The notes under the pieces were generated by a model. That model had not been told where the DNA came from, did not search any database, and worked only from the letters and a program-made list of their open reading frames with translations. Position numbers and translations under genes: made by a program. DNA of 57,020 nucleotides. It comes from Chloroflexota bacterium. GTDB lineage: Bacteria; Chloroflexota; Anaerolineae; Promineifilales; Promineifilaceae. The stretch covers positions 1 through 57,020 of the forward strand of contig JAAEOP010000103.1 of NCBI GenBank assembly GCA_024223125.1. The letters run 5' to 3'. Below, piece after piece: positions 1 through 57,020 of this stretch (within the stretch, counting starts at the first letter, position 1; each line of letters starts with the position of its first letter).

Positions 1-787
1 GCGACGGCCGTTTGCGAAAATAGCCCGTATACTCAGACATGTGTCCACTCGATTCCGTCACAAACGCACCCAACTGCTTCATCATCTCAAAGCGTACCGG
101 GTCTTGTTCGTAGATGTCCGTGTTTTGCTCGATACGTTTTTGTAGGATAGGGTACAGATTTTCGCCGTTGCACTCCAGTTTGGTGAACCAGGCCAGATGG
201 TTAATGCCTGCCGCTCGCCAATCAATCTCATCCCAGGAAATATCCAGATATTCTGCCAACTGGTGGCTGGTGTGCTGGATAGAGTGGCACAGGCCAACGA
301 TGGATAAATTAGAAGCGCGAACGCCCGTCAGCACGGTCAGCGACATGGGATTAGTGTAGTTCATCACCAACGCATCGGGCGCCAGACGTTCCACATCAGC
401 CAAAATCTCTAACCAGGCAGGCAAAGTGCGTAATGATTTGAACAGCCCGCCAGGGCCGACGGTGTCACCGATGCACTGATCTACGCCGTATTTGAGGGGA
501 ATGTCGTAATCATGACGCACATTTTCGCGCCCCGCCACCTCAATGGTGTTGACGACGTAATTGCTGCCGGGCAAAACTTTTGTGCGATCGGCGCTGGCTT
601 CAACTGTCCAGTGTCGGCCGCTTTGTGCCACCAAAAACTCGGCCATCTGCTGCGCCAATTCCAGCCGCCCAGCATGAATATCTACCAACGCAAAAACGCC
701 ACTTTCCAGCGCAGGCGTGGCTAAAATATCGGCCATAATTTCTGTGGCGAAGACAGCGCTACCTGCGCCAATGATTGTGATTTTCAT
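1..787 (-). CDS. Glycoside hydrolase family 4 (alpha-galactosidase/6-phospho-glycosidase type), 3' part off the left edge
   Basis: The frame is open from ATG at 787 to the window edge (262 codons) and is incomplete at its C-terminus. The N-terminus MKITIIGAGSAVFATEI is the NAD-binding GxGS-F motif of GH4. Further family motifs are VNTIEVAG (about residue 85), a DTVGPGG-F segment (about 113), MNYTNPM (about 146), GLCHS (metal-ligand Cys, about 168) and GINHLAW (about 199). GH4 enzymes cleave glycosides by an NAD+- and Mn2+-dependent redox/elimination mechanism in the cytoplasm. It is the last gene of a minus-strand set after an amidohydrolase and a DeoR-type regulator, which suggests carbohydrate catabolism. 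The ribosome-binding site is AGGAG about 6 nt upstream. Which sugar it acts on cannot be told. The family call is firm and the subfamily (MelA/LplD-like) is an inference. Confidence 0.9.
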   Translation of the reverse strand, partial: MKITIIGAGSAVFATEIMADILATPALESGVFALVDIHAGRLELAQQMAEFLVAQSGRHWTVEASADRTKVLPGSNYVVNTIEVAGRENVRHDYDIPLKYGVDQCIGDTVGPGGLFKSLRTLPAWLEILADVERLAPDALVMNYTNPMSLTVLTGVRASNLSIVGLCHSIQHTSHQLAEYLDISWDEIDWRAAGINHLAWFTKLECNGENLYPILQKRIEQNTDIYEQDPVRFEMMKQLGAFVTESSGHMSEYTGYFRKRPS

Positions 788-808
788 AAATTTCTCCTGT
801 ACGTTTTC

Positions 809-841
809 AGATTGGTTCAATCTTGGAGATTGAACCAATCT
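809..841. repeat. Perfect inverted repeat, copy 1 (AGATTGGTTCAATCT arms)
   Basis: Two perfect 15-nt arms (809-823 and 827-841) are separated by 3 nt. It lies just upstream of the GH4 start. A second copy with identical arms sits at 2056-2088 on the other side of the amidohydrolase gene, and both are preceded by TTTTC. As RNA it would form a long hairpin. It may be a dispersed palindromic element or a processing/attenuation site. There is no T-run, so it is not a classic terminator. Confidence 0.8.
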
Positions 842-946
842 ACACATCAATCCCACAAATGCAGCAGCGCATCTTGCCAGACATCTGCTTGAGTTGTAAT
901 TTCTGTGGTATCCGTTCAGACCCTAAGGGTTTAAGTATGTTGTCTG

Positions 947-2005
947 TTAAAGGTTTATACCCAAAAGTCGTTGGGCATTTAACGTATAAATTTTCTCCAG
1001 CGCTTCATCCGGCAAATAAAGACCATAAATACGCCAGCGTCCCTGCGGCGGCGGGTCGGATAGGCTGTAATTAAAATGTTCGTCGTCAGTTTCTAAAAAG
1101 CGGTAATATGTGCGATAAGCGCCGGGAGATGGCCCCGCATCTATGCCGAAGAGGATGCGGTCTGCATATTTAAGGAAGAAGCGGCGGGCGGTATAAGGTT
1201 GTCGCCCCAGTTCGCCTAGTCGGGCGCTGATGTCCACATAAAAGTTGGAGCATTTGTCTAATAATTGGCTCACCCAACCTAAATTTTCAGCATAACAGCC
1301 AACGTGCGCGCCGATAAATAGGGTTTGTGGATGGCGCATGACCAGATTTTCTAGTTGGACCATTATTTCCATAAAGGCAGGATAGGGTGGGCTAGGAAAT
1401 TGCCAATCGGGGTGGGCGTGCAGTTCTTCCCAGCGTTCGTTTTCTGGGGTGAGCGGATCAAAGAAGGCGACGGGGTCGGCAACGTGGATCATGACTGGTT
1501 TTTGCAGTTCGGCGGCCGTTTCCCAAAGTGGCGTCAGCCGTTCATCATCTACGGGGACAAGACGGCCGTGTTCATCCTGTACCGTCAGACCAAAAGGCTT
1601 CCAAATTTTCAGTCCATCCGCCCCCCACTTTACCTGCTCTCGAAAACGGTTAGCCGCCCATTCTCCAAATTTGCCGCCATGTTCTGCCCACGCCTCCCAA
1701 TTGACGCCGCCGAAGACAAAATAGCGATCAGGCAGCGCTTGTTTGAAGGAGTCTAATCGCTGCTGTAAAATGGTTTCGCCCCAGCCGCCGTCCAAATCTA
1801 CGTAATGAGTAACGTGGGCAATATCCAAAGCGTCTGCTAAGGCAGAGGGCAGCTGTTTATCCCAGCCGCCGCCAAATTCACCTAGATGGTTATGGGCGTC
1901 AATGACGGGGAAACGCGGCTGTGTCAGTAATGTTTCCTTTGTCACCAGCTTTGGCTGTGGACGATAATCTCTAATCCTTTGATCCGGCTCAGGACAAGTC
2001 TCCAA
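947..2005 (-). CDS. Amidohydrolase family 2 (TIM-barrel metal-dependent hydrolase)
   Basis: The protein has 352 residues. The signature VIDAHNHLGEFGGG (about residue 35) is the metal-binding HxH of the first beta-strand. Later candidates are MIHVADP (about 173), FIGAHVG (about 232) and LFGIDAGPS (about 288), the usual His/His/Asp order of the amidohydrolase-2 family (PF04909). These proteins hydrolyse or decarboxylate cyclic and aromatic substrates; the substrate here is not evident. The first codon is TTG with GGGAG about 8 nt upstream; no better start lies before the HxH motif. It sits between a DeoR-type regulator and a GH4 glycosidase on the same strand, so a role in sugar-derivative or lactone breakdown is plausible. 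Confidence 0.85.
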   Translation of the reverse strand: METCPEPDQRIRDYRPQPKLVTKETLLTQPRFPVIDAHNHLGEFGGGWDKQLPSALADALDIAHVTHYVDLDGGWGETILQQRLDSFKQALPDRYFVFGGVNWEAWAEHGGKFGEWAANRFREQVKWGADGLKIWKPFGLTVQDEHGRLVPVDDERLTPLWETAAELQKPVMIHVADPVAFFDPLTPENERWEELHAHPDWQFPSPPYPAFMEIMVQLENLVMRHPQTLFIGAHVGCYAENLGWVSQLLDKCSNFYVDISARLGELGRQPYTARRFFLKYADRILFGIDAGPSPGAYRTYYRFLETDDEHFNYSLSDPPPQGRWRIYGLYLPDEALEKIYTLNAQRLLGINL

Positions 2006-2055
2006 TTTCTAATCTCCCTACTTAGGGTTTGCTCGTAAACAACTTTGGAGTTTTC

Positions 2056-2088
2056 AGATTGGTTCAATCTTGAAGATTGAACCAATCT
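2056..2088. repeat. Perfect inverted repeat, copy 2 (AGATTGGTTCAATCT arms)
   Basis: The arms at 2056-2070 and 2074-2088 are identical to those at 809-841, with a 3-nt loop. It lies between the DeoR-type gene and the amidohydrolase. Exact recurrence of a 15-nt arm in two gaps of one operon points to a mobile or amplified palindromic element rather than chance. Confidence 0.8.
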
Positions 2089-2113
2089 TACCAAGTTAAA
2101 AACGAATGGACCC

Positions 2114-2458
2114 TTAGGCTAGCAAAACCTCTAACCCCTTTTCCTGCAATTTGGCTATTGTTGTTGGGGTTAAGACATTGTCAGATATGATGGTTTGTAC
2201 GGCCGTCTGCCCAATGAGCCGTTTTTGTGTGGCTTCATCTTTCTGCCGCATCAAGATGGGGGGTTCTCTATCGGCTCGTTCAACGCGGACGGCGCCGCCA
2301 TGTGTGCGCCGCACCCAGCCCAACTGAGACATCTCTTCCAAGTCGCGGCAGATGGTGGCCTCGTTGACATTTAGCAAGCCATTTAATTTAGCGACCGATA
2401 CCTGTCCGTTGTCATTTGCGATGGAGCGTATTTGTTCGTGCCGAGCGGATTTCAACAT
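2114..2458 (-). pseudogene. DeoR-family regulator, truncated after the HTH domain
   Basis: The N-terminal half is a normal DeoR helix-turn-helix (about residues 5-58, with a VNEATICRDLEEM recognition helix and the RRTHGGAVR tail), but the protein stops after 114 residues where DeoR proteins have about 250. The start of the effector domain (KRLIGQTAV, about residue 77) runs straight into a short segment that skips the TTT/substrate-binding core. An internal deletion followed by loss of the rest fits what is seen. ATG at 2458 is chosen because GGAAAAAAG precedes it; an upstream in-frame TTG at 2485 is less likely. It could still act as a bare DNA-binding protein. Its normal job would be control of the amidohydrolase/GH4 genes downstream. 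Confidence 0.65.
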
Positions 2459-2482
2459 TTTCTTTTTTCCAATATGGTTGAG

Positions 2483-2549
2483 CAAGAATGTTTACACGTC
2501 CTAATATTGACCAGGAATATTGCACAAGTCAACAAGAATAGTCAAGAAT
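2483..2549. promoter_or_regulatory. Phased CAAGAAT repeats, candidate DeoR operator
   Basis: CAAGAAT occurs at 2483-2489, 2533-2539 and 2543-2549, spaced 50 and 10 bp, that is whole helical turns. It lies immediately upstream of the DeoR-type gene. DeoR-family proteins commonly bind short direct repeats near their own promoter. The rest of the 2486-2878 gap is AT-rich; I see no gene in it, only the promoter region of the rhodanese gene. Confidence 0.4.
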
Positions 2550-2878
2550 GATCAATATAACGGATTATTATTGAGCGAAAATGACAAATAATGTCTGAAG
2601 CCCATATCACAGCAGTAACGCAAACAACACTTAAGGAACGGATTTGAAGATGGGTGTCACTAAATCTTGCATCTAAACGACTGGCGCAGCTAAAATTGAG
2701 GTTTTCAGCAGTTAAGCGGCAGAACAGTTTATGTTTGACACGGCCGTTGTCTCTTAAGAATGAGTGTAATAATCAGGTAAAGATGCTTGACGTATTTTGA
2801 TGGCTAATTATCCTGATATATGATCATCAACACTCATTCATAACCTAAAACAACAAATTTCTTGGAGTAGATTGAACA

Positions 2879-3310
2879 ATGACAAAACGCACGATTTTTA
2901 TTTTACTGGCAATATTAACCCTCTTTTTGGCAGCTTGTGGCGGCGCGGCCGCAGACACGGCAGTCTCTGCTCCAGTCGCCGAAATTGATGTAACCATGCT
3001 GGCTCCAGATGTAGATGTGCAAACAGTGGCGGCCGTCAAAGATCGCGATGATGTACTGGTTCTAGATGTGCGTGAACAATGGGAATACGATGAAGGTCAT
3101 ATCCCCAACATCACTCTGATCCCTATGGGTGAAATTCCTAACCGCCTGGACGAAATTCCCACCGACAAAGAAGTCATCATCACCTGTCGCAGTGGCAATC
3201 GCAGTAATCAGATTGCCACCTTTTTGCGTGATCAGGGCTACACCAATATTCACAACATGCAGGGCGGCATTTTAGATTGGGAAGCGGCTGGATTGCCGGT
3301 AGACAAATAA
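2879..3310 (+). CDS. Rhodanese-domain lipoprotein
   Basis: The protein has 143 residues. A signal peptide ends in the lipobox LAAC (Cys20), so a membrane-anchored extracytoplasmic lipoprotein is expected. A single rhodanese domain follows (about residues 45-140) with VLDVREQWEYDEGHIP and the active-site loop CRSGNRS (catalytic Cys about 102), ending in GGILDWEAAGLPV. Rhodanese domains carry sulfane sulfur as a persulfide. GGAG lies about 12 nt before the ATG. The next gene, a thiol/selenol peroxiredoxin-like protein, starts 11 nt downstream, so the two are probably co-transcribed and may act together in extracytoplasmic or membrane thiol/sulfur chemistry (inference). Confidence 0.9.
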   Translation: MTKRTIFILLAILTLFLAACGGAAADTAVSAPVAEIDVTMLAPDVDVQTVAAVKDRDDVLVLDVREQWEYDEGHIPNITLIPMGEIPNRLDEIPTDKEVIITCRSGNRSNQIATFLRDQGYTNIHNMQGGILDWEAAGLPVDK

Positions 3311-3321
3311 ACGGCCGTAAA

Positions 3322-3861
3322 ATGAAACGAACCCAACTGGGACAGAAAGCTCCAGAAATCATATTGCAAACGATGGACGGTCGTTCTCGCGCTCTCAGCG
3401 ATTTTTGGGGCAACGGCCGTTCTGCATTACTTATCTTCTTACGCCACCTGGGCTGAATTCCTTGCCGCGAGCACGTGGCCCAGGTTGTGGCCCACCAGGA
3501 CGAATTCGACAAACTGTACACAAATATCGTCACCATTTCATTTACAGATGAGAGCTATTGGGCGGAAACGTGGCTGCGTGAAACGAACTCCCCATTTCCC
3601 CTTCTCCTTGACCCAACCCGGACTGCCTACCACGCTTATGGTCTGGATTATTCCTTAATGCGTGCCTGGAACGGCCGTACAATTTTCTACTATATTCGTG
3701 CCCTTCTTAGCGGCCGTAAATGGCGTGGCATTCAAGGTGATTCCGGCCAATTAGGCGGCGATTATGTTGTAGATACAGGTGGAATTGTCCGCCTGGTTTA
3801 CCCCAGCCACGATCCCACAGACCGACCGTCTGTTGACCATTTGTTGAGCGAACTAACGTAA
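3322..3861 (+). CDS. SelU/AhpC-TSA_2-like peroxiredoxin, probable selenoprotein (TGA = Sec45)
   Basis: Reading through one in-frame TGA (3454-3456) gives a 179-residue thioredoxin-fold protein. The N-terminal part (GQKAPEIILQTMDG, then ALLIFLRHLG) and the C-terminal part (LLLDPTRTAYHAYGL, GGDYVVDTGG) join in the same frame and fit the AhpC-TSA_2 family (PF13911), which includes eukaryotic selenoprotein U. Family members normally read RHxGCPxCRE at the active site; here it is RHLG-TGA-IPCRE, so the TGA sits exactly on the peroxidatic Cys, giving a UxxC motif. A hairpin of bacterial SECIS geometry follows (3475-3495). The alternative is a Cys-to-stop mutation or sequencing error, but the remaining 134 codons are intact. 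The ribosome-binding site is weak; translation may be coupled to the rhodanese gene 11 nt upstream. Confidence 0.8.
3475..3495 (+). promoter_or_regulatory. Candidate bacterial SECIS element for the SelU-like gene
   Basis: GGCC (3477-3480) pairs with GGCC (3489-3492) around the loop CAGGTTGT; the stem can be extended by G3475 with a bulged U3476, or by GT/AC pairing with a bulged C. The loop begins 24 nt after the TGA and has G within its first bases followed by GU, as SelB-binding SECIS loops do (E. coli fdhF has AGGUCU). The geometry fits; binding is not proven. Confidence 0.6.
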
Positions 3862-3914
3862 ATAGTATTGGCAAATTTTGCCCGTTGCCGTCAGTGCGTA
3901 TAATGGTAAATACG

Positions 3915-4601
3915 ATGTCTAAACGGCCACTGCTTGACCAATTTCAGCAACAATTACAGACCATCCCCATTTTTGGGGGATTGGACGCGCAATCTCTGGC
4001 TGAGTTAGCCAGGAGCGCCCGTTGGCGGGAGTATGAGGCCGCTGAAATTGTGACTCTAGAAGGAGAAGCGCAACCTGGTTTATATATCTTGCAATATGGC
4101 TGGATCAAAGTGGTTAAAGTGTCGCCAAACGGCCGTGAACAAATCTTACGCTTTCTGGAATCAGGAGAAACATTTAACGAGATTGGTGTCTTTGCCAACC
4201 AGCCTAACCCGGCTACGGCTGTGGCCCTGGAACCAGTTGGCATCTGGCTAATACCGCGTGAATCATTGCTGCATTTGCTCCAGGAACGACCACAGTTTGC
4301 CCAAACCATCATTACTAAAATGGCTGAACGGATGCTGTATCTGGTATCGTTGGTAACAGATCTTTCATTGCGGCCAGTTACTGGCCGGCTGGCCCGCTTG
4401 TTGCTGGAAGATGCCACTGATGACATTCTGCACCGGCCGCGCTGGTATACTCAGGCTGAACTGGCCGCCCGACTAGGAACAGTTCCCGATGTCATTCAAC
4501 GGGCGCTCCGTAACCTGGAAAGCAATGGCTTCATCAAAGTAGATCGACGTCAAATTACCATCTTGGATCGAAAGGGATTGGTAGACATCGCAGCCTCTTA
4601 A
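3915..4601 (+). CDS. Crp/Fnr-family transcriptional regulator
   Basis: The protein has about 228 residues. An N-terminal cyclic-nucleotide-binding fold (about 15-130; IPIFGGLDAQSLAELA, GLYILQYGWIKVVK) is followed by a long helix and a C-terminal winged helix (about 160-225; YTQAELAARLGTVPDVIQRALRNLESNGFI). There is no cysteine, so it is not an Fe-S FNR. A Dnr/CooA-like or unliganded sensor is possible. ATG at 3915 gives a normal N-terminus; ATG at 3903 is an alternative. A TATAAT hexamer overlaps 3899-3904, which would favour the later start. A palindrome resembling a Crp-type site lies in front of the next operon (4671-4687), suggesting this regulator controls it. Confidence 0.85.
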   Translation: MSKRPLLDQFQQQLQTIPIFGGLDAQSLAELARSARWREYEAAEIVTLEGEAQPGLYILQYGWIKVVKVSPNGREQILRFLESGETFNEIGVFANQPNPATAVALEPVGIWLIPRESLLHLLQERPQFAQTIITKMAERMLYLVSLVTDLSLRPVTGRLARLLLEDATDDILHRPRWYTQAELAARLGTVPDVIQRALRNLESNGFIKVDRRQITILDRKGLVDIAAS

Positions 4602-4670
4602 ATCTTCCCGCCCAAACCCGACAAAAGTCGTCGAAATATCCTCACTGCTCTATTATAAGTGTGTGAACCT

Positions 4671-4687
4671 ATTTGCAATAAGCAAAT
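4671..4687. promoter_or_regulatory. Palindrome ATTTGC-N5-GCAAAT, candidate Crp/Fnr-type operator
   Basis: The arms are perfect 6-mers, 25 nt before the start of the DUF6069-like gene and downstream of a TATTATAAG AT-rich stretch. The regulator at 3915 is the obvious candidate binder. A short CGAC-AAAA-GTCG hairpin lies at 4619-4630 after the regulator stop codon. Confidence 0.4.
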
Positions 4688-4711
4688 AATATATGAAAAG
4701 GAGTGAATAAA

Positions 4712-5146
4712 ATGACAACCATTAACACACAGTCCCATGCTCAACTAGATAGGAATCAATGGATTCTGTTGGGTTTAATGACGGCCGTTACCAGTGTGCT
4801 GGCTGTACTCATTGTGCAAGTCATCGCCATTGCCATCTGGCCGGAAATTACTCTATTCAAGCCATTAGATAGTTATGCTCGTGCGGCCGTTTTTACATTA
4901 ATACCGGCCATCGGCGCCACTGCCCTGTTTGCCTGGTTGGTAGCCCATAAACCCCGGCCAGTACAGACATTCATCAGAATTGCCGTCGTAGTTTTAATCA
5001 TTAGCATTATCCCCGATTATCTCATTCCCGTAGCTCATAAAACGTTTCTGGCCAGTACGGTTGCGGCTGTTTTGCATGTGGTAGCGGCCGTTGTAACCGT
5101 GTTCGTGTTGGTAACTGGCTATCAACGGCAAGCGATTCAAAAATAG
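4712..5146 (+). CDS. Small polytopic membrane protein (DUF6069-like)
   Basis: The protein has 144 residues and four predicted membrane helices (about 20-45, 60-80, 90-108 and 118-138). The pattern of AIGATALFAWLVAHKP between helices 2 and 3 and a final LHVVAAVVTVFVLVTG helix resembles DUF6069 proteins. ATG at 4712 is chosen because AAAGGAG lies 9 nt upstream; GTG at 4703 overlaps that site. No function is known. It follows a candidate Crp-type operator and starts a cluster with a PRC-like protein, a cupin and a His-rich membrane protein. Confidence 0.7.
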   Translation: MTTINTQSHAQLDRNQWILLGLMTAVTSVLAVLIVQVIAIAIWPEITLFKPLDSYARAAVFTLIPAIGATALFAWLVAHKPRPVQTFIRIAVVVLIISIIPDYLIPVAHKTFLASTVAAVLHVVAAVVTVFVLVTGYQRQAIQK

Positions 5147-5201
5147 CGCCGCCTGGCGTCAAAAACAGAATTGAGGCCATGAAGATGAATGGTAACCATT
5201 C

Positions 5202-5266
5202 AGGTGCCCGGCACTTCATTACCAAGTCTACTGGAGTAGCACACTCGTTTATAAGTGCCGGGCGCC
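5202..5266. repeat. Inverted repeat of the GGTGC...CACTT family, copy 1
   Basis: The arms GGTGCCCGGCACTT (5202-5215) and AAGTGCCGGGCGCC (5253-5266) have one mismatch and a 37-nt loop. Related elements with arms GGTGCGAYGCACTT occur at 7428-7462 and 25455-25517. A separate small palindrome, GAATGGT-A-ACCATTC, lies at 5186-5200. Confidence 0.7.
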
Positions 5267-5287
5267 TTGGGGAGGTGAATAGTTACG

Positions 5288-5608
5288 ATGAATGATTTGT
5301 CTGCGCTCCCTGCCGCCAAATTATTGGTTAGCAGTCTGGTTAAACTGGAACAGAAGAATGAGCCGGTAGAACTGCGGCGGGGGATGGCTATTTTACTTCA
5401 GGATGGCTATGCAGCGGGTACGGTTGCAGCCCTGGCGTTGGATCGATACCGTCATGAAGTGACACATATTCTGCTGGGTCATGTGCCGCCCACCTCTGAT
5501 TACCACCTGATCCCTCTGCCTCTCATTGAACGCCTTGAGGGAGAAACGGTCTATCTGCGGGCGTCTGCGGCCGACATTGAAAAACTACCTACCCACCAAT
5601 CAAATTAG
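5288..5608 (+). CDS. PRC-barrel-like small protein
   Basis: The protein has 106 residues and no signal or membrane segment. Residues about 30-95 follow the beta pattern of PRC-barrel domains: a start like LRRGMAILLQDGYAAGTVAAL, then DRYRHEVTHILLGH, IPLPLIERLEGETVYL and the closing ASAADIEKLP. PRC barrels are small interaction domains (RimM, photosynthetic reaction centre H). GGGGAGGTGAATAGTTACG lies before the ATG. It probably belongs to the 4712-7421 cluster. The family call is by pattern only. Confidence 0.6.
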   Translation: MNDLSALPAAKLLVSSLVKLEQKNEPVELRRGMAILLQDGYAAGTVAALALDRYRHEVTHILLGHVPPTSDYHLIPLPLIERLEGETVYLRASAADIEKLPTHQSN

Positions 5609-5613
5609 CCAAT

Positions 5614-5627
5614 CCGACAAAAGTCGG
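5614..5627. terminator. Short hairpin CCGAC-AAAA-GTCGG
   Basis: A perfect 5-bp stem lies 5 nt after the stop codon of the PRC-like gene. A near copy (CGAC-AAAA-GTCG) follows the Crp/Fnr gene at 4619-4630. There is no T-run, so it is a weak terminator or RNA-processing site at best. Confidence 0.3.
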
Positions 5628-5680
5628 CGACGGCCGTACCCCATCAGCTTACAATAATCAAAAATCAAGGAGTAAATAAA

Positions 5681-5992
5681 GTGACCCAAACAACCCTATA
5701 TCCAAACTGGCAGGAAAAAGTCGTTTATTCGGCCGATGGCCCCCAGCCCCAAATTTTAATGGTTAACGACAAAGTAAAAATCCTCATAGCTGGCTTAGAA
5801 CCCGGCCAAAAAATACCAGAACATGCTGAAGCGACAGCCATGTATCATTTTCTGGAAGGCGACGGCTGGATACTTGTAGACGGTGAACGGCTGGCTGTTA
5901 GCGCTGGCGCGACTGTGGTCATGCCGGAAGGCGCTGTACGCGGCATGGAAGCAGAAACACGTCTGGCATTCCTGGCCACACGCATATCGTAA
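5681..5992 (+). CDS. Single-domain cupin protein
   Basis: The protein has 103 residues with a GTG start and AAGGAG about 10 nt upstream. Cupin motif 1 is loosely present (GQKIPEHAEATAMYHFLEGDG, with His and Glu as possible metal ligands), and motif 2 is PEGAVRGMEA, where the usual His is missing. Metal binding may therefore be incomplete. Small cupins serve as sensors, isomerases or dioxygenases, and nothing in the sequence decides between them. It is part of the cluster behind the Crp/Fnr regulator. Confidence 0.7.
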   Translation: MTQTTLYPNWQEKVVYSADGPQPQILMVNDKVKILIAGLEPGQKIPEHAEATAMYHFLEGDGWILVDGERLAVSAGATVVMPEGAVRGMEAETRLAFLATRIS

Positions 5993-6173
5993 GACAAAAT
6001 CTTCTTAGGAATTGCCCACAGAAATCGGATTTCTAAATGTACAAAATTATCCATTAAATTCTTCACAACAAAATGGAGAAACAATCATAAACAAACAAAT
6101 TAGGTGATAGGGTAATGAGGTGACTTGCACACTTGCAACTTGCACACCTGCAAACCTAAAAGGATTACACATA

Positions 6174-7421
6174 ATGAATCTATACTTTTTGATGACGGCT
6201 TTATTTGTGATGATGGCGCTTCTTGGCGCGGTAGACGCCTCGTTGACTAGCTACACCATCCTACCTTGGTTTAATGGGTTGCGCTGGCTGCGGGTACATC
6301 TTATTACGTTGGGGGCAATGACAGAAGCTCTTTTTGGCTTGCTGCCGGTTCTGGTGGCTGTTCATTTTAGCTTACCCCGACCTAAATTCCGTGGGGACAT
6401 CTGGCTGATGCTGAATGTGGGGCTGTTGACACTGTTGATTGGTATTCCCATCATCAACCAGGCGCTCATCTTCACCGGAGGTACGCTCATTTTCATCGCC
6501 ACGGTGTTACTGATAAACCAATTACGGCCGTTGCGTCCGACCAAACCCCACAATTCTGAATCTGATGGTAGCTTGTATAACGGCCGTCCCTTCTACATCG
6601 CCGGTCTCATCTACTTCTTACTGGGTATCATTGTGGGTACAGGTTTGTGGCTGGGATGGAGTGAATGGCTGCTGATTCAGGTCCCTGTTGAAGTACACAT
6701 CCACGCCAACAACTGGGGGCTTATGTCTCTGGTCTTTGCCGGACTGCTGGTAGATATGTACCCGACGTGGGCTAAACGGCCGTTAGCCTGGCCCCGCTCC
6801 ATCAAATTCATTTTCTGGATGATGACGGTGGGCGCATTGGGATTGGTACTCGGCCCCTGGTTCAAATCCAATTACTTCTCTGTACCGGGACTCATCCTGC
6901 ATCTGACAGCCACCATCTGGCTGCTGTTGAATGTGATTAAACCAGTTTGGGGAGACAGAGAGGCATGGTCACAGCCCGGCATCTGGCATCTGGTCATGTC
7001 TTACTTCTGGATATTGGCCCCAGTTCTGATGGCTCCTCTCATCATCTTTGGCGTGCCTGGTTTTCCCGGCGCCGGCATTGAACAAAACGCGCCCCAAGCC
7101 CTTATCTACGGTTGGGTCTTTCAGTTTGGGTATGCCCTGCTCCCTTACTTCTTCTATCGCGCATTTTTGCCCCAAGAGCAGCCGCAACTGGGTGGCAGTT
7201 GGTTTAGCCTGATCACTGTTAATTTGGGGGGTATCTTCCTCTGGAGCAGTATTTTCATTACAGATTACCATGGTTTACTTCATGGGACAGCGTATGCGTT
7301 GTGGGCCGTTTCAATAATCCCCATTGCCAGCCAAATATGGCGTATCGTGTACACCGGTCTGGCTCAATGGGAAGAAACCAGAGAGATAGTCTCTTTTGCA
7401 GAAACACCTGCGGCCGAATGA
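6174..7421 (+). CDS. Histidine-rich polytopic membrane protein, heme-copper-oxidase-I/NnrS-like
   Basis: The protein has about 415 residues and 11-12 predicted membrane helices. Histidines fall at the membrane-facing ends of helices: RVHLITLGAM (about 40), VAVHFSL (about 61), VEVHIHANNWG (about 175), ILHLTATIW, WHLVMSYFW and DYHGLLHGTAYALW near the C-terminus. The HxHxNxWG pattern recalls subunit I of cbb3/NO-reductase-type oxidases and NnrS-type heme proteins. A heme-binding, NO- or O2-related role is inferred only. ATG at 6174 has AAAGGATT upstream; the in-frame upstream GTG reads through a heptamer repeat (6121-6155) and is rejected. It is the last gene of the cluster, followed at once by a hairpin. 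Confidence 0.65.
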   Translation: MNLYFLMTALFVMMALLGAVDASLTSYTILPWFNGLRWLRVHLITLGAMTEALFGLLPVLVAVHFSLPRPKFRGDIWLMLNVGLLTLLIGIPIINQALIFTGGTLIFIATVLLINQLRPLRPTKPHNSESDGSLYNGRPFYIAGLIYFLLGIIVGTGLWLGWSEWLLIQVPVEVHIHANNWGLMSLVFAGLLVDMYPTWAKRPLAWPRSIKFIFWMMTVGALGLVLGPWFKSNYFSVPGLILHLTATIWLLLNVIKPVWGDREAWSQPGIWHLVMSYFWILAPVLMAPLIIFGVPGFPGAGIEQNAPQALIYGWVFQFGYALLPYFFYRAFLPQEQPQLGGSWFSLITVNLGGIFLWSSIFITDYHGLLHGTAYALWAVSIIPIASQIWRIVYTGLAQWEETREIVSFAETPAAE

Positions 7422-7427
7422 AATATA

Positions 7428-7462
7428 GGTGCGATGCACTTCTAGGAAAAGTGCGTCGCACC
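7428..7462. terminator. Hairpin of the GGTGC...CACTT repeat family, copy 2
   Basis: The arms GGTGCGATGCACTT (7428-7441) and AAGTGCGTCGCACC (7449-7462) have one non-Watson-Crick position and a 7-nt loop. It lies 6 nt after the stop codon of the His-rich membrane protein and between convergent genes, so it is well placed as a transcription terminator although it lacks a T-run. Confidence 0.55.
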
Positions 7463-7517
7463 GCAACAGTTATGATTGCTGCTCGTGGGGTAATTCAATG
7501 GTAGCTGTAACAATATA

Positions 7518-7949
7518 TCAAGCCATAACAGGTTCGGCTTCAATTATCTCATAAGTCAGTTTCATATCAACAGCTGCCGTTAACATCGCCTGTGCCGGAC
7601 AATAACGTGTTTCGGACAGATCCATAGCCCGTTCGACTGCTTTGGGGTTTACATTGTGCCCTTCCACAATGTAATGAATGTGGATGTGGGTGAAGACTTT
7701 GGGGTAGGTGTTTGCCTGTTCAGTTTCGGCCGTCACGCGGAAGCCGGTCACATTCTGTCGCTTTTTTTGTAAGATAGAAATGACATCCATAGCTGTACAA
7801 CCAATGAGGCCAGTCAGAATAAGTTCCATCGGTCGGAAGCCATCATCATCACCGCCTACGGCCGGACTGCCGCCCAAATTCACGCTAAAGTCAGAATCGG
7901 CCGTACCGGTAAACGTCAATCCATGATCCCAGGTTACTGCTGCTTTCAT
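7518..7949 (-). CDS. OsmC/YhfA-family peroxiredoxin-like protein
   Basis: The protein has 143 residues, a usual OsmC length. Both conserved cysteines are present: GLIGCTAMDV (about Cys51) and RYCPAQAML (about Cys116), together with the MELILTGLIGC helix. OsmC proteins reduce organic hydroperoxides in the cytoplasm through this cysteine pair; the YhfA branch is less well characterised. It stands alone and is convergent with the gene at 6174. Confidence 0.9.
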   Translation of the reverse strand: MKAAVTWDHGLTFTGTADSDFSVNLGGSPAVGGDDDGFRPMELILTGLIGCTAMDVISILQKKRQNVTGFRVTAETEQANTYPKVFTHIHIHYIVEGHNVNPKAVERAMDLSETRYCPAQAMLTAAVDMKLTYEIIEAEPVMA

Positions 7950-8209
7950 AAAATAATTACTCCATTGTTGTAAGACAAAACGCCGTTTTATCCCGCAAGA
8001 CAGCGGCTTTCACTAAACGTCTCCATCCCGTACTTGTACCTGGCAGACTGTTTGTTGTCGGCCATTCTTACGCCACCAATATCTTTTCTGCGCGGTTGTT
8101 TCTGGATGGTTCATCATCTGTTAGATGCAGCGGATGGCAAAAGGTGACAAAGGTTATGTAGTGTCACTTTTTACCTGAAAAAACATCTAATCTGTTAGTA
8201 TCACGGCCT

Positions 8210-8422
8210 ATGAGTGATGCGGCCGTAGACCAGAAAATATTAGAACGAATTCAAGCTGGCGACCTCCGCTACATCTTGATTCAGAGGATTGGTCGTGGCA
8301 ATCAGCAAGAAATTGGGGAATGGATGCGGGGGAACTGCACGGCCGTAACTGGTTTTGATTTGGAAAATATGCCGGGGGATAACGGCCGTGATAACAACGG
8401 CGATTTGTACTTCTGCGAATAG
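8210..8422 (+). CDS. Small ORF of unknown function
   Basis: A 70-codon open frame with no recognised domain and no clear ribosome-binding site. The 7950-8209 gap before it holds an imperfect inverted repeat (AAAAGGTGACA at about 8139, TGTCACTTTTT at about 8162) and a repeated ATCTGTTAG. The frame contains two ACGGCCGT octamers close together and ends in NNGDLYFCE. It could be a remnant of a longer gene. Low confidence that it is translated. Confidence 0.25.
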   Translation: MSDAAVDQKILERIQAGDLRYILIQRIGRGNQQEIGEWMRGNCTAVTGFDLENMPGDNGRDNNGDLYFCE

Positions 8423-8465
8423 TCAATAGCAACCCAATCACAGTTGATGCCGGGGGAAGCTGTCG

Positions 8466-8864
8466 TCATGCCCAGTTCTCCACAGTTAATCCCTGCACAC
8501 GATCAAATTCACGCACGTTGTTGGTGACAAGTGTCACCTTCAAACTGAGTGCTTGCGCCGCGATTAACATATCTAATGGACCAATCGGCCGACCAATAGA
8601 TTGTAACTGCTGTCTGATGATGCCATAGGATGAAGCTGCTTTGTAGTCAAAATTTATAATTTCGAATGGTTGTAGAAAATGTTCCAGAGCAAGCTGGTTT
8701 CGTTCGGGGTAAGCGCTTTTTTGCACGCCAAACGTTAATTCAGCGACGACAATTGCGGAAATACCTATCTCATCTATTTGAAAGGAAGTGAATTTATTCA
8801 GGACATTTGCGGGTTTGCGTTTGATGATATAGATGCAAATGTTTGTATCAAGAAGGTAGTTCAT
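8466..8864 (-). CDS. vapC: VapC-type PIN-domain toxin
   Basis: The protein has 132 residues. The PIN core is complete: LLDTNICIYIIK (first Asp), AIVVAELTFGV (Glu), IGPLDMLIAAQAL (Asp), then LVTNNVREFDRVQGL, where the last acidic position is Asn in part of the family. VapC toxins are Mg2+-dependent RNases, usually acting on tRNA or rRNA. ATG at 8864 starts the conserved MNYLLDTN; it overlaps the antitoxin gene by 17 nt, the usual arrangement for translational coupling. Confidence 0.92.
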   Translation of the reverse strand: MNYLLDTNICIYIIKRKPANVLNKFTSFQIDEIGISAIVVAELTFGVQKSAYPERNQLALEHFLQPFEIINFDYKAASSYGIIRQQLQSIGRPIGPLDMLIAAQALSLKVTLVTNNVREFDRVQGLTVENWA

Positions 8865-9105
8865 CAAACATTTCCTCAAGTTCAGCTCTGGTTTGCTGGG
8901 CAGGTTGTTCGCGCCCCCCCTCAAAAATGTCATCAGAAAACTGATCGAGTGCGTCGAGCATGATTTGCCACGACTTTTCATGTGGCAGCAACAATACACC
9001 GTTGCTAACCCGTTTAATATAAACGCGGTCGCCGTCGAAGCGAAATTCTTTCGGCAAACGTACTGCCTGACTATTTCCATTCATGAATAATTTAGCAACT
9101 TTCAT
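8848..9105 (-). CDS. vapB: VapB-type antitoxin (SpoVT/AbrB domain)
   Basis: The protein has 85 residues and begins MKVAKLFMNGNSQAVRLPKEF, the typical VagC/VapB AbrB-fold DNA-binding half. The C-terminal acidic tail (about 55-85, RAELEEMFDELPS) would block the toxin. GGAGG lies 7 nt before the ATG at 9105, which decides this start over longer frames. The complex is expected to repress its own promoter. Confidence 0.92.
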   Translation of the reverse strand: MKVAKLFMNGNSQAVRLPKEFRFDGDRVYIKRVSNGVLLLPHEKSWQIMLDALDQFSDDIFEGGREQPAQQTRAELEEMFDELPS

Positions 9106-9132
9106 GTCAGCCTCCATTTTTACAACATCCAT

Positions 9133-9158
9133 AATATATATGTATAGTATATATAATT
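9133..9158. promoter_or_regulatory. AT-rich palindrome upstream of vapBC, candidate autorepression operator
   Basis: A run of TATATAT-GTATAG-TATATATA lies 28 nt before the vapB start. VapBC complexes usually bind such palindromes over their promoter. It also provides TATAAT-like -10 elements on the minus strand. Confidence 0.45.
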
Positions 9159-9280
9159 CTTGATACCATACAAGTCTTATAGTAACTAATAAGCCAGAAA
9201 TCGGATTTTTCTCTGTAGGATAATCAGAAAAGTCATTTTCCTCTTGACTCGGCCCAAAGGGCAACGTTTATACTCTCTGC

Positions 9281-10135
9281 ATGAACGACGGCCGTCCTCT
9301 AAAACACACAATTGACCCATCTTATCTTATTCGTATTGGTGCATTCGGCAGGATCACCCAACTGTCCCGTAAAGCGCTGCGGCTTTATGACCAGCTGGGC
9401 ATTCTCAGCCCCGCGTATATTGACCCCGAATCGGGCTATCGCTTTTACACTGACACCCAAATTAGCAAAGCCCGTTTCATTCGGCTGATGCGCGAAGCTG
9501 ATATGCCGCTGGCAACTATCCGCCGTGTATTGGAAGCAGAAAGCCCGGCCGCAGCCGAGCAGATTATTGGTGATTATAAAGATGAATTTGAACAACACGT
9601 CCTGCGCGTGCGCCAGACTGCCCATCGTATCATGGGCTATTTACACCAGGAGAATCAAACCATGTCCCTTGAAATTGAAGTGAAGAAAGTTCCCCCGCAA
9701 CAAATCATCAGTATCAAAAAGCGGCTGAAACAACCAGAGATGCAAGCGTTTATTCAAAGCAGTATCCAGGCTCTCAAGGAGTTGATTGCCGAACAGGAAT
9801 TGCAAATTACAAATGAAGTGATGGGCTTCTACTACGGGCCGATCAACGAAAACAGTGACGGACCGTTAGAAGTCTCCTTCCCGGTGGCTGGGGCAGCACA
9901 GCCAAAAGGAGATATTGAAGTTGGCAGCTTGCCCGCGCATACGGCCGTTTCCGTTGTTGGCGGCAGCGACTATTACGAATTCCCTACGGTGCTGCAAGTG
10001 TGGGATGCGGCCGCTGATTGGATTCGGCAGAACGGGTATGCAGATTCAGAAAGCAATGTAACTTGTTACGAAGTCTGGCACAGAGATCAGATTGAAGTTG
10101 TCTGGCCGTTTAGAGACGAACCTGAAAAAGTGTAA
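9281..10135 (+). CDS. MerR-family regulator with GyrI-like effector domain (BmrR/BltR type)
   Basis: The protein has 284 residues. Residues about 16-90 form the MerR helix-turn-helix and wing (RIGAFGRITQLSRKALRLYDQLGIL, SGYRFYTDTQISKARFI), followed by the coiled-coil dimerisation helix (about 95-130) and a C-terminal GyrI-like small-molecule-binding domain (about 138-284, starting EIEVKKVPPQQIISIKKRL). Such activators respond to lipophilic drugs or cations. Target genes are not evident; the next genes are convergent. The ATG at 9281 is preceded by no strong ribosome-binding site. Confidence 0.9.
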   Translation: MNDGRPLKHTIDPSYLIRIGAFGRITQLSRKALRLYDQLGILSPAYIDPESGYRFYTDTQISKARFIRLMREADMPLATIRRVLEAESPAAAEQIIGDYKDEFEQHVLRVRQTAHRIMGYLHQENQTMSLEIEVKKVPPQQIISIKKRLKQPEMQAFIQSSIQALKELIAEQELQITNEVMGFYYGPINENSDGPLEVSFPVAGAAQPKGDIEVGSLPAHTAVSVVGGSDYYEFPTVLQVWDAAADWIRQNGYADSESNVTCYEVWHRDQIEVVWPFRDEPEKV

Positions 10136-10175
10136 GACAGGCGTTGCCGTCAGGAGATAGGCTTTGACAGCGAGA

Positions 10176-10203
10176 TTGGGGGATAACGGCCGTTATCTCC
10201 CAA
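10176..10203. terminator. Hairpin centred on ACGGCCGT between convergent genes
   Basis: TTGGGGGATAACGG (10176-10189) pairs with CCGTTATCTCCCAA (10190-10203) with one mismatch and essentially no loop. It lies between the convergent MerR gene and the C45 peptidase gene, so it probably ends one or both transcripts. The octamer forms the centre of the palindrome. Confidence 0.5.
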
Positions 10204-10215
10204 CCCCGCAACCTA

Positions 10216-11259
10216 TCACAAAATTGCCAACGTTACCGGCCTGGCTTTTTTACCGACAGGACCGGGGTTTATATGGCATTGATGACGATCAAAATCGAAC
10301 ACGGCCGTACAAACCGTCGCCAAAGAATCCTCGCCAACGGCCGTGCGGCAAATGGGGAATGCTTCATTTTCACAATCGTTGAGAATAGCTAAAACATCCC
10401 CCTTGTCCAAATCATCCTTGCTCTGCATCAACTCACTGGCTCGCTTTACCCGTTCACGGCTAGACTTGCCAATATGTTGTTCCGCTTCGTCCATCTCCAC
10501 ATCCAAATAATGGTTGGCATGATAATAAATACCTTCAACTTCCCGTACATGATGCCGATTGCCCGGCGCTGTTTCCACTACCACAATACGCCGCTCATTG
10601 GCAGAGCCGATGGTGTAGCTGAACCCGCCCGCCCGACCCGGCGCTGTTGCCCGCGCTACAGCATCCTCCAATGAGGTTGCCGCCAGCAATGACCGGGCAA
10701 TAAAATGTCGCCCAATGCCAATTTCGATGTGACGCGGCCGTACATTGTCCACTGAAAAACAAATCCCGGCGCTGTTAAAGCCAAACGCATTGCCACAAAG
10801 AAAACCAGGATAAGAAAAGGCCGTAAAGGCAGGCTGACCGGGAACCTGTGCCTGCACCAGATAGGCGGTGTCTGCTAGAGCAATGTCACCGTCTTCGTTG
10901 TGACCGATAAGGGCGTTATTGGCAGTCAGCACGGCAAGATCGGAGCAACCATATAGGTGATGTTCGCGCAGGTAATCCCGGTATTCACCGCGCATGTTGA
11001 CGAGGAAGAGGTGGTGAAACGGCCGTCCTGCCCCCCGCGCAATTCCTTCCAACTCGATCACATAATCGGGGTATCGCTGCCGATTAATGTTTAAATATTG
11101 GCGGTAACGTTTCTTGCCCCCGGCCGTTTGGTGGTACGCAAGCAATTTCTGCATAAACGGATACGCATCCAAAAAGCTGTGGATTTGGCAGGCAAACCGT
11201 TCCCCAATCGCCAACCCAATTTCATCATGCGATCCGAAAAGTTTGATTTGTTCCATCAT
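10216..11259 (-). CDS. C45-family peptidase / acyl-CoA:6-aminopenicillanate acyltransferase-like Ntn hydrolase
   Basis: The protein has about 347 residues. The self-processing nucleophile is the Cys of LYGCSDLAVL (about residue 104), followed by the family block ALIGHNEDGD (about 116). Other family features are FSYPGFLCGNAFGFNSAGI, IARSLLAATSLEDAV and YYHANHYL. These Ntn hydrolases cleave or transfer acyl amides; the substrate is unknown. ATG at 11259 (or the adjacent ATG at 11256) has GAAGGA just upstream and follows the preceding gene's stop by 5 nt, so the two genes form an operon. Confidence 0.88.
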   Translation of the reverse strand: MMEQIKLFGSHDEIGLAIGERFACQIHSFLDAYPFMQKLLAYHQTAGGKKRYRQYLNINRQRYPDYVIELEGIARGAGRPFHHLFLVNMRGEYRDYLREHHLYGCSDLAVLTANNALIGHNEDGDIALADTAYLVQAQVPGQPAFTAFSYPGFLCGNAFGFNSAGICFSVDNVRPRHIEIGIGRHFIARSLLAATSLEDAVARATAPGRAGGFSYTIGSANERRIVVVETAPGNRHHVREVEGIYYHANHYLDVEMDEAEQHIGKSSRERVKRASELMQSKDDLDKGDVLAILNDCENEAFPICRTAVGEDSLATVCTAVFDFDRHQCHINPGPVGKKARPVTLAIL

Positions 11260-11264
11260 TTCCT

Positions 11265-11852
11265 TCAACCATGCTTTCCTCGTCGCCAGCGCCACAGAGC
11301 AAACGGCAGCAGCAGCATCGTGATCACGGGCCAAATCCAGGCCAAATCCCCAGGGCCGCCGGAACCTGTGCGGGCAGCCGTACGCCGAATACGAAGTAAG
11401 CGATAGTCACTGGTAACTACTTCTAATGCTTCATCAGTCATCGTTTGGGGATAAATTCCCGCCATTTCAGCTGCAAAACCACTGCCAATCAAAACGTCGC
11501 GCAGAAGGGGCAGCCGATCAGCCGAATCAGATACATCTTCTGCTGTGCCCGCCCACCAACCATCGGGCAGCCACACTTCAACGGCCGGATTGGCTTTAAT
11601 GTTACGATACCAGTCGGAGATATGGCCGAAACCGGCCGTGCAGTAAATGTCATCATTGATGAGGGCATAATTGACCGGAGTACGGCGCGGCAAACCTGAC
11701 TTACGGCCGGTGTGACAAAGCACCATAATTTGCCCGCCTCTTTCTGGCCAGGCGTTCACCCATTTGCCCAACCCCAACCGCCACATGAACAGCATAAAAC
11801 GGTTGAAATACTTAAACAGTTGCCGTAATTGTTTTTCTTGTTTTGAATCCAT
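11265..11852 (-). CDS. F420-dependent nitroreductase (Ddn)-like protein with C-terminal membrane helix
   Basis: The protein has 195 residues. The core (about 40-150) has LCHTGRKSGLPRRTPVNY and the FGHISDWYRNIKANPAVEVW block typical of the deazaflavin-dependent nitroreductase family (PF04075), proteins that bind F420. A hydrophobic helix near the C-terminus (about 170-188) with a WRWRRGKHG tail suggests membrane attachment. It is co-transcribed with the C45 peptidase downstream. Confidence 0.85.
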   Translation of the reverse strand: MDSKQEKQLRQLFKYFNRFMLFMWRLGLGKWVNAWPERGGQIMVLCHTGRKSGLPRRTPVNYALINDDIYCTAGFGHISDWYRNIKANPAVEVWLPDGWWAGTAEDVSDSADRLPLLRDVLIGSGFAAEMAGIYPQTMTDEALEVVTSDYRLLRIRRTAARTGSGGPGDLAWIWPVITMLLLPFALWRWRRGKHG

Positions 11853-11974
11853 GACAATTCCTATTATGTAATACGCAATAGATCAAACTGGATCATTATT
11901 TTTACAAAATGGCCTAAGCTCCACTGTTGACCAATCAGCTTGATTTTACCTCGGTTTGGTTTTCTCCGTTGCAT

Positions 11975-14392
11975 TTAACTTTCGCGCATTCTGACCCCCG
12001 CCGGATCATACAGCGCATCGGCCACAAGGGTAGCTGGACGAAAATCTCCCAATATCTCCACTTCAAATTGGGTTCCCACAACTGCCAGATCAGTGGGTAC
12101 GAAGGCTAAAGCTATGCTTTTTTGCACATAGTGCCCATACCCGCCAGAGGTTACAAAGCCGACAATCTCCCCTTTGTGGAAAACGGCTTCATCGGCAATC
12201 GGATCTGTATCTTCGACATCAACAACCAGTGTGCAGCGCGTTTTTTCAGGGGGGCGCTGGCTCAGTTTCAAGGCCGCTTCACGGCCAATAAAAGCATCTT
12301 TCTTCAAATTAACAAATCTACCCAGACCCGTTTCATACGGATTGTAATCAGGTGAATATTCCCGTGTCCAGCCACCAAACCCTTTTTCCAACCGCAGCGA
12401 GTTCAGGGCATGGCTGCCGAACAGACGCATCCCCAAGGGGCGTCCCGCTGCCTGCAACGTCTCATAAAGCGCCACATGATGCTGACGGGGAGCATAAATT
12501 TCATAACCCAATTCACCCGTGAAAGAAATGCGGGCCACAATGGCCGGAATAGAGCCAATCTGCATCTCACGGATATCCAAGAAACGAAATTGGTTGGTAG
12601 ACACATCTTCATTACTGATGTTGGCTAAAATTTGATTTGAATGGGGACCGGCTATTGAGAAACCGGGCCATTCATAGCTCATATGACGCAATGTGACGCC
12701 ATCAGGGGGTAGATATTGTTGGAACCAGCGCATGTGGTAAGCAATGGTAATGCCGGAACCCACCACCAGAAAGCGTTCTTCGTCGAGGCGGGCAACGGTA
12801 AAATCACCCACCAGCCGTCCTTTGGGACTAAGCATGGGGGTCAACACAATACGGCCGTTTCCCGGTATCCGATTGGCAAACATATAGTTGAGCCACGTTT
12901 CTGCACCCGGCCCACTCACTTCATACTTGGCGTAATTACCGATTTCCACTAAACCTGCCTGATTACGTACTGCCCGACACTCCTGACCTACCGGCTCAAA
13001 GGCGTTGGAGCGACGGAAGGTTGGCGTTTCGATGGGTTCCATCCCTTCGGGTGCAAACCAGAGGGGGTATTCCAGCCCAAAGGTAGCTCCGTAGACAGAT
13101 CTGGCTTTTTTTAGTTGCTCGTAGACTGGCGTTGTTAGTTGCGGCCGTCCCGCAGGTAACTCTTCATTTGGATAGGTGATGGCAAAACGACGGCCGTAAT
13201 TTTCATACGTCTTGTCCAATGTATATTGCCCCAGTGCATATTCCCCAAAGCGTGTCACATCCATGGCAAATACATCTGTACTCGGTTCACCCTCTACAAT
13301 CCATTCGGCAACGGCCGCTCCCACCCCCGCCCCCTGTGAAAATCCAGCCATAATGCCCACTGCCAGAAAATAATTCCGCAAACCCGGCGCTGGCCCAATC
13401 GTTGGATTCCCATCCGGTGCAAAAACCATCGGCCCATTAACAATCGTCCTCACCCCCGCACTCCCCAGGCAAGGATACCGCTTAAAAGCAAATTCCATCC
13501 GATCCATTAAACGATCAAGATCAGGCGACAACAACTGGTTTGTAAAATCTTGGGGTGTGCCGTTTAATGCCCAATGGCGACAATCCTTTTCATACGTGCC
13601 AATCAACAAAGCGCCCCCTTCCTGACGCAGGTAACTTTCCCCTTGAAAATCAATCACCATCGGAATCTCGCGCTTTAAGGCTGCCACTTCAGGAATGATG
13701 TCTGTCACAATATATTGATGCTCCATGGGGATAATGGGTAGTTGCAACCCTGCCTGTGCTGCCACTTCGCGCCCCCACAGTCCGGCCGCATTCACAACAT
13801 AATCTGTTTGAATCTCGCCTTTAGAGGTGACGATTTGCCAACGGCCGTCATCATTCTGAACCGTCTTTTCCACCGGCGTATAACGGTAAATTTCCGCACC
13901 CCCAAGCTGGGCCGACTTGGCTAATGCTTGCGTAACGCCAGAGGGATCGATATACCCATCATGCGGGTCAAACATCGCCCCAACCAACCCGGCCGGATTG
14001 AGAATGGGACAAATCTGGGCCGCTTCAGCAACGGAAATCATTTCCGAACTGATGCCCGTGTAGCGAGCCTTGCCATGTTCCCTCTTGAGAAAATCAAGCC
14101 GATCTTGAGTAGCTGCCAGATAAAGATTCCCCGCCTGATGCAAACTAACAGATTGGCCGGAAACACGCTCGATTTCCTGAAAAAGCTCAATCGTATACCC
14201 CTGTAAGGCTGCCAAATTCGTATCTCCATTCAGCGTGTGGAACCCACCAGCCGCGTGCCAGGAAGAGCCACTGGCAAGTTCTGCTCGTTCCAGCAAAACC
14301 ACATCATGCCATCCCAATTTAGTCAGATGGTACAGGATGCTGCAACCAATGACACCACCCCCAATAACCACAACTTGTGTCCGCGTTTTCAT
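11975..14392 (-). CDS. FAD-dependent oxidoreductase fused to GcvT aminomethyltransferase (dimethylglycine/sarcosine dehydrogenase-like)
   Basis: The protein has about 805 residues. The N-terminal DAO-type FAD domain (about 1-370) begins VVVIGGGVIGCSILYHLTKLG and has SSWHAAGG, the His region used for covalent FAD in dimethylglycine dehydrogenases. The C-terminal half is a folate-binding GcvT domain (about 430-800, with GELGYEIYAP and LRLEKGFGGW). Such enzymes oxidatively demethylate dimethylglycine or sarcosine and pass the one-carbon unit to tetrahydrofolate. ATG at 14392 is chosen because GGAGG lies 8 nt upstream. It follows an MttB-family gene by 23 nt, consistent with stepwise breakdown of quaternary or tertiary methylamines. 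Confidence 0.9.
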   Translation of the reverse strand: MKTRTQVVVIGGGVIGCSILYHLTKLGWHDVVLLERAELASGSSWHAAGGFHTLNGDTNLAALQGYTIELFQEIERVSGQSVSLHQAGNLYLAATQDRLDFLKREHGKARYTGISSEMISVAEAAQICPILNPAGLVGAMFDPHDGYIDPSGVTQALAKSAQLGGAEIYRYTPVEKTVQNDDGRWQIVTSKGEIQTDYVVNAAGLWGREVAAQAGLQLPIIPMEHQYIVTDIIPEVAALKREIPMVIDFQGESYLRQEGGALLIGTYEKDCRHWALNGTPQDFTNQLLSPDLDRLMDRMEFAFKRYPCLGSAGVRTIVNGPMVFAPDGNPTIGPAPGLRNYFLAVGIMAGFSQGAGVGAAVAEWIVEGEPSTDVFAMDVTRFGEYALGQYTLDKTYENYGRRFAITYPNEELPAGRPQLTTPVYEQLKKARSVYGATFGLEYPLWFAPEGMEPIETPTFRRSNAFEPVGQECRAVRNQAGLVEIGNYAKYEVSGPGAETWLNYMFANRIPGNGRIVLTPMLSPKGRLVGDFTVARLDEERFLVVGSGITIAYHMRWFQQYLPPDGVTLRHMSYEWPGFSIAGPHSNQILANISNEDVSTNQFRFLDIREMQIGSIPAIVARISFTGELGYEIYAPRQHHVALYETLQAAGRPLGMRLFGSHALNSLRLEKGFGGWTREYSPDYNPYETGLGRFVNLKKDAFIGREAALKLSQRPPEKTRCTLVVDVEDTDPIADEAVFHKGEIVGFVTSGGYGHYVQKSIALAFVPTDLAVVGTQFEVEILGDFRPATLVADALYDPAGVRMRES

Positions 14393-14415
14393 TTGATTTG
14401 CCTCCATTTCTGTCC

Positions 14416-15936
14416 TTATTTTGTTAATTCAATCTTTCTTTTTCCTATATATTCACGTAATGCTTCATCAATTGCTGGATCGAGTGTGGGCTGTTCATAC
14501 TCTTGAAGTCGCTGCTTATATTCCCGGTTGGCGCGTACAGATGCATCCATTGACCCTTTTTCAATCCACGCTTCGCTAGAATCATAGTCGAACAGTTCCG
14601 CCCGATAAAAGGCTGACCTAAAATGGCGCATCGTATGGCTGGTGCCGAGATGATGCCCCCCTGGCGGCACTTCATGCAAAATGGCGTCCAGCGCCCATTG
14701 GTCATCATCCCAATTAATGCCCTGGAGATAGGTATGGTACATGCCCAGCATTTCACAATCGAGGATGAATTTTTCGTAACCGGCCGTTAATCCTCCCTCT
14801 AGCCAACCAGCGGCGTGCATTACAAAATTGGGCTTCGTCAAAAGCGAGGGGAACATAGCCATCACACTCTCATAAGCGCCCTGAGCATCAATCACTTTTG
14901 AACTGGCATAAGCGCCCGCTGCCCGAAACGGCAAGCCATAATGTCGAGCCAACTGCCCGCTCAAATAAAGGGCCAACTGACTTTCCGGCGCGCCAAACAC
15001 AGGCGCGCCACTTTGTAAATCAATCACGGCTTGAAACGATCCATACACACAAGGATTGCCGGGATTCACCATTTGTGTAAACACAATACCGGTTAAAACT
15101 TCTGCGTTTAACTGCGCCACCGTCCCCAAAATAGACACCGGCCCCATTGCGCCCGACAAAATAAAGGGGGTCACATCCACAATTTGATTATGGCGGGCAT
15201 AAGCAATCATCAGTCCCAACATGCGGTCATCTAATCTACGTGGGCTGCTTACATTAACAATGCAATGCAGGACATGTTTTTGCAGCAAGTTCTCAGCCCC
15301 AAAAACGATTTTTGCCAATTCGATGGTGTCTTGTCCGATGGGGCCAGTATGATAAATACCCATGTGGGGTTTATCGCTGTAGACAAAGTGAGCATACTTG
15401 GCTTCAAGATGACGATACGCGACAGGAATATCGGAAGATACAACGATCTCGGATCCGCTGCTGTGTAAATAGGGAGACATTTGAGTTAGCTTGAGGAAGT
15501 TGATCAAATCCTGATGAGTGCTGTTGCGACGGCCGTGATCACGATCCGTAACAAAAGGCGGCCCGGCAACGGGGGCAAAACAAACATGATTTCCGCCAAT
15601 GATGACATCTCGCTCCGGGTTGCGGGCTGACCAGGTGAACTGAGCCGGGGCTTTGGCCAGGTAAGCCATCACCAGTTCACGGTCAAAATAAGCAACATCA
15701 TCCACAACCTTAACGCCATGCGCTTGCAAAATCATCTGGGCGGTCTCATCGTAAAAGGCAATCCCCGCTTCCTCCAGAATTTGCATAGACTTATCATGAA
15801 TAAGCTGTAACTGTTCAGCGGTGATGATTTCATAAGGTGGCAAATGGCAAAGGGGTTGGCTGATTTTTGCTGCTTTTTCAGATGTTTGTGGGGTTCTTTG
15901 TCGTTTTCGCTTTCTTTTAACTGATTGTCTCATCAT
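14416..15936 (-). CDS. MttB-family methyltransferase, non-pyrrolysine type
   Basis: The protein has about 506 residues. It carries the trimethylamine-methyltransferase family fold (PF06253) from ITAEQLQLIHDKSMQILEEAGI (about 40) to the C-terminal EVPPGGHHLGTSHTMRHFR block. True TMA methyltransferases read an amber codon as pyrrolysine; this frame is uninterrupted, so it belongs with glycine-betaine (MtgB-like) and other non-Pyl members that transfer a methyl group to a corrinoid protein. No corrinoid protein is encoded nearby. A basic KRKRKRQR stretch occurs near the N-terminus. ATG at 15936 has AAGGA upstream. It heads the operon with the dehydrogenase fusion. Confidence 0.88.
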   Translation of the reverse strand: MMRQSVKRKRKRQRTPQTSEKAAKISQPLCHLPPYEIITAEQLQLIHDKSMQILEEAGIAFYDETAQMILQAHGVKVVDDVAYFDRELVMAYLAKAPAQFTWSARNPERDVIIGGNHVCFAPVAGPPFVTDRDHGRRNSTHQDLINFLKLTQMSPYLHSSGSEIVVSSDIPVAYRHLEAKYAHFVYSDKPHMGIYHTGPIGQDTIELAKIVFGAENLLQKHVLHCIVNVSSPRRLDDRMLGLMIAYARHNQIVDVTPFILSGAMGPVSILGTVAQLNAEVLTGIVFTQMVNPGNPCVYGSFQAVIDLQSGAPVFGAPESQLALYLSGQLARHYGLPFRAAGAYASSKVIDAQGAYESVMAMFPSLLTKPNFVMHAAGWLEGGLTAGYEKFILDCEMLGMYHTYLQGINWDDDQWALDAILHEVPPGGHHLGTSHTMRHFRSAFYRAELFDYDSSEAWIEKGSMDASVRANREYKQRLQEYEQPTLDPAIDEALREYIGKRKIELTK

Positions 15937-16038
15937 TGTTTCCTTGTACAAAATAATGGCTAAAATATATACAACGATAAGAAACTGTCAAATGTGACGT
16001 TATTAGCAGGTATGTTCAAGATAAAAGGAGTTCATCAG

Positions 16039-17367
16039 ATGAGTAGACAATATGATGCAATTATAATCGGTTCAGGAATTATTGGCTGTGCTGTTAGTTT
16101 TGAGATGGCAAAAAGGGGCTACAAAACATTGAACATTGATAAATTGCCGGCCGCTGGCTATGGCTCAACCAGTAACTCATGCGCCATCATTCGCGCTCAT
16201 TACTCCACCTGGGATGGGGTAGCGATGGCTTATGAGAATGCGCTTTATTGGGACGATTGGGCCAACTATATTGGTGTGGAGGATGAGCGTGGATTGGCTA
16301 AATTTATCCAATGTGGCTGCCTGATCTTGAACCGCACGGAGACAGATTACAAGCGATGGACGGATCTGTTTGATCAAATTGGCGTCCCTTATGAGATGTG
16401 GACGTTAGAGCAGACGCTGGAAAAATACCCCTTTATGGATCCGCATACTTTTTATCCCCCCAAGGCGCTGGATGATGAAACATTCTGGGATGAACCATCA
16501 GAAATGTTGACGGGTGCGATTATAACGCCGACGATGGGATATATCAGTGATCCGCAATTATCAACCCATAATTTGATGCGAGCGGCCGAAGCGCATGGGG
16601 GAACGTTTATGTTTAATCAGGAAGTGGTTGCGGTGCGAAGGGATAACGACCACTTCGACCTTGCTCAGCACAGGCGTGTCACTGGCATCACCCTCAAAAA
16701 CGGTCAAAAAATCAATGCCCCCATTGTAGTCAATGTTGCCGGGCCACATTCCTTCATCATCAATCGTCTGGCAGGGGTGGAAGAAGGCATGAACATTAAA
16801 ACAAAACCCCTGCGCCACGAAGTTCACCACGTCCCGTCCCCACCCTCATTTGATTATGAAAAAGAGGGCACAGAATTGTCTGATCCGGCCGGTATCTATT
16901 GTCGTCCCGAAGTCGGCCGTTCCATCCTGGTAGGCAGCGAAGACCCGGAATGCGACCCTCGTGAATGGGTGGATGATCCTGACAACTTCAACCGCGAGTT
17001 GACAGATATTCAATGGAAGCGACAGGTATACCGTTTAGCACGGCGTATCCCTGAACTGCAAATTCCCAGCCAGCCGCGTGGCGTTGTTGATTTGTATGAC
17101 GTGGCCGATGATTGGATTCCCATTTATGATAAATCTGATTTGCCCGGTTTTTACATGGCTGTTGGCACCAGCGGCAATCAGTTTAAAAATGCCGGCGGCG
17201 TAGGGCATATGATGGCCGAACTCATAACCGCCTGTGAAAATGGACATGATCATGATGTTGATCCAATCCAGGTCAAGATGCCCTATACAGGACTCGTTTT
17301 GAATGCCGGTTTTTATTCACGACTGCGTGAAATAAACAAAGACAGCAGTTTTTCTGTCCTGGGCTAG
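16039..17367 (+). CDS. DAO-family FAD-dependent oxidoreductase (sarcosine/glycine oxidase-like)
   Basis: The protein has 442 residues and begins MSRQYDAIIIGSGIIGCAVSF, a Rossmann FAD motif. A STSNSCAIIRAHYS segment follows at about residue 45, and the C-terminal FYMAVGTSGNQFKNAGGVG closes the FAD site. It lacks a GcvT domain. ATG at 16039 has AAAGGAG 8 nt upstream. It is divergent from the MttB operon across about 100 bp, so a shared regulatory region is likely, and all three genes probably serve N-methyl amino acid catabolism. Confidence 0.88.
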   Translation: MSRQYDAIIIGSGIIGCAVSFEMAKRGYKTLNIDKLPAAGYGSTSNSCAIIRAHYSTWDGVAMAYENALYWDDWANYIGVEDERGLAKFIQCGCLILNRTETDYKRWTDLFDQIGVPYEMWTLEQTLEKYPFMDPHTFYPPKALDDETFWDEPSEMLTGAIITPTMGYISDPQLSTHNLMRAAEAHGGTFMFNQEVVAVRRDNDHFDLAQHRRVTGITLKNGQKINAPIVVNVAGPHSFIINRLAGVEEGMNIKTKPLRHEVHHVPSPPSFDYEKEGTELSDPAGIYCRPEVGRSILVGSEDPECDPREWVDDPDNFNRELTDIQWKRQVYRLARRIPELQIPSQPRGVVDLYDVADDWIPIYDKSDLPGFYMAVGTSGNQFKNAGGVGHMMAELITACENGHDHDVDPIQVKMPYTGLVLNAGFYSRLREINKDSSFSVLG

Positions 17368-17424
17368 TCTGCATAGAGAATGCTGTATTCTTTAATATCA
17401 GTGACAGCAAAAGCAACATACAAG

Positions 17425-17655
17425 CTAACCCGAGTCATCCCAGAGACGTTCTGTTTCAGCTAGGAATTTCTCTGGATTATTGCGAAATCGTTGCATGTTG
17501 CGTAAATGGTCACGGAGAGCCTCCAGTTTGGCTCTCTCATTAATAAAATCCTGATGGTCAACTTCCTGAAACCAGCGCCGTAATTCTTCTGGGTCATCCT
17601 GGTCATCATCAAAGGTGAGATAGAGTCCATATCGCATGAGATAATCCAGCGACAT
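17425..17655 (-). CDS. Small acidic protein of unknown function
   Basis: A 76-codon frame with a strongly acidic helix-rich product: TFDDDQDDPEELRRWFQEVDHQDF, then an Arg/Asn-rich helix and an LAETERLWDDSG end. No family is recognised and the ribosome-binding site is weak. Composition and even codon use make a real gene plausible. The following gap to 18031 holds only promoter elements. Confidence 0.4.
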   Translation of the reverse strand: MSLDYLMRYGLYLTFDDDQDDPEELRRWFQEVDHQDFINERAKLEALRDHLRNMQRFRNNPEKFLAETERLWDDSG

Positions 17656-17890
17656 CTTAACAACGGCGCTATTGCCATGTGGTTTGACAGAAAGGTGAGC
17701 GACGGCCGTCTTAAGATGTTACTGACGAGCGCCATTCCCGCCAAGCAGGAATGACAATCGTGAATTGACAGTTTGCGCTGCAAATTTTTCCTCATGACGG
17801 TCGGCTAAAACCTCAAATCTGAGAAGTGATGTTCATAACAAATAACAAGTGACAAATCTCACTCATAGGCAGACGAACATAATGGTACGC

Positions 17891-17918
17891 TTGACATAGT
17901 TTGTGAATAATTGCACAA
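17891..17918 (+). promoter_or_regulatory. Promoter -35 with overlapping Rex-type operator before hdrCBA-mvhDGA
   Basis: TTGACA at 17891-17896 is a consensus -35. Four nt further on, TTGTGAATAATTGCACAA (17901-17918) matches the Rex consensus TTGTGAA-N4-TTCACAA with a single mismatch. Rex represses fermentative and hydrogenase genes at low NADH/NAD+ and leaves DNA when NADH rises. Placed inside the promoter, it would block RNA polymerase. Rex itself is not in the window. The rest of 17656-18031 shows no gene. Confidence 0.6.
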
Positions 17919-18031
17919 ATCAATTAGAGGTTTTGAGACGGAGCATTTACTTTCTTGTTTCGGGCCGAGCCAATATCCTCCTACCATTTAATGGCCGGAA
18001 ACAATCCGTTCAGATATTAAGGAGGTTCCCC

Positions 18032-18616
18032 TTGAGCGTTCAACAATTTCCTATTGAAGCGGAAACAGCTGCGGACACTTTTTTGGAAAAGATTATTGCC
18101 GCCACGCCAGGAGATTCCCGTCTGGATATGTGTATTCAATGCGGTACTTGTGGCGGTTCTTGCCCATCGGGGGAGGATATGGACCACACGCCCCGGCAAA
18201 TATTTGCCCTCATTCGGGCGGATATGGACGAGGAGGTTTTGTCCAGCAATACCCCCTGGTATTGTGTTTCTTGTTATTACTGCATGATTCGCTGTCCGCA
18301 AGAGGTACATATTCCTGATATTATGTACACGCTAAAAAACAAGGCCATTGAAACGCAGCTCTACACAGACAGCATCGCTCCAGATTGGTCGCAGACGTTT
18401 GTAGATTATGTAGAAAATTACGGCCGTTCCTTTGAATTTGGTCTGGCTACGCGGCACTTCCTACGCCACCATCCGGTCAGCATCATAGACACGGCTCAAA
18501 TTGGTCTGGGTATGTTGACCAAAGGACGTATGGATTTGACTCCGCATAAAATTGAGGCCATCGGCCAGCTAAAAGCTGTTTTGGAGCGGGCTAAGGAATT
18601 GGAGGCAGACACATGA
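18032..18616 (+). CDS. hdrC: Heterodisulfide reductase subunit C-like iron-sulfur protein
   Basis: The protein has 194 residues with two [4Fe-4S] motifs, CIQCGTCGGSCPSG (about 34) and CVSCYYCMIRCPQEV (about 76), the standard HdrC pattern. TTG at 18032 is taken as start because AAGGAGG lies 7 nt upstream; the longer upstream frame reads promoter DNA. HdrC carries electrons between HdrA and HdrB in the cytoplasmic HdrABC complex. Its stop overlaps the hdrB start (ATGA). Confidence 0.92.
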   Translation: MSVQQFPIEAETAADTFLEKIIAATPGDSRLDMCIQCGTCGGSCPSGEDMDHTPRQIFALIRADMDEEVLSSNTPWYCVSCYYCMIRCPQEVHIPDIMYTLKNKAIETQLYTDSIAPDWSQTFVDYVENYGRSFEFGLATRHFLRHHPVSIIDTAQIGLGMLTKGRMDLTPHKIEAIGQLKAVLERAKELEADT

Positions 18617-19599
18617 GCAAATATCTCTTTTATCCTGGTTGTTCTATGCAGCGCAGCGCACGACCGTATCTCGATTCTATCATGGCTATCCGAGGTGATT
18701 TGGGTCTGGAGTTGGAAGAGATTCAAGATTGGAACTGCTGTGGGGCTACCGAGTATATCTCTGTTTCTCGATTACCGGCTTATGCGTTGAACGGCCGTAA
18801 TCTAGCCTTAGCCGCCCAACAAACCAACGGGTCGCGGACGGTTGTGGCCGGGTGCAGCGCCTGTTATCTGAACCTGGCCAAAACAGACCGCTATATGGGC
18901 AAAGACGCCCGACTCAACACGCAGGTCAACGAAGCGTTGGCGGCCGGCGGTTTGCACTATGATCCCGGTACGCTCAAAATACGGCATTTGTTAGATATTG
19001 TGAACAATCGGGTGGGGTTGGAAGCGGTGCGCCGTAAAGTAAGCAACCCGCTGAAAGGGCTGCGTGTAGCCGCTTATTATGGCTGCATGGTTGTCCGTCC
19101 CGATCCTGAAAACCGGTTTGGCAATCCCGAATATCCGACTGCGTTGGATGAACTGATGAAAGCGTTGGGGGCGGAAGTGGTAGATTTTCCGGTTAAAACC
19201 CATTGCTGCGGCGGCCACATGACCCAGATTAGTTCGTCGGTGGCGTATGAATTGATTCGTCGTCTTGTTTATGCGGCCGATCAATACAAGGCTGATATTC
19301 TAGTGACGTTGTGTCCCATGTGCCAACTTAACCTGGACGCTTACCAGGAAGATATGAACAAACATTTCCACACCGACTATCACATTCCCATCGTTTATTT
19401 TACACAGTTAATGGGCTTGGCGTTTGGTCACGATCCATTGGAATTGGGATTGGGCAAGGAGTTTGTAGACACGCGGCCGGCATTAGCCAAGATTGGCGTA
19501 GAGATTGCTGAAGAAGCGCCGAAAAAACGGAAACGACGGCGGCGGGATGATCCTTCCTTACCGATGCCTAAACCGCTGCCAATTGCCCACGAGAAGTGA
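18613..19599 (+). CDS. hdrB: Heterodisulfide reductase subunit B-like protein (two CCG domains)
   Basis: The protein has 328 residues. Two cysteine-rich CCG domains hold the non-cubane clusters: first FYPGCSMQ, WNCCGATEY and GCSACYLN (about 9-82), then YYGCMVV, THCCGGHM and LCPMCQLN (about 155-240). The C-terminus is a basic tail (KKRKRRRRDD). HdrB is the site of disulfide reduction in methanogens; in bacteria without CoM-S-S-CoB the acceptor is unknown. Translation is coupled to hdrC by a 4-nt overlap. Confidence 0.92.
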   Translation: MSKYLFYPGCSMQRSARPYLDSIMAIRGDLGLELEEIQDWNCCGATEYISVSRLPAYALNGRNLALAAQQTNGSRTVVAGCSACYLNLAKTDRYMGKDARLNTQVNEALAAGGLHYDPGTLKIRHLLDIVNNRVGLEAVRRKVSNPLKGLRVAAYYGCMVVRPDPENRFGNPEYPTALDELMKALGAEVVDFPVKTHCCGGHMTQISSSVAYELIRRLVYAADQYKADILVTLCPMCQLNLDAYQEDMNKHFHTDYHIPIVYFTQLMGLAFGHDPLELGLGKEFVDTRPALAKIGVEIAEEAPKKRKRRRRDDPSLPMPKPLPIAHEK

Positions 19600-19614
19600 T
19601 CGTTCACTCCCCAA

Positions 19615-19675
19615 AGATTGGGTCAATTTTCTACTCGTGAAACAGAGTGTACGTGCGAAAAAATTGACCCAATCT
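19615..19675. repeat. Inverted repeat between hdrB and hdrA
   Basis: The perfect 16-nt arms AGATTGGGTCAATTTT (19615-19630) and AAAATTGACCCAATCT (19660-19675) have a 29-nt loop. The arm resembles the 809/2056 element (AGATTGGTTCAATCT). It sits in the only real gap of the hdr operon and could attenuate hdrA or stabilise the hdrCB message. Confidence 0.7.
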
Positions 19676-19698
19676 AGGGTTATTAAGGAAGAAAGCGC

Positions 19699-21720
19699 AT
19701 GAGTACAAATCGTGAAGAAAAAGAACGCATTGGCGTTTATGTTTGCCATTGCGGTACCAATATTGCCGGAACGGTAGATGTTGAGGATGTGGCTAACTGG
19801 TCTAAAGAAGTGTTAGAGGATGATGGGGTAGTCATTGCCCGTGATTATAAATTCATGTGTTCCAGTTTGGGACAAGAGTTAATTGAACGGGATATACAGG
19901 AGGAAGGCTTAAGCCGGGTGGTGGTGGCTGCCTGTTCACCCCATCTGCATGAAAAGACGTTCCGTACCGCTTGCGGCCGTGCTGGATTGAACCCGTATTT
20001 GTGTGAGTTGGCTTCTATCCGCGAGCAAGTTTCTTGGGTACACACAGACAAAAAAGCGGCCACGGAAAAGGCGAAAGCGGTGGTTGCCGGCGGTGTGGAA
20101 CGAGTTATTCACAATGAACCATTGGAACCGCTGCATGTGCCCATCCACCCAGATACGCTGGTGGTGGGGGGCGGTATTGCTGGCATTCAGGCGACGTTGG
20201 AACTGGCCGATTCTGGCCATCGCGTATATTTGGTGGAACGGGAACCTTCGATTGGCGGTCATATGGCTCAGTTTGATAAAACCTTCCCTACAATGGATTG
20301 TGCCGCCTGCATCTTGACGCCCAAAATGGTAGATGTGGGCATGCATCCCAACGTAGAATTGCTGACTTGGAGTGAAGTGGAGAAGGTGGATGGGTATGTG
20401 GGCAACTTCACCGTCACCATTCGTAAAAAGCCGCGCTATGTGGACACGAATTTGTGTACGGGCTGCGGCATTTGCTGGGAGAAGTGCCCCAAGCGGGTGA
20501 TTGATGATGAGTTTGAAGCGGGTCTGGGCTACCGCAAAGCGGTGTATACGCCTTTTGCCCAGGCTGTGCCTAAATATCCGGTCATTGACACAGAAAGCTG
20601 TATCTATTTTATGAATGGCAAATGCCGCGCTTGTGAGAAGTTCTGTCCTACGGAAGCGATCCAGTTTGATCAGGAAGAAGAGTATATGACGGTGGAGGTG
20701 GGCAATATTATCCTGGCGACGGGGTTTGATTTGTTTGACGCTCGCCGGGTTCCGCAATATGGCTACGGCCGTTTGGCAAACGTCTTTACGAACCTGGAAT
20801 TTGAACGGATGTGTAATGCGGCCGGGCCAACAAATGGGGAAGTTGTGCTGCGCGATGGCGTCAGTAAACCGGAGTCGGTGGGCATTATTCACTGCGTCGG
20901 CAGCCGCGACCGCAACTATAACAATTACTGTTCTGTCATTTGCTGCATGTCCAGCCTTAAATTTGCCCATCTGGTGAAAGAACGCACTGGCGCCCGTGTG
21001 TACAATTTTTACATCGACATGCGTACTGCCTACAAAGATTACGATGAGTTTTATCAGCGTGTTTTGGAAGAGGGAACTATTTTTGTACGCGGCCGTGTAG
21101 CCGAAGTAACGGATGCAGCCCGACAGGAGCATGAAGAAGGCAAATTGATTATTCAGGTGGAAGATACTTTAGCCGGTAAACAACGTCGTATTCCGTTAGA
21201 TATGGTGGTGCTGTCGGCCGGGTTAGAACCGAAACGAGACGCCAAAGAGGTGGCTCATAAATTTGGTATTTCTTGCAGCGCTAATGGTTGGTTTATTGAA
21301 AAACACCCCAAGTTAGACCCGATAGCGACGATGACGGAAGGTGTTTTTATTGCCGGGGCTGTGCAGGGGCCGAAGGATATTCCCAGCAGTGTGGCTCAGG
21401 GGGCGGCGGCCGCTGCCCGCGTGTTAAGCCGTATTGACAAAGGTGAAATTGAACTGGAACCGGTACGGGCGACGGTGGATACACGCCGCTGCTCTGGCTG
21501 TCGCATCTGCAATGATTTGTGCCCATTTAACGCCATCATTTTCCTTGAAGATGAGATGGTGACAGAAATTAACCATGCGCTGTGTCAGGGGTGTGGCACT
21601 TGTGTGGCTGCCTGCCCGGCGGGGGCGATTAGTGGCAGTGGTTTTAGCAATGAGCAGATTATGTCGCAAATTGAAGGGTTGTTGTTTATTGATCGGCCAC
21701 TTCATGCGTTTGTTAATTAG
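19699..21720 (+). CDS. hdrA: Heterodisulfide reductase subunit A-like FAD iron-sulfur protein
   Basis: The protein has 673 residues. The N-terminal domain starts VYVCHCGTNIAG; the FAD Rossmann motif is GGGIAGIQATLEL (about 158), followed by MDCAACILTPKM. Ferredoxin motifs are CTGCGICWEKCPKR (about 253), a CIYFMNGKCRACEKFCP cluster (about 298), and near the C-terminus CSGCRICNDLCPFNA and CQGCGTCVAACPAGA. All key positions are cysteine, with no TGA. HdrA holds the FAD that splits electrons between ferredoxin and the HdrB acceptor. With MvhD-G-A downstream it makes a hydrogen-linked flavin-based bifurcating complex. Confidence 0.95.
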   Translation: MSTNREEKERIGVYVCHCGTNIAGTVDVEDVANWSKEVLEDDGVVIARDYKFMCSSLGQELIERDIQEEGLSRVVVAACSPHLHEKTFRTACGRAGLNPYLCELASIREQVSWVHTDKKAATEKAKAVVAGGVERVIHNEPLEPLHVPIHPDTLVVGGGIAGIQATLELADSGHRVYLVEREPSIGGHMAQFDKTFPTMDCAACILTPKMVDVGMHPNVELLTWSEVEKVDGYVGNFTVTIRKKPRYVDTNLCTGCGICWEKCPKRVIDDEFEAGLGYRKAVYTPFAQAVPKYPVIDTESCIYFMNGKCRACEKFCPTEAIQFDQEEEYMTVEVGNIILATGFDLFDARRVPQYGYGRLANVFTNLEFERMCNAAGPTNGEVVLRDGVSKPESVGIIHCVGSRDRNYNNYCSVICCMSSLKFAHLVKERTGARVYNFYIDMRTAYKDYDEFYQRVLEEGTIFVRGRVAEVTDAARQEHEEGKLIIQVEDTLAGKQRRIPLDMVVLSAGLEPKRDAKEVAHKFGISCSANGWFIEKHPKLDPIATMTEGVFIAGAVQGPKDIPSSVAQGAAAAARVLSRIDKGEIELEPVRATVDTRRCSGCRICNDLCPFNAIIFLEDEMVTEINHALCQGCGTCVAACPAGAISGSGFSNEQIMSQIEGLLFIDRPLHAFVN

Positions 21721-21782
21721 GGGTTGGAGATTAGGAGATCGGAGAATAAGCGAATCTCCAATCTCTCAATCTCCCAATGGAG
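21718..21782. repeat. Heptamer tandem repeats (AATCTCC / GGAGATT type) between hdrA and mvhD
   Basis: The gap is filled by degenerate 7-bp units such as GGTTGGAGATTAGGAGAT and AATCTCCAATCTCTCAATCT, which also form a weak inverted repeat. Similar units lie at 23272-23285, 25303-25320, 25530-25553, 26197-26215, 35850-35892 and 40709-40745. Confidence 0.7.
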
Positions 21783-21791
21783 AAAGTACAG

Positions 21792-22268
21792 ATGAGCAAA
21801 CAATTTGAACCTGTCATCATCGGCTTTACTTGTAATTGGTGCAGCTACCGGGCGGCCGATTTGGCCGGAACGGCCCGCGTTAAATATCCGCCCAATATTC
21901 GGTTGATTCGGTTGATGTGTTCGGGACGGATTGACCCGACTTTTGTGCTAAAGGCGTTGGTGGGTGGGGCTGACGGGGTGATGATTACGGGCTGCCATCC
22001 GGGTGAGTGTCATTATCTTGAGCAAAACTATAAGGCGTTACGCCGGTATTTGTTGCTGCGGCGCACCATCGGCCAAATGGGAATTGAGCCGGGACGGGTG
22101 AAACTGGTGTGGGCCAGCGCGGCCGAAGGGGTGAAACTAGCGCAAGAGATTGGCAAGTTTGTGGAGGAAATTCGTGCCCTTGGTCCCCTGAATTGGTCTG
22201 AAAATTTAGCGAGCGCTGTACAAAACAGCGTTTTGCTTTACGATATGCCAGAGGAGGTGGCGGCATGA
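21792..22268 (+). CDS. mvhD: MvhD/FrhD-family iron-sulfur linker subunit
   Basis: The protein has 158 residues. The [2Fe-2S] ligands are in FTCNWCSYRAAD (about 12), LMCSGRID (about 41) and GCHPGECHY (about 66). MvhD hands electrons from the hydrogenase to HdrA. In some methanogens the homologue VhuD is a selenoprotein; here every ligand is Cys. ATG at 21792 has GGAG 9 nt upstream. The stop overlaps the next start (ATGA), so stoichiometric synthesis is likely. Confidence 0.93.
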   Translation: MSKQFEPVIIGFTCNWCSYRAADLAGTARVKYPPNIRLIRLMCSGRIDPTFVLKALVGGADGVMITGCHPGECHYLEQNYKALRRYLLLRRTIGQMGIEPGRVKLVWASAAEGVKLAQEIGKFVEEIRALGPLNWSENLASAVQNSVLLYDMPEEVAA

Positions 22269-23275
22269 GTAAGAATGGACAATCTCCTACTGAAAAACCT
22301 AAGTTTGCCATGTATTGGGCGTCTTCCTGCGGCGGCTGTGAAATTGCCGTCCTGAACATTAACGAAAAGATTTTGGATGTGGATGCCAATTTTGAGGTGG
22401 TTTTCTGGCCGGTAGCGATGGACGCTAAGTATAAAGATGTGGAAGCGATGCCGGATAAATCTATTTTGCTGACGTTGTTTAATGGCGGCATTCGCAACAA
22501 AGAAAATGAATATATGGCCCATCTGCTGCGGCAAAAGTCGCAAATTTTGGTGGCTTTTGGTTCCTGCGCTACCGAAGGCTGTATTCCTGGATTGGCGAAT
22601 CTTTCCTCGATGGATGAAATATTCTACGCTGCTTATGAAAGTGTGAGTACGGATAATCTTGAGCATTTACGGCCGTCTTTCAGCTACCAGGTTCCCGAAG
22701 GCACATTGACAATTCCAGTATTTAACCCAGTGTTGCGGACGTTGGATCAGGTGGTGGATGTAGATTATTTTATGCCCGGTTGTCCGCCTGAATCGCACCA
22801 GATTGGAGCTGTGATTGACCTGGTGATTCAGGTATTACGCGGCGAAGCGGAACTGCCGCCAAAGGGATCGATCATCGGGGCCGGCGATTCGACGGTGTGT
22901 GAGGAATGTCCCCGCACCCGGAACGTGAAGAAGATTAAGAAGTTAGTTCGCATTCATGAAATGGAAGAGGTAGACCCGGAATTGTGCCTGCTGGAACAGG
23001 GGATTTTGTGTAATGGGCCGGCGACGCGCAGCGGTTGCAGCGCCTTGTGCCCACAGGTGGGTGCGGCGTGTATAGGCTGCTATGGCCCGGCGGCAGGCGT
23101 TATAGATTATGGGGCACGGATGATGACGGCCGTTGCCTCCGTTATTGACAGCAATGACCCCGACGAAATTGAAGATATTCTGGATGGAATCCCCGATCCG
23201 GCGGGATCGTTTTACCGTTTTAGTTTGGCGCATTCACTACTGCACGCGGGGAAACCGGCGTTGGTGGGAGATTAG
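22265..23275 (+). CDS. mvhG: Group 3c [NiFe] hydrogenase small subunit
   Basis: The protein has 336 residues with no signal peptide, so it is cytoplasmic. Cluster ligands: ASSCGGCEIAV (proximal, about 19), GSCATEGCIPG, MPGCPPES, and C-terminal ferredoxin-like cysteines from CEECPRTRN through GCSALCPQVGAACIGCYGP. It transfers electrons from the NiFe site to MvhD. It lies between mvhD (4-nt overlap) and the large subunit (16 nt gap). Confidence 0.93.
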   Translation: MSKNGQSPTEKPKFAMYWASSCGGCEIAVLNINEKILDVDANFEVVFWPVAMDAKYKDVEAMPDKSILLTLFNGGIRNKENEYMAHLLRQKSQILVAFGSCATEGCIPGLANLSSMDEIFYAAYESVSTDNLEHLRPSFSYQVPEGTLTIPVFNPVLRTLDQVVDVDYFMPGCPPESHQIGAVIDLVIQVLRGEAELPPKGSIIGAGDSTVCEECPRTRNVKKIKKLVRIHEMEEVDPELCLLEQGILCNGPATRSGCSALCPQVGAACIGCYGPAAGVIDYGARMMTAVASVIDSNDPDEIEDILDGIPDPAGSFYRFSLAHSLLHAGKPALVGD

Positions 23276-23291
23276 AGATTGGAGATGAAAA

Positions 23292-24758
23292 ATGACAAGA
23301 ATCACAATAGATCCCATCACTCGTTTAGAGGGACATGGCAAGATTGAGATTTTTTTGGATGAAGATGGGGAAGTGGCTAACACTTATTTCCAGATTCCTG
23401 AACTGCGCGGGTTTGAACGATTTTGTGTCGGCCGTCCGGTAGAAGAGATGCCGCTGCTGACGAACCGTATTTGCGGCGTTTGTCCAGAGGCGCACCATAT
23501 GGCGGCCGCTAAAGCGGCCGATGCGGTGTATGGCGTTGACCCACCTTCGGCCGCTAAAAAATTACGCGAACTACTGTACATGGGCTTTTATTTTACCGAC
23601 CATACGACTCATTTTTATGCCCTAGGCGGGCCAGACTTTGTGATGGGGCCAGATGCGCCGGTAGCGGAACGAAACATTCTGGGCGTGATTCACAAAGTGG
23701 GGTTGGAGGTTGGCGGCAAAGTGATTCAGGCGCGAAAGGTGGGACACACGATTATTGAGATGTTAGGCGGCCGTAAAGTCCATCCCTGCACCTCGATTCC
23801 TGGCGGCGTGACCAAAGGTCTCGTTGAAGAGGAGCGGCAAGAGATTGAAAAGATGGGGCGTTGGGGGATTGATTTTGCCCAGTTTAGCTTGCAACTATTT
23901 AGCGATCTGGTGCTGGGCAATCAGATGTACCTGGATTTGATCTTGGGTGACATCTATACCCATCACACCTATTATATGGGCTTAGTGGACGCGCAGAATC
24001 GGGTGAATTTTTATGACGGCCGTGTGGCTATTGTCGGCCCTGAAGGAAAACGCCTGGGGACCTATGCTCCCCATGAATACAATGATTGGATTGCCGAACA
24101 TGTGGAGCCGTGGACGTATTTGAAGTTTCCTTACTTGAAAAAGGTAGGCTGGAAAGGGTTTGTGGATGGTAAGGATTCGGGCGTGTATATGGCTACGCCA
24201 TTGTCCCGGTTGAATGTGGCCGCTGGTATGGCGACGCCGCTGGCGCAGGAGCAGTATGAGAAGTTCTACGACACGTTGGGGGGCAAGCCAGTACACCAAC
24301 GACTAGCTACCCATTGGGCGCGGCTGATTGAATTGTTGTACGCGGCCGAACGGCTGGTGGAACTGGCCACTGATCCTGAAATTACCTCGCCCCACATCCA
24401 CACAGTTCCCACACAAACACCGACGGAAGGGGTGGGCATTGTAGAAGCGCCACGCGGGACGCTGACGCACCATTATTGGACGGATGAACGAGGCATCTTG
24501 ACAAAGGTTAACCTGATTGTGGGCACGACAAACAATTACGCACCCATTAGCATGTCCATTAAGAAGGCGGCCAAAAGTTTGATTCACAAAGGAACTGTTG
24601 TGAACGAGGGGTTGCTGAATATGGTAGAGATGGCTTTCCGCGCTTATGACCCTTGCTTTGGTTGCGCTACTCACTCGCTACCTGGGCAGATGCCGTTGGA
24701 GGTGGCGATCCGGGATGCGGATGGGGAGACGGTTGAGGTTTTGCGGCAGTTTTGTTAG
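23292..24758 (+). CDS. mvhA: Group 3c [NiFe] hydrogenase large subunit
   Basis: The protein has 488 residues. It starts ITIDPITRLEGHGKIEIF. The N-terminal nickel motif L1 is NRICGVCPEAHH (about 55) and the C-terminal motif L2 is DPCFGCATH (about 455); all four ligands are Cys. A 27-residue tail after the L2 His would be removed by the protease encoded next. With MvhD/G and HdrABC it oxidises or produces H2. GGAGATG lies just before the ATG. Confidence 0.95.
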   Translation: MTRITIDPITRLEGHGKIEIFLDEDGEVANTYFQIPELRGFERFCVGRPVEEMPLLTNRICGVCPEAHHMAAAKAADAVYGVDPPSAAKKLRELLYMGFYFTDHTTHFYALGGPDFVMGPDAPVAERNILGVIHKVGLEVGGKVIQARKVGHTIIEMLGGRKVHPCTSIPGGVTKGLVEEERQEIEKMGRWGIDFAQFSLQLFSDLVLGNQMYLDLILGDIYTHHTYYMGLVDAQNRVNFYDGRVAIVGPEGKRLGTYAPHEYNDWIAEHVEPWTYLKFPYLKKVGWKGFVDGKDSGVYMATPLSRLNVAAGMATPLAQEQYEKFYDTLGGKPVHQRLATHWARLIELLYAAERLVELATDPEITSPHIHTVPTQTPTEGVGIVEAPRGTLTHHYWTDERGILTKVNLIVGTTNNYAPISMSIKKAAKSLIHKGTVVNEGLLNMVEMAFRAYDPCFGCATHSLPGQMPLEVAIRDADGETVEVLRQFC

Positions 24759-24842
24759 TGGTGTTCCGTATTCCGTATTCCGTTGTCGGTTCACGGATTA
24801 CGGATTACGGATTACGTTTCACGTTTCACGTTTTACGAGAAA
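24759..24842. repeat. Heptamer tandem repeats (CCGTATT, ACGGATT, CACGTTT)
   Basis: Three successive 7-bp tandem families fill the gap between mvhA and its protease: CCGTATT units (about 24765-24783), ACGGATT units (about 24795-24815) and CACGTTT units (about 24816-24836). The same motif types recur at 47880-47920 and 50947-51008. Confidence 0.8.
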
Positions 24843-24844
24843 AC

Positions 24845-25303
24845 ATGACAAGCAATAAGACAATCATCATCGGTTTGGGCAATCCAATTTTAGGGGATGA
24901 TGGGGTGGGCTGGAAGGTGGCAGAGGGGGTGCAGGCGGCACGACCGTTGTTGGCAGTAGATTATCTCTCGTTGGGTGGCCTTAGTTTGATGGAGCGGCTG
25001 ATTGGCTATGAACGGGTGATCATCATTGACGCCATGCAAACGGGTAACGGCCGTAACGGAACCATTACCACTTTTCCCCTGTCTAATTTACCTGATTTGA
25101 GCGCGGGGCATACAACGGCCGTACACGACACATCGCTGCAAACGGCCCTGCTTTTAGGTCGCCAGATGGGCGCTTCCCTGCCTGACGAGATTATTATTGT
25201 GGCCGTAGAAGCGGAACAGGTATTTGATTTTTCGGATGAATTGAGTACGGCCGTGGGGGATGCGGTGGCTGATGCGGTGACGGCCGTATTGGAATTATTG
25301 TGA
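24845..25303 (+). CDS. Hydrogenase maturation protease (HyaD/HycI family)
   Basis: The protein has 152 residues. The family start IIIGLGNPILGDDGVGWKVAE contains the nickel-sensing acidic residue, with VIIIDAMQTG (about 60) as second and TAVHDTSLQ (about 92) as third. It removes the C-terminal tail of the large subunit after nickel insertion. Position directly behind mvhA indicates MvhA as substrate. ATG at 24845 is chosen; upstream in-frame codons only read heptamer repeats. Confidence 0.88.
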   Translation: MTSNKTIIIGLGNPILGDDGVGWKVAEGVQAARPLLAVDYLSLGGLSLMERLIGYERVIIIDAMQTGNGRNGTITTFPLSNLPDLSAGHTTAVHDTSLQTALLLGRQMGASLPDEIIIVAVEAEQVFDFSDELSTAVGDAVADAVTAVLELL

Positions 25304-25326
25304 GAGATTGGAGATTGGAGATAAAG

Positions 25327-25426
25327 GCCAATTCCAAAAATAAATGATCCAAAATGAGCGGTATTTTTGGAATTGGCTCGAGGCTTTTTCAGATTTAATT
25401 GGATCATTATTTTTCTGAAAAAGCCT
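25327..25426. repeat. Two adjacent long inverted repeats (MITE-like)
   Basis: GCCAATTCCAAAAATA (25327-25342) pairs perfectly with 25362-25377, and AGGCTTTTTCAGA (25381-25393) pairs perfectly with 25414-25426. The loops also pair with each other (TGATCCAA against TTGGATCA), so the 100 bp can form one large cruciform. GGATCATTATTTTT recurs at about 11891. It lies between the Mvh protease and the cNMP-binding gene. Confidence 0.65.
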
Positions 25427-25454
25427 AACTGGTTCGTAACTATTCAGCTTCCAG

Positions 25455-25517
25455 AGGTGCGACGCACTTGCAAAGAGCAGCGGCATTGACATTACTCTGG
25501 GAAAAGTGCGTCGCACC
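25455..25517. repeat. Inverted repeat of the GGTGC...CACTT family, copy 3
   Basis: The perfect 14-nt arms GGTGCGACGCACTT (25455-25468) and AAGTGCGTCGCACC (25504-25517) have a 35-nt loop. They are nearly identical to the arms at 7428-7462. With the neighbouring cruciform and heptamers, the 25304-25567 gap consists almost entirely of repeats. Confidence 0.75.
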
Positions 25518-25567
25518 TGTACAGTTACACTGGTTCAATCTCTAATCTCCCCCAAATGGAGGATAAA

Positions 25568-26041
25568 ATGGTTTCCACAGAACTACTGCGACGTTATCCA
25601 TTTTTTGGCTTTATGACCCCTGAGCAACTGCGGGAAGTGGCGATGATCAGTGAAGAAGTAACCCTTCCCCCAAAAAGTATCTTGTTTACGATTGATGAAG
25701 TAGCCGCGGCGCTTTATTTTCTGCAAACGGGCAGTATTGATTTGCATTATGTGGTGGTTGATGAGCAGTTGCCGCAGTTACGCAAAGATTTTCTAATCGG
25801 CCATATCAATCCGGGCGAGATGTTGGGGATTTCGGCCTTAATTGAGCCGCATAAATTGACGACGACGGCCGTGACTACCACCCCCAGCGTTCTCTTAAAA
25901 ATTGATGCTGCGAGCCTGCAACAATTGTGTGAGAAAGATCATGATCTGGCTTACGGCCTACAAAAACAGGTTGCTAAAACCACAATGGAACGTCTGCATG
26001 ATACTCGGATTTTGTTAGCGGCCGCTACGGCTCCCGCTTAA
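25568..26041 (+). CDS. Stand-alone cyclic-nucleotide-binding (cNMP) domain protein
   Basis: The protein has 157 residues, one Crp-like sensor domain: LRRYPFFGFMTPEQLREVA, then LYFLQTGSIDLHY and a GEMLGISALIEP phosphate-binding-cassette region. It ends in a helix (KTTMERLHDTRIL) with no DNA-binding domain, so it is not a transcription factor on its own. GGAGG lies 7 nt before ATG 25568. It sits between two hydrogenase operons and may sense redox or a nucleotide for one of them (inference). Confidence 0.8.
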   Translation: MVSTELLRRYPFFGFMTPEQLREVAMISEEVTLPPKSILFTIDEVAAALYFLQTGSIDLHYVVVDEQLPQLRKDFLIGHINPGEMLGISALIEPHKLTTTAVTTTPSVLLKIDAASLQQLCEKDHDLAYGLQKQVAKTTMERLHDTRILLAAATAPA

Positions 26042-26108
26042 GCAAGACAAAAAGATCGACGCAGCTACTTTGGTATCTCTAACAACAGCATCATATAGAG
26101 GAGACACT

Positions 26109-26216
26109 ATGCGCTGCGGTGCGCCACGAAGAAGCAATGAGTTAATCACTCACATAATTAGTTGCATTTTCCATCGCTTGCTAATACTGATGCTTGACGA
26201 GAGATTGAGAGATTAA
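26109..26216 (+). CDS. Possible 35-codon micro-ORF
   Basis: ATG at 26109 has an excellent GAGGAG five nt upstream and the frame runs 35 codons (MRCGAPRRSNELITH...), ending within a heptamer repeat. No homology is recognised. The good ribosome-binding site in an otherwise gene-free 180-bp gap is the only support. Confidence 0.25.
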   Translation: MRCGAPRRSNELITHIISCIFHRLLILMLDERLRD

Positions 26217-26221
26217 AGCGT

Positions 26222-26716
26222 TCAGCGTTTTACGAAAGCGTACCCCCACAGGCTCAACTCCTCTATAATCTTTCCCACCAACACATCAACTTGAGCAGAT
26301 ACAATTGGCGAGAGATCTAACCCCACGCTCAACAATGCTGGCTGAACCCCCCAAAGTGTCACATTGTGCGGATATAAATTCTTAAGTTTGGCGGCAAACA
26401 ACATATCATTGACGCCGATTTGATGTGAAGACATCTTCATAGAAAGGAAGGCTGGTACTTCATCCCCTTCCATTCGTAGCAGCGTTCCTGGCTCCTTGCC
26501 CATCTCTACCGCATCAATGATGAGTAAATTTTCTACCCCCTCCAAATAATAAAGGAGGTCCAATCCCAACGTACCTCCGTCCAGGATTTGAACCTCCTTT
26601 GGCAAATTATGTGTCTTGACCAGACGTTGAATGACATGTATGCCTACCCCTTCGTCAGTCAGGAGCAGGTTGCCAACGCCCAGAATAAGCGTTTTAACGG
26701 ACCTTTTTTCTAGCAA
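26222..26716 (-). CDS. hybD: Hydrogenase maturation protease (HybD-like)
   Basis: The protein has 164 residues beginning with TTG (no ATG is available before the conserved core): LILGVGNLLLTDEGVGIHVIQRL, LLIIDAVEMG (about 66) and SSHQIGVNDML (about 97, the metal-binding His). It overlaps the end of the large subunit gene by 7 nt, so it is translationally coupled and should process that subunit. It is the last gene of the HybOABCD-type operon. Confidence 0.88.
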   Translation of the reverse strand: MLEKRSVKTLILGVGNLLLTDEGVGIHVIQRLVKTHNLPKEVQILDGGTLGLDLLYYLEGVENLLIIDAVEMGKEPGTLLRMEGDEVPAFLSMKMSSHQIGVNDMLFAAKLKNLYPHNVTLWGVQPALLSVGLDLSPIVSAQVDVLVGKIIEELSLWGYAFVKR

Positions 26717-28464
26717 TGGTTTTTCATTCCCAAATGAAATGTTTGCAATGGGCCGGTAAACCCAGATGTAGCCTGCAACTTAACCTGATTTATCTCGCGC
26801 CCCGTAACGTCCAAAATGTGAACGCCACATGCCATACAAGGATCAAAGGAATGTATTGTACGCAGTACTTCCAGCGGCATTTCTGGATCGGCGATGGGCG
26901 TACCGATGAGCGACGCTTCATAAGGTCCTATTTGCCCTGTAGCATCTCGCGGGGAACAATTCCAGGTGCTGGGAACCACACATTGGTAATTTTCGATCTT
27001 CTTGTCTTTGATATGGATCCAATGACCCAATGCGCCGCGTGGCGCTTCGGTAAAGCCCCAACCCTTTGCTTCGGTCGGCCAGTTTTCAGGATCCCAGGCG
27101 CTTGTCTCGTGAACCTGTAGATCACCGCTTTTTATGCCGGCGGCCAGTTCGTCAGTCCATACGGATAACTGTTCGGCCGTTACCACCGCTTCAATACAGC
27201 GCGCGGCCGTGCGTCCCAGCGTCGAGAATAAAACTTCAGGGCCAACGCCTAAAGTTTCTAACACGGAATTGATAACCGCCTGCACCCGTTCATGTCCAGC
27301 GGCATAGGCAACCAACATCCGGGCTAACGGTCCCACTTCCATCGCATGTTCTCCCAAACGAGGCGCTTTCATCCAGGTATATTTATTGTCCGTTTCCAAA
27401 AATTCATAGGGGGGTTTTGGCCCGGTATAGTTTGGCCTGGTCTCGCCATCCCAGGGATGTTTTCCTTTGCTTTCGTCGTCGTATTTATACCATGAATGGG
27501 TGACATACTCGGAAATGTCATTCTGATCCAGCGGATGAATCGTACTCAAGTCGCCGTTCAAAATGAATCCTTGTGGCAGCCAGAAATCATCGTTGGCGTT
27601 GGGAAAATCGCCATAAGACAAAAAGTTGTTAACCCCGCCGCCAAGACCGGCCCACTCCAGGTAAAACGGGGCCACAGCCAGCACATCCGGCAGGTAGACT
27701 TGATTCACAAATTTCTGGGCTTTGGCGAAGATTGTGTAAAGTTGGGCAATCGTGTCAGCGTTAATGGCCGCCTGACTGTTGGGATCAATCGGCGAGGCCA
27801 TCCCGCCCACCAGGTATGTTTGCAAATGCGGATTTTTGCCGCCCAGAAGAGCATGAGCATGAATCAGTTCGCGCTGCCAATCAAGCGCTTCCAAGTAGTG
27901 GGCAACGGCCATCAAGTTTGCCTCTGGCGGTAGTTTGTAAGCCGAATGTCCCCAATAGGCGTTGGCAAAAGGCCCTAATTGCCCTGTATTGACATAAGCA
28001 GTCAGCTTTTCCTTGACCCCCTTAAAATACCCCGGGCTGGAATTAGGCCAATCGGAGATGGATTGCGCCAGGGTAGACGTGGCGTCCGGATCAGCGTCTA
28101 AAGCGCTGACAATATCTACCCAATCAAGCGCGTGCAGATGATAAAAATGAACGACATGATCCTGAACGTATTGGATTCCTTCGATAATATTACGCAAAAT
28201 ACGCGCATTGTTGGGGACTGTAACCCCCAGAGCATCCTCGACTGCTCGCACGGAGCAGAGTGCGTGTACTGTCGTTCAAACCCCGCATATGCGCTGCGTT
28301 ATCGCCCATGCTTCGCGAGGGTCGCGCCCTTTGAGGATGAGTTCGATCCCCCGCCACATGGTGCTGGAACTCCAGGCATCGGTTACGACGCCATCTTCCA
28401 CTTGAACCTCGATACGCAAGTGGCCTTCAATACGTGTGATTGGATCAATTACGATTTTTGCCAT
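26710..28464 (-). CDS. hybC: Group 1c-like [NiFe] hydrogenase large subunit, probable selenoprotein (TGA = Sec63 in motif L1)
   Basis: Reading one in-frame TGA (28276-28278) as selenocysteine gives a 584-residue large subunit: [20 protein letters not shown] at the start, L1 [20 protein letters not shown] at about 58-75, L2 DPCMACGVH near the C-terminus. The TGA replaces the second Cys of RxCGxC, in other hydrogenases a cysteine bridging Ni and Fe. Known [NiFeSe] enzymes carry Sec in L2 instead. A SECIS-like hairpin follows 17 nt later. Both sides of the TGA are intact and in frame, so decay is unlikely, though a Cys-to-stop error cannot be excluded. A 35-residue tail follows the L2 His. The start has AAAGGAG upstream. 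Without recoding only a 62-residue stub would be made. Confidence 0.82.
28242..28258 (-). promoter_or_regulatory. Candidate bacterial SECIS element in the hydrogenase large-subunit gene
   Basis: On the coding strand CTGCTC-CGTGC-GAGCAG forms a perfect 6-bp stem with a 5-nt loop containing G at position 2 followed by U. The stem begins 17 nt and the loop 23 nt after the TGA, inside the 16-37 nt range seen for bacterial SECIS elements. Bases below the stem form a U/U mismatch. It codes for LCSVRAV, so the hairpin is superimposed on conserved protein sequence. Confidence 0.65.
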
Positions 28465-28517
28465 TTTCTGTCTCCTTTGCAAATCGCCACCCGATTTACA
28501 AAATCGGGCTACAGTTT

Positions 28518-29654
28518 TCATTCATTGTAAATAGGATCATCCTTGAAAAGCCTGAAATAGCGCACAACAATACCGTAAGCCAGAAAGCCGCCAGACAGCA
28601 AACCGATGGTAATCATAATCTCTATCCAGTGAGGCGAATAAACGATTGGCGACGGCTCGGCTAAACCTATCCAACTGATAATTAATCTGTTGATGAATGT
28701 GCCGATGAGGACAAAAACGCCAGCCCAAAAAGGCCCGGCTGAATGCCCTCCTAACTTGGACAAGAGAATTATTAACGGAATAAAGATGCCAATGATAAGT
28801 TCCAACCAGACGAGTATGCCAAAGGCGTCTGGTTGAAACAGTAAATCTACTTTGCCGGCGCCCATCCAATCGCCAACTTTGACCGCCAGATATAATCCCA
28901 ACGCGATACTCATCGCTTGCCCAATGCGGCGGAAAAACTCTCTGTCTATTGGATATCCCTTTCTTTTCCAGATGAGAGTAACGGCAACGGCCGTCGCAGC
29001 TAATCCCGTGTAAATTGCCTGGAGAAAGAAAATAAGCGGTAGAGCAGGCGTCCACCACAAGGGATGCAGTTTGTGACGCATAATCAAAAACATGGAACCC
29101 AAGGAAGATTGGTGCAACGCCGAGAGGATAATGCCCGCCCCAGCGATAATGATAATAAAGCGATTGATAAAGCGGATAGGACGCTCGTAGCCCCATTTTT
29201 CTAAAAAGGTGGGGGCAATCTCAATGACAAGAATGATCGTGTAAAAAGTAACGCTCAAGCTGACTTCTTCAAGGAAAGAATGGAGGTTTATGTATTGTGG
29301 GTTGAGAATATTGTAAAATTGATGCCAGCGTCCAATATCCAGGAACAGCAGGATACCGACGATAGCGTACCCTAGAAAACCGGCGAGAATAGACGGCCGT
29401 AACGCCGTCGTATAATGGTCGCGACCATAAAAATGGGTGATGAAAGAAATAGTGAAAGCTGCCCCGGCCACCGGAATGAGGAAGTAATCAATTGTAATCC
29501 ACATGCCCCAGGGATAATGGTCGGTCAGGTTTGTCGTTGGCCCCAACCCCACTACCAGACGGTAGATAGAAAGCGCTACAGCGAACAGGGTTAATGCCAG
29601 CAAGGGGTAAAAGCTAATGGGTATCTTTTTTCTGGTTTGGGTTACGGCCGTCAT
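28518..29654 (-). CDS. hybB: HybB/NrfD-type integral membrane subunit
   Basis: The protein has 378 residues and about ten membrane helices. The first helix follows [16 protein letters not shown]; the NrfD-type features [15 protein letters not shown] (about 40) and [12 protein letters not shown] (about 200) are present. This family passes electrons from the ferredoxin subunit to menaquinone without heme. ATG at 29654 overlaps the hybA stop (ATGA) and has GGAGG upstream. It anchors the hydrogenase to the membrane. Confidence 0.92.
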
Positions 29655-30514
29655 GGTTGCCTCCATCCTTCCCGTTGAGCGATAAAGCGAATACCTGCCA
29701 GTAAAAGCGTCCCGCCAATTAGAATAGACGGAACGAAGACCTCGCTGGTACGCTCACTTAACTGGGGAACTGGTTCGTCGCCCAGGTCTGGCAAACCCAT
29801 CTCCTCAAAAGGAACGGAGGAGAGGTAAAGAACCGATGTGCCGCCGGCGTCATCCTGACCATAAATTTTATTAACATAACTGTCCGGTTTTTCTTCTAAT
29901 CGGCCTTCCGCTTCTGTCAATAAATCGCCACGCCGTCCCCAGGTAAGCGCACCGGTGGGACATCTTTCGGCGCAAGCCGGACCGTCGCCCACTTCAAGGC
30001 GATCATCACAAAGGGTACACTTCGTAATGACGGGCAACACTTCATCCCACTCGAAGCGGGGAATGTGAAAGGGGCAGGTATACATGCAATAACGGCAGCC
30101 GATGCAGCGGTCAGCGTCATAGGTAACCGGCCCGGTGGCTGACTTTTCCAGCGCGGAAACCGGACATCCGCTAACGCAAGCCGGGTCAATGCAGTGCATA
30201 CATTGCCGTTTGATAAAACTGGGATTGTCTTTTTCCTCGCGTAGTAGAATGAGCGACCATGTATCCGCAGAAAGCTCACCGGGAGCATCATAACGGCCGC
30301 TGGGGTCCTTCTCGACGGCCGTGTTATTCCATTGGCGACATGCAGTTGTGCATGCGTTGCAGCCGGTACACATTGTAGCGTCATACAACATGGATACATG
30401 ATCGCTGGCGTCTACACTCTCCGAAGCCGCTGCTACTCCTGCAGGAGCTAATAGAGCGGCACCTACACCGGCGCCAGCGGTTTTGAGAAATTCTCTACGG
30501 CTGATACATGACAT
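29651..30514 (-). CDS. hybA: HybA-type ferredoxin subunit with Tat signal
   Basis: The protein has 287 residues. A Tat signal starts SRREFLKTAGAGVGAALLAPAG; four [4Fe-4S] cluster motifs follow: CTGCNACTTACRQW (about 48), CMHCIDPACVSGCP (about 110), CIGCRYCMYTCPFH (about 142) and CTLCDDR...CAERCPTGAL (about 170). A C-terminal hydrophobic helix (FVPSILIGGTLLLAGIRFI) anchors it on the outer face of the membrane. It relays electrons from the small subunit to HybB. Confidence 0.93.
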   Translation of the reverse strand: MSCISRREFLKTAGAGVGAALLAPAGVAAASESVDASDHVSMLYDATMCTGCNACTTACRQWNNTAVEKDPSGRYDAPGELSADTWSLILLREEKDNPSFIKRQCMHCIDPACVSGCPVSALEKSATGPVTYDADRCIGCRYCMYTCPFHIPRFEWDEVLPVITKCTLCDDRLEVGDGPACAERCPTGALTWGRRGDLLTEAEGRLEEKPDSYVNKIYGQDDAGGTSVLYLSSVPFEEMGLPDLGDEPVPQLSERTSEVFVPSILIGGTLLLAGIRFIAQREGWRQP

Positions 30515-30523
30515 GGCCTCCTC

Positions 30524-31645
30524 CTATTCTTCTGCAGCGACGCTATCTACTTCTTCATCATGCAGGTCTGGCTTGGAAAGTTGATAATAAGCTGCCACGC
30601 CAGCACCGCCAACTGCCAGTCCAGCCGCTCCGCCAATCACCGCCGCGCTTGCCGGGGCAACGGTTTGCGCCGGTTGTTGCACCGGTGCATAAGAAGTCGG
30701 CGGGGTGACATCGTGTAGTTCGATGACATTGTACGCTCCCAATTCCCAGAAATCCGGTTGGGTACAACCGAGACAACCGTGACCCGATTTTATGGGCCAG
30801 CTAACCCCATCATTCCAACGAGAAACAGGACAATTGGCAAATGTCATTGGCCCTTTGCAACCCATCTCATACAAGCACCAACCCTGGCGATGCCCAATAT
30901 CTCCCCACTGTTTCACAAATTCACCGGCGTCAAAATGGCCGCGTCGTTCGCAATTGTCGTGAATTTTCTGACCATAAGCGAAGAGGGGACGGTTCAGTTC
31001 ATCCATCGCCGGCAGTTCTGCAAATGTGAGGTAGTGGACTATCGTCGCTGTTAAGTTGACGACATTGACGGAGCAACCAGCCAAATTTATGACGGGTTTA
31101 TCTTTCACAATATCCATGACAGAGACCGCGCCAGTAGGATTGGGGCTGGCTTTGGGCAGTCCGCCATATGTAGCGCAGCTACCTAGAGCAATCACGGCCG
31201 CAGCATTAGCGGCCGCCTCTTGCAAATGGTCTATGGCTGTACGGCCGCCAATGCAGCAGTAAACGCCGTCATCGGCCGTAGGAATAGAACCCTCAACCAC
31301 AAGCAAGTATCCGCCAGCGTCAATTGTTTGCGCTTTGGCCGCTTCTGCTTGATGACCAGCGGCAGCCATGATTGTTTCATGATAATCTACCGAAAGAATA
31401 TCCAACACGATTTCCTCTACACCGGGTCGGGAGGCTCGCAGAAAGGATTCGGTGCAACCGGCACAATCTTGAAATTCTAACCAAATAACTGGGGTGCGGG
31501 CGGGTTCTTGTAAAGCGCTGGCAATTTGTTTTGTGAAGGAATGCGACAATGCCAACGTGCCCGCCATTACTGTGCAAAATTTGAGGAACTCACGGCGGGA
31601 TATTCCTCGCTCTGTCACAGTTTTTTGTACATCAAAAACGGTCAT
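30524..31645 (-). CDS. hybO: Periplasmic-type [NiFe] hydrogenase small subunit with Tat signal
   Basis: The protein has 373 residues. The Tat motif SRREFLKFCTVMAG (about 15) indicates export of the folded heterodimer. Cluster ligands: FQDCAGCTESFL (about 58), a GSCATYGG block (about 160), LAGCSVN (about 198), the distal-cluster HxxCxxxxxFDAG-like segment (about 237), and GCKGPMTFANCP to GHGCLGCTQPDF (about 265-310). A C-terminal Gly/Ala-rich helix (about 340-358) probably anchors it. AAAGGAGG lies before the ATG. First gene of the operon. Confidence 0.93.
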   Translation of the reverse strand: MTVFDVQKTVTERGISRREFLKFCTVMAGTLALSHSFTKQIASALQEPARTPVIWLEFQDCAGCTESFLRASRPGVEEIVLDILSVDYHETIMAAAGHQAEAAKAQTIDAGGYLLVVEGSIPTADDGVYCCIGGRTAIDHLQEAAANAAAVIALGSCATYGGLPKASPNPTGAVSVMDIVKDKPVINLAGCSVNVVNLTATIVHYLTFAELPAMDELNRPLFAYGQKIHDNCERRGHFDAGEFVKQWGDIGHRQGWCLYEMGCKGPMTFANCPVSRWNDGVSWPIKSGHGCLGCTQPDFWELGAYNVIELHDVTPPTSYAPVQQPAQTVAPASAAVIGGAAGLAVGGAGVAAYYQLSKPDLHDEEVDSVAAEE

Positions 31646-31734
31646 AGATTCCTCCTTTTGCGTGGGGGAGATGTTAATAGTTAAATTTGTATCTCCCCAG
31701 AAATATAAATTTCACTCAGACCATGTTTGCAATA

Positions 31735-31771
31735 ACTGACGGTCAGTATTCACTGATGTTGTTTCACAACA
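31735..31771. promoter_or_regulatory. Two palindromes in the divergent hybO/hypA promoter region
   Basis: ACTGAC-G-GTCAGT (31735-31747) and TGTTGT-TTC-ACAACA (31757-31771) are perfect inverted repeats separated by 9 bp in the 31646-32004 gap between the two hydrogenase-related transcripts. Their position makes them candidate operators for joint control. AT-rich -10-like elements (TATTATAGCA at about 31842) lie between them and hypA. Cys-less heptamers (GCAAGTG type) fill 31938-31990. Confidence 0.45.
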
Positions 31772-32004
31772 TAACAAACGTAATAATAGGTTTGATTTTC
31801 TTCGGGAATTCGCAGTTTATGATTGCTTACTTAAAATCCTTCCTATTATAGCAGGTATGAAGCGGGTAAATCAACCCAACGTATTCTATCACCTAAAACG
31901 AACCATTATTGAATAATGGTATGATTAAAAAATCATATTTGCAAGTGGCAAGTCTGTAAGTAGCAGGTTATATTGAGGTGAACGTACTTGCAAACTCATA
32001 TCTT

Positions 32005-32352
32005 ATGCACGAATTAGCGGTTACGGAAAGTATTTTGGAAATTGGCTTGCGCTATGCGAGGCAGGAAGGGGCGGCACGCATTACCGACCTTTATCTGGTT
32101 ATTGGCGATCTGTCTTCCATTGTGGATGATTCTGTGCAATTCTATTGGGAGATGATTAGTCAAGGAACGATGGCTGAAAACAGTGTGTTGCACTTTCGTC
32201 GGGTAACGGCCGCGATAACCTGCCAAAATTGCAACCATACGTACAGTATAGAAACATTGTCTCTTTGTCCTGGCTGCGACAGCAGCCAGGTACGCATTAC
32301 CGCTGGAGAAGAGTTCTATCTGGAGGCTATTGATGTGGCGGATGGTGGATAG
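32005..32352 (+). CDS. hypA: Hydrogenase nickel-insertion protein HypA
   Basis: The protein has 115 residues starting MHELAVTESIL; His2 is the nickel ligand, which fixes the start at 32005. The zinc site is CQNCNHTY and CPGCDSSQV (about 73-95). HypA and HypB deliver nickel to the large subunit precursor. First gene of hypABFCD. Confidence 0.95.
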   Translation: MHELAVTESILEIGLRYARQEGAARITDLYLVIGDLSSIVDDSVQFYWEMISQGTMAENSVLHFRRVTAAITCQNCNHTYSIETLSLCPGCDSSQVRITAGEEFYLEAIDVADGG

Positions 32353-32409
32353 TGATTGATGCAAGCTACCAACCACTATCCGCCAACCACTACTTACAGG
32401 AGTTTTCCC

Positions 32410-33072
32410 ATGAACAAACGCATCCCCATTGTAGAAAATATTCTCAATGCCAATGAAAATCAGGCCGCAGAAAACCGAGAGCTTCTTGATGCCCATCATG
32501 TGTTAGGTATCAATGTGATGGCTTCGCCGGGGGCGGGTAAAACCAGCATTATTTTACGCACGATTGAATCTCTGGCTCCGTATTTAACGGTTGGTGTGGT
32601 GGAAGGGGACACGGCCGCTGTAACCATTGACGCCGACAAAATTGCCCTGGCCGGAATGCCGGCCGTACAGATTAACACCGGCGGTCAATGTCATTTGGAC
32701 GCTCCTATGCTGGGCAACGCTTTGCTAAAAATGCCCTTGGAAGATATAGATTTGCTCATTGTGGAAAATGTAGGTAATTTGGTTTGCCCGGCCGCGTTTA
32801 CATTGGGAACCCATTTTAATGTTGTTGTTGCCAGCTTGCCGGAAGGGGATGATAAGCCGTACAAATACCCCAACATTTATCGCCATATTGACGCTCTTGT
32901 TTTGAATAAGATTGATCTGCTGCCTTATCTTGATTTTGATCTGGCATATTTTCAAGAAGGTATTGAACTGCTCAACCCAGAGGTGACATTTTTTACGGTG
33001 TCCTGTAAGACGGGCGCGGGGATTGAACGTTGGACAGATTGGCTGCTGGCGCGGGTAATACATGGCAGTTAA
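32410..33072 (+). CDS. hypB: Hydrogenase nickel-insertion GTPase HypB
   Basis: The protein has 220 residues. Walker A MASPGAGKTS (about 36), the GDTAAVTIDADKI block, QINTGGQCHLD metal site, VENVGNLVCP and NKIDLLPY complete the G domain. No His-rich nickel-storage tail is present. ATG at 32410 has AGGAG 8 nt upstream. Confidence 0.95.
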   Translation: MNKRIPIVENILNANENQAAENRELLDAHHVLGINVMASPGAGKTSIILRTIESLAPYLTVGVVEGDTAAVTIDADKIALAGMPAVQINTGGQCHLDAPMLGNALLKMPLEDIDLLIVENVGNLVCPAAFTLGTHFNVVVASLPEGDDKPYKYPNIYRHIDALVLNKIDLLPYLDFDLAYFQEGIELLNPEVTFFTVSCKTGAGIERWTDWLLARVIHGS

Positions 33073-33088
33073 AACTGCACCCACATCT

Positions 33089-33138
33089 GCAAAGGCGGCC
33101 TATGCCGACTGGAACCAGACCGCGTAGGCGGCCTTTGC
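33089..33138. repeat. Inverted repeat between hypB and hypF
   Basis: GCAAAGGCGGCCTATGC (33089-33105) and GCGTAGGCGGCCTTTGC (33122-33138) pair with two mismatches and a 16-nt loop. A second small palindrome, GCGATT-TT-AATCGC, follows at about 33150. The pair fills the hypB-hypF gap and would form a strong RNA hairpin. Confidence 0.6.
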
Positions 33139-33179
33139 CACCGTTGCGGCGATTTTAATCGCGGCACTGGAAAATCTTG

Positions 33180-35537
33180 ATGATGGCTAATGATACCGGA
33201 CAGGCAATTCATATAACGGGGGTGGTGCAGGGGGTGGGGTTTCGGCCGTTTGTGTATGGATTGGCCCAGCGGTATCAGCTGACTGGCTGGGTGCGGAACA
33301 GTTCGGCCGGGGTGGATATTGCTGTGGATGGTTCGGCCGCTACATTACACGCTTTTACGTCTGACTTGCAAACAACGCTGCCTCCGCTGGCCCGCATTGA
33401 CACTTTTGAGATTTTTACCCGTCCGGCCAATGGTTTTACCTGCTTTGAAATTATTCATTCAGAGCCAATTGCCGGAGCCTTTCAACCCATCTCGCCAGAC
33501 ATTTCTGTTTGCCCAGATTGTTTGCGTGAATTGTTTAATCCTGACGACGGCCGTTACCATTACCCCTTCATCAACTGCACCAACTGTGGTCCTCGCTTTA
33601 CCATTATCCAGGATATTCCCTATGATCGGCCGCAAACGACGATGGCGTCTTTTCCTATGTGCCCAGATTGCCAGGCTGAATATGAGAATCCGTTAGATAG
33701 ACGGTTTCACGCGCAGCCGGCAGCTTGTGCGGTTTGTGGGCCGGCGGTTTGGTTAGTGAACTGCGAGCAGTGTTCTGTATTCAGTGATAACTGGGAGGCT
33801 ATACGGGCTGCGCGGCGAATTTTGGTTGAGGGGGGGATTTTGGCGGTGAAGGGATTAGGCGGGTTTCATTTAGCGTGTGATGGGACGAACGAGACGGCCG
33901 TAGCCGAACTGCGACGACGTAAATTGCGAGTAGACAAACCGTTTGCGATGATGGCGGCGGATGTGGAAACAGCCCAGCGATATTGTTTTGTTAATAAAGC
34001 TGAACGGGAACTGCTCACCAGCCGAGAACGGCCGATTGTCCTGCTGCGCCGCCGGCCAAATTGTACCCTCTCCCCCGAAGTAGCTCCTCGACAAAACCAT
34101 TTGGGGATCATGCTGCCATATACCCCGCTACATTACCTGCTGTTGACCCAATCTCCAACCTCCAATCTCCAATCTCCTGCCCTGGTTATGACCAGTGGCA
34201 ATATCAGCGAAGAACCCATCGCCTACCGCAATGATGAGGCTTTAGAACGACTGTCAAACCTGGCCGACGCTTTCTTATTGCACAACCGGGACATCCATGT
34301 ACGCTGTGATGATTCCGTCATGCGCGTAATCTCTCAATCTCCCAATCTCCCAATCTCCTCCTATCCAATCCGCCGTTCACGAGGATATGCGCCTAACCCC
34401 ATCAAATTACACCAATCGCGGCCGTCTGTTTTGGCGACCGGTGCAGAGTTAAAGAATGTTTTCTGTCTCACCCGCGACGCTTACGCTTTTATGAGCCACC
34501 ATATTGGCGACCTGGAAAATTATGAGACGCTGCGTTCTTTTGAAGAGGGAATTGATCATTTTGAGCGGCTCTTTCGTATCCAACCAGAAATTATCGCCTA
34601 TGACAAACATCCCAACTACCTGGCGACGCGGTATGCGTTGGAACGGGCGAAACGGGAGGGTATTCCGGCCGTCGGCGTGCAGCATCACCATGCTCATATT
34701 GCCGCCTGCATGGCGGAACATGGGTTGGCGGGTGAACGGCCGCTCATTGGTGCAGCGCTGGATGGGACGGGTTATGGCGACGATGGAACTATTTGGGGCG
34801 GCGAGTTTTTGGTGGCGGATTATGGAGGGTATTCACGGCCGTATCACCTTCAACCCATTCCTTTACCTGGTGGGGACACGGCCGTGCGCCAACCGTGGCG
34901 TATTGCTCTATCATATCTGTATCAAGCGGGCATTGGGTGGGATGAAGATTTGCCGCCGATTCGGTTTTCAGTGAGCAATATTCAGTCTTCAGTTTTCAGT
35001 GAGCAGTTATCAGTTGTCGGACAGCAGTTGAAAAGTGGGTTGAATGCGCCGTTGAGTTCTGGTATGGGGCGATTGTTTGATGGTGTAGCCGCGTTAATTG
35101 GGGTGCGGCAAACGGTGAATTATGAAGCGCAGGCGGCCGTTGAGTTGGAGGCGTTGGTGGATGAGATGGAAACGGCCGTTTACCCCTTCACAATCGAAAA
35201 CGGCATCATCAATCCGGCTCCTATATTTAGCCAAATTGTAACTGAGATGCGGAAGGGAGTGAGTACGGCCGTTATTGCCGCTCGTTTTCATAATACAGTG
35301 GTGGAGATGGTAACGGCCGTGTGTCGGCGTATTCGTCAGGAAACCAGTTTGAATGAAGTCGCTCTCAGCGGTGGCGTCTGGCAAAACATGACCTTGTTGC
35401 AGCGTACTATTCCTAAACTGCAAGCGGCCGGATTCACTGTCTACTGGCATCAAACTGTGCCTGCTAATGATGGCGGATTGGCTTTGGGGCAGGCGATGAT
35501 TGCTATGACAACAACGGATGAAGGAAGAAACGGATAA
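33180..35537 (+). CDS. hypF: Carbamoyltransferase HypF
   Basis: The protein has 785 residues. N-terminal acylphosphatase domain (GVVQGVGFRPFVYGLA, about 13), two Cys4 zinc fingers (CPDCLREL...NCTNCGPRF, CPDCQAEY...ACAVCGP, about 105-180), YrdC-like domain (about 200-390, GILAVKGLGGFHLACD), Kae1-like carbamoyl transferase domain with VQHHHAHIAACMAEH (about 500) and ALSGGVWQN near the end. It makes the cyanide ligands of the NiFe site. At four points heptamer-type DNA repeats are incorporated in frame (33765-33795, 34147-34178, 34328-34360, 34973-35030), all in loops between domains. Confidence 0.95.
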   Translation: MMANDTGQAIHITGVVQGVGFRPFVYGLAQRYQLTGWVRNSSAGVDIAVDGSAATLHAFTSDLQTTLPPLARIDTFEIFTRPANGFTCFEIIHSEPIAGAFQPISPDISVCPDCLRELFNPDDGRYHYPFINCTNCGPRFTIIQDIPYDRPQTTMASFPMCPDCQAEYENPLDRRFHAQPAACAVCGPAVWLVNCEQCSVFSDNWEAIRAARRILVEGGILAVKGLGGFHLACDGTNETAVAELRRRKLRVDKPFAMMAADVETAQRYCFVNKAERELLTSRERPIVLLRRRPNCTLSPEVAPRQNHLGIMLPYTPLHYLLLTQSPTSNLQSPALVMTSGNISEEPIAYRNDEALERLSNLADAFLLHNRDIHVRCDDSVMRVISQSPNLPISSYPIRRSRGYAPNPIKLHQSRPSVLATGAELKNVFCLTRDAYAFMSHHIGDLENYETLRSFEEGIDHFERLFRIQPEIIAYDKHPNYLATRYALERAKREGIPAVGVQHHHAHIAACMAEHGLAGERPLIGAALDGTGYGDDGTIWGGEFLVADYGGYSRPYHLQPIPLPGGDTAVRQPWRIALSYLYQAGIGWDEDLPPIRFSVSNIQSSVFSEQLSVVGQQLKSGLNAPLSSGMGRLFDGVAALIGVRQTVNYEAQAAVELEALVDEMETAVYPFTIENGIINPAPIFSQIVTEMRKGVSTAVIAARFHNTVVEMVTAVCRRIRQETSLNEVALSGGVWQNMTLLQRTIPKLQAAGFTVYWHQTVPANDGGLALGQAMIAMTTTDEGRNG

Positions 35538-35602
35538 TGATGCTAGTGGCTGGTGATTTGTACTACCCACTAGCCACCAGTCACCATTTACAAGGAGTTA
35601 TT

Positions 35603-35860
35603 ATGTGCTTGGGCGTTCCCGGAAAAATAATTGAACGGCATGAGAGTAACGGTTTGCCGATGGGCAAAATTGATTTTGGCGGCACGGTGCGGGAAGCGTG
35701 TTTGTCCTATGTACCAGAAGCACAGGTAGGCGACTACACCGTCATCCATGTTGGTTTTGCTATCAGCCTCTTGAGTGAGGAAGAAGCCCAGGCCACCCTG
35801 GACATGCTGCGCGAAATTGTGAATTTGGAAGAGGAGATTGGGCCGGAAATAAGAGATTAG
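35603..35860 (+). CDS. hypC: Hydrogenase assembly chaperone HypC
   Basis: The protein has 85 residues starting MCLGVPGKII; Cys2 is essential and fixes the start. AAGGAG lies 7 nt upstream. HypC carries the Fe(CN)2CO unit together with HypD. Confidence 0.95.
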   Translation: MCLGVPGKIIERHESNGLPMGKIDFGGTVREACLSYVPEAQVGDYTVIHVGFAISLLSEEEAQATLDMLREIVNLEEEIGPEIRD

Positions 35861-35902
35861 AGATTGGGAGATTTGTTCAATCTCCCAATCTCAAAGGACG
35901 CC

Positions 35903-37021
35903 ATGATGAAATACGTGACTGAATACCGCGACGCTGAACTGGTACAGGCTGTTCTGCGCGAAATTGGACAGACGGTGACACGGCCGTGGACACTCATGGA
36001 AATCTGTGGCGGACAAACACACGCCATTGTGCGCCACGGTCTCGACCAACTGCTGCCCGATGAAGTGGAACTGGTACATGGCCCTGGCTGTCCCGTCTGT
36101 GTGACGCCGCTAGAATTGATTGACAAAGCGTTAGCCATTGCCATCCGTTCCGATGTTATTTTCACTTCCTACGGAGACATGCTGCGCGTACCCGGCAGCG
36201 TCCAGGATTTATTTTCCATTCGGGCCAACGGCGGCGACGTGCGCGTAGTCTATTCGCCGCTGGATGCTGTCAAAATCGCTCAAGAGAATCCAGATAAAGA
36301 GGTTGTCTTTTTTGCCATTGGTTTTGAGACGACAGCTCCGGCCAACGCGATGAGTGTTTTACAGGCCCAGGTGTTAGGGGTGTTCAATTTCAGCGTTTTG
36401 GTTTCGCATGTTTGTGTGCCGCCGGCCATGCACGCTATTTTGGGATCGTCGGCCAACCGGGTACAGGGTTTTTTGGCGGCCGGACATGTATGCGCGGTGA
36501 TGGGTTATTGGGAATATCCACTCATCGCCGAACAATACCAGACACCGGTTGTGGTAACTGGTTTTGAACCGTTGGACATTGTGCAGGGTATTTTGGAGGC
36601 AGTACGTTTGTTGGAGGCAGGTGAAGTGAAAGTGAGTAACGCTTATCAGCGGGCGGTTACTTATGAAGGGAATAGACCGGCACAGTCAGTGATTGAGCAA
36701 GTGTTTGAACTGCGAGATCGTAAATGGCGCGGTATTGGTCTGATTCCGCGAAGTGGCTGGGGGCTGCGGCCAGAATTTACCGAATTTGATGCCGAAACCC
36801 GTTTTGATGTAGGCGGTATTGCCTCGGAGGAGTCGTCGTTGTGCATTGCCGGGCAGATTTTGCAGGGGCTGAAGAAGCCGCATGATTGTCCGGCGTTTGG
36901 CAACCAATGCACGCCGGAATCGCCATTGGGGGCTACTATGGTTTCGGCGGAGGGGGCTTGTGCGGCGTATTATCGTTACGGCCGTCATTTGGTTTTGGAA
37001 GAAGCAGAATCGGAGAAATAA
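35903..37021 (+). CDS. hypD: Hydrogenase Fe-ligand assembly protein HypD
   Basis: The protein has 372 residues. Signature motifs: [12 protein letters not shown] (about 32), [11 protein letters not shown] (about 60), [14 protein letters not shown] (about 139) and C-terminal [4Fe-4S] cysteines in [23 protein letters not shown] and GACAAYY. AAAGGA precedes the double ATG at 35903/35906. hypE does not follow, so HypE must be encoded elsewhere. Confidence 0.95.
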
Positions 37022-37033
37022 AATCAGATGCCA

Positions 37034-37111
37034 AGAAACCCGGTTTTGGATCATAAATGGCTGTGTATTGCAGCCAAGAGGTCTCTTTGTTCACTTCAAA
37101 ACCAGGTTTCT
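37034..37111. terminator. Inverted repeat between convergent hypD and nnrD
   Basis: AGAAACCCGGTTTTGGA (from 37035) pairs with TCAAAACCAGGTTTCT (37096-37111) with one mismatch. It lies between the converging genes and reaches into the last codons of nnrD, whose C-terminus (SRNLVLK) is read from the repeat. A dispersed repeat may have extended the gene. Confidence 0.45.
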
Positions 37112-38734
37112 AGACTTTTCCGACAAGCTGCTAGTCTTGGGCAAGATAATATGCTGCGCAACTTCTGGCAGTAAATCGGCAATTTCGCTGGCAAGCAGAC
37201 CAGATTGTGTCTTGGTCAGAGAACCAACGGCGCCATGTAGGTAGCTGCCCAACACGGCCGCATCATATCCCCCCAACCCTTGCGCCAACAACGTCGCAAT
37301 TACCCCGCCCAACACATCGCCGCTGCCGCCTACGGCCAAAACCGGGCTGGCAAAGGGAATCAGTGTGGCCTCTCCGGTTGGGGCAGCGACGATGGTATAA
37401 GCTCCCTTCAACAACACAATATGTCCCCAGGTTTGGGCCTGTGTTTGGGCAGCTTTCAGCCGGTCTTGAGCCAACATATCCTTCAGGGAAATCCCCATCA
37501 GCCGAGACATCTCCGCCGGATGGGGCGTTAACACGGTTCGGGGTGGCAGCAGACTGGGCCAGTTTTCCATCTGGGCCAAGATGTTTAATCCGTCAGCGTC
37601 CACCAGTAGAGGCGGCAAAGTTTCGGCGGCTAAGAGGGCAGTTACGAAATCGGCCGCTTCACCCAACCCTGGCCCTAATAACAGCGCGTCATGCTGGTCA
37701 ATTGTAGCCAGCAGCATCTTGGCCGATTTGGCAGATAGTACGCGCTCATCAGCCACTTCTGGATAGGTGGCTTCGGGCAGGGAGATGACGGCGCTTTGCC
37801 GCACTACCTCCGGCACAGCCAATGCCACCAAGCCTGCCCCGGCACGAAAGGCTCCCCTGGCGGCCAAAACAGGCGCACCCTGGTAGCGGTCACACCCGGC
37901 GGCAATGAGAACTTTGCCAAATGTGCCTTTGTGCCCGTCAATGGGGCGGGGTGGTAATAGATGATTGGCTTTAACGGCCGTCATCAATTCCACATTCACA
38001 TCTTGTACGGCCGGTAAATCGGCCGCAATGCCAATATCAGCTACAACCAATTCTCCACAAGCGGCCGCGCCCGGAAACTTAAAATGCCCCCGCTTCGGTC
38101 CGGCAAAAGTCACCGTCAGGTCAGCCGGGAGAGCTAATTTGTCCAGTTCACCCGTATCGCAATTCAGACCACTAGGGCAATCTACTGCTACGGTGATGAG
38201 GGGATGGGGTGATGAGGGGGGGGGGTGATGAGGTAATGAGGTGATGGGGTAGTGAGGAAGTGTCACCTTGTCATCTTGCCAGCCGACGCGGAGCTGCTGC
38301 ATGAGTTGGGCCAGGTTGCCGCCGATGGGTCGGGAGACGCCGGTTCCCAGAAGAGCGTCTATTAGAATGTGGCTGCTGTTCAGGCGAGTGCGTAAAACGC
38401 GGTAGCGTTGGTCGAAACTGGCTTCAACGATAAATAAACCCATTTGCTGAATTTGAGCAAAGTTTTCATCTGTTTGCAGATCGCGCGGTTTATAGAGGTA
38501 GAAGGCGACATCCGCGCTGGCTTGGGCCAGGTAACGGCCGGCTACCAGACCATCGCCGCCATTGTTGCCAGGGCCTACCAGCACCAGAATGCGTGCTTCG
38601 GCTACCGGCCAACGGGCCATAATCGCTTCGGCAACAGAACGGCCAGCAATTTCCATCATTTGGGCGTAACTGTGTCCAGCAGCATCGGCCGCTTTTTCGG
38701 CCGCTACCATTTGGGCCACGCTGTAGAGTTTCAT
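37091..38734 (-). CDS. nnrD: Bifunctional NAD(P)H-hydrate repair enzyme (epimerase/dehydratase)
   Basis: The protein has 547 residues. The N-terminal epimerase (NnrE/YjeF_N, about 1-225) has VGPGNNGGDGLVAGRYL and VDCPSGLNCDTG; the C-terminal ADP-dependent dehydratase (about 240-530) has HKGTFGKVLI, DADGLN and the VGGSGDVLGGVIA motif. It repairs damaged NADH/NADPH hydrates. A low-complexity heptamer insertion in frame (38196-38262) codes for the Pro/His-rich LPHYPITSLPHHPPPSS loop inside the epimerase domain. GGAGG precedes the ATG. Confidence 0.93.
   Translation of the reverse strand: MKLYSVAQMVAAEKAADAAGHSYAQMMEIAGRSVAEAIMARWPVAEARILVLVGPGNNGGDGLVAGRYLAQASADVAFYLYKPRDLQTDENFAQIQQMGLFIVEASFDQRYRVLRTRLNSSHILIDALLGTGVSRPIGGNLAQLMQQLRVGWQDDKVTLPHYPITSLPHHPPPSSPHPLITVAVDCPSGLNCDTGELDKLALPADLTVTFAGPKRGHFKFPGAAACGELVVADIGIAADLPAVQDVNVELMTAVKANHLLPPRPIDGHKGTFGKVLIAAGCDRYQGAPVLAARGAFRAGAGLVALAVPEVVRQSAVISLPEATYPEVADERVLSAKSAKMLLATIDQHDALLLGPGLGEAADFVTALLAAETLPPLLVDADGLNILAQMENWPSLLPPRTVLTPHPAEMSRLMGISLKDMLAQDRLKAAQTQAQTWGHIVLLKGAYTIVAAPTGEATLIPFASPVLAVGGSGDVLGGVIATLLAQGLGGYDAAVLGSYLHGAVGSLTKTQSGLLASEIADLLPEVAQHIILPKTSSLSEKSRNLVLK
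38196..38262. repeat. In-frame heptamer repeat with G10 tract inside nnrD
   Basis: GATGAGG/GGATGGG/GTGATGA-type 7-bp units occupy 67 bp of coding sequence and include ten consecutive G at 38216-38225 (C10 on the coding strand). Slippage here would frameshift nnrD. Confidence 0.75.
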
Positions 38735-38790
38735 GGTTTCCTCCGTAGCGGTGTTCAGTGTCCAGTTTTCAGTTTTCGGTCGGCGGTTTA

Positions 38791-39795
38791 TCAGTCAGCG
38801 GTCATTTTGAACCGCCTCAGTTTAAGTATACCTTGCTCTTTGTACCAGTGGAGGGTTTGGCGGACGCCTTCAGCGAAGGGGGTGGGTATGAAGCCAAGTT
38901 CTTGTTCCGCTTTGTCGGTGCAGATGTGCCAATTTTGGAAGACGTAGGGGGCCATGTTGATGGGGTAAAAGGGTTCACGGCCGGTGATTTGGGAGAGGCG
39001 CGTCCAGTTGCGGGCCAGAGCCAACACCACCCAATTGGGCACAGTGAAGCGGAACTGATGTATTCCAGCCAGATCGCTGACAATATCATTCACTTCATTA
39101 TGGGTTAAGGATTTGCCGGAGATGTTGTAGATTTCACCCGGACGGCCGTGTTGCAACGCCAACATAATTCCCTGAGCCACATCGGGCACAAAAACGGGGA
39201 AGGTGATGTTTTTGCCGCCATCTATGCGAATGCGCCACCCTTTAAGCGGTTCTTCAAAAAAGAGGCGGTTGAAGGCGTACCGTCCCCAGGGGCCATAAAA
39301 TGCGCCGGGGCGTAAAACGATGACCGGCAAGCCTTCATTATGGTAGGCCAGGGCGCGGGTTTCGGCTTCAAATTTGCTGAGTTGGTACGGTTCCTGGGGA
39401 CGGCAGACGGTGTTTTCATCTATGCGTCTTTTACTGGGAGTATGGCCGACGACGGCAATGGTAGATATGTAAATAAATCGTTTTACGTTTTCGGTCAGGG
39501 CAGCTTTGAGTACAGTCGTTGTGCCCCCCACATTCGTCTGCCAAAACAGGTGCGCGTCTCCCCAAAAACGAAACAGCCCAGCAGCGTGGATAACCTGATC
39601 GCAGTCGTGTACGGCTTGTAAAGCGGCATAGCCATCGGTGATGTCATCCGTGTAAGCCAGGTCTACGCCTAACTGCTGCAAGAAACGGGTATCGCTGGTG
39701 GGTCTGACCAATGCTCGCACCTGATGTCCGGCTTGAATGAGTTGGGGAACAAGATTGTGACCTAAAAATCCGGTGGCGCCGGTGATGAGTACCAT
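38791..39795 (-). CDS. NAD-dependent epimerase/dehydratase (extended SDR)
   Basis: The protein has 334 residues. The Rossmann motif ITGATGFLGHNLV is at residue 4, YQLSKFEAE holds the catalytic Tyr-x3-Lys (about 139), and LRPGAFYGPWG closes the extended SDR pattern. Related proteins act on sugar nucleotides or hydroxysteroid/dihydroflavonol-type substrates; the substrate is open. ATG at 39795 is chosen at the start of the conserved fold. Heptamers (TTCAGTG type) lie downstream at 38750-38790. Confidence 0.85.
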   Translation of the reverse strand: MVLITGATGFLGHNLVPQLIQAGHQVRALVRPTSDTRFLQQLGVDLAYTDDITDGYAALQAVHDCDQVIHAAGLFRFWGDAHLFWQTNVGGTTTVLKAALTENVKRFIYISTIAVVGHTPSKRRIDENTVCRPQEPYQLSKFEAETRALAYHNEGLPVIVLRPGAFYGPWGRYAFNRLFFEEPLKGWRIRIDGGKNITFPVFVPDVAQGIMLALQHGRPGEIYNISGKSLTHNEVNDIVSDLAGIHQFRFTVPNWVVLALARNWTRLSQITGREPFYPINMAPYVFQNWHICTDKAEQELGFIPTPFAEGVRQTLHWYKEQGILKLRRFKMTAD

Positions 39796-39894
39796 GCGTT
39801 TACTACCCCTGCAATGAGCAAAGCCCGCGGGACGGCCGTGTACCAATACACCTGCCAGCGCCCCACGGGCTTTGTCTAACTACCTTATGGTTTG

Positions 39895-40315
39895 TACCCC
39901 AGGAGGGAATCGAACCCCCAACCACCGGATTAGCGTACCACTACAGTTTTCACTGCCATAAATATTCATGTTTGTGGTCTGGACTATACCTTCACCATCT
40001 CAGGTGCAGCACGTCTAGTCTCTACGGAACCCTCAAATAATCATCAGCAAAGTGAACGTCTTGTTTCTGATTATTTCTTGGCGTATTTACCCTTAACGCC
40101 TTCAATACACCTAGATCGCCTTTTGTTTTACTGTAATGTTTTCTCATAAAAGATATGCAATCTACGGTTTCCTCGGTATTGCCATATGTACTAACTCAAC
40201 AAAGTCAGTAACACGTAGGGTTCACCGATACGGTGCTGTCCACTCTATACATTCCGTTTCTGTATAGAGGCTCCTTTGTTAAAGTCCGATGCTCTGTCCA
40301 TTGAGCTACTGGGGC
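39895..40315 (-). tRNA. tRNA-Arg(UCU) interrupted by a group I intron
   Basis: On the minus strand the 5' exon is 40315-40282 and the 3' exon 39933-39895. Joined they give 73 nt: acceptor GCCCCAG/CTGGGGT (G1-U72 wobble), D stem GCTC/GAGC, anticodon stem TCGGA/TCCGG, loop CTTCTAA with anticodon TCT, T arm GGGGG-TTCGATT-CCCTC, discriminator A. CCA is not encoded. The anticodon is split after U34. The tRNA-Arg body closely follows other bacterial tRNA-Arg(UCU) genes. Confidence 0.88.
39934..40281 (-). ncRNA. Group I intron (348 nt) in tRNA-Arg(UCU)
   Basis: The intron starts after U34 and ends with G at 39934 (omega-G). Core elements are visible: R-like GTAGAGACTAGACGTGC (40025-40009) and S-like AAGGTATAGTCC (39992-39981), close to the tRNA-Leu(UAA) introns of cyanobacteria (subgroup IC3). 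A short P1 can form with CTU of the 5' exon and GAG near the intron start (U34-G pair at the splice site). No open reading frame or endonuclease is inside, so it is a small self-splicing intron. Confidence 0.85.
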
Positions 40316-40321
40316 TTATGT

Positions 40322-40353
40322 TGGTAATCAGTGTTCAGTATTCAGTATTCAGG
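40322..40353. repeat. Heptamer tandem repeat (GTATTCA type)
   Basis: ATCAGTGTTCAGTATTCAGTATTCAG-type units directly upstream of the tRNA-Arg gene. The same family lies at 38755-38790, 47826-47868 and inside hypF. 40354-40446 shows nothing further. Confidence 0.7.
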
Positions 40354-40446
40354 TATGTCTATCGTTGAGTAACATGTGTTGAACAGTAAAGACAGAACTT
40401 AGATTACTGATGCTTCGTTAAATTCTAAACGTCTTGCAGGAGTGCG

Positions 40447-40704
40447 TCAAACTGAATTGCCGCCAGCGGATGGGGGAAAGAAACTGACTTTGTCGCCCTC
40501 ATGTAAAGTTGTGTTGAGTTCGGTTGCTTCGCCGTTCACGGCCGCAGCATTCACCAACCCATCTGGAATCCCCAATTGAGTCGCCAAATCTGTCCCGGTA
40601 ATGCCCTCTTCTACCGTTAATGTAAAAGCATGATGGGGTACGCCGGGATTATCTTTGGGGCGGTAACGTCGTAATTGTCCGTAAAGTTTTAGTTCGATTT
40701 GCAT
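40447..40704 (-). CDS. MoaD/ThiS-family ubiquitin-like sulfur carrier
   Basis: The protein has 85 residues with a beta-grasp fold: MQIELKLYGQLRRY at the start, LTVEEGITGTDLATQLGIP, NAAAVNGE and HEGDKVSFFPPSAGG. The functional Gly-Gly is followed by three extra residues (NSV), whereas MoaD/ThiS normally end in GG. The tail would need removal before adenylation, or the protein is not activated. No molybdopterin or thiamin gene is adjacent. Confidence 0.82.
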   Translation of the reverse strand: MQIELKLYGQLRRYRPKDNPGVPHHAFTLTVEEGITGTDLATQLGIPDGLVNAAAVNGEATELNTTLHEGDKVSFFPPSAGGNSV

Positions 40705-40756
40705 AAGGTGGAGATTGGGAGATTGTCTAATCTCTCAATCTCTTACTCTTTTTTAC

Positions 40757-42430
40757 TCATTCAGGTAACATGGCCGTCATATACAATCCATCTCGCACAA
40801 AGCCATGATACTGCCGGTAGTACTCCTGTGTACCGATGGCGCTGATGACGGCAATGTGGCTGAACCCGGCCGTCTGCGCCATCTCCTTCGCCTTCTCAAT
40901 TAGTTCAGAACCAAGACCCATGTGCTGCGCTTCGCCACTGCTGTCTTTCCCTAGATTTAGCGCGGGACCATAGACATGTACTTCCCGAATCATGGCGTGG
41001 TCGGCTAGTTCTGGCAGCGGCAATTCCTGCTCTGGGTGAGGGAATGAAAGTCGCAGAAAGCCGGCCAGTCGTTTATCGGCCGTTTCAAAACTGAGGAAAT
41101 GTTCTGTGGTGATGTCCGTTTCATACGTCGTCAGCCGCAGCTGTAGCTCTTCGCGGTTCACTTTTTGGCGGCGGATTTCGCGGTAGCGGATGTCTTGTAG
41201 TTTTAAGCCTTGTTTTTCGGCTTGCTGGGTGGCAATTTGGCGCAGGTTGGTCTTTTTGTTACCGGCGACGACATTGGTCGTAGGGAAGTCACGGATGACG
41301 CGGTTGACCCGCACATAGCGGGGCACTTGAATGAGGCACTCGACCAGTAAATTGGTCAATGTTTCTTCATTGTAGGGCTGGTATTCACCGCGCTGCCAAT
41401 AATGGTATAGTTCGGCATTTTCCACCAATATGCAAGGGTAAATTTTGAGTTCGTCGGGGCGCACGGCCGTATCCGACCACAACCGCGCAAAATCTTCCCG
41501 ATCACTTTCCGGGGTAGCGCCTAACAGGTTCGCCATCCAATGCCCATGAATCTTAAACCCAGCCAGCCGCAGCAGGCGAAACCCATCACGGGTAGCCTGG
41601 GCATCATGCCCGCGCTGGTTCAGCGCCAACACATGATCATCCATACTTTGAATGCCCACCTGCACTTTTGTGACCCCCAAGTAACGCAGCCAGCGTAGTT
41701 CGTCCGGGGTGATGTGATCTTGGCGGGTTTCCACAACCAGTCCTACATTGCGTCGCGGGCCGGTGGCATTCTTGGTCTGCGCTTCTTCCAGGTTAGCTGA
41801 ATCTTCGCCGTTCATGGCGTCCAGACACCGTTTGACAAACCATTCCTGGTAATCGCGCCGGTAACTGGACCAGGTTCCACCCAAAATGAGCAGCTCAATC
41901 TTCTCCGCCGGATGGCCGATTTGTTCTAACGCTTGAATGCGAGCGGCCGTTTGTTCATACGGGTCAAAGGCATACCGTTCGGCTCGCTGCGCGCCCGGCT
42001 CGTCATGTAAGTAGCTTTTAGGCATCCGTACATCTGTGGGGCAGAAGATACATTCACCGGGGCAGGGGTATGGTTTGGTCAGCGCCGTCACCACCGTTAC
42101 GCCGGCCTGGCTGCGGATCGGTTTTTTTTGCAGATGGGTGACAATATCGGGATCGTAATCCAGCCAATCGGCATCGCATAACTGCTCGTAAATGTTAATG
42201 AGATCGCTTTTGGAGAGCCAGGGTAGCCCTTGCCGGGTATATTTTTGCATGGTACGGCCGTAACGTTTTCCGGTTAACGGCCGTGCTGCCACCAACTCCT
42301 CAATCAAAGCCACATACAGCGTTTCTTGTCCTGGTTGTAACTGGGTCGGTTTGTGGTGGGCGTGCCATTCGGCCGCTTGCGCCTGCACATCATCCGGCGG
42401 CGTAATTGTGTTTGCTTTGTACTTTCTCAT
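40757..42430 (-). CDS. elp3: Elp3-family tRNA uridine-34 modification enzyme (radical SAM + GNAT)
   Basis: The protein has 557 residues. The radical-SAM cluster motif is CPGECIFCPTDVRMP (about 101), followed by ELLILGGTWSSY and the GIQSMDDHVLALNQRGHD block. The C-terminal acetyltransferase domain (about 415-557) ends LGSELIEKAKEMAQTAGF and EYYRQYHGF. Elp3 adds carboxymethyl groups to wobble uridine using acetyl-CoA and SAM. ATG at 42430 is preferred to the GTG at 42439. It lies 2 kb from a tRNA-Arg(UCU), a U34-type tRNA, which may be coincidence. Confidence 0.95.
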   Translation of the reverse strand: MRKYKANTITPPDDVQAQAAEWHAHHKPTQLQPGQETLYVALIEELVAARPLTGKRYGRTMQKYTRQGLPWLSKSDLINIYEQLCDADWLDYDPDIVTHLQKKPIRSQAGVTVVTALTKPYPCPGECIFCPTDVRMPKSYLHDEPGAQRAERYAFDPYEQTAARIQALEQIGHPAEKIELLILGGTWSSYRRDYQEWFVKRCLDAMNGEDSANLEEAQTKNATGPRRNVGLVVETRQDHITPDELRWLRYLGVTKVQVGIQSMDDHVLALNQRGHDAQATRDGFRLLRLAGFKIHGHWMANLLGATPESDREDFARLWSDTAVRPDELKIYPCILVENAELYHYWQRGEYQPYNEETLTNLLVECLIQVPRYVRVNRVIRDFPTTNVVAGNKKTNLRQIATQQAEKQGLKLQDIRYREIRRQKVNREELQLRLTTYETDITTEHFLSFETADKRLAGFLRLSFPHPEQELPLPELADHAMIREVHVYGPALNLGKDSSGEAQHMGLGSELIEKAKEMAQTAGFSHIAVISAIGTQEYYRQYHGFVRDGLYMTAMLPE

Positions 42431-42542
42431 AATAATCACATTAACTTATTGATTTCAAAATAGCGTAAGTATAATCGGAATATGACCAAGCCAACATGAG
42501 TTCAATGGGTCCCCAACCAATTAGCCACATCGTCCTGATATA

Positions 42543-42570
42543 ATGGTTGCTCCCAATAAGCAGCAACCAT
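42543..42570. repeat. Inverted repeat ATGGTTGCT...AGCAACCAT
   Basis: Perfect 9-nt arms with a 10-nt loop in the 42440-42601 gap upstream of elp3. It could be a terminator for the minus-strand genes above; it lacks a T-run. Confidence 0.5.
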
Positions 42571-42601
42571 AGCTACACAAGCAGGTAAGCGCCAGGATGG
42601 T

Positions 42602-42803
42602 CTATGCAGATGCGGTACGTTTAACCAAAACATTAGCTTTATCCATGATGGCATTTAAGCGTCGTTGTGTATATAAAATTTCACCTGTTTGAGCGTCTAC
42701 ATCCTTGCCTCTGGGCTGTGACGTTTACTTGCGCGGTGAGCGTAAATTCAATTTTCACTTCAGCCTTTTTAGGTAAATGTACATCCGGTAACTCTACATT
42801 CAT
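42602..42803 (-). pseudogene. Small gene with a one-base frameshift
   Basis: A strong GGGAG site and ATG (42803) start MNVELPDVHLPKKAEVKIEF, but the frame stops after 41 codons. In the +1 frame the sequence continues as KDVDAQTGEILYTQRRLNAIMDKAN to a TAG at 42602, with even codon use across the junction at about 42690. Either an indel broke a gene of about 67 residues or a +1 shift at CCC-AGA is used. No family is recognised. Confidence 0.55.
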
Positions 42804-42820
42804 GAGTGCATCTCCCTTTG

Positions 42821-43861
42821 TTATACCAATTCTGCTACCAATTCTACCATTGTACGCAAGGTCTCAATGTCGAAGACGGTCATGTTCATGGTGGTGATGG
42901 GGGAATTGAGCCAGATGGAGAGCCGTTCTTTTACGCGCTCGCGGGGGCCAACCAGGGCGACTTCATCAATCAATCCGGCCGGTACTTTTGCCATAGCCAT
43001 GCCTTTGTCTCCGGCCAGATAAAGGTCTTGGATTTCGGCCGCTTCGGCTTCGTACCCATAACGGCCGGCCAGATCGTTGTAGAAATTTTTGCCTTTGGCG
43101 CCCATGCCGCCAATGTACAACGCCAACAACGGCCGCAGCATGTTGTAGCAAATATCCAGATTGTCATTAATGACCACGGAGACGGTGGGGGCAATATCAA
43201 AGTCGACGCTGCTTTTGCCATTGCCAGCTTTGGTAAACCCGGCTTCCAAACGCGGTTTGTAAATCCCGTCATATTTTTGGGGCGAGAAGAAGATAGGCAG
43301 CCAGCCGTCGGCGATTTCGGCCGTTAATTGTACATTTTTGGGGCCGATAGCTGCCAGATAGATGGGAATGTCGGGGGCTGCTTCCAGGGTGCTTTTAAGT
43401 GATTTTCCCAGACCGGTGGCATCCTCGCCCATATATGGGATTTGGTAAAGACGGCCGTCCAACGTCATTCGATCTTCCCGCCTAAAAATCTGACGCACAA
43501 TGTCCACATATTCGCGGGTGCGGGTGAGCGGCCGGGCATAACTTTGGCCGTGCCATCCTTCCACCACTTGTGGCCCAGAAAGCCCTAAGCCCATCAGGAA
43601 ACGACCGTCGCTCAACTGATTCAACGTCATCGCTGTCATGGCGGCATTGGCGGGGGTGCGCCCTGGCATTTGCATGATGGCTGTGCCCAGCTTGATATTT
43701 TGTGTTTGCGCCCCCAACCAGGCCAACGGCGACACGGCATCTGAACCATACGCTTCGGCCGTCCAGATAGCATACACACCAAGTCTTTCTGCTTCTTTGA
43801 CTAACTCCACAGGCAGTTCAATCCGCCGCCCAGCATACCCTAACATTAATCCTAATCGCAT
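42821..43861 (-). CDS. LLM-class F420-dependent oxidoreductase
   Basis: The protein has 346 residues starting [14 protein letters not shown]-barrel luciferase-like features are [14 protein letters not shown] (about 32), [20 protein letters not shown] (about 60), [20 protein letters not shown] and [22 protein letters not shown]. This pattern matches F420-dependent dehydrogenases/reductases of the LLM family. GGAGG lies 5 nt before ATG 43861. The substrate is unknown. With the Ddn-like protein it indicates that the cell makes F420. Confidence 0.9.
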
Positions 43862-43951
43862 CATATCCTCCATAATTGTCAATTATCACATTTCAATCCG
43901 TTGTGAATAAGGATAGTTGATCATTGAAAATTAGCAATTGTCTATTGACAA

Positions 43952-44011
43952 TAAAAAGCCCCGCCAAATGGCAGAGCCTTTTTGTGCCCCTACGAGATCC
44001 AAATCGAACTC
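43952..44011 (-). other. Terminator hairpin plus tRNA 3'-end remnant
   Basis: GCCCCGCC-AAAT-GGCAGAGC (about 43957-43976) is an 8-bp hairpin with T-runs on both sides, suited to end the response-regulator transcript. Next to it, 43984-44011 resembles the T arm and acceptor end of a tRNA (minus strand GAGTTCGATTT...GTAGGGGCAC) with no 5' half. The order hairpin, TTTTTGTG, tRNA 3' end is the same as at the intact tRNA-Glu (47672-47730), suggesting a duplicated or leftover tRNA end such as an integration scar. Confidence 0.45.
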
Positions 44012-44135
44012 TTTTATGATGATAATAGGCAAAGATTATTTCTGAACATTTCGGCTTTTACAAGAATTGCAAAGGGTGGTGGCCGTCGAAGCTGAAGCCA
44101 TTGCCCAGCATGGTTCAGCTGATTCATGAGGCAGA

Positions 44136-44798
44136 TTAGTTACGTTTATCGCGGCGGACAACGCCCATTCGCCAAGCATAGACCGCGGCCTGGGTACGAT
44201 CGGCCAGGTGCAATTTGCTTAATATATTGCTGACATGTCCTTTGACCGTATACTCGCTGATAACTAGCTGTTCGGCGATTTCACTGTTGTTTAAACCATT
44301 TGCGATCAATTTAAGAACCTCCATTTCCCGTTTGGTCAACTCCGTGAAAGGGTTCAATTCCTGGGATCGACCTCCGTGTAACTCCTGAATAATGCGAGAA
44401 GCAACACGAGGATGAAGAGTGGCTTCTCCCTGGACTGCACGTCGGATCGCCTCGGCCAACTCTTCCATCCTGACATCTTTCAAGAGATATGAAATAGCGC
44501 CAGCCTGTAGGGCAGGAAAGATATGTTCGTCATCATGATAAGAGGTCAGGACGATGATTTGAGTGCGCGGGCTGACATCTTTTATCTTGCGGGTGGCTTC
44601 CACGCCGCCCATCTCTGGCATTATCAGGTCCATTAAGACAACATCAGGAATATTCTCTTCAGCCAGTTTGATTGCTGCCAGTCCAGAATCCGCTTCGGCT
44701 ACGACCGAAAAATCTGGCTGGGTTTCCAAGAAAAAACGCACACCCTGACGCACAACTTCATGGTCGTCGACCAGCATAACAGAAATAAGACTATCCAT
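44136..44798 (-). CDS. NarL/FixJ-family response regulator
   Basis: The protein has 220 residues. Receiver domain about 1-125: VMLVDDHEVVRQGV, phospho-acceptor in DVVLMDLIMPEMGG (about Asp57), ILTSYHDDEHI, YLLKDV. C-terminal LuxR helix-turn-helix about 150-215: LTKREMEVLKLIANGLNNSEIA. ATG at 44798 has GGGAGG upstream and overlaps the end of the kinase gene by 8 nt, so the pair is translationally coupled. Confidence 0.95.
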   Translation of the reverse strand: MDSLISVMLVDDHEVVRQGVRFFLETQPDFSVVAEADSGLAAIKLAEENIPDVVLMDLIMPEMGGVEATRKIKDVSPRTQIIVLTSYHDDEHIFPALQAGAISYLLKDVRMEELAEAIRRAVQGEATLHPRVASRIIQELHGGRSQELNPFTELTKREMEVLKLIANGLNNSEIAEQLVISEYTVKGHVSNILSKLHLADRTQAAVYAWRMGVVRRDKRN

Positions 44799-46296
44799 GC
44801 GCTTCCTCCCGACCGTTCCCGTTGGATTCTGGGATGGGTACGTTACAGGTAAGGGTCGCCCCATGTCCTGGCGCGGCGTCTATGGTAAATTGCCCGCCCA
44901 AGGCTTCAGCCCGCTGCTTCATCGATCTGAGACCGAAGCCTGTTGGCTGACTTTTTGGGTCAAAGCCCTGACCGTCGTCGGATACTGTCAGGATGAGATG
45001 ATCGAGATTAAAAAGAAGGGTGATCTCAACGTTCCCAGCCAGGCTGTGCCGCGCGACGTTGGCCAATGCTTCCTGGACAATTCGGAACAATGCTTGCTCA
45101 ATCTCGAGGGGCAGCGATCGCTTACCCTTGAGCCGAAGTTCAGAACCAATATTGTTCTGCCTTGACCATCGGGTGGCATAAACTTCCAGGGCTGGAGCAA
45201 GACCCTGGCTATCTAACGCCGCCGGCCGTAACTCAAAGATGAGGTTGGTCAATTCCTGGCGGAGCTGATCGATTATGTTTTCGGCTTCGATAAGATGCCC
45301 TTCGGCGGCGGCCGGATCCCGGCTTATCAGCGTCCGGACGCCACTGACCTGGGCCGCAGCAGCAAAAGCCTGCTGTTTGGCGCTGTCGTGCAGCTCACGG
45401 GCTAACCGGTTGCGTTCTTCTATCACCGCCAACTCTTGGCGAGTCTCCAGTAACTGTTCCAGTTCCTGAGCCATATGGTTAAGTTGCTGGGCCAGTTGCC
45501 CCAACTCATCACCTTCGGCATCGCCGACAAATTCTGAGAAATCACCCCGGCTCCAGGCCTGGGTAGCCTCAGATAAGCGATTCAAGCGGCGGACGGGACC
45601 ACGCGCTGCCAGGTAACCAAAAAGGGTGCCGATTAGTCCGGCAACCAGGGTTAGAAGCAGCAGGCTGACGCCAAGTACAGGCAGCGCATCGCCCAAGATT
45701 GAAGTGAGGGTCGGAAAATCAGCCAGACCACCTAACACGCCTAACACCTGTTCGTGGTCAGCGTCCCAAATTGGAATTGTCAGCACGACCTGATCGCCCG
45801 GGCTGCTGAAGGTAAAGAGTTTATAAGGATCATCTTCTCCTGCCAGGGCAGCCTGGAGTGGTTCATCTAGCCCGGGAATCACCTGTGTATCAAACGGTTT
45901 CCCAATCTGACCAGCACCGAATAAATCAGCCGGTTGGGCTGCCAATATTTGACCATCAGGTGCGATAACAAAGAGTCGTTCGCTTGGCTCGAAAGCAAGT
46001 GGTAGTGATGCAGATGTGGCAGCCAGTTGTTCCAACGAGGCAGCCAGTCCATCCACATCAGGCGGTGTCTGGGAAAGGTAGATCCGCAAGGCTGGTGTAT
46101 AGCTGATCGAAGTGGTTTCGATGAGCTGGGCAGGTAAGATGCCGCTGTTCACCAAAGCGAAAACCAGGACGCTAACGGCAGCCAGTAGGATGATCTCCAC
46201 AGTTATTAGAGCGCCTACGGTGACGGTCGTGTAACTGAGGGTCAGCTTCCAGCGAAGCCCTCGATTACCTCTGGTGAAAGAAACGTTGTTGTCCAT
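44791..46296 (-). CDS. Membrane sensor histidine kinase (HisKA_3 type)
   Basis: The protein has 501 residues: membrane helix about 21-48, extracytoplasmic sensor region about 49-185, second helix about 195-218, HAMP about 220-275, dimerisation/phosphoacceptor RLARELHDSAKQQAFA (His about 302), ATPase domain with DDGQGFD and GFGLRSMKQRAEALGG. HK-RR pairs of this kind report membrane or extracellular signals. The block 44.1-47.5 kb has only one ACGGCCGT, unlike the rest of the window. Confidence 0.93.
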   Translation of the reverse strand: MDNNVSFTRGNRGLRWKLTLSYTTVTVGALITVEIILLAAVSVLVFALVNSGILPAQLIETTSISYTPALRIYLSQTPPDVDGLAASLEQLAATSASLPLAFEPSERLFVIAPDGQILAAQPADLFGAGQIGKPFDTQVIPGLDEPLQAALAGEDDPYKLFTFSSPGDQVVLTIPIWDADHEQVLGVLGGLADFPTLTSILGDALPVLGVSLLLLTLVAGLIGTLFGYLAARGPVRRLNRLSEATQAWSRGDFSEFVGDAEGDELGQLAQQLNHMAQELEQLLETRQELAVIEERNRLARELHDSAKQQAFAAAAQVSGVRTLISRDPAAAEGHLIEAENIIDQLRQELTNLIFELRPAALDSQGLAPALEVYATRWSRQNNIGSELRLKGKRSLPLEIEQALFRIVQEALANVARHSLAGNVEITLLFNLDHLILTVSDDGQGFDPKSQPTGFGLRSMKQRAEALGGQFTIDAAPGHGATLTCNVPIPESNGNGREEAHG

Positions 46297-46329
46297 AGAC
46301 AGACTATATTGAACTAAAAGATAGTTGGC

Positions 46330-46361
46330 AAGGACGGCCAGGAAATATCCTGGCCGTCCTT
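46330..46361. terminator. Perfect 14-bp hairpin
   Basis: AAGGACGGCCAGGA-AATA-TCCTGGCCGTCCTT lies between the CPBP gene and the kinase gene (same strand). It is a strong RNA hairpin but has no following T-run; it may separate the two transcription units. Confidence 0.5.
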
Positions 46362-46469
46362 ACGGTTAAATTATTTCCTGCTGACATTGCTTCTGATTTA
46401 CCCGGTTGGTCGGTCATACTTGGAAAAGCCCAAATAGTCATGATGAAGCTGCCACAAGAGCTAGCGAGT

Positions 46470-47210
46470 TTACACTGCGCCGGCGTAGATCAGGCTGAAC
46501 TTTATGGTGTTGGCTAAGGCATGAGCGATAATGGTGATCCACAAGTTACGGCCGGAACGGAGATAGATGAAGCCGAGGACGAAACCCATAATAGCGGTTT
46601 CGATCATCCCGGCCGGACCCCAAGAAAAGTGGGCCAGGCCGAATGCCAGGGAACTCCCCGCCAGCGCCAATGCCCACCTGGCTTTGAGATCACCTAATGT
46701 CCCAGCCAGGCTTACGGTCAGGAAAGCCCGGAACAACATCTCCTCACCGAAGGCAACCGAAGTCCAGGCGGTCACAACCAGGATGAGGAACATGGGCAGG
46801 TTTCCGGTCAAAGGATTGTAATCGCTTTGGTCGGAGGCCTGGAGTTCTATGCCGGGAATGTTCATCAGGATTATCTGGACAATGATCATGGCGGCAACAA
46901 AGGCCACCATTGCGCCCAGGGCCATGACGATAGTCTTCGGCCAGCTTTTGGGCCGGGCCAGTCCGATTTCTTGCCACCCACTGCCTTGCGATTTGAGGAC
47001 GGCCGTCGCGATGACGATTGCCAACAGATAGGTGAACGTGATGACCAGGCCTGAAGCGAAGCTCGTATCGGTTCCCAGGGATTCTCCTATCAACCCGACA
47101 ATGACAAAAGGCACGAAAACGGCCAATAGGCCAATTAAGTAACCACGCTTATTCGGGTTAAACAGGCGTGTAGCCCTCTGACTAATTGATAAAGTAAAAT
47201 TGTCGTTCAT
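46470..47210 (-). CDS. CPBP-family intramembrane metalloprotease
   Basis: The protein has 246 residues with about seven membrane helices. The catalytic motifs are present: FGEEMLFRAFL (EExxxR, about 155), FGLAHFSWGPAGM (His, about 192) and IIAHALANTIKF (His, about 230). These Rce1-like proteases act on prenylated proteins or peptides and often give bacteriocin immunity. GGAGG precedes ATG 47210. The 47247-47671 gap holds no gene; it has a partial tRNA T-arm-like stretch at about 47628-47648. Confidence 0.9.
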   Translation of the reverse strand: MNDNFTLSISQRATRLFNPNKRGYLIGLLAVFVPFVIVGLIGESLGTDTSFASGLVITFTYLLAIVIATAVLKSQGSGWQEIGLARPKSWPKTIVMALGAMVAFVAAMIIVQIILMNIPGIELQASDQSDYNPLTGNLPMFLILVVTAWTSVAFGEEMLFRAFLTVSLAGTLGDLKARWALALAGSSLAFGLAHFSWGPAGMIETAIMGFVLGFIYLRSGRNLWITIIAHALANTIKFSLIYAGAV

Positions 47211-47671
47211 TGCTAACCTCCATTTTGAATTTGGGTCAAGATACAATCAGGGTACAGATAAATCTGATCGACCACACGATTATGGAGAGGGGTTTTTACC
47301 AGTCCTGGGGAGGGGTGTTCGAACAGTCGAGAGGTTGGTAAGGAAATAGAAAACAGAAGAAAGGATCACCCAATGAAACAAATCATGATCGGAAGGAGAG
47401 GAATTATTCAGAACCTAAGCCCATCTCAATATAGCCGGGAATACAGGCGACAATTTAGATATTCGCCTGTGGCAACTTTAGAAGCTTTCTGAGATTTAAT
47501 CGGGGGCAAACAGAATCATTATATCAGTTCGACTCCATCGATATCGATGGGAATTGTTTCAAGTAGATTTAGCTTCTCAAATTGTAGTCTTGATATAAAT
47601 ACTGAGGGATCTGAATTTGAGTTTAAGTTCTTCGGGGATTCGAACTCTTTTTGGGAGGGATTTAAAACAGA

Positions 47672-47699
47672 AGAGTGCCGCAAAAACGGCACTCTTTTT
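47672..47699. terminator. Intrinsic terminator beside tRNA-Glu
   Basis: AGAGTGCCG-CAAAAA-CGGCACTCT followed by TTTTT is a perfect 9-bp hairpin with a T-run on the plus strand and a weaker T-rich end on the minus strand, where it would end the tRNA-Glu transcript. Confidence 0.65.
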
Positions 47700-47704
47700 G
47701 TGTG

Positions 47705-47777
47705 TGCCCTCACGGAGATTCGAACTCCGGTTTTAAGCTTGAAAGGCTTACGTCCTAGTCCCCTAGACGATGAGGGC
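47705..47777 (-). tRNA. tRNA-Glu(UUC)
   Basis: A 73-nt cloverleaf on the minus strand: acceptor GCCCTCA/TGAGGGC, anticodon stem TAAGC/GCTTA with loop CTTTCAA (anticodon TTC), T arm CGGAG-TTCGAAT-CTCCG, discriminator A. CCA is not encoded. A terminator lies just downstream. Confidence 0.93.
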
Positions 47778-47825
47778 AACGGGCGGAATTTTATCATCCT
47801 GTCACAACCCGGTCAAGGTTAAAGT

Positions 47826-47920
47826 AATTAGTATTCAGTTTTCAGTAATCAATGTTCAGTTTTCAGGGCTTGAGAAAAAGATTGCTGATTACGAATTACG
47901 GGACACGGCTTACGGAGTCA
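47826..47920. repeat. Heptamer tandem repeats (GTATTCA and ACGGATT-like types)
   Basis: AGTATTCAGTTTTCAGTAATCA-type units (47829-47868) are followed by GATTACGAATTACGGGACACGG (47882-47905). The second run forms the C-terminal codons of the adjacent membrane protein gene. Confidence 0.65.
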
Positions 47921-48870
47921 ACCTGCGGTGTGTAATAGGCCATGGAGCCATCAAACAGACGTTTTCCGGTACGTCGTTTGCTCCAGGCAGTAATGATGCC
48001 ACTGAGCAGAAGGAGGGCAATCATTGCCATCAGGCCCGTGCCCACGCCTGCATTGCCACCCGTCCATACCTCTGGCCCCTTTTCAACCACAACCAGGAGA
48101 GAGGGATTTTCCGTTAAAGAACCAACCGCCTGTAATCCGTATATATTTAGCTGAAACACACTCCAACCGATAATGAGACCAATAGACATACCTAAACGCT
48201 GTGTCAGAATAAAGGGCAACGCCAATAAAATGCCAATACGGAAAATATTGGAGGCGAAAACTGTGGTGAGTTCTGGCACACCGTCAGCGGCAATGAAAAC
48301 GAAGTAGATCAAGCACATGACGAGAGCGCCAATGACGGCCGCACGGCCGTTTAATCGGTTAAGATAGATGAATCCTTCGGCCGCGTTACGCAACGTGTAA
48401 CTCCATATCCACAACGTCTGATAAACAGCCCCCGCTACCGAGGTCAAAAAGGAAACACTCACCGTAATCAGGATAATTTGACGGCCAGGAATATAGAATG
48501 TGTCTACAATTTCTATCCAGTTTAAGGCCAGCAGCGCTAGAAAAATCAAACTCATTGTCAGGGCGCCTAAAAGCAAGCCTATGCCCAAATCCTGCCACCA
48601 CGCTTTTTCCCGAATGTTCAGTCCATATTCCGTAAAGCGACGGCGGTCTACAAACCGGGCCATAAGAATGACGGTGACAATGAGTGTGACCATTCGCACC
48701 CAGTCTGGCGAATGGATGAGGAAGGCGCCAAAGGATAGGGATTCTCTATTTGCCAACGCAATGGGTGCATATAAAAACAAGATGGACAGATTCCAGACTA
48801 GCATTTGGATGATGATGCGCCAGAAAGCACGAGGACGGTTATGGACTTCATTCCAAAAAAATCGTTTCAT
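47896..48870 (-). CDS. CPBP-like membrane protein lacking catalytic motifs
   Basis: The protein has 324 residues with eight or so membrane helices. The segment SVAGAVYQTLWIWSYTLRNAAEGF (about 150) aligns by eye to the EELLFRGYLLR motif of CPBP proteases but the two Glu are replaced, and no second His motif is seen, so it is probably not a protease. The last residues (VDSVSRVP) are read from repeat DNA. ATG at 48870 has GGAG 9 nt upstream. Confidence 0.65.
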   Translation of the reverse strand: MKRFFWNEVHNRPRAFWRIIIQMLVWNLSILFLYAPIALANRESLSFGAFLIHSPDWVRMVTLIVTVILMARFVDRRRFTEYGLNIREKAWWQDLGIGLLLGALTMSLIFLALLALNWIEIVDTFYIPGRQIILITVSVSFLTSVAGAVYQTLWIWSYTLRNAAEGFIYLNRLNGRAAVIGALVMCLIYFVFIAADGVPELTTVFASNIFRIGILLALPFILTQRLGMSIGLIIGWSVFQLNIYGLQAVGSLTENPSLLVVVEKGPEVWTGGNAGVGTGLMAMIALLLLSGIITAWSKRRTGKRLFDGSMAYYTPQVDSVSRVP

Positions 48871-48937
48871 GGTATACATCTCCTTAAAACCGGGTATATT
48901 TTACGTCAATATTGGAGGGAGTGGCAGGTGATTTAGA

Positions 48938-49819
48938 ATGATTCGTAAGTATAAACGGAAAGATGCAGCCCGACTCACGGCCGTACATAACATCCTTCAT
49001 CCCTCTGACCAGCACACACACCGCAGTTGGCAACAGCACATGGAAAATATTCAAGATAATGAGGGCCATGTTTGGGCGCTACTGGTTGAGGGCTCGCTTG
49101 CGGGATATACGGCCGTGCTGCCAGTTCCCAGTTTGCCCGGTCTGGTAGAGATAGAAGGGTTTATTGTGCCCCGATGGCAACGGCAAGGCTGGGGCAGCCA
49201 ACTGCTGCACCATATAAAATTAGACTTGGCCGAATCTGAGGTACGCCAGCTTTCTTATCCCGCGCCTTCATTGGAAACGGCCGCCGCCCGCTTTCTACAA
49301 AAAAACGACTTTTTCATCGAACATGAAGAATGGACGATGTCAATGGTCAACGGTCAATGGTCAACGGTCAATAGTCAACGGTTAATGAATACCCGCACCT
49401 ATCCCCGGCAAAAAGCAATCTCTCTTTTCTGCCGGCTTTACCCGGCTTGTTTTGAGGGGTTGCCCTGGAACCAACCTTATTCTGAGGAAGATGTGGTTGA
49501 TTTGTTGGAACACGGCCGTGACCTTCACTTTCTTTTGGAAGATGGCACACCGGTTGGGTTTGTGTGGGTGCAGCGAGAGTCGGCAACGGCCGTAACGTTG
49601 GAACCCATCGGCATTATTCAAGGAAAACAAGGGCAAGGGTACGGCCGTATCCTTTTACAAACTATATTGCAGCAGCTTACAGAGGAGGGCGTAACGGCCG
49701 TGACCATCGGCGTATGGGCAAATAACCAACGCGCCATCCACCTGTACCAAAGCCTCGGCTTCCAGCACACTAATACACTCACCTATTTAGCCTACAATAT
49801 CTCAATTACCCAATTATGA
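48938..49819 (+). CDS. Tandem GNAT acetyltransferase
   Basis: The protein has 293 residues with two GNAT domains: the first (about 1-125) contains VEIEGFIVPRWQRQGWGSQLLHHI, the second (about 155-290) EPIGIIQGKQGQGYGRILLQTIL and VWANNQRAIHLYQSLGF. The linker MVNGQWSTVNSQRLMN is encoded by seven-base repeats (GGTCAAC/GGTCAAT, 49341-49383) carried in frame. The acetyl acceptor is unknown. Confidence 0.88.
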   Translation: MIRKYKRKDAARLTAVHNILHPSDQHTHRSWQQHMENIQDNEGHVWALLVEGSLAGYTAVLPVPSLPGLVEIEGFIVPRWQRQGWGSQLLHHIKLDLAESEVRQLSYPAPSLETAAARFLQKNDFFIEHEEWTMSMVNGQWSTVNSQRLMNTRTYPRQKAISLFCRLYPACFEGLPWNQPYSEEDVVDLLEHGRDLHFLLEDGTPVGFVWVQRESATAVTLEPIGIIQGKQGQGYGRILLQTILQQLTEEGVTAVTIGVWANNQRAIHLYQSLGFQHTNTLTYLAYNISITQL

Positions 49820-50019
49820 GAACCCGTTTGCCTTTCCCATTTTCCGACTTACAATCGGAAACAGCGATGGCGACTTGATAACTGAACAAAAGTGCAGTGT
49901 TTTGTAATAGAAATTTGTAGTATGGTTTGATAGTTCAAGTGGGAAACATCAAGATGCCGGATGCCTTTTAGGATAATACCCGGGTAGCTGGCCGCAACTT
50001 AAAAATGGAGAAACAGATT

Positions 50020-50946
50020 ATGTTCAAAAACATTGACGATGTTCGACAACAGCTAGGCCGCCAGCAATACATCGCCTCCGAAGAAATCGGAACGGTCGTC
50101 TACCTGGCCCACGCCCTCTGCAAACCTATTCTGGCTGAAGGTCCGGCCGGGGTGGGCAAAACCGAACTGGCTAAAGCATGGGCAACTTCTCTGGGACTGC
50201 CTCTGATTCGCCTGCAATGTTATGAAGGGCTAGACGAGAGCAAAGCGTTGTACGAATGGGAATATGCCAAGCAGATGTTGTACACACAGCTGCTACGCGA
50301 CACCCTGCACAACGTTCTAGGGGATGTGCAAAGTCTGGCCGACGCTGCCAACCGGCTGGCTGAAGAAGAAGATGTCTTTTTCTCTGAAAACTTTCTCCTA
50401 CCCCGTCCTCTCCTTACCGCCCTCACCTCTGACCAACCTGTCGTTTTACTCATTGATGAAATTGATCGTTCTGATGTGGAGTTTGAAGCATTCTTGCTTG
50501 AAGTGCTAAGCGATTTCCAGGTGAGTGTGCCTGAATTGGGTACCATTCAGGCCAAACATCAGCCCATGGTACTGCTGACCAGCAATAATACCCGTGAACT
50601 GAGTGAAGCGCTGAAACGACGCTGCCTGTACCTTTTTGTAGATTATCCCACCCAAGATGCGGAATTAGATATTGTGCGCCTGAAAGTGCCGGATTTACGA
50701 CCGGAAATGGCAAAACAAGCCGTCGCTGTTGTCCACCAACTACGGCAAATGGATTTACGCAAAATGCCTAGCATCAGTGAAACATTAGATTGGGCGCGGG
50801 CGTTGGTGGCGCTTAATGCCCAGGATATTGATGAAGAAACGTTGACCAATACCTTAACCGTCCTGTTGAAATATGAAGCAGATGTGCAAAAAGCAAAACG
50901 GATGATGGGTGGCGATGCAGGGCGGCACGGCCGTTATAACCGGTGA
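50020..50946 (+). CDS. MoxR-type AAA+ ATPase
   Basis: The protein has 308 residues. Walker A GPAGVGKTELAKAW (about 42), Walker B VVLLIDEIDRSDVEFEAFLLE (about 142), sensor 1 LLTSNNTRELSEALKRRC (about 186). MoxR ATPases work with VWA-domain partners as chaperones in assembly or metal insertion; the VWA gene follows. ATG at 50020 has GGAG 10 nt upstream. The 49820-50019 gap holds only promoter DNA. Confidence 0.92.
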   Translation: MFKNIDDVRQQLGRQQYIASEEIGTVVYLAHALCKPILAEGPAGVGKTELAKAWATSLGLPLIRLQCYEGLDESKALYEWEYAKQMLYTQLLRDTLHNVLGDVQSLADAANRLAEEEDVFFSENFLLPRPLLTALTSDQPVVLLIDEIDRSDVEFEAFLLEVLSDFQVSVPELGTIQAKHQPMVLLTSNNTRELSEALKRRCLYLFVDYPTQDAELDIVRLKVPDLRPEMAKQAVAVVHQLRQMDLRKMPSISETLDWARALVALNAQDIDEETLTNTLTVLLKYEADVQKAKRMMGGDAGRHGRYNR

Positions 50947-51010
50947 GCCGTAAATTCGTAATCCGTATGCCGTAACCCGAATTACGGAATACGGATTACG
51001 GAATACGGAG
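50947..51010. repeat. Heptamer tandem repeats (ATTACGG/AATACGG)
   Basis: GTAATCCGTATGCCGTAACCCG followed by AATTACGGAATACGGATTACGG units fill the gap between the MoxR and VWA genes and together form an inverted repeat, leaving only GGAGG before the next start. Confidence 0.75.
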
Positions 51011-51015
51011 GAAAC

Positions 51016-52389
51016 ATGGACAAGCGAGTGGTTGAATTCATACGAGGATTGCGAGCAGCCGGAGTGCGTGTCTCGCTGGCAGAATCAGTGGATGCAATGA
51101 ATGCTGTGGGGTCGTTGGGCGTGACGGATAAAGATGTGTTTCGCTCCTCTCTGCGGGCTACATTGGTAAAAGAGAAAGATGATTTTGCCGCCTTTGAGCA
51201 ATTATTCCCCCTTTACTTTGGCAGCGGCGGGCCGCCCCTGCAAAATGGAATGGAAGACTTTAACCCGGATGAGCAAGAATTGTTACAGGCAGCGTTGTCG
51301 GCATTAAGCGGCCGTATGCAACAGTTAATAGATTGGCTGACCAGCGGCGACGGCCCCACCAAAAAAGAATTGGAAGATATGGCTAATCGGGCCGGCGCGC
51401 AATGGGCCAGCGACCCGCGAGAAGGCCGCTGGGTCACACGGCGAATGCTCCAGCAAATGGGATTTTCCCACCTGGAAGAACAATTACAACAGTTAATGCA
51501 GAAGTTGCAAGAGATGGGCATGAGCCAGGAAGCGATTAACCAACTGATGGGCGTGGTGGAAGCCAACCGTGAAGCTCTAGCCGAACAGGCCGCCCAGCAG
51601 GTGGGCCTACAAATTGCCGAGCAGCGGGCTAACCGGCCTAATGATGAATTGCACGGCTCCGATCTGATGAACAAACCATTGCAATCGCTGACAGAAGAGG
51701 AAGCTAACCGACTGCGTAAGGAAGTGCAGCGGTTGATTACGCAATTACGCAGCCGGGCAGCATTACGGCGTAAACGGGGCAATAAAGGGAAGTTTGATCC
51801 TAAAGCGACCATTCGCGCCAACCAGCGCTATGGGGGTGTGCCGATTGAGCTGAAATGGCGGCGCAACAAGCTCAAACCAAGTCTAGTGTTGATTTGTGAT
51901 GTCTCTACTTCGATGCGGGCGGTGGCAGAGTTTATGCTGCGGCTGACGTATGAGCTGCAAGACCAGGTGGCGAAGGCGCGTAGTTTTGCGTTCAACTCTG
52001 ATATGCACGAAATCAGTGTGACTCTTTCGGGGACGCGGGCGGCCGATGCAGTAACGTCGGTGCTGTATGACATTCCCCCCGGTTATTATGCCACGGACTT
52101 GGGCAATAGCTTGAATACATTTTATCAGAATTGGCTGGACTCGGTGGACGGTCGTACCACTGTCGTTATTTTAGGCGACGGCCGTAATAATTACAATTCG
52201 CCACGACTTGACCTAATGAAAAATTTACAGCGTCGGGCGCGTAAGTTGGTCTGGTTGAATCCAGAAACCAAGCGGCAATGGGGAACCGGGGACAGCGATA
52301 TGTGGGATTATGTACCGGTTTGTGATGATGTGTTTGTAGTACGGAACCTGGCCCAATTGGCTACGGCCGTAGACAAATTATTGGCGTAG
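51016..52389 (+). CDS. VWA-domain protein (CoxE-like), partner of MoxR ATPase
   Basis: The protein has 457 residues. The N-terminal half is helical and Gln/Leu rich (about 150-200, LEEQLQQLMQKLQEMGMSQ). The C-terminal VWA domain (about 280-457) has the complete MIDAS start LICDVSTSM (DxSxS) and a VVILGDGRNN strand. It forms a MoxR-VWA pair with the gene upstream, typically a metal- or cofactor-loading chaperone system as in CoxD/CoxE. Confidence 0.9.
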   Translation: MDKRVVEFIRGLRAAGVRVSLAESVDAMNAVGSLGVTDKDVFRSSLRATLVKEKDDFAAFEQLFPLYFGSGGPPLQNGMEDFNPDEQELLQAALSALSGRMQQLIDWLTSGDGPTKKELEDMANRAGAQWASDPREGRWVTRRMLQQMGFSHLEEQLQQLMQKLQEMGMSQEAINQLMGVVEANREALAEQAAQQVGLQIAEQRANRPNDELHGSDLMNKPLQSLTEEEANRLRKEVQRLITQLRSRAALRRKRGNKGKFDPKATIRANQRYGGVPIELKWRRNKLKPSLVLICDVSTSMRAVAEFMLRLTYELQDQVAKARSFAFNSDMHEISVTLSGTRAADAVTSVLYDIPPGYYATDLGNSLNTFYQNWLDSVDGRTTVVILGDGRNNYNSPRLDLMKNLQRRARKLVWLNPETKRQWGTGDSDMWDYVPVCDDVFVVRNLAQLATAVDKLLA

Positions 52390-52474
52390 CAATGCAGCTA
52401 TACTGATCGGGTATGATTGGTACGGCCGTCGCTTTAGCATTGACCAGTTTCAAAACCACTTGACAGGATTGATA

Positions 52475-52636
52475 TTGGCCGAAATTGAAGCGCTTTCGGA
52501 AGAGAAATTATTTGCCGTCCCTCGGCCGTCGTTTGCCATCCGTGAGGCGACGGATGAATTGTTTTATACTGGCGGGCAATTGATTTTGACGACGGCCGTG
52601 CAACTCCAGACAAAACGACAAGCTGAATTTACATAA
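52475..52636 (+). CDS. Possible small ORF or 5'-truncated gene
   Basis: A frame open from about 52390 to the TAA at 52636 reads YDWYGRRFSIDQFQNHL, then LAEIEALSEEKLFAVPRPSFAI and ends TKRQAEFT. It has no ATG; the first usable start is TTG 52475 with AGGA upstream (53 codons). Good amino-acid texture but no known family. It may be a decayed gene. 52637-52811 shows nothing. Confidence 0.3.
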   Translation: MAEIEALSEEKLFAVPRPSFAIREATDELFYTGGQLILTTAVQLQTKRQAEFT

Positions 52637-52811
52637 TCCTGTTATTCCGAACCCCCAGAGAGCCTGCCCTGAGCAATACCGAAAGGTAATGTTTACCTGA
52701 CAAATTCTTTCACACTTGTTCCGCGTTTGTCATGCTCCCCACATGATCTTTGTCACATCCCCTAACCTTATCTTGACAGGATGATTTCTTTGTAATAATA
52801 TGTACAAATAA

Positions 52812-52857
52812 CTTTGCAATACAAAGTATATTATAATGCAAAGTGTATTATTTAATG
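52812..52857. promoter_or_regulatory. Promoter with palindrome and direct repeats before the membrane-protein operon
   Basis: CTTTG-CAATA-CAAAG (52812-52826) is a perfect inverted repeat; CAAAGTATATTATAATG (52822-52838) and CAAAGTGTATTATTTAATG (52839-52857) are direct repeats. TATAAT at 52832-52837 can be the -10. The winged-helix protein at the end of this operon is the natural candidate binder. Confidence 0.5.
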
Positions 52858-52866
52858 GAGATTGTT

Positions 52867-53457
52867 ATGGCTGATCCTGTTTCTTTAACGCAAATCGAAA
52901 AAGATGCACACCGTACATTCAATCAAGATGGGTTGATGTATCTGTTTATGGGAGTGTTGTTGGCCGCAGTGGGGTTGTCGTTTTATGATACCCGCTTTGG
53001 CTTTTTAGGTGGTTTGGTTGCGCTGCTCATCTTCCCTTTTGAACTGTTTCGGCGGCGTATTACATACCCACGGGTGGGCTATGCTCGTTTCAAGCCCCCC
53101 GATGGCTTTGGCCGCGGGATTCTGGGGTTCATGGTAGCAGCGATAGCTGTGCTGACGTTTTTTGCCTTTTTTGACAACGGCCGTTTGGCAAAATATTTAC
53201 CATTTATCATCAGCATCGTTATGGGGTTGTCCTTTTTCTTTGGCGCGTCCATGCAAGGTTTACGCCTGCGCGACTGGGCAGTGATTGGGTTGATGATTGT
53301 CAGCGGCGTAATAGCGATGGTTGTGTTTGATGATTGGCATACGGCCGTGGCTGTACAATTTTGGTTCATCGCTGTCCTTCTTATCATCATAGGAACTGTT
53401 GATCTCATCCGCTTTCTACACAAATATCCAACGACTGTAACACAAGGAGACATTTAA
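52867..53457 (+). CDS. Four/five-helix membrane protein, paralogue 1
   Basis: The protein has 196 residues. A short cytoplasmic start (VSLTQIEKDAHRTFNQDGLMYLFMG) is shared in pattern with the genes at 53907 and 54589 (basic amphipathic helix, then FxQDGxxD). Five membrane helices follow, ending RFLHKYP. ATG at 52867 has GGAG 6 nt upstream. No known function; first gene of a five-gene operon. Confidence 0.75.
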   Translation: MADPVSLTQIEKDAHRTFNQDGLMYLFMGVLLAAVGLSFYDTRFGFLGGLVALLIFPFELFRRRITYPRVGYARFKPPDGFGRGILGFMVAAIAVLTFFAFFDNGRLAKYLPFIISIVMGLSFFFGASMQGLRLRDWAVIGLMIVSGVIAMVVFDDWHTAVAVQFWFIAVLLIIIGTVDLIRFLHKYPTTVTQGDI

Positions 53458-53459
53458 TC

Positions 53460-53822
53460 ATGAATATCAATTTGAAAGTAGCTATGCTCATCGGTTTTAT
53501 CCTGTTTGGTCTGCTCGTATTGGGCATTACACTCTATAAAAACAAAACGGGTAAAGGAAAGTCCAACTATCGTGCTTTGTTTGCTATGGGCGCTGCCTGG
53601 CTGCCGGCCGGTATTGTCTTGGAAAATCCGGGTTTATGGGGTATCGGCGCTGTCTTTTTACTCGTTGGCCTGGCTAATAAGGACAAATGGCAAGAAGAAA
53701 AAACATGGTCTGACTTATCTCCGGCCGAAAAGAAACTTAAACTGGCGCTGGTGGGTGGTCTGTCATTATTGCTTATCACCGGCGTTGCTGTTTATTTCCT
53801 GACCCAATCTAACTTGGGATAA
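53460..53822 (+). CDS. Small three/four-helix membrane protein
   Basis: The protein has 120 residues: helices about 5-25, 40-57, 60-75 and 97-114, with KDKWQEEKTWSDLSPAEKK between the last two. GGAG precedes the ATG and the gap to the previous stop is 2 nt, so it is co-translated with paralogue 1. No family recognised. Confidence 0.7.
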   Translation: MNINLKVAMLIGFILFGLLVLGITLYKNKTGKGKSNYRALFAMGAAWLPAGIVLENPGLWGIGAVFLLVGLANKDKWQEEKTWSDLSPAEKKLKLALVGGLSLLLITGVAVYFLTQSNLG

Positions 53823-53906
53823 ATGAAACCATTTTCTCGGAAGCTTGTTTTCATGCAGGCTTGATATTGGACAGCTTCCGGGAAGATTAGTTAAGGGGTA
53901 TTAATC

Positions 53907-54575
53907 ATGTCACAACAAATCAATCTTAAAAAGTTAGAACAGAAGGCTTATCGTTCCAATTTTCAAGATGGAGCGTGGGATATATTTTTAGGATTACTTC
54001 TGTTTCAAAGTGTCATTGATGTTGTGCTTTATCGAATTGGGTGGCCGCCGACTCTCATTTTAATGACGACACTTGGTTATGTGGTTTTGGTACTTGTTGC
54101 CTTCACACTGGTGAAAAAATATGTCATTACGCCACGTATTGGCCTGGTTAACTTTGGCCCGGTCAGAAAAGCAAAAAACAAGAAGTTGATGCTGCTTTTG
54201 TCATTATCTATTTTAGGCGGTGTCATCGTTTTTGCAGGCATCGTAGCCGGATACTTTGAAGCAAATAGTGGCGCCGTAACAGATGAGGCTCCAATGACAT
54301 TCGTACCACTTGGTTTAATTGCAGTTGTGCCCATAGTTGTATTTAGTGTGGCTGCTTATCTTTTAGACTTTTCCAGAGCCTATTTATACGGCTGGTTTTT
54401 TGGTCTGGCATTGCCACTAAATGTATTGCTTGATGAAAGGTTTGGTATTTCGTTTCCGCTGGCCACGGCCGTGTTCTCGGCCGTCATGGTGTTAATAGGA
54501 CTGGTCTTATTTGTTCACTTTTTGCAGACACATCCGCTGAACCGGCCAGATTGGCCGGAGCAGGATGCTGTTTAA
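53907..54575 (+). CDS. Membrane protein, paralogue 2
   Basis: The protein has 222 residues beginning with INLKKLEQKAYRSNFQDGAWDIFLG and about five to six membrane helices, ending VHFLQTHPLNRPD. It shares the N-terminal FQDG pattern and the basic segment after helix 2 (KYVITPRIGLVNFGPVRKAK) with paralogues 1 and 3. A short hairpin (GAAGCTTG...AGCTTCC, about 53839-53880) precedes it. Confidence 0.75.
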   Translation: MSQQINLKKLEQKAYRSNFQDGAWDIFLGLLLFQSVIDVVLYRIGWPPTLILMTTLGYVVLVLVAFTLVKKYVITPRIGLVNFGPVRKAKNKKLMLLLSLSILGGVIVFAGIVAGYFEANSGAVTDEAPMTFVPLGLIAVVPIVVFSVAAYLLDFSRAYLYGWFFGLALPLNVLLDERFGISFPLATAVFSAVMVLIGLVLFVHFLQTHPLNRPDWPEQDAV

Positions 54576-54588
54576 TACGAGGTATGTT

Positions 54589-55227
54589 ATGTCTACACAA
54601 ATTGATTTACGGAAATTGGAACGTAAAGCATTTCGGGCCACTTTTCAGGACGGCCTGACCGATGTGCAGTTAGGGGCAGTATTTGTGATGTTGAGTCTTG
54701 TTCCTTTGTTTGAAAGCTGGGGACTACAACGGCCGTTTGGTTATTTCGCTGTCTTCGGATTATTGTTTTTACTCTGGATCGTCATAAAAATGGTCAAGAT
54801 ACAAATCGTGCAGCCTCGTTTGGGAACGGCCGTTTTCAGTCCTCAACGCAACAACAGAACAAAGCAGGCGCGGCTGGCCTTAGCCATCATGCTACTGGCA
54901 ACAATTGCCCTCGTCGCCTTAACGGCAGCCGGCGTCATGCAAAACTTATTCGGCGCCTTCAATGCCTGGAGCGGTTACCTGTTCATTGGCGCGATTTTTG
55001 TAGTGACCTTGAGCCTACTGGCTTTCTTTTTGGACTACCCTCGCCTATACGCCTATGGTTGGTTTCTGGCCTTTATGGATCCGTTCAGTGTGTGGATGGA
55101 AATGAAGAGTGGCTGGCTGTTCCCCAACGGGGCGACTGTTTTTGGCAGTGTGATTGTGCTGATTGGTATAGCTACATTTGTCCGTTTTTTGCATCGTCAT
55201 CCCCGGCCACAGCAAACGGGAATTTAG
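54589..55227 (+). CDS. Membrane protein, paralogue 3
   Basis: The protein has 212 residues beginning STQIDLRKLERKAFRATFQDG, then five to six helices with QIVQPRLGTAVFSPQRNN after helix 2 and RFLHRHPRP at the end. It is most similar to paralogue 2 (next to it, 13 nt gap). ATG at 54589 has GAGG upstream. Confidence 0.75.
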   Translation: MSTQIDLRKLERKAFRATFQDGLTDVQLGAVFVMLSLVPLFESWGLQRPFGYFAVFGLLFLLWIVIKMVKIQIVQPRLGTAVFSPQRNNRTKQARLALAIMLLATIALVALTAAGVMQNLFGAFNAWSGYLFIGAIFVVTLSLLAFFLDYPRLYAYGWFLAFMDPFSVWMEMKSGWLFPNGATVFGSVIVLIGIATFVRFLHRHPRPQQTGI

Positions 55228-55236
55228 GAGTTTGGT

Positions 55237-55566
55237 ATGAGCGATAACGCAGACAGCGCCTACGCTTCACCGCCGCCAACCGCTATTGACAAGCTGATTC
55301 ACGAACCGGCACGGCTGATGATTATGGCTAACCTGTATGTGGTGGAAAGCGCCGATTTTACCTTCCTGATGAATCAGACTGGTTTAACGTGGGGCAACGT
55401 ATCATCCCATCTAACGAAGTTGGAAAAAGCGGGGTATGTGGCTGTGGAGAAGACATTTGTGGGCAAACGGCCGTATACCCTCCTTCACCTTACCGCTGAC
55501 GGCCGTGCCGCCTTCCAAACCTATCGCCAAAAAATGGCCCTGGTTTTTGATCCTCTACCCGATTAA
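55237..55566 (+). CDS. Winged-helix transcriptional regulator (PF13601-like)
   Basis: The protein has 109 residues with a single winged helix (about 17-95): HEPARLMIMANLYVVESADF, TGLTWGNVSSHLTKLEKAGYV, then KTFVGKRPYTLLHLTADGRAAF wing. This family of small dimeric regulators often sits with membrane proteins of unknown function. AGGAG lies 6 nt before the ATG; it closes the operon from 52867 and probably autoregulates it. Confidence 0.88.
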   Translation: MSDNADSAYASPPPTAIDKLIHEPARLMIMANLYVVESADFTFLMNQTGLTWGNVSSHLTKLEKAGYVAVEKTFVGKRPYTLLHLTADGRAAFQTYRQKMALVFDPLPD

Positions 55567-55744
55567 GCTGATTGTTGGCAACGGCCGTTCTCTTTTCATT
55601 ATAATTTAGCCGGAGTCAGATTCAATCATGGTTGAATAACTTGATCAAATTTATGTCTACATTGTTGAGCATTTTATGCTAAGATATGTAGAAATATTGT
55701 TCTATCAAAATCACAACCCTATTTTATATGGATCAACCAATTGT

Positions 55745-57020
55745 ATGATTAAATCCACCGCAAATGGTTCAAGTGAATTGCCCGAGGCATTTTTAGATGC
55801 TGTTTATGAGCAGCTTAATTATGTAGATGGAACTTTATTAAGCGCCGCCAATTTGCTACAAACTGAATTATTTGATGCTGTAACCTGGCTAGAAAAAGGA
55901 GACTGGCTGTCTCTGGCTGAAAAAGTTGGCGCCGAAAAGATTTTTTTTGTCAAAAATGACCCCATAATCATTTTCTGTAATTCTCCAGACAGCGATCCCC
56001 AAAAGTTATTAACCATTTTTCGGCGTACATGGTGCATGGCGCGACCTCACTTTCTGTATATTGCTATTCCCGGAGAATTGAGAGTTTACAGCCTCAATGA
56101 TTATCCGGCGCGTACCGTTTCCGAGTGGGAGGAAGTCAAACCCTTAGCTGTAGTCAAAAAAATCGCAGATGTAAGTAACATACTGTATGAATATTATCGT
56201 GAACGAGTAGAGTCGGGACAGGTTTTTAAAGATAAGAAAGCGGGTCAATTAGATAAACGGGCAGACAAACGCCTGATTTTAGATTTGAAAACCATTCGCA
56301 AAAATCTTCTTGAGATGGACCCAAATATAGAACAAAGGCATATCCATGCTGTCATTGGTCGCTCTATCTTCATTCGCTATCTCGAAGATCGGGGCATTCT
56401 CACCCCTGACTACTTCAGACGTGTAGCGGAAGACCAAAATCATCCAAAATGGCGATCTGATTGGCTGCAAATCCTGGAAACGCCTGAAACACGGGTCTTG
56501 ATATCAGGTAACGAGAATAACCGTTATACTCGCGTCCTACGTAATAAAGATTTTACCTATGCTTTGTTTAACCAACTGGCCAAACATTTCAATGGGGACA
56601 TGTTCCCTCGTGATCTAGAAGAAGAAAATGCAATTACTCAGAAACATTTGAATTTACTTCGCAGATTTTTATTGGGAGATACAGACCTACGGCAACAAAA
56701 ATTATTTCTTTGGGCCTACGATTTTGAAATTATTCCCATAGAGCTAATCAGCAGTATCTACGAAGAGTTTTACCATAAATCGAGTACAAAAGATAAAGGT
56801 ACCCATTACACACCCAGCGTGTTAGTAGAATACGCTTTGTCTCAACTATTAACGCCAGAACGGTTAGCCACAACCCCCAAAATATTGGATTTCGCCTGCG
56901 GATCAGCCATATTTTTAGTCCAGGCTTTTCGGAGAATCGTTCGCTATCAAGAAAGCCTTTCTCAACAACCATTAAGCGCCACGGAACTACGCCAAATTCT
57001 CAGAGAGCAAATAACAGGCA
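55745..57020 (+). CDS. N6-adenine DNA methyltransferase / type IIG-like restriction enzyme, C-terminus off the right edge
   Basis: The frame is open from ATG 55745 to the window end (425 codons seen). Residues about 1-150 resemble an N-terminal nuclease/specificity region (LPEAFLDAVYEQL start). The methyltransferase domain begins near 340 with KGTHYTPSVLVEYALSQLL and the SAM motif ILDFACGSAIFLVQAFRRI. The catalytic NPPY lies beyond the edge. Such proteins are single-chain restriction-modification or phage-defence enzymes. The gene contains no ACGGCCGT octamer and is AT-richer than its neighbours, signs of recent transfer. Confidence 0.82.
   Translation, partial: MIKSTANGSSELPEAFLDAVYEQLNYVDGTLLSAANLLQTELFDAVTWLEKGDWLSLAEKVGAEKIFFVKNDPIIIFCNSPDSDPQKLLTIFRRTWCMARPHFLYIAIPGELRVYSLNDYPARTVSEWEEVKPLAVVKKIADVSNILYEYYRERVESGQVFKDKKAGQLDKRADKRLILDLKTIRKNLLEMDPNIEQRHIHAVIGRSIFIRYLEDRGILTPDYFRRVAEDQNHPKWRSDWLQILETPETRVLISGNENNRYTRVLRNKDFTYALFNQLAKHFNGDMFPRDLEEENAITQKHLNLLRRFLLGDTDLRQQKLFLWAYDFEIIPIELISSIYEEFYHKSSTKDKGTHYTPSVLVEYALSQLLTPERLATTPKILDFACGSAIFLVQAFRRIVRYQESLSQQPLSATELRQILREQITG

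What the first reader, a model, noticed from the sequence alone, without database searches (positions are those of the whole stretch)
28242..28464. [NiFe] hydrogenase with selenocysteine in the N-terminal (L1) nickel motif
Seen: one in-frame TGA (28276-28278) splits an otherwise intact HybC-type large subunit exactly at the second Cys of RxCGxC (RICGV-U-TTVH), and a 6-bp stem with a GU-containing 5-nt loop starts 17 nt downstream. Known: natural [NiFeSe] hydrogenases (Desulfovibrio, methanogen Vhu/Fru) carry Sec at the terminal Cys of the C-terminal L2 motif. Here L2 is plain DPCMAC. Inference: Sec would replace a Ni-Fe bridging thiolate, a position that to my knowledge is not described in a natural enzyme. 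A second TGA/SECIS gene in the same window (3322-3861) makes a coincidental nonsense mutation less likely.
Basis: partly seen in the sequence, partly recalled or inferred. Interest (0 to 1): 0.95.

Follow-up and report, generated by a model that had tools for sequence, protein, structure and literature searches.

The report
Hydrogenase with selenium at unexpected ligand
This gene very probably encodes a hydrogen-using enzyme that carries selenocysteine at a nickel ligand where natural selenium had not, as far as we could find, been reported; relatives in several bacterial groups share it, many with two selenocysteines.

Summary
TGA at 28276-28278 replaces the second Cys of the L1 nickel motif (RICGV-U-TTVH) in an otherwise intact group 1 [NiFe] hydrogenase large subunit; L2 is plain DPCMAC. 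It is not a chance nonsense mutation. Among 175 distinct homologous genes read at DNA level (window included), 101 have in-frame TGA at this codon (never TAA or TAG), 76 of them also at the first L1 Cys, none at the first alone. They come from Chloroflexota, Nitrospirota and a few MAGs labelled as proteobacterial. A fixed hairpin with compensatory changes follows the UGA: in subfamily A either hairpin form is complete in 73 of 83 Sec genes and 7 of 72 Cys genes. Codons on both sides are under purifying selection. tRNA-Sec or SelB was found in 38 of 40 genomes tested for both. Sec and Cys forms are mixed on the tree. A 2026 catalogue of 119 prokaryotic selenoprotein families lists Sec hydrogenase large subunits only as UxxC. 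Not shown: selenium in a protein; sel genes of the window's own genome, which is not held.

The parts
26710..28464 (-). [NiFe] hydrogenase group 1 large subunit, 584 residues when UGA63 is read through
   Evidence: PDB relatives include E. coli Hyd-1 and Hyd-2
28276..28278 (-). in-frame TGA at the second Cys of L1 (residue 63), proposed selenocysteine
   Evidence: same codon TGA in 101 of 175 genes
28285..28287 (-). first L1 Cys codon (residue 60), TGC here, TGA in 76 of 175 genes
28242..28258 (-). SECIS-like hairpin CTGCTC-CGTGC-GAGCAG, 17 nt after the UGA, apical loop 23 nt after it
26827..26844 (-). L2 motif DPCMAC (residues 541-546), both Cys kept
   Evidence: all 101 Sec genes have DPC..C
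28518..29666 (-). HybB/NrfD-like membrane subunit
   Evidence: NF008133, E 8e-68, below its equivalog cut-off
29651..30514 (-). HybA-like iron-sulfur subunit
   Evidence: NF008134, over cut-off
30524..31645 (-). hydrogenase small subunit with Tat signal
   Evidence: TIGR00391 and TIGR01409, over cut-off
26222..26716 (-). HyaD/HybD-family maturation protease
   Evidence: TIGR00140, over cut-off
32356..37021 (+). maturation genes: CobW/HypB/UreG-family protein (32356-33072), HypF (33177-35537), HypD (35864-37021)
   Evidence: Pfam
3322..3861 (+). second probable selenoprotein gene: SelL-related redox protein, TGA 3454-3456 (FLRHLG-U-IPC)

Best explanation
The gene encodes the catalytic subunit of a Tat-exported, Hyb-like respiratory [NiFe] hydrogenase in which UGA63 is decoded as selenocysteine by SelB and tRNA-Sec, directed by the hairpin at 28258-28242. 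Selenium then replaces sulfur at the second L1 ligand, the bridging thiolate between Ni and Fe (assignment recalled from known structures). The window holds the single-Sec form (C..U) of a family whose most frequent Sec form in the sample has Sec at both L1 positions (U..U), where one downstream hairpin would serve both UGAs. The likely benefit, inferred, is resistance to, or fast recovery from, oxidation at L1: an S-oxygenated bridging cysteine has been proposed for the unready Ni-A state, and Cys75 of a known [NiFeSe] enzyme was found oxidised (PMC7324405, passages; that this Cys75 lies in L1 is recalled); seleno-oxides are easier to reduce (recalled). Shown: codon, conservation, hairpin, selection, machinery in relatives. 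Inferred: Sec insertion, ligand role, benefit.
For: TGA exactly at the L1 Cys codon in 101 of 175 distinct genes; codon 2 is TGA 101, TGC 60, TGT 14, and no TAA or TAG occurs at either position. Class 1 hairpin in 45 of 83 subfamily-A Sec genes against 0 of 72 Cys genes; either hairpin class 73 of 83 against 7 of 72; three pairs change on both sides. Expected class 1 under synonymous shuffling 1.2, seen 28 of 42. Median dN/dS 0.14 upstream (131 pairs) and 0.11 downstream (104 pairs) of the TGA. tRNA-Sec of at least 60 bits in 36 of 40 genomes of the Sec loci and at E<=1e-10 in 47 of 57 further carriers; SelB domain in 35 of 40 (it rang in 1 of 14 control genomes, E. coli). TGA also terminates 31 of 101 Sec genes and the window's HybA, HybB and protease genes. 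28 of 120 listed database relatives are gene calls that start just after L1.
Against: No protein or selenium evidence. The window's genome is not held. tRNA-Sec is also common in genomes chosen for the Cys form (30 of 40, one of which, that of L063, also carries a UU gene; 17 of 29; 31 of 40, one of them the UU carrier G272), so it does not discriminate. Neither tRNA-Sec nor SelB was found for two of 40 carriers, those of L016 and L031; 10 of 57 later carriers lacked tRNA-Sec. Folding energy alone is unremarkable (mean z -1.0 UU, -1.7 CU, -0.3 CC), and a generic bSECIS scan separates poorly (49 of 74 UU against 25 of 72 CC). Fisher's test (4e-16) ignores kinship. Engineered Sec at each of the four Cys of E. 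coli Hyd-1 lowered H2 oxidation (PMC9961374, passages), so the benefit is not obvious.
Confidence: 0.92

Rival explanations
1. Pseudogene or sequencing error: the TGA is a nonsense mutation or a base-call error in a normal Cys hydrogenase gene.
For: Single TGAs do arise in genes and assemblies; the window gene alone could not exclude it.
Against: The same TGA occurs in 101 of 175 homologous genes from many studies, always TGA; dN/dS is low on both sides; the nearest database relative (P0003, 94% identical) is also a gene call starting after L1.
Confidence: 0.02
2. UGA is read as Cys or another residue by a suppressor or variant tRNA, not as Sec.
For: The position is Cys in 74 of 175 relatives, so decoding as Cys would be functional. 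No search for a variant tRNA was made.
Against: TGA also terminates 31 of 101 of these genes and window neighbours, so decoding must depend on context; a covarying hairpin sits at SECIS distance; tRNA-Sec and SelB are present in most carriers.
Confidence: 0.03
3. The UGA is a regulated stop: the downstream ORF is made as a separate, truncated protein with another role, and read-through is not the main product.
For: Gene callers start the ORF after L1 at in-frame ATG or GTG codons.
Against: The truncated form lacks both L1 ligands yet keeps L2; the upstream codons are under purifying selection in the same frame; 38 of 39 Sec loci examined have the maturation protease and 37 of 39 a small subunit on the held DNA, none with an internal stop in the aligned parts.
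Confidence: 0.03

Closest known systems
[NiFeSe] hydrogenases (Desulfovibrio/Desulfomicrobium HysA; methanogen VhuA/VhuU, FruA)
   Same: Sec as a ligand of the NiFe site, encoded by UGA; in bacteria a SECIS directly downstream (PMC4730141, passages).
   Different: There Sec sits in the UxxC motif (L2); here L2 is all Cys and Sec sits in L1, at the second or at both positions. The window protein misses the HysA model cut-off (416.9 against 780 bits).
Group 1 [NiFe] uptake hydrogenases (E. coli Hyd-1/Hyd-2, Salmonella Hyd-5, A. vinosum; the last name recalled for PDB 3myr)
   Same: Large subunit homologous over nearly its whole length; HybA-, HybB-like, small-subunit and protease neighbours.
   Different: L1 Cys codon(s) replaced by UGA followed by a SECIS-like hairpin.
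Engineered Cys-to-Sec variants of E. coli Hyd-1 (Evans et al. 2021, itself not held; known from passages of PMC11212049 and PMC9961374)
   Same: Sec placed at each of the four Ni-ligating cysteines, the L1 ones included.
   Different: Made in the laboratory; here the substitution is natural and often double.
UxxU selenoproteins (Prx-like, FmdB-family, metal-binding; PMC13188914 Table 1)
   Same: Two Sec spaced by two residues.
   Different: Not hydrogenases.

Membership tests
Bacterial selenoprotein gene | In-frame UGA at a position that is Cys in homologues | tested here: met
   101 of 175 genes TGA, 74 Cys codons at codon 63
Bacterial selenoprotein gene | bSECIS: 3-9 nt loop, 4-16 bp stem, G in first two loop positions, loop 16-37 nt after UGA, MFE <= -7.5 kcal/mol (PMC13188914) | tested here: met
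   window: 6 bp, loop CGUGC, loop starts 23 nt after UGA, -8.2 kcal/mol over 27 nt
Bacterial selenoprotein gene | Sec machinery in the genome | tested here: inconclusive
   window genome not held; in genomes of the Sec loci 36 of 40 tRNA-Sec and 35 of 40 SelB
Bacterial selenoprotein gene | Sec present in the protein | not testable with these tools
   needs mass spectrometry or 75Se labelling
Known [NiFeSe] hydrogenase | Sec in the L2 motif (UxxC) | tested here: not met
   DPCMAC here; DPC..C in all 101 Sec genes
Group 1 [NiFe] hydrogenase, Hyb-like | L1 RxCGxC and L2 DPCxxC ligands | tested here: inconclusive
   L2 met; L1 met only if UGA is read as Sec or Cys
Group 1 [NiFe] hydrogenase, Hyb-like | Tat-exported small subunit, Fe-S and membrane partners, maturation protease | tested here: met
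   (HybB-like subunit below its equivalog cut-off); HydDB subgroup itself not tested

The most novel reading that the evidence does not exclude
A widespread, unrecognised class of hydrogenases in which selenium replaces sulfur at L1, at the bridging ligand alone or at both L1 ligands ([NiFeSe2] sites), present in two subfamilies (about 50% identical), with one SECIS serving two UGAs six bases apart and with repeated Sec-Cys switching in which, in 175 genes, Sec at the first position is never seen without Sec at the second.
Probability: 0.85. Interest if true: 0.92.

Novelty: new variant of a known kind. Interest (0 to 1): 0.87.

Why it matters
The natural Sec-containing hydrogenase large subunits named in the sources seen carry Sec in the UxxC (L2) motif. 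Sec at L1, and double Sec, would put selenium at the Ni-Fe bridge itself and give nature's own version of an experiment so far done by engineering. The close Cys, single-Sec and double-Sec relatives are a ready-made comparison for asking what selenium does for H2 catalysis and O2 damage. It also means that such hydrogenases are called as truncated genes in databases (28 of 120 and 21 of 120 listed relatives), so H2 metabolism in Nitrospirota and Chloroflexota may be misread.

Tried and rejected
Chance nonsense mutation, sequencing error, recoding by another tRNA and regulated truncation were considered and set aside for the reasons given under the rivals.

Weak or uninformative tests, as they came out: tRNA-Sec presence does not separate Sec from Cys genomes (36 of 40 against 30 of 40; 47 of 57 against 17 of 29; 31 of 40, a set of mostly Cys Chloroflexota genomes with G272 and with G091, whose partial second match has an unread TGA). 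At E<=0.001 the tRNA-Sec model rang in all 14 control genomes, so 60 bits or 1e-10 was used after seeing the scores; at 1e-10 it rang in 2 of 14. In one search only 7 of the 29 genomes had their L1 codons read (all Cys); three (G635, G658, G587) had one TGA listed that was not examined. Folding energy against synonymous shuffles is only mildly low. A generic bSECIS scan found stems of at least 6 bp in 49 of 74 UU, 7 of 8 CU and 25 of 72 CC genes of subfamily A. The direction of Sec-Cys change depends on the assumed cost of gaining Sec. Rfam at gathering thresholds found only one tRNA in the window. The viral-contig scan found nothing; all 140 plasmid records with a match are under 60% identical.

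Rows dropped or not read: six duplicate genes (L082, L089, L113, L117, L128, L139); L008 gave no L1 codon because of a run of N; L163 was missed by the first pattern and added as UU. Of 59 genomes with a match the 30 best places were read, of 108 seventy places (30 plus 40 fetched). In the tree, Cys loci above L080 with odd numbers, L082, L107 and all of L111-L180 are absent, and 36 of the 120 proteins were used. A stop listed upstream in L010, L011 and L082 is seen before the ATG in the printed start; those in L111, L145 (one each) and L178 (three) were not examined. The SelL-related copy in L183 matched in two pieces in different frames.

No structure prediction was run: homology to solved enzymes fixes the L1 and L2 positions.

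Full report
WHAT IS THERE. On the minus strand of the window the frame 28464-26710 encodes a complete group 1 [NiFe] hydrogenase large subunit with one in-frame TGA at 28276-28278 (codon 63), exactly at the second Cys of the L1 motif: [17 protein letters not shown]2 is DPCMAC. Solved relatives matched over nearly the whole length include PDB 3myr, Salmonella-type Hyd-1/Hyd-5 (4c3o), E. coli Hyd-1 and Hyd-2 (organism names for 3myr and 4c3o recalled). The operon runs small subunit with Tat signal, HybA-like, HybB-like, large subunit, HybD-family protease; CobW/HypB-family, HypF and HypD genes follow on the other strand. This is the anatomy of an exported, membrane-linked respiratory hydrogenase (inference from family knowledge). 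None of the 12 NCBIfam models listed for the large subunit reached its cut-off.

RECURRENCE. A protein search scored 8000 relatives and listed 120; 28 of the 120 are gene calls of 495-528 residues that begin just after L1, as gene callers do when a stop lies in L1. In 79 of these the L1 codons could be read (L008 has a run of N): 33 loci have TGA at both L1 Cys codons (UU), 6 have TGA only at the second (CU), one of the UU loci (L030) also holds a second hydrogenase gene of CU type, and 40 have Cys at both (CC). Searches of 400 and 295 genomes of the phyla of carriers G009 and G012 found relatives in 59 and 108 genomes; 30 and 70 places were read. After six duplicates were dropped, 175 distinct genes stood: 76 UU, 25 CU (the window among them), 74 CC, and no gene with Sec at the first position only. 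At codon 2 the counts are TGA 101, TGC 60, TGT 14; at codon 1 TGA 76, TGC 83, TGT 16; TAA and TAG never occur although the search pattern would have caught them. All 101 Sec genes keep DPC..C at L2. The set was gathered by homology to the window protein and its truncated relatives, best matches first, so the proportions describe this neighbourhood, not hydrogenases in general. The small subunit and the maturation protease lie near the gene in 37 and 38 of 39 Sec loci, without internal stops in the aligned parts.

TWO SUBFAMILIES. Twenty genes form a second subfamily (at least 65% identical to the CU gene of L030, the next relatives at 52%): 17 CU, 1 UU, 2 CC. A search with the L030 gene listed 120 of 8000 scored relatives, 21 of them truncated and 99 full-length with Cys at L1. 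Whether Sec at L1 arose twice was not tested.

SECIS. In the window the hairpin CTGCTC-CGTGC-GAGCAG starts 17 nt after the UGA. It meets the bacterial SECIS model as printed in PMC13188914 section 5: loop of 3-9 nt, stem of 4-16 bp, G among the first two loop bases, loop 16-37 nt from the UGA (here 23; from the first UGA of UU genes it would be 32, by counting), energy at most -7.5 kcal/mol (here -8.2 over 27 nt). In subfamily A the same 6-bp helix at the same columns (class 1) is complete in 45 of 83 Sec genes and 0 of 72 Cys genes; a second form with a bulge (class 2) is complete in 28 of 83 and 7 of 72; one or the other in 73 of 83 and 7 of 72. Three pairs change on both sides: columns 21-35 are A-T 24, T-A 12, G-C 8 and T-G 1; 22-34 G-C 37 and C-G 8; 23-33 C-G 42 and T-A 3 (the 45 class 1 genes). 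The loop reads xGTGx in 82 of 83 Sec genes and 26 of 72 Cys genes, and the Arg codon there is AGA or CGA in 77 of 83 Sec genes, against CGC, CGG or CGT in 57 of 72 Cys genes. Shuffling synonymous codons with each gene's own usage gives 1.2 expected class 1 helices where 28 of 42 were seen, in the first 42 Sec genes; class 2 1.4 expected, 9 seen; in 68 Cys genes 0.3 and 2.6 expected, 0 and 7 seen. Less favourable: energies alone are only mildly low, and a generic SECIS scan separates poorly. Subfamily B has its own hairpins, stems of at least 6 bp in 18 of 18 Sec genes with 6.4 expected, that of L152 at another place.

SELECTION AND CODE. Between the first 42 Sec genes the median dN/dS is 0.14 for 55 codons before the TGA (131 pairs with upstream dS under 1.5) and 0.11 for 90 codons after it (104 of these pairs): both halves are under selection as protein. 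TGA is a normal terminator in these organisms: 31 of 101 Sec genes end in TGA, as do the window's HybA, HybB and protease genes.

MACHINERY. Of the 40 genomes of the Sec loci (39 with TGA read, plus L008), 36 have a tRNA-Sec of at least 60 bits, the other four at most 48.1; 35 of 40 have the SelB winged-helix domain; 38 of 40 have one or both, the exceptions being the genomes of L016 and L031. Of 57 more carriers, 47 have tRNA-Sec at E<=1e-10, as has G272, carrier of L081. Genomes chosen for the Cys form often have tRNA-Sec too (30 of 40; 17 of 29), so this is a needed condition mostly met, not a discriminator. The window's genome is not held. The window carries a second probable selenoprotein gene: a SelL-related protein with TGA at 3454-3456, at a codon that is also TGA in L181, L182 and L183 from the genomes of L010 and L011; the other 18 of 20 carriers searched had no match.

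EVOLUTION. A quick maximum-likelihood tree of 132 rows with the two L1 columns masked needs at least 14 changes among UU, CU and CC; the labels are clustered but mixed, and the window sits with P0003 (truncated, 95% identical) in a set of 17 rows that holds UU, CU, CC and truncated genes. Rooted on Geobacter-type Cys genes, and without L030's CU gene, the direction depends on the cost set for gaining Sec: several gains at equal cost, one origin and 20 losses at cost 3, a Sec root at cost 5. L007, with both Cys, keeps five of the six class 1 pairs by my reading, is the one Cys gene with G-C at columns 22-34, and looks like a former Sec gene.

HOW IT MOST LIKELY WORKS. SelB with Sec-tRNA binds the hairpin and inserts Sec at UGA63 (inferred from the family evidence). 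The second L1 Cys is a bridging ligand between Ni and Fe and the first a terminal Ni ligand (recalled). The absence of genes with Sec at the first position alone suggests that the bridging position is where Se matters most, or is lost last. [quoted passage not shown] Engineered Sec in E. coli Hyd-1 lowered H2 oxidation at every position and raised O2 tolerance at the position used by natural [NiFeSe] enzymes (PMC9961374, passages; PMC11212049, passages), so the natural enzymes would have to be adapted around L1. This part is inference.

WHAT IS KNOWN. PMC13188914 (2026; section 5, section 7 parts 1-2 of 3, and passages seen) catalogues 119 prokaryotic selenoprotein families; [quoted passage not shown] PMC4730141 (passages) describes the C-terminal type. 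Eight searches of the held open-access library showed no report of Sec at L1 in nature in the listings and passages seen (several listings were capped); subscription papers and preprints were not searched.

VERDICT. Probably a real selenoprotein and a new variant of the [NiFe(Se)] hydrogenases. Confidence 0.92 for Sec at L1; the mechanism of benefit is a guess worth testing.

Noticed in passing
window 17903-24758 (+): HdrC-, HdrB-, HdrA-, MvhD-, MvhG- and MvhA-like genes form a heterodisulfide-reductase-linked hydrogenase cluster; its MvhA has Cys only at L1 (RICGVC) and L2 (DPCFGC) (the first two and MvhG named from Pfam domains and order).
   Followed up: partly
L030:2062-3765 and 6001-7707: Two neighbouring L1-Sec hydrogenase genes of different subfamilies, one CU and one UU, in one Nitrospirota MAG.
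   Followed up: partly
L007:964-1030: A Cys-Cys gene in a Bacillota MAG that keeps five of six class 1 hairpin pairs and a Cys codon at the hairpin position; looks like a fossil SECIS.
   Followed up: partly
window 3322-3861 (+): SelL-related selenoprotein candidate with UxxC (LG-U-IPC); TGA at the same codon in three relatives.
   Followed up: yes
window 28255-28257 (residue 70 of the large subunit): The residue before SVR is Cys, Ser or Ala in subfamily-A Sec genes (TGC 14, AGC 30, Ala codons 39 of 83) but Ala or Thr in 70 of 72 Cys genes; the hairpin seems to dictate the amino acid.
   Followed up: partly
window 14416-15951 (-): MTTB-family methyltransferase (511 aa, no internal stop) next to an FAD oxidoreductase/GcvT-like gene.
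   Followed up: no
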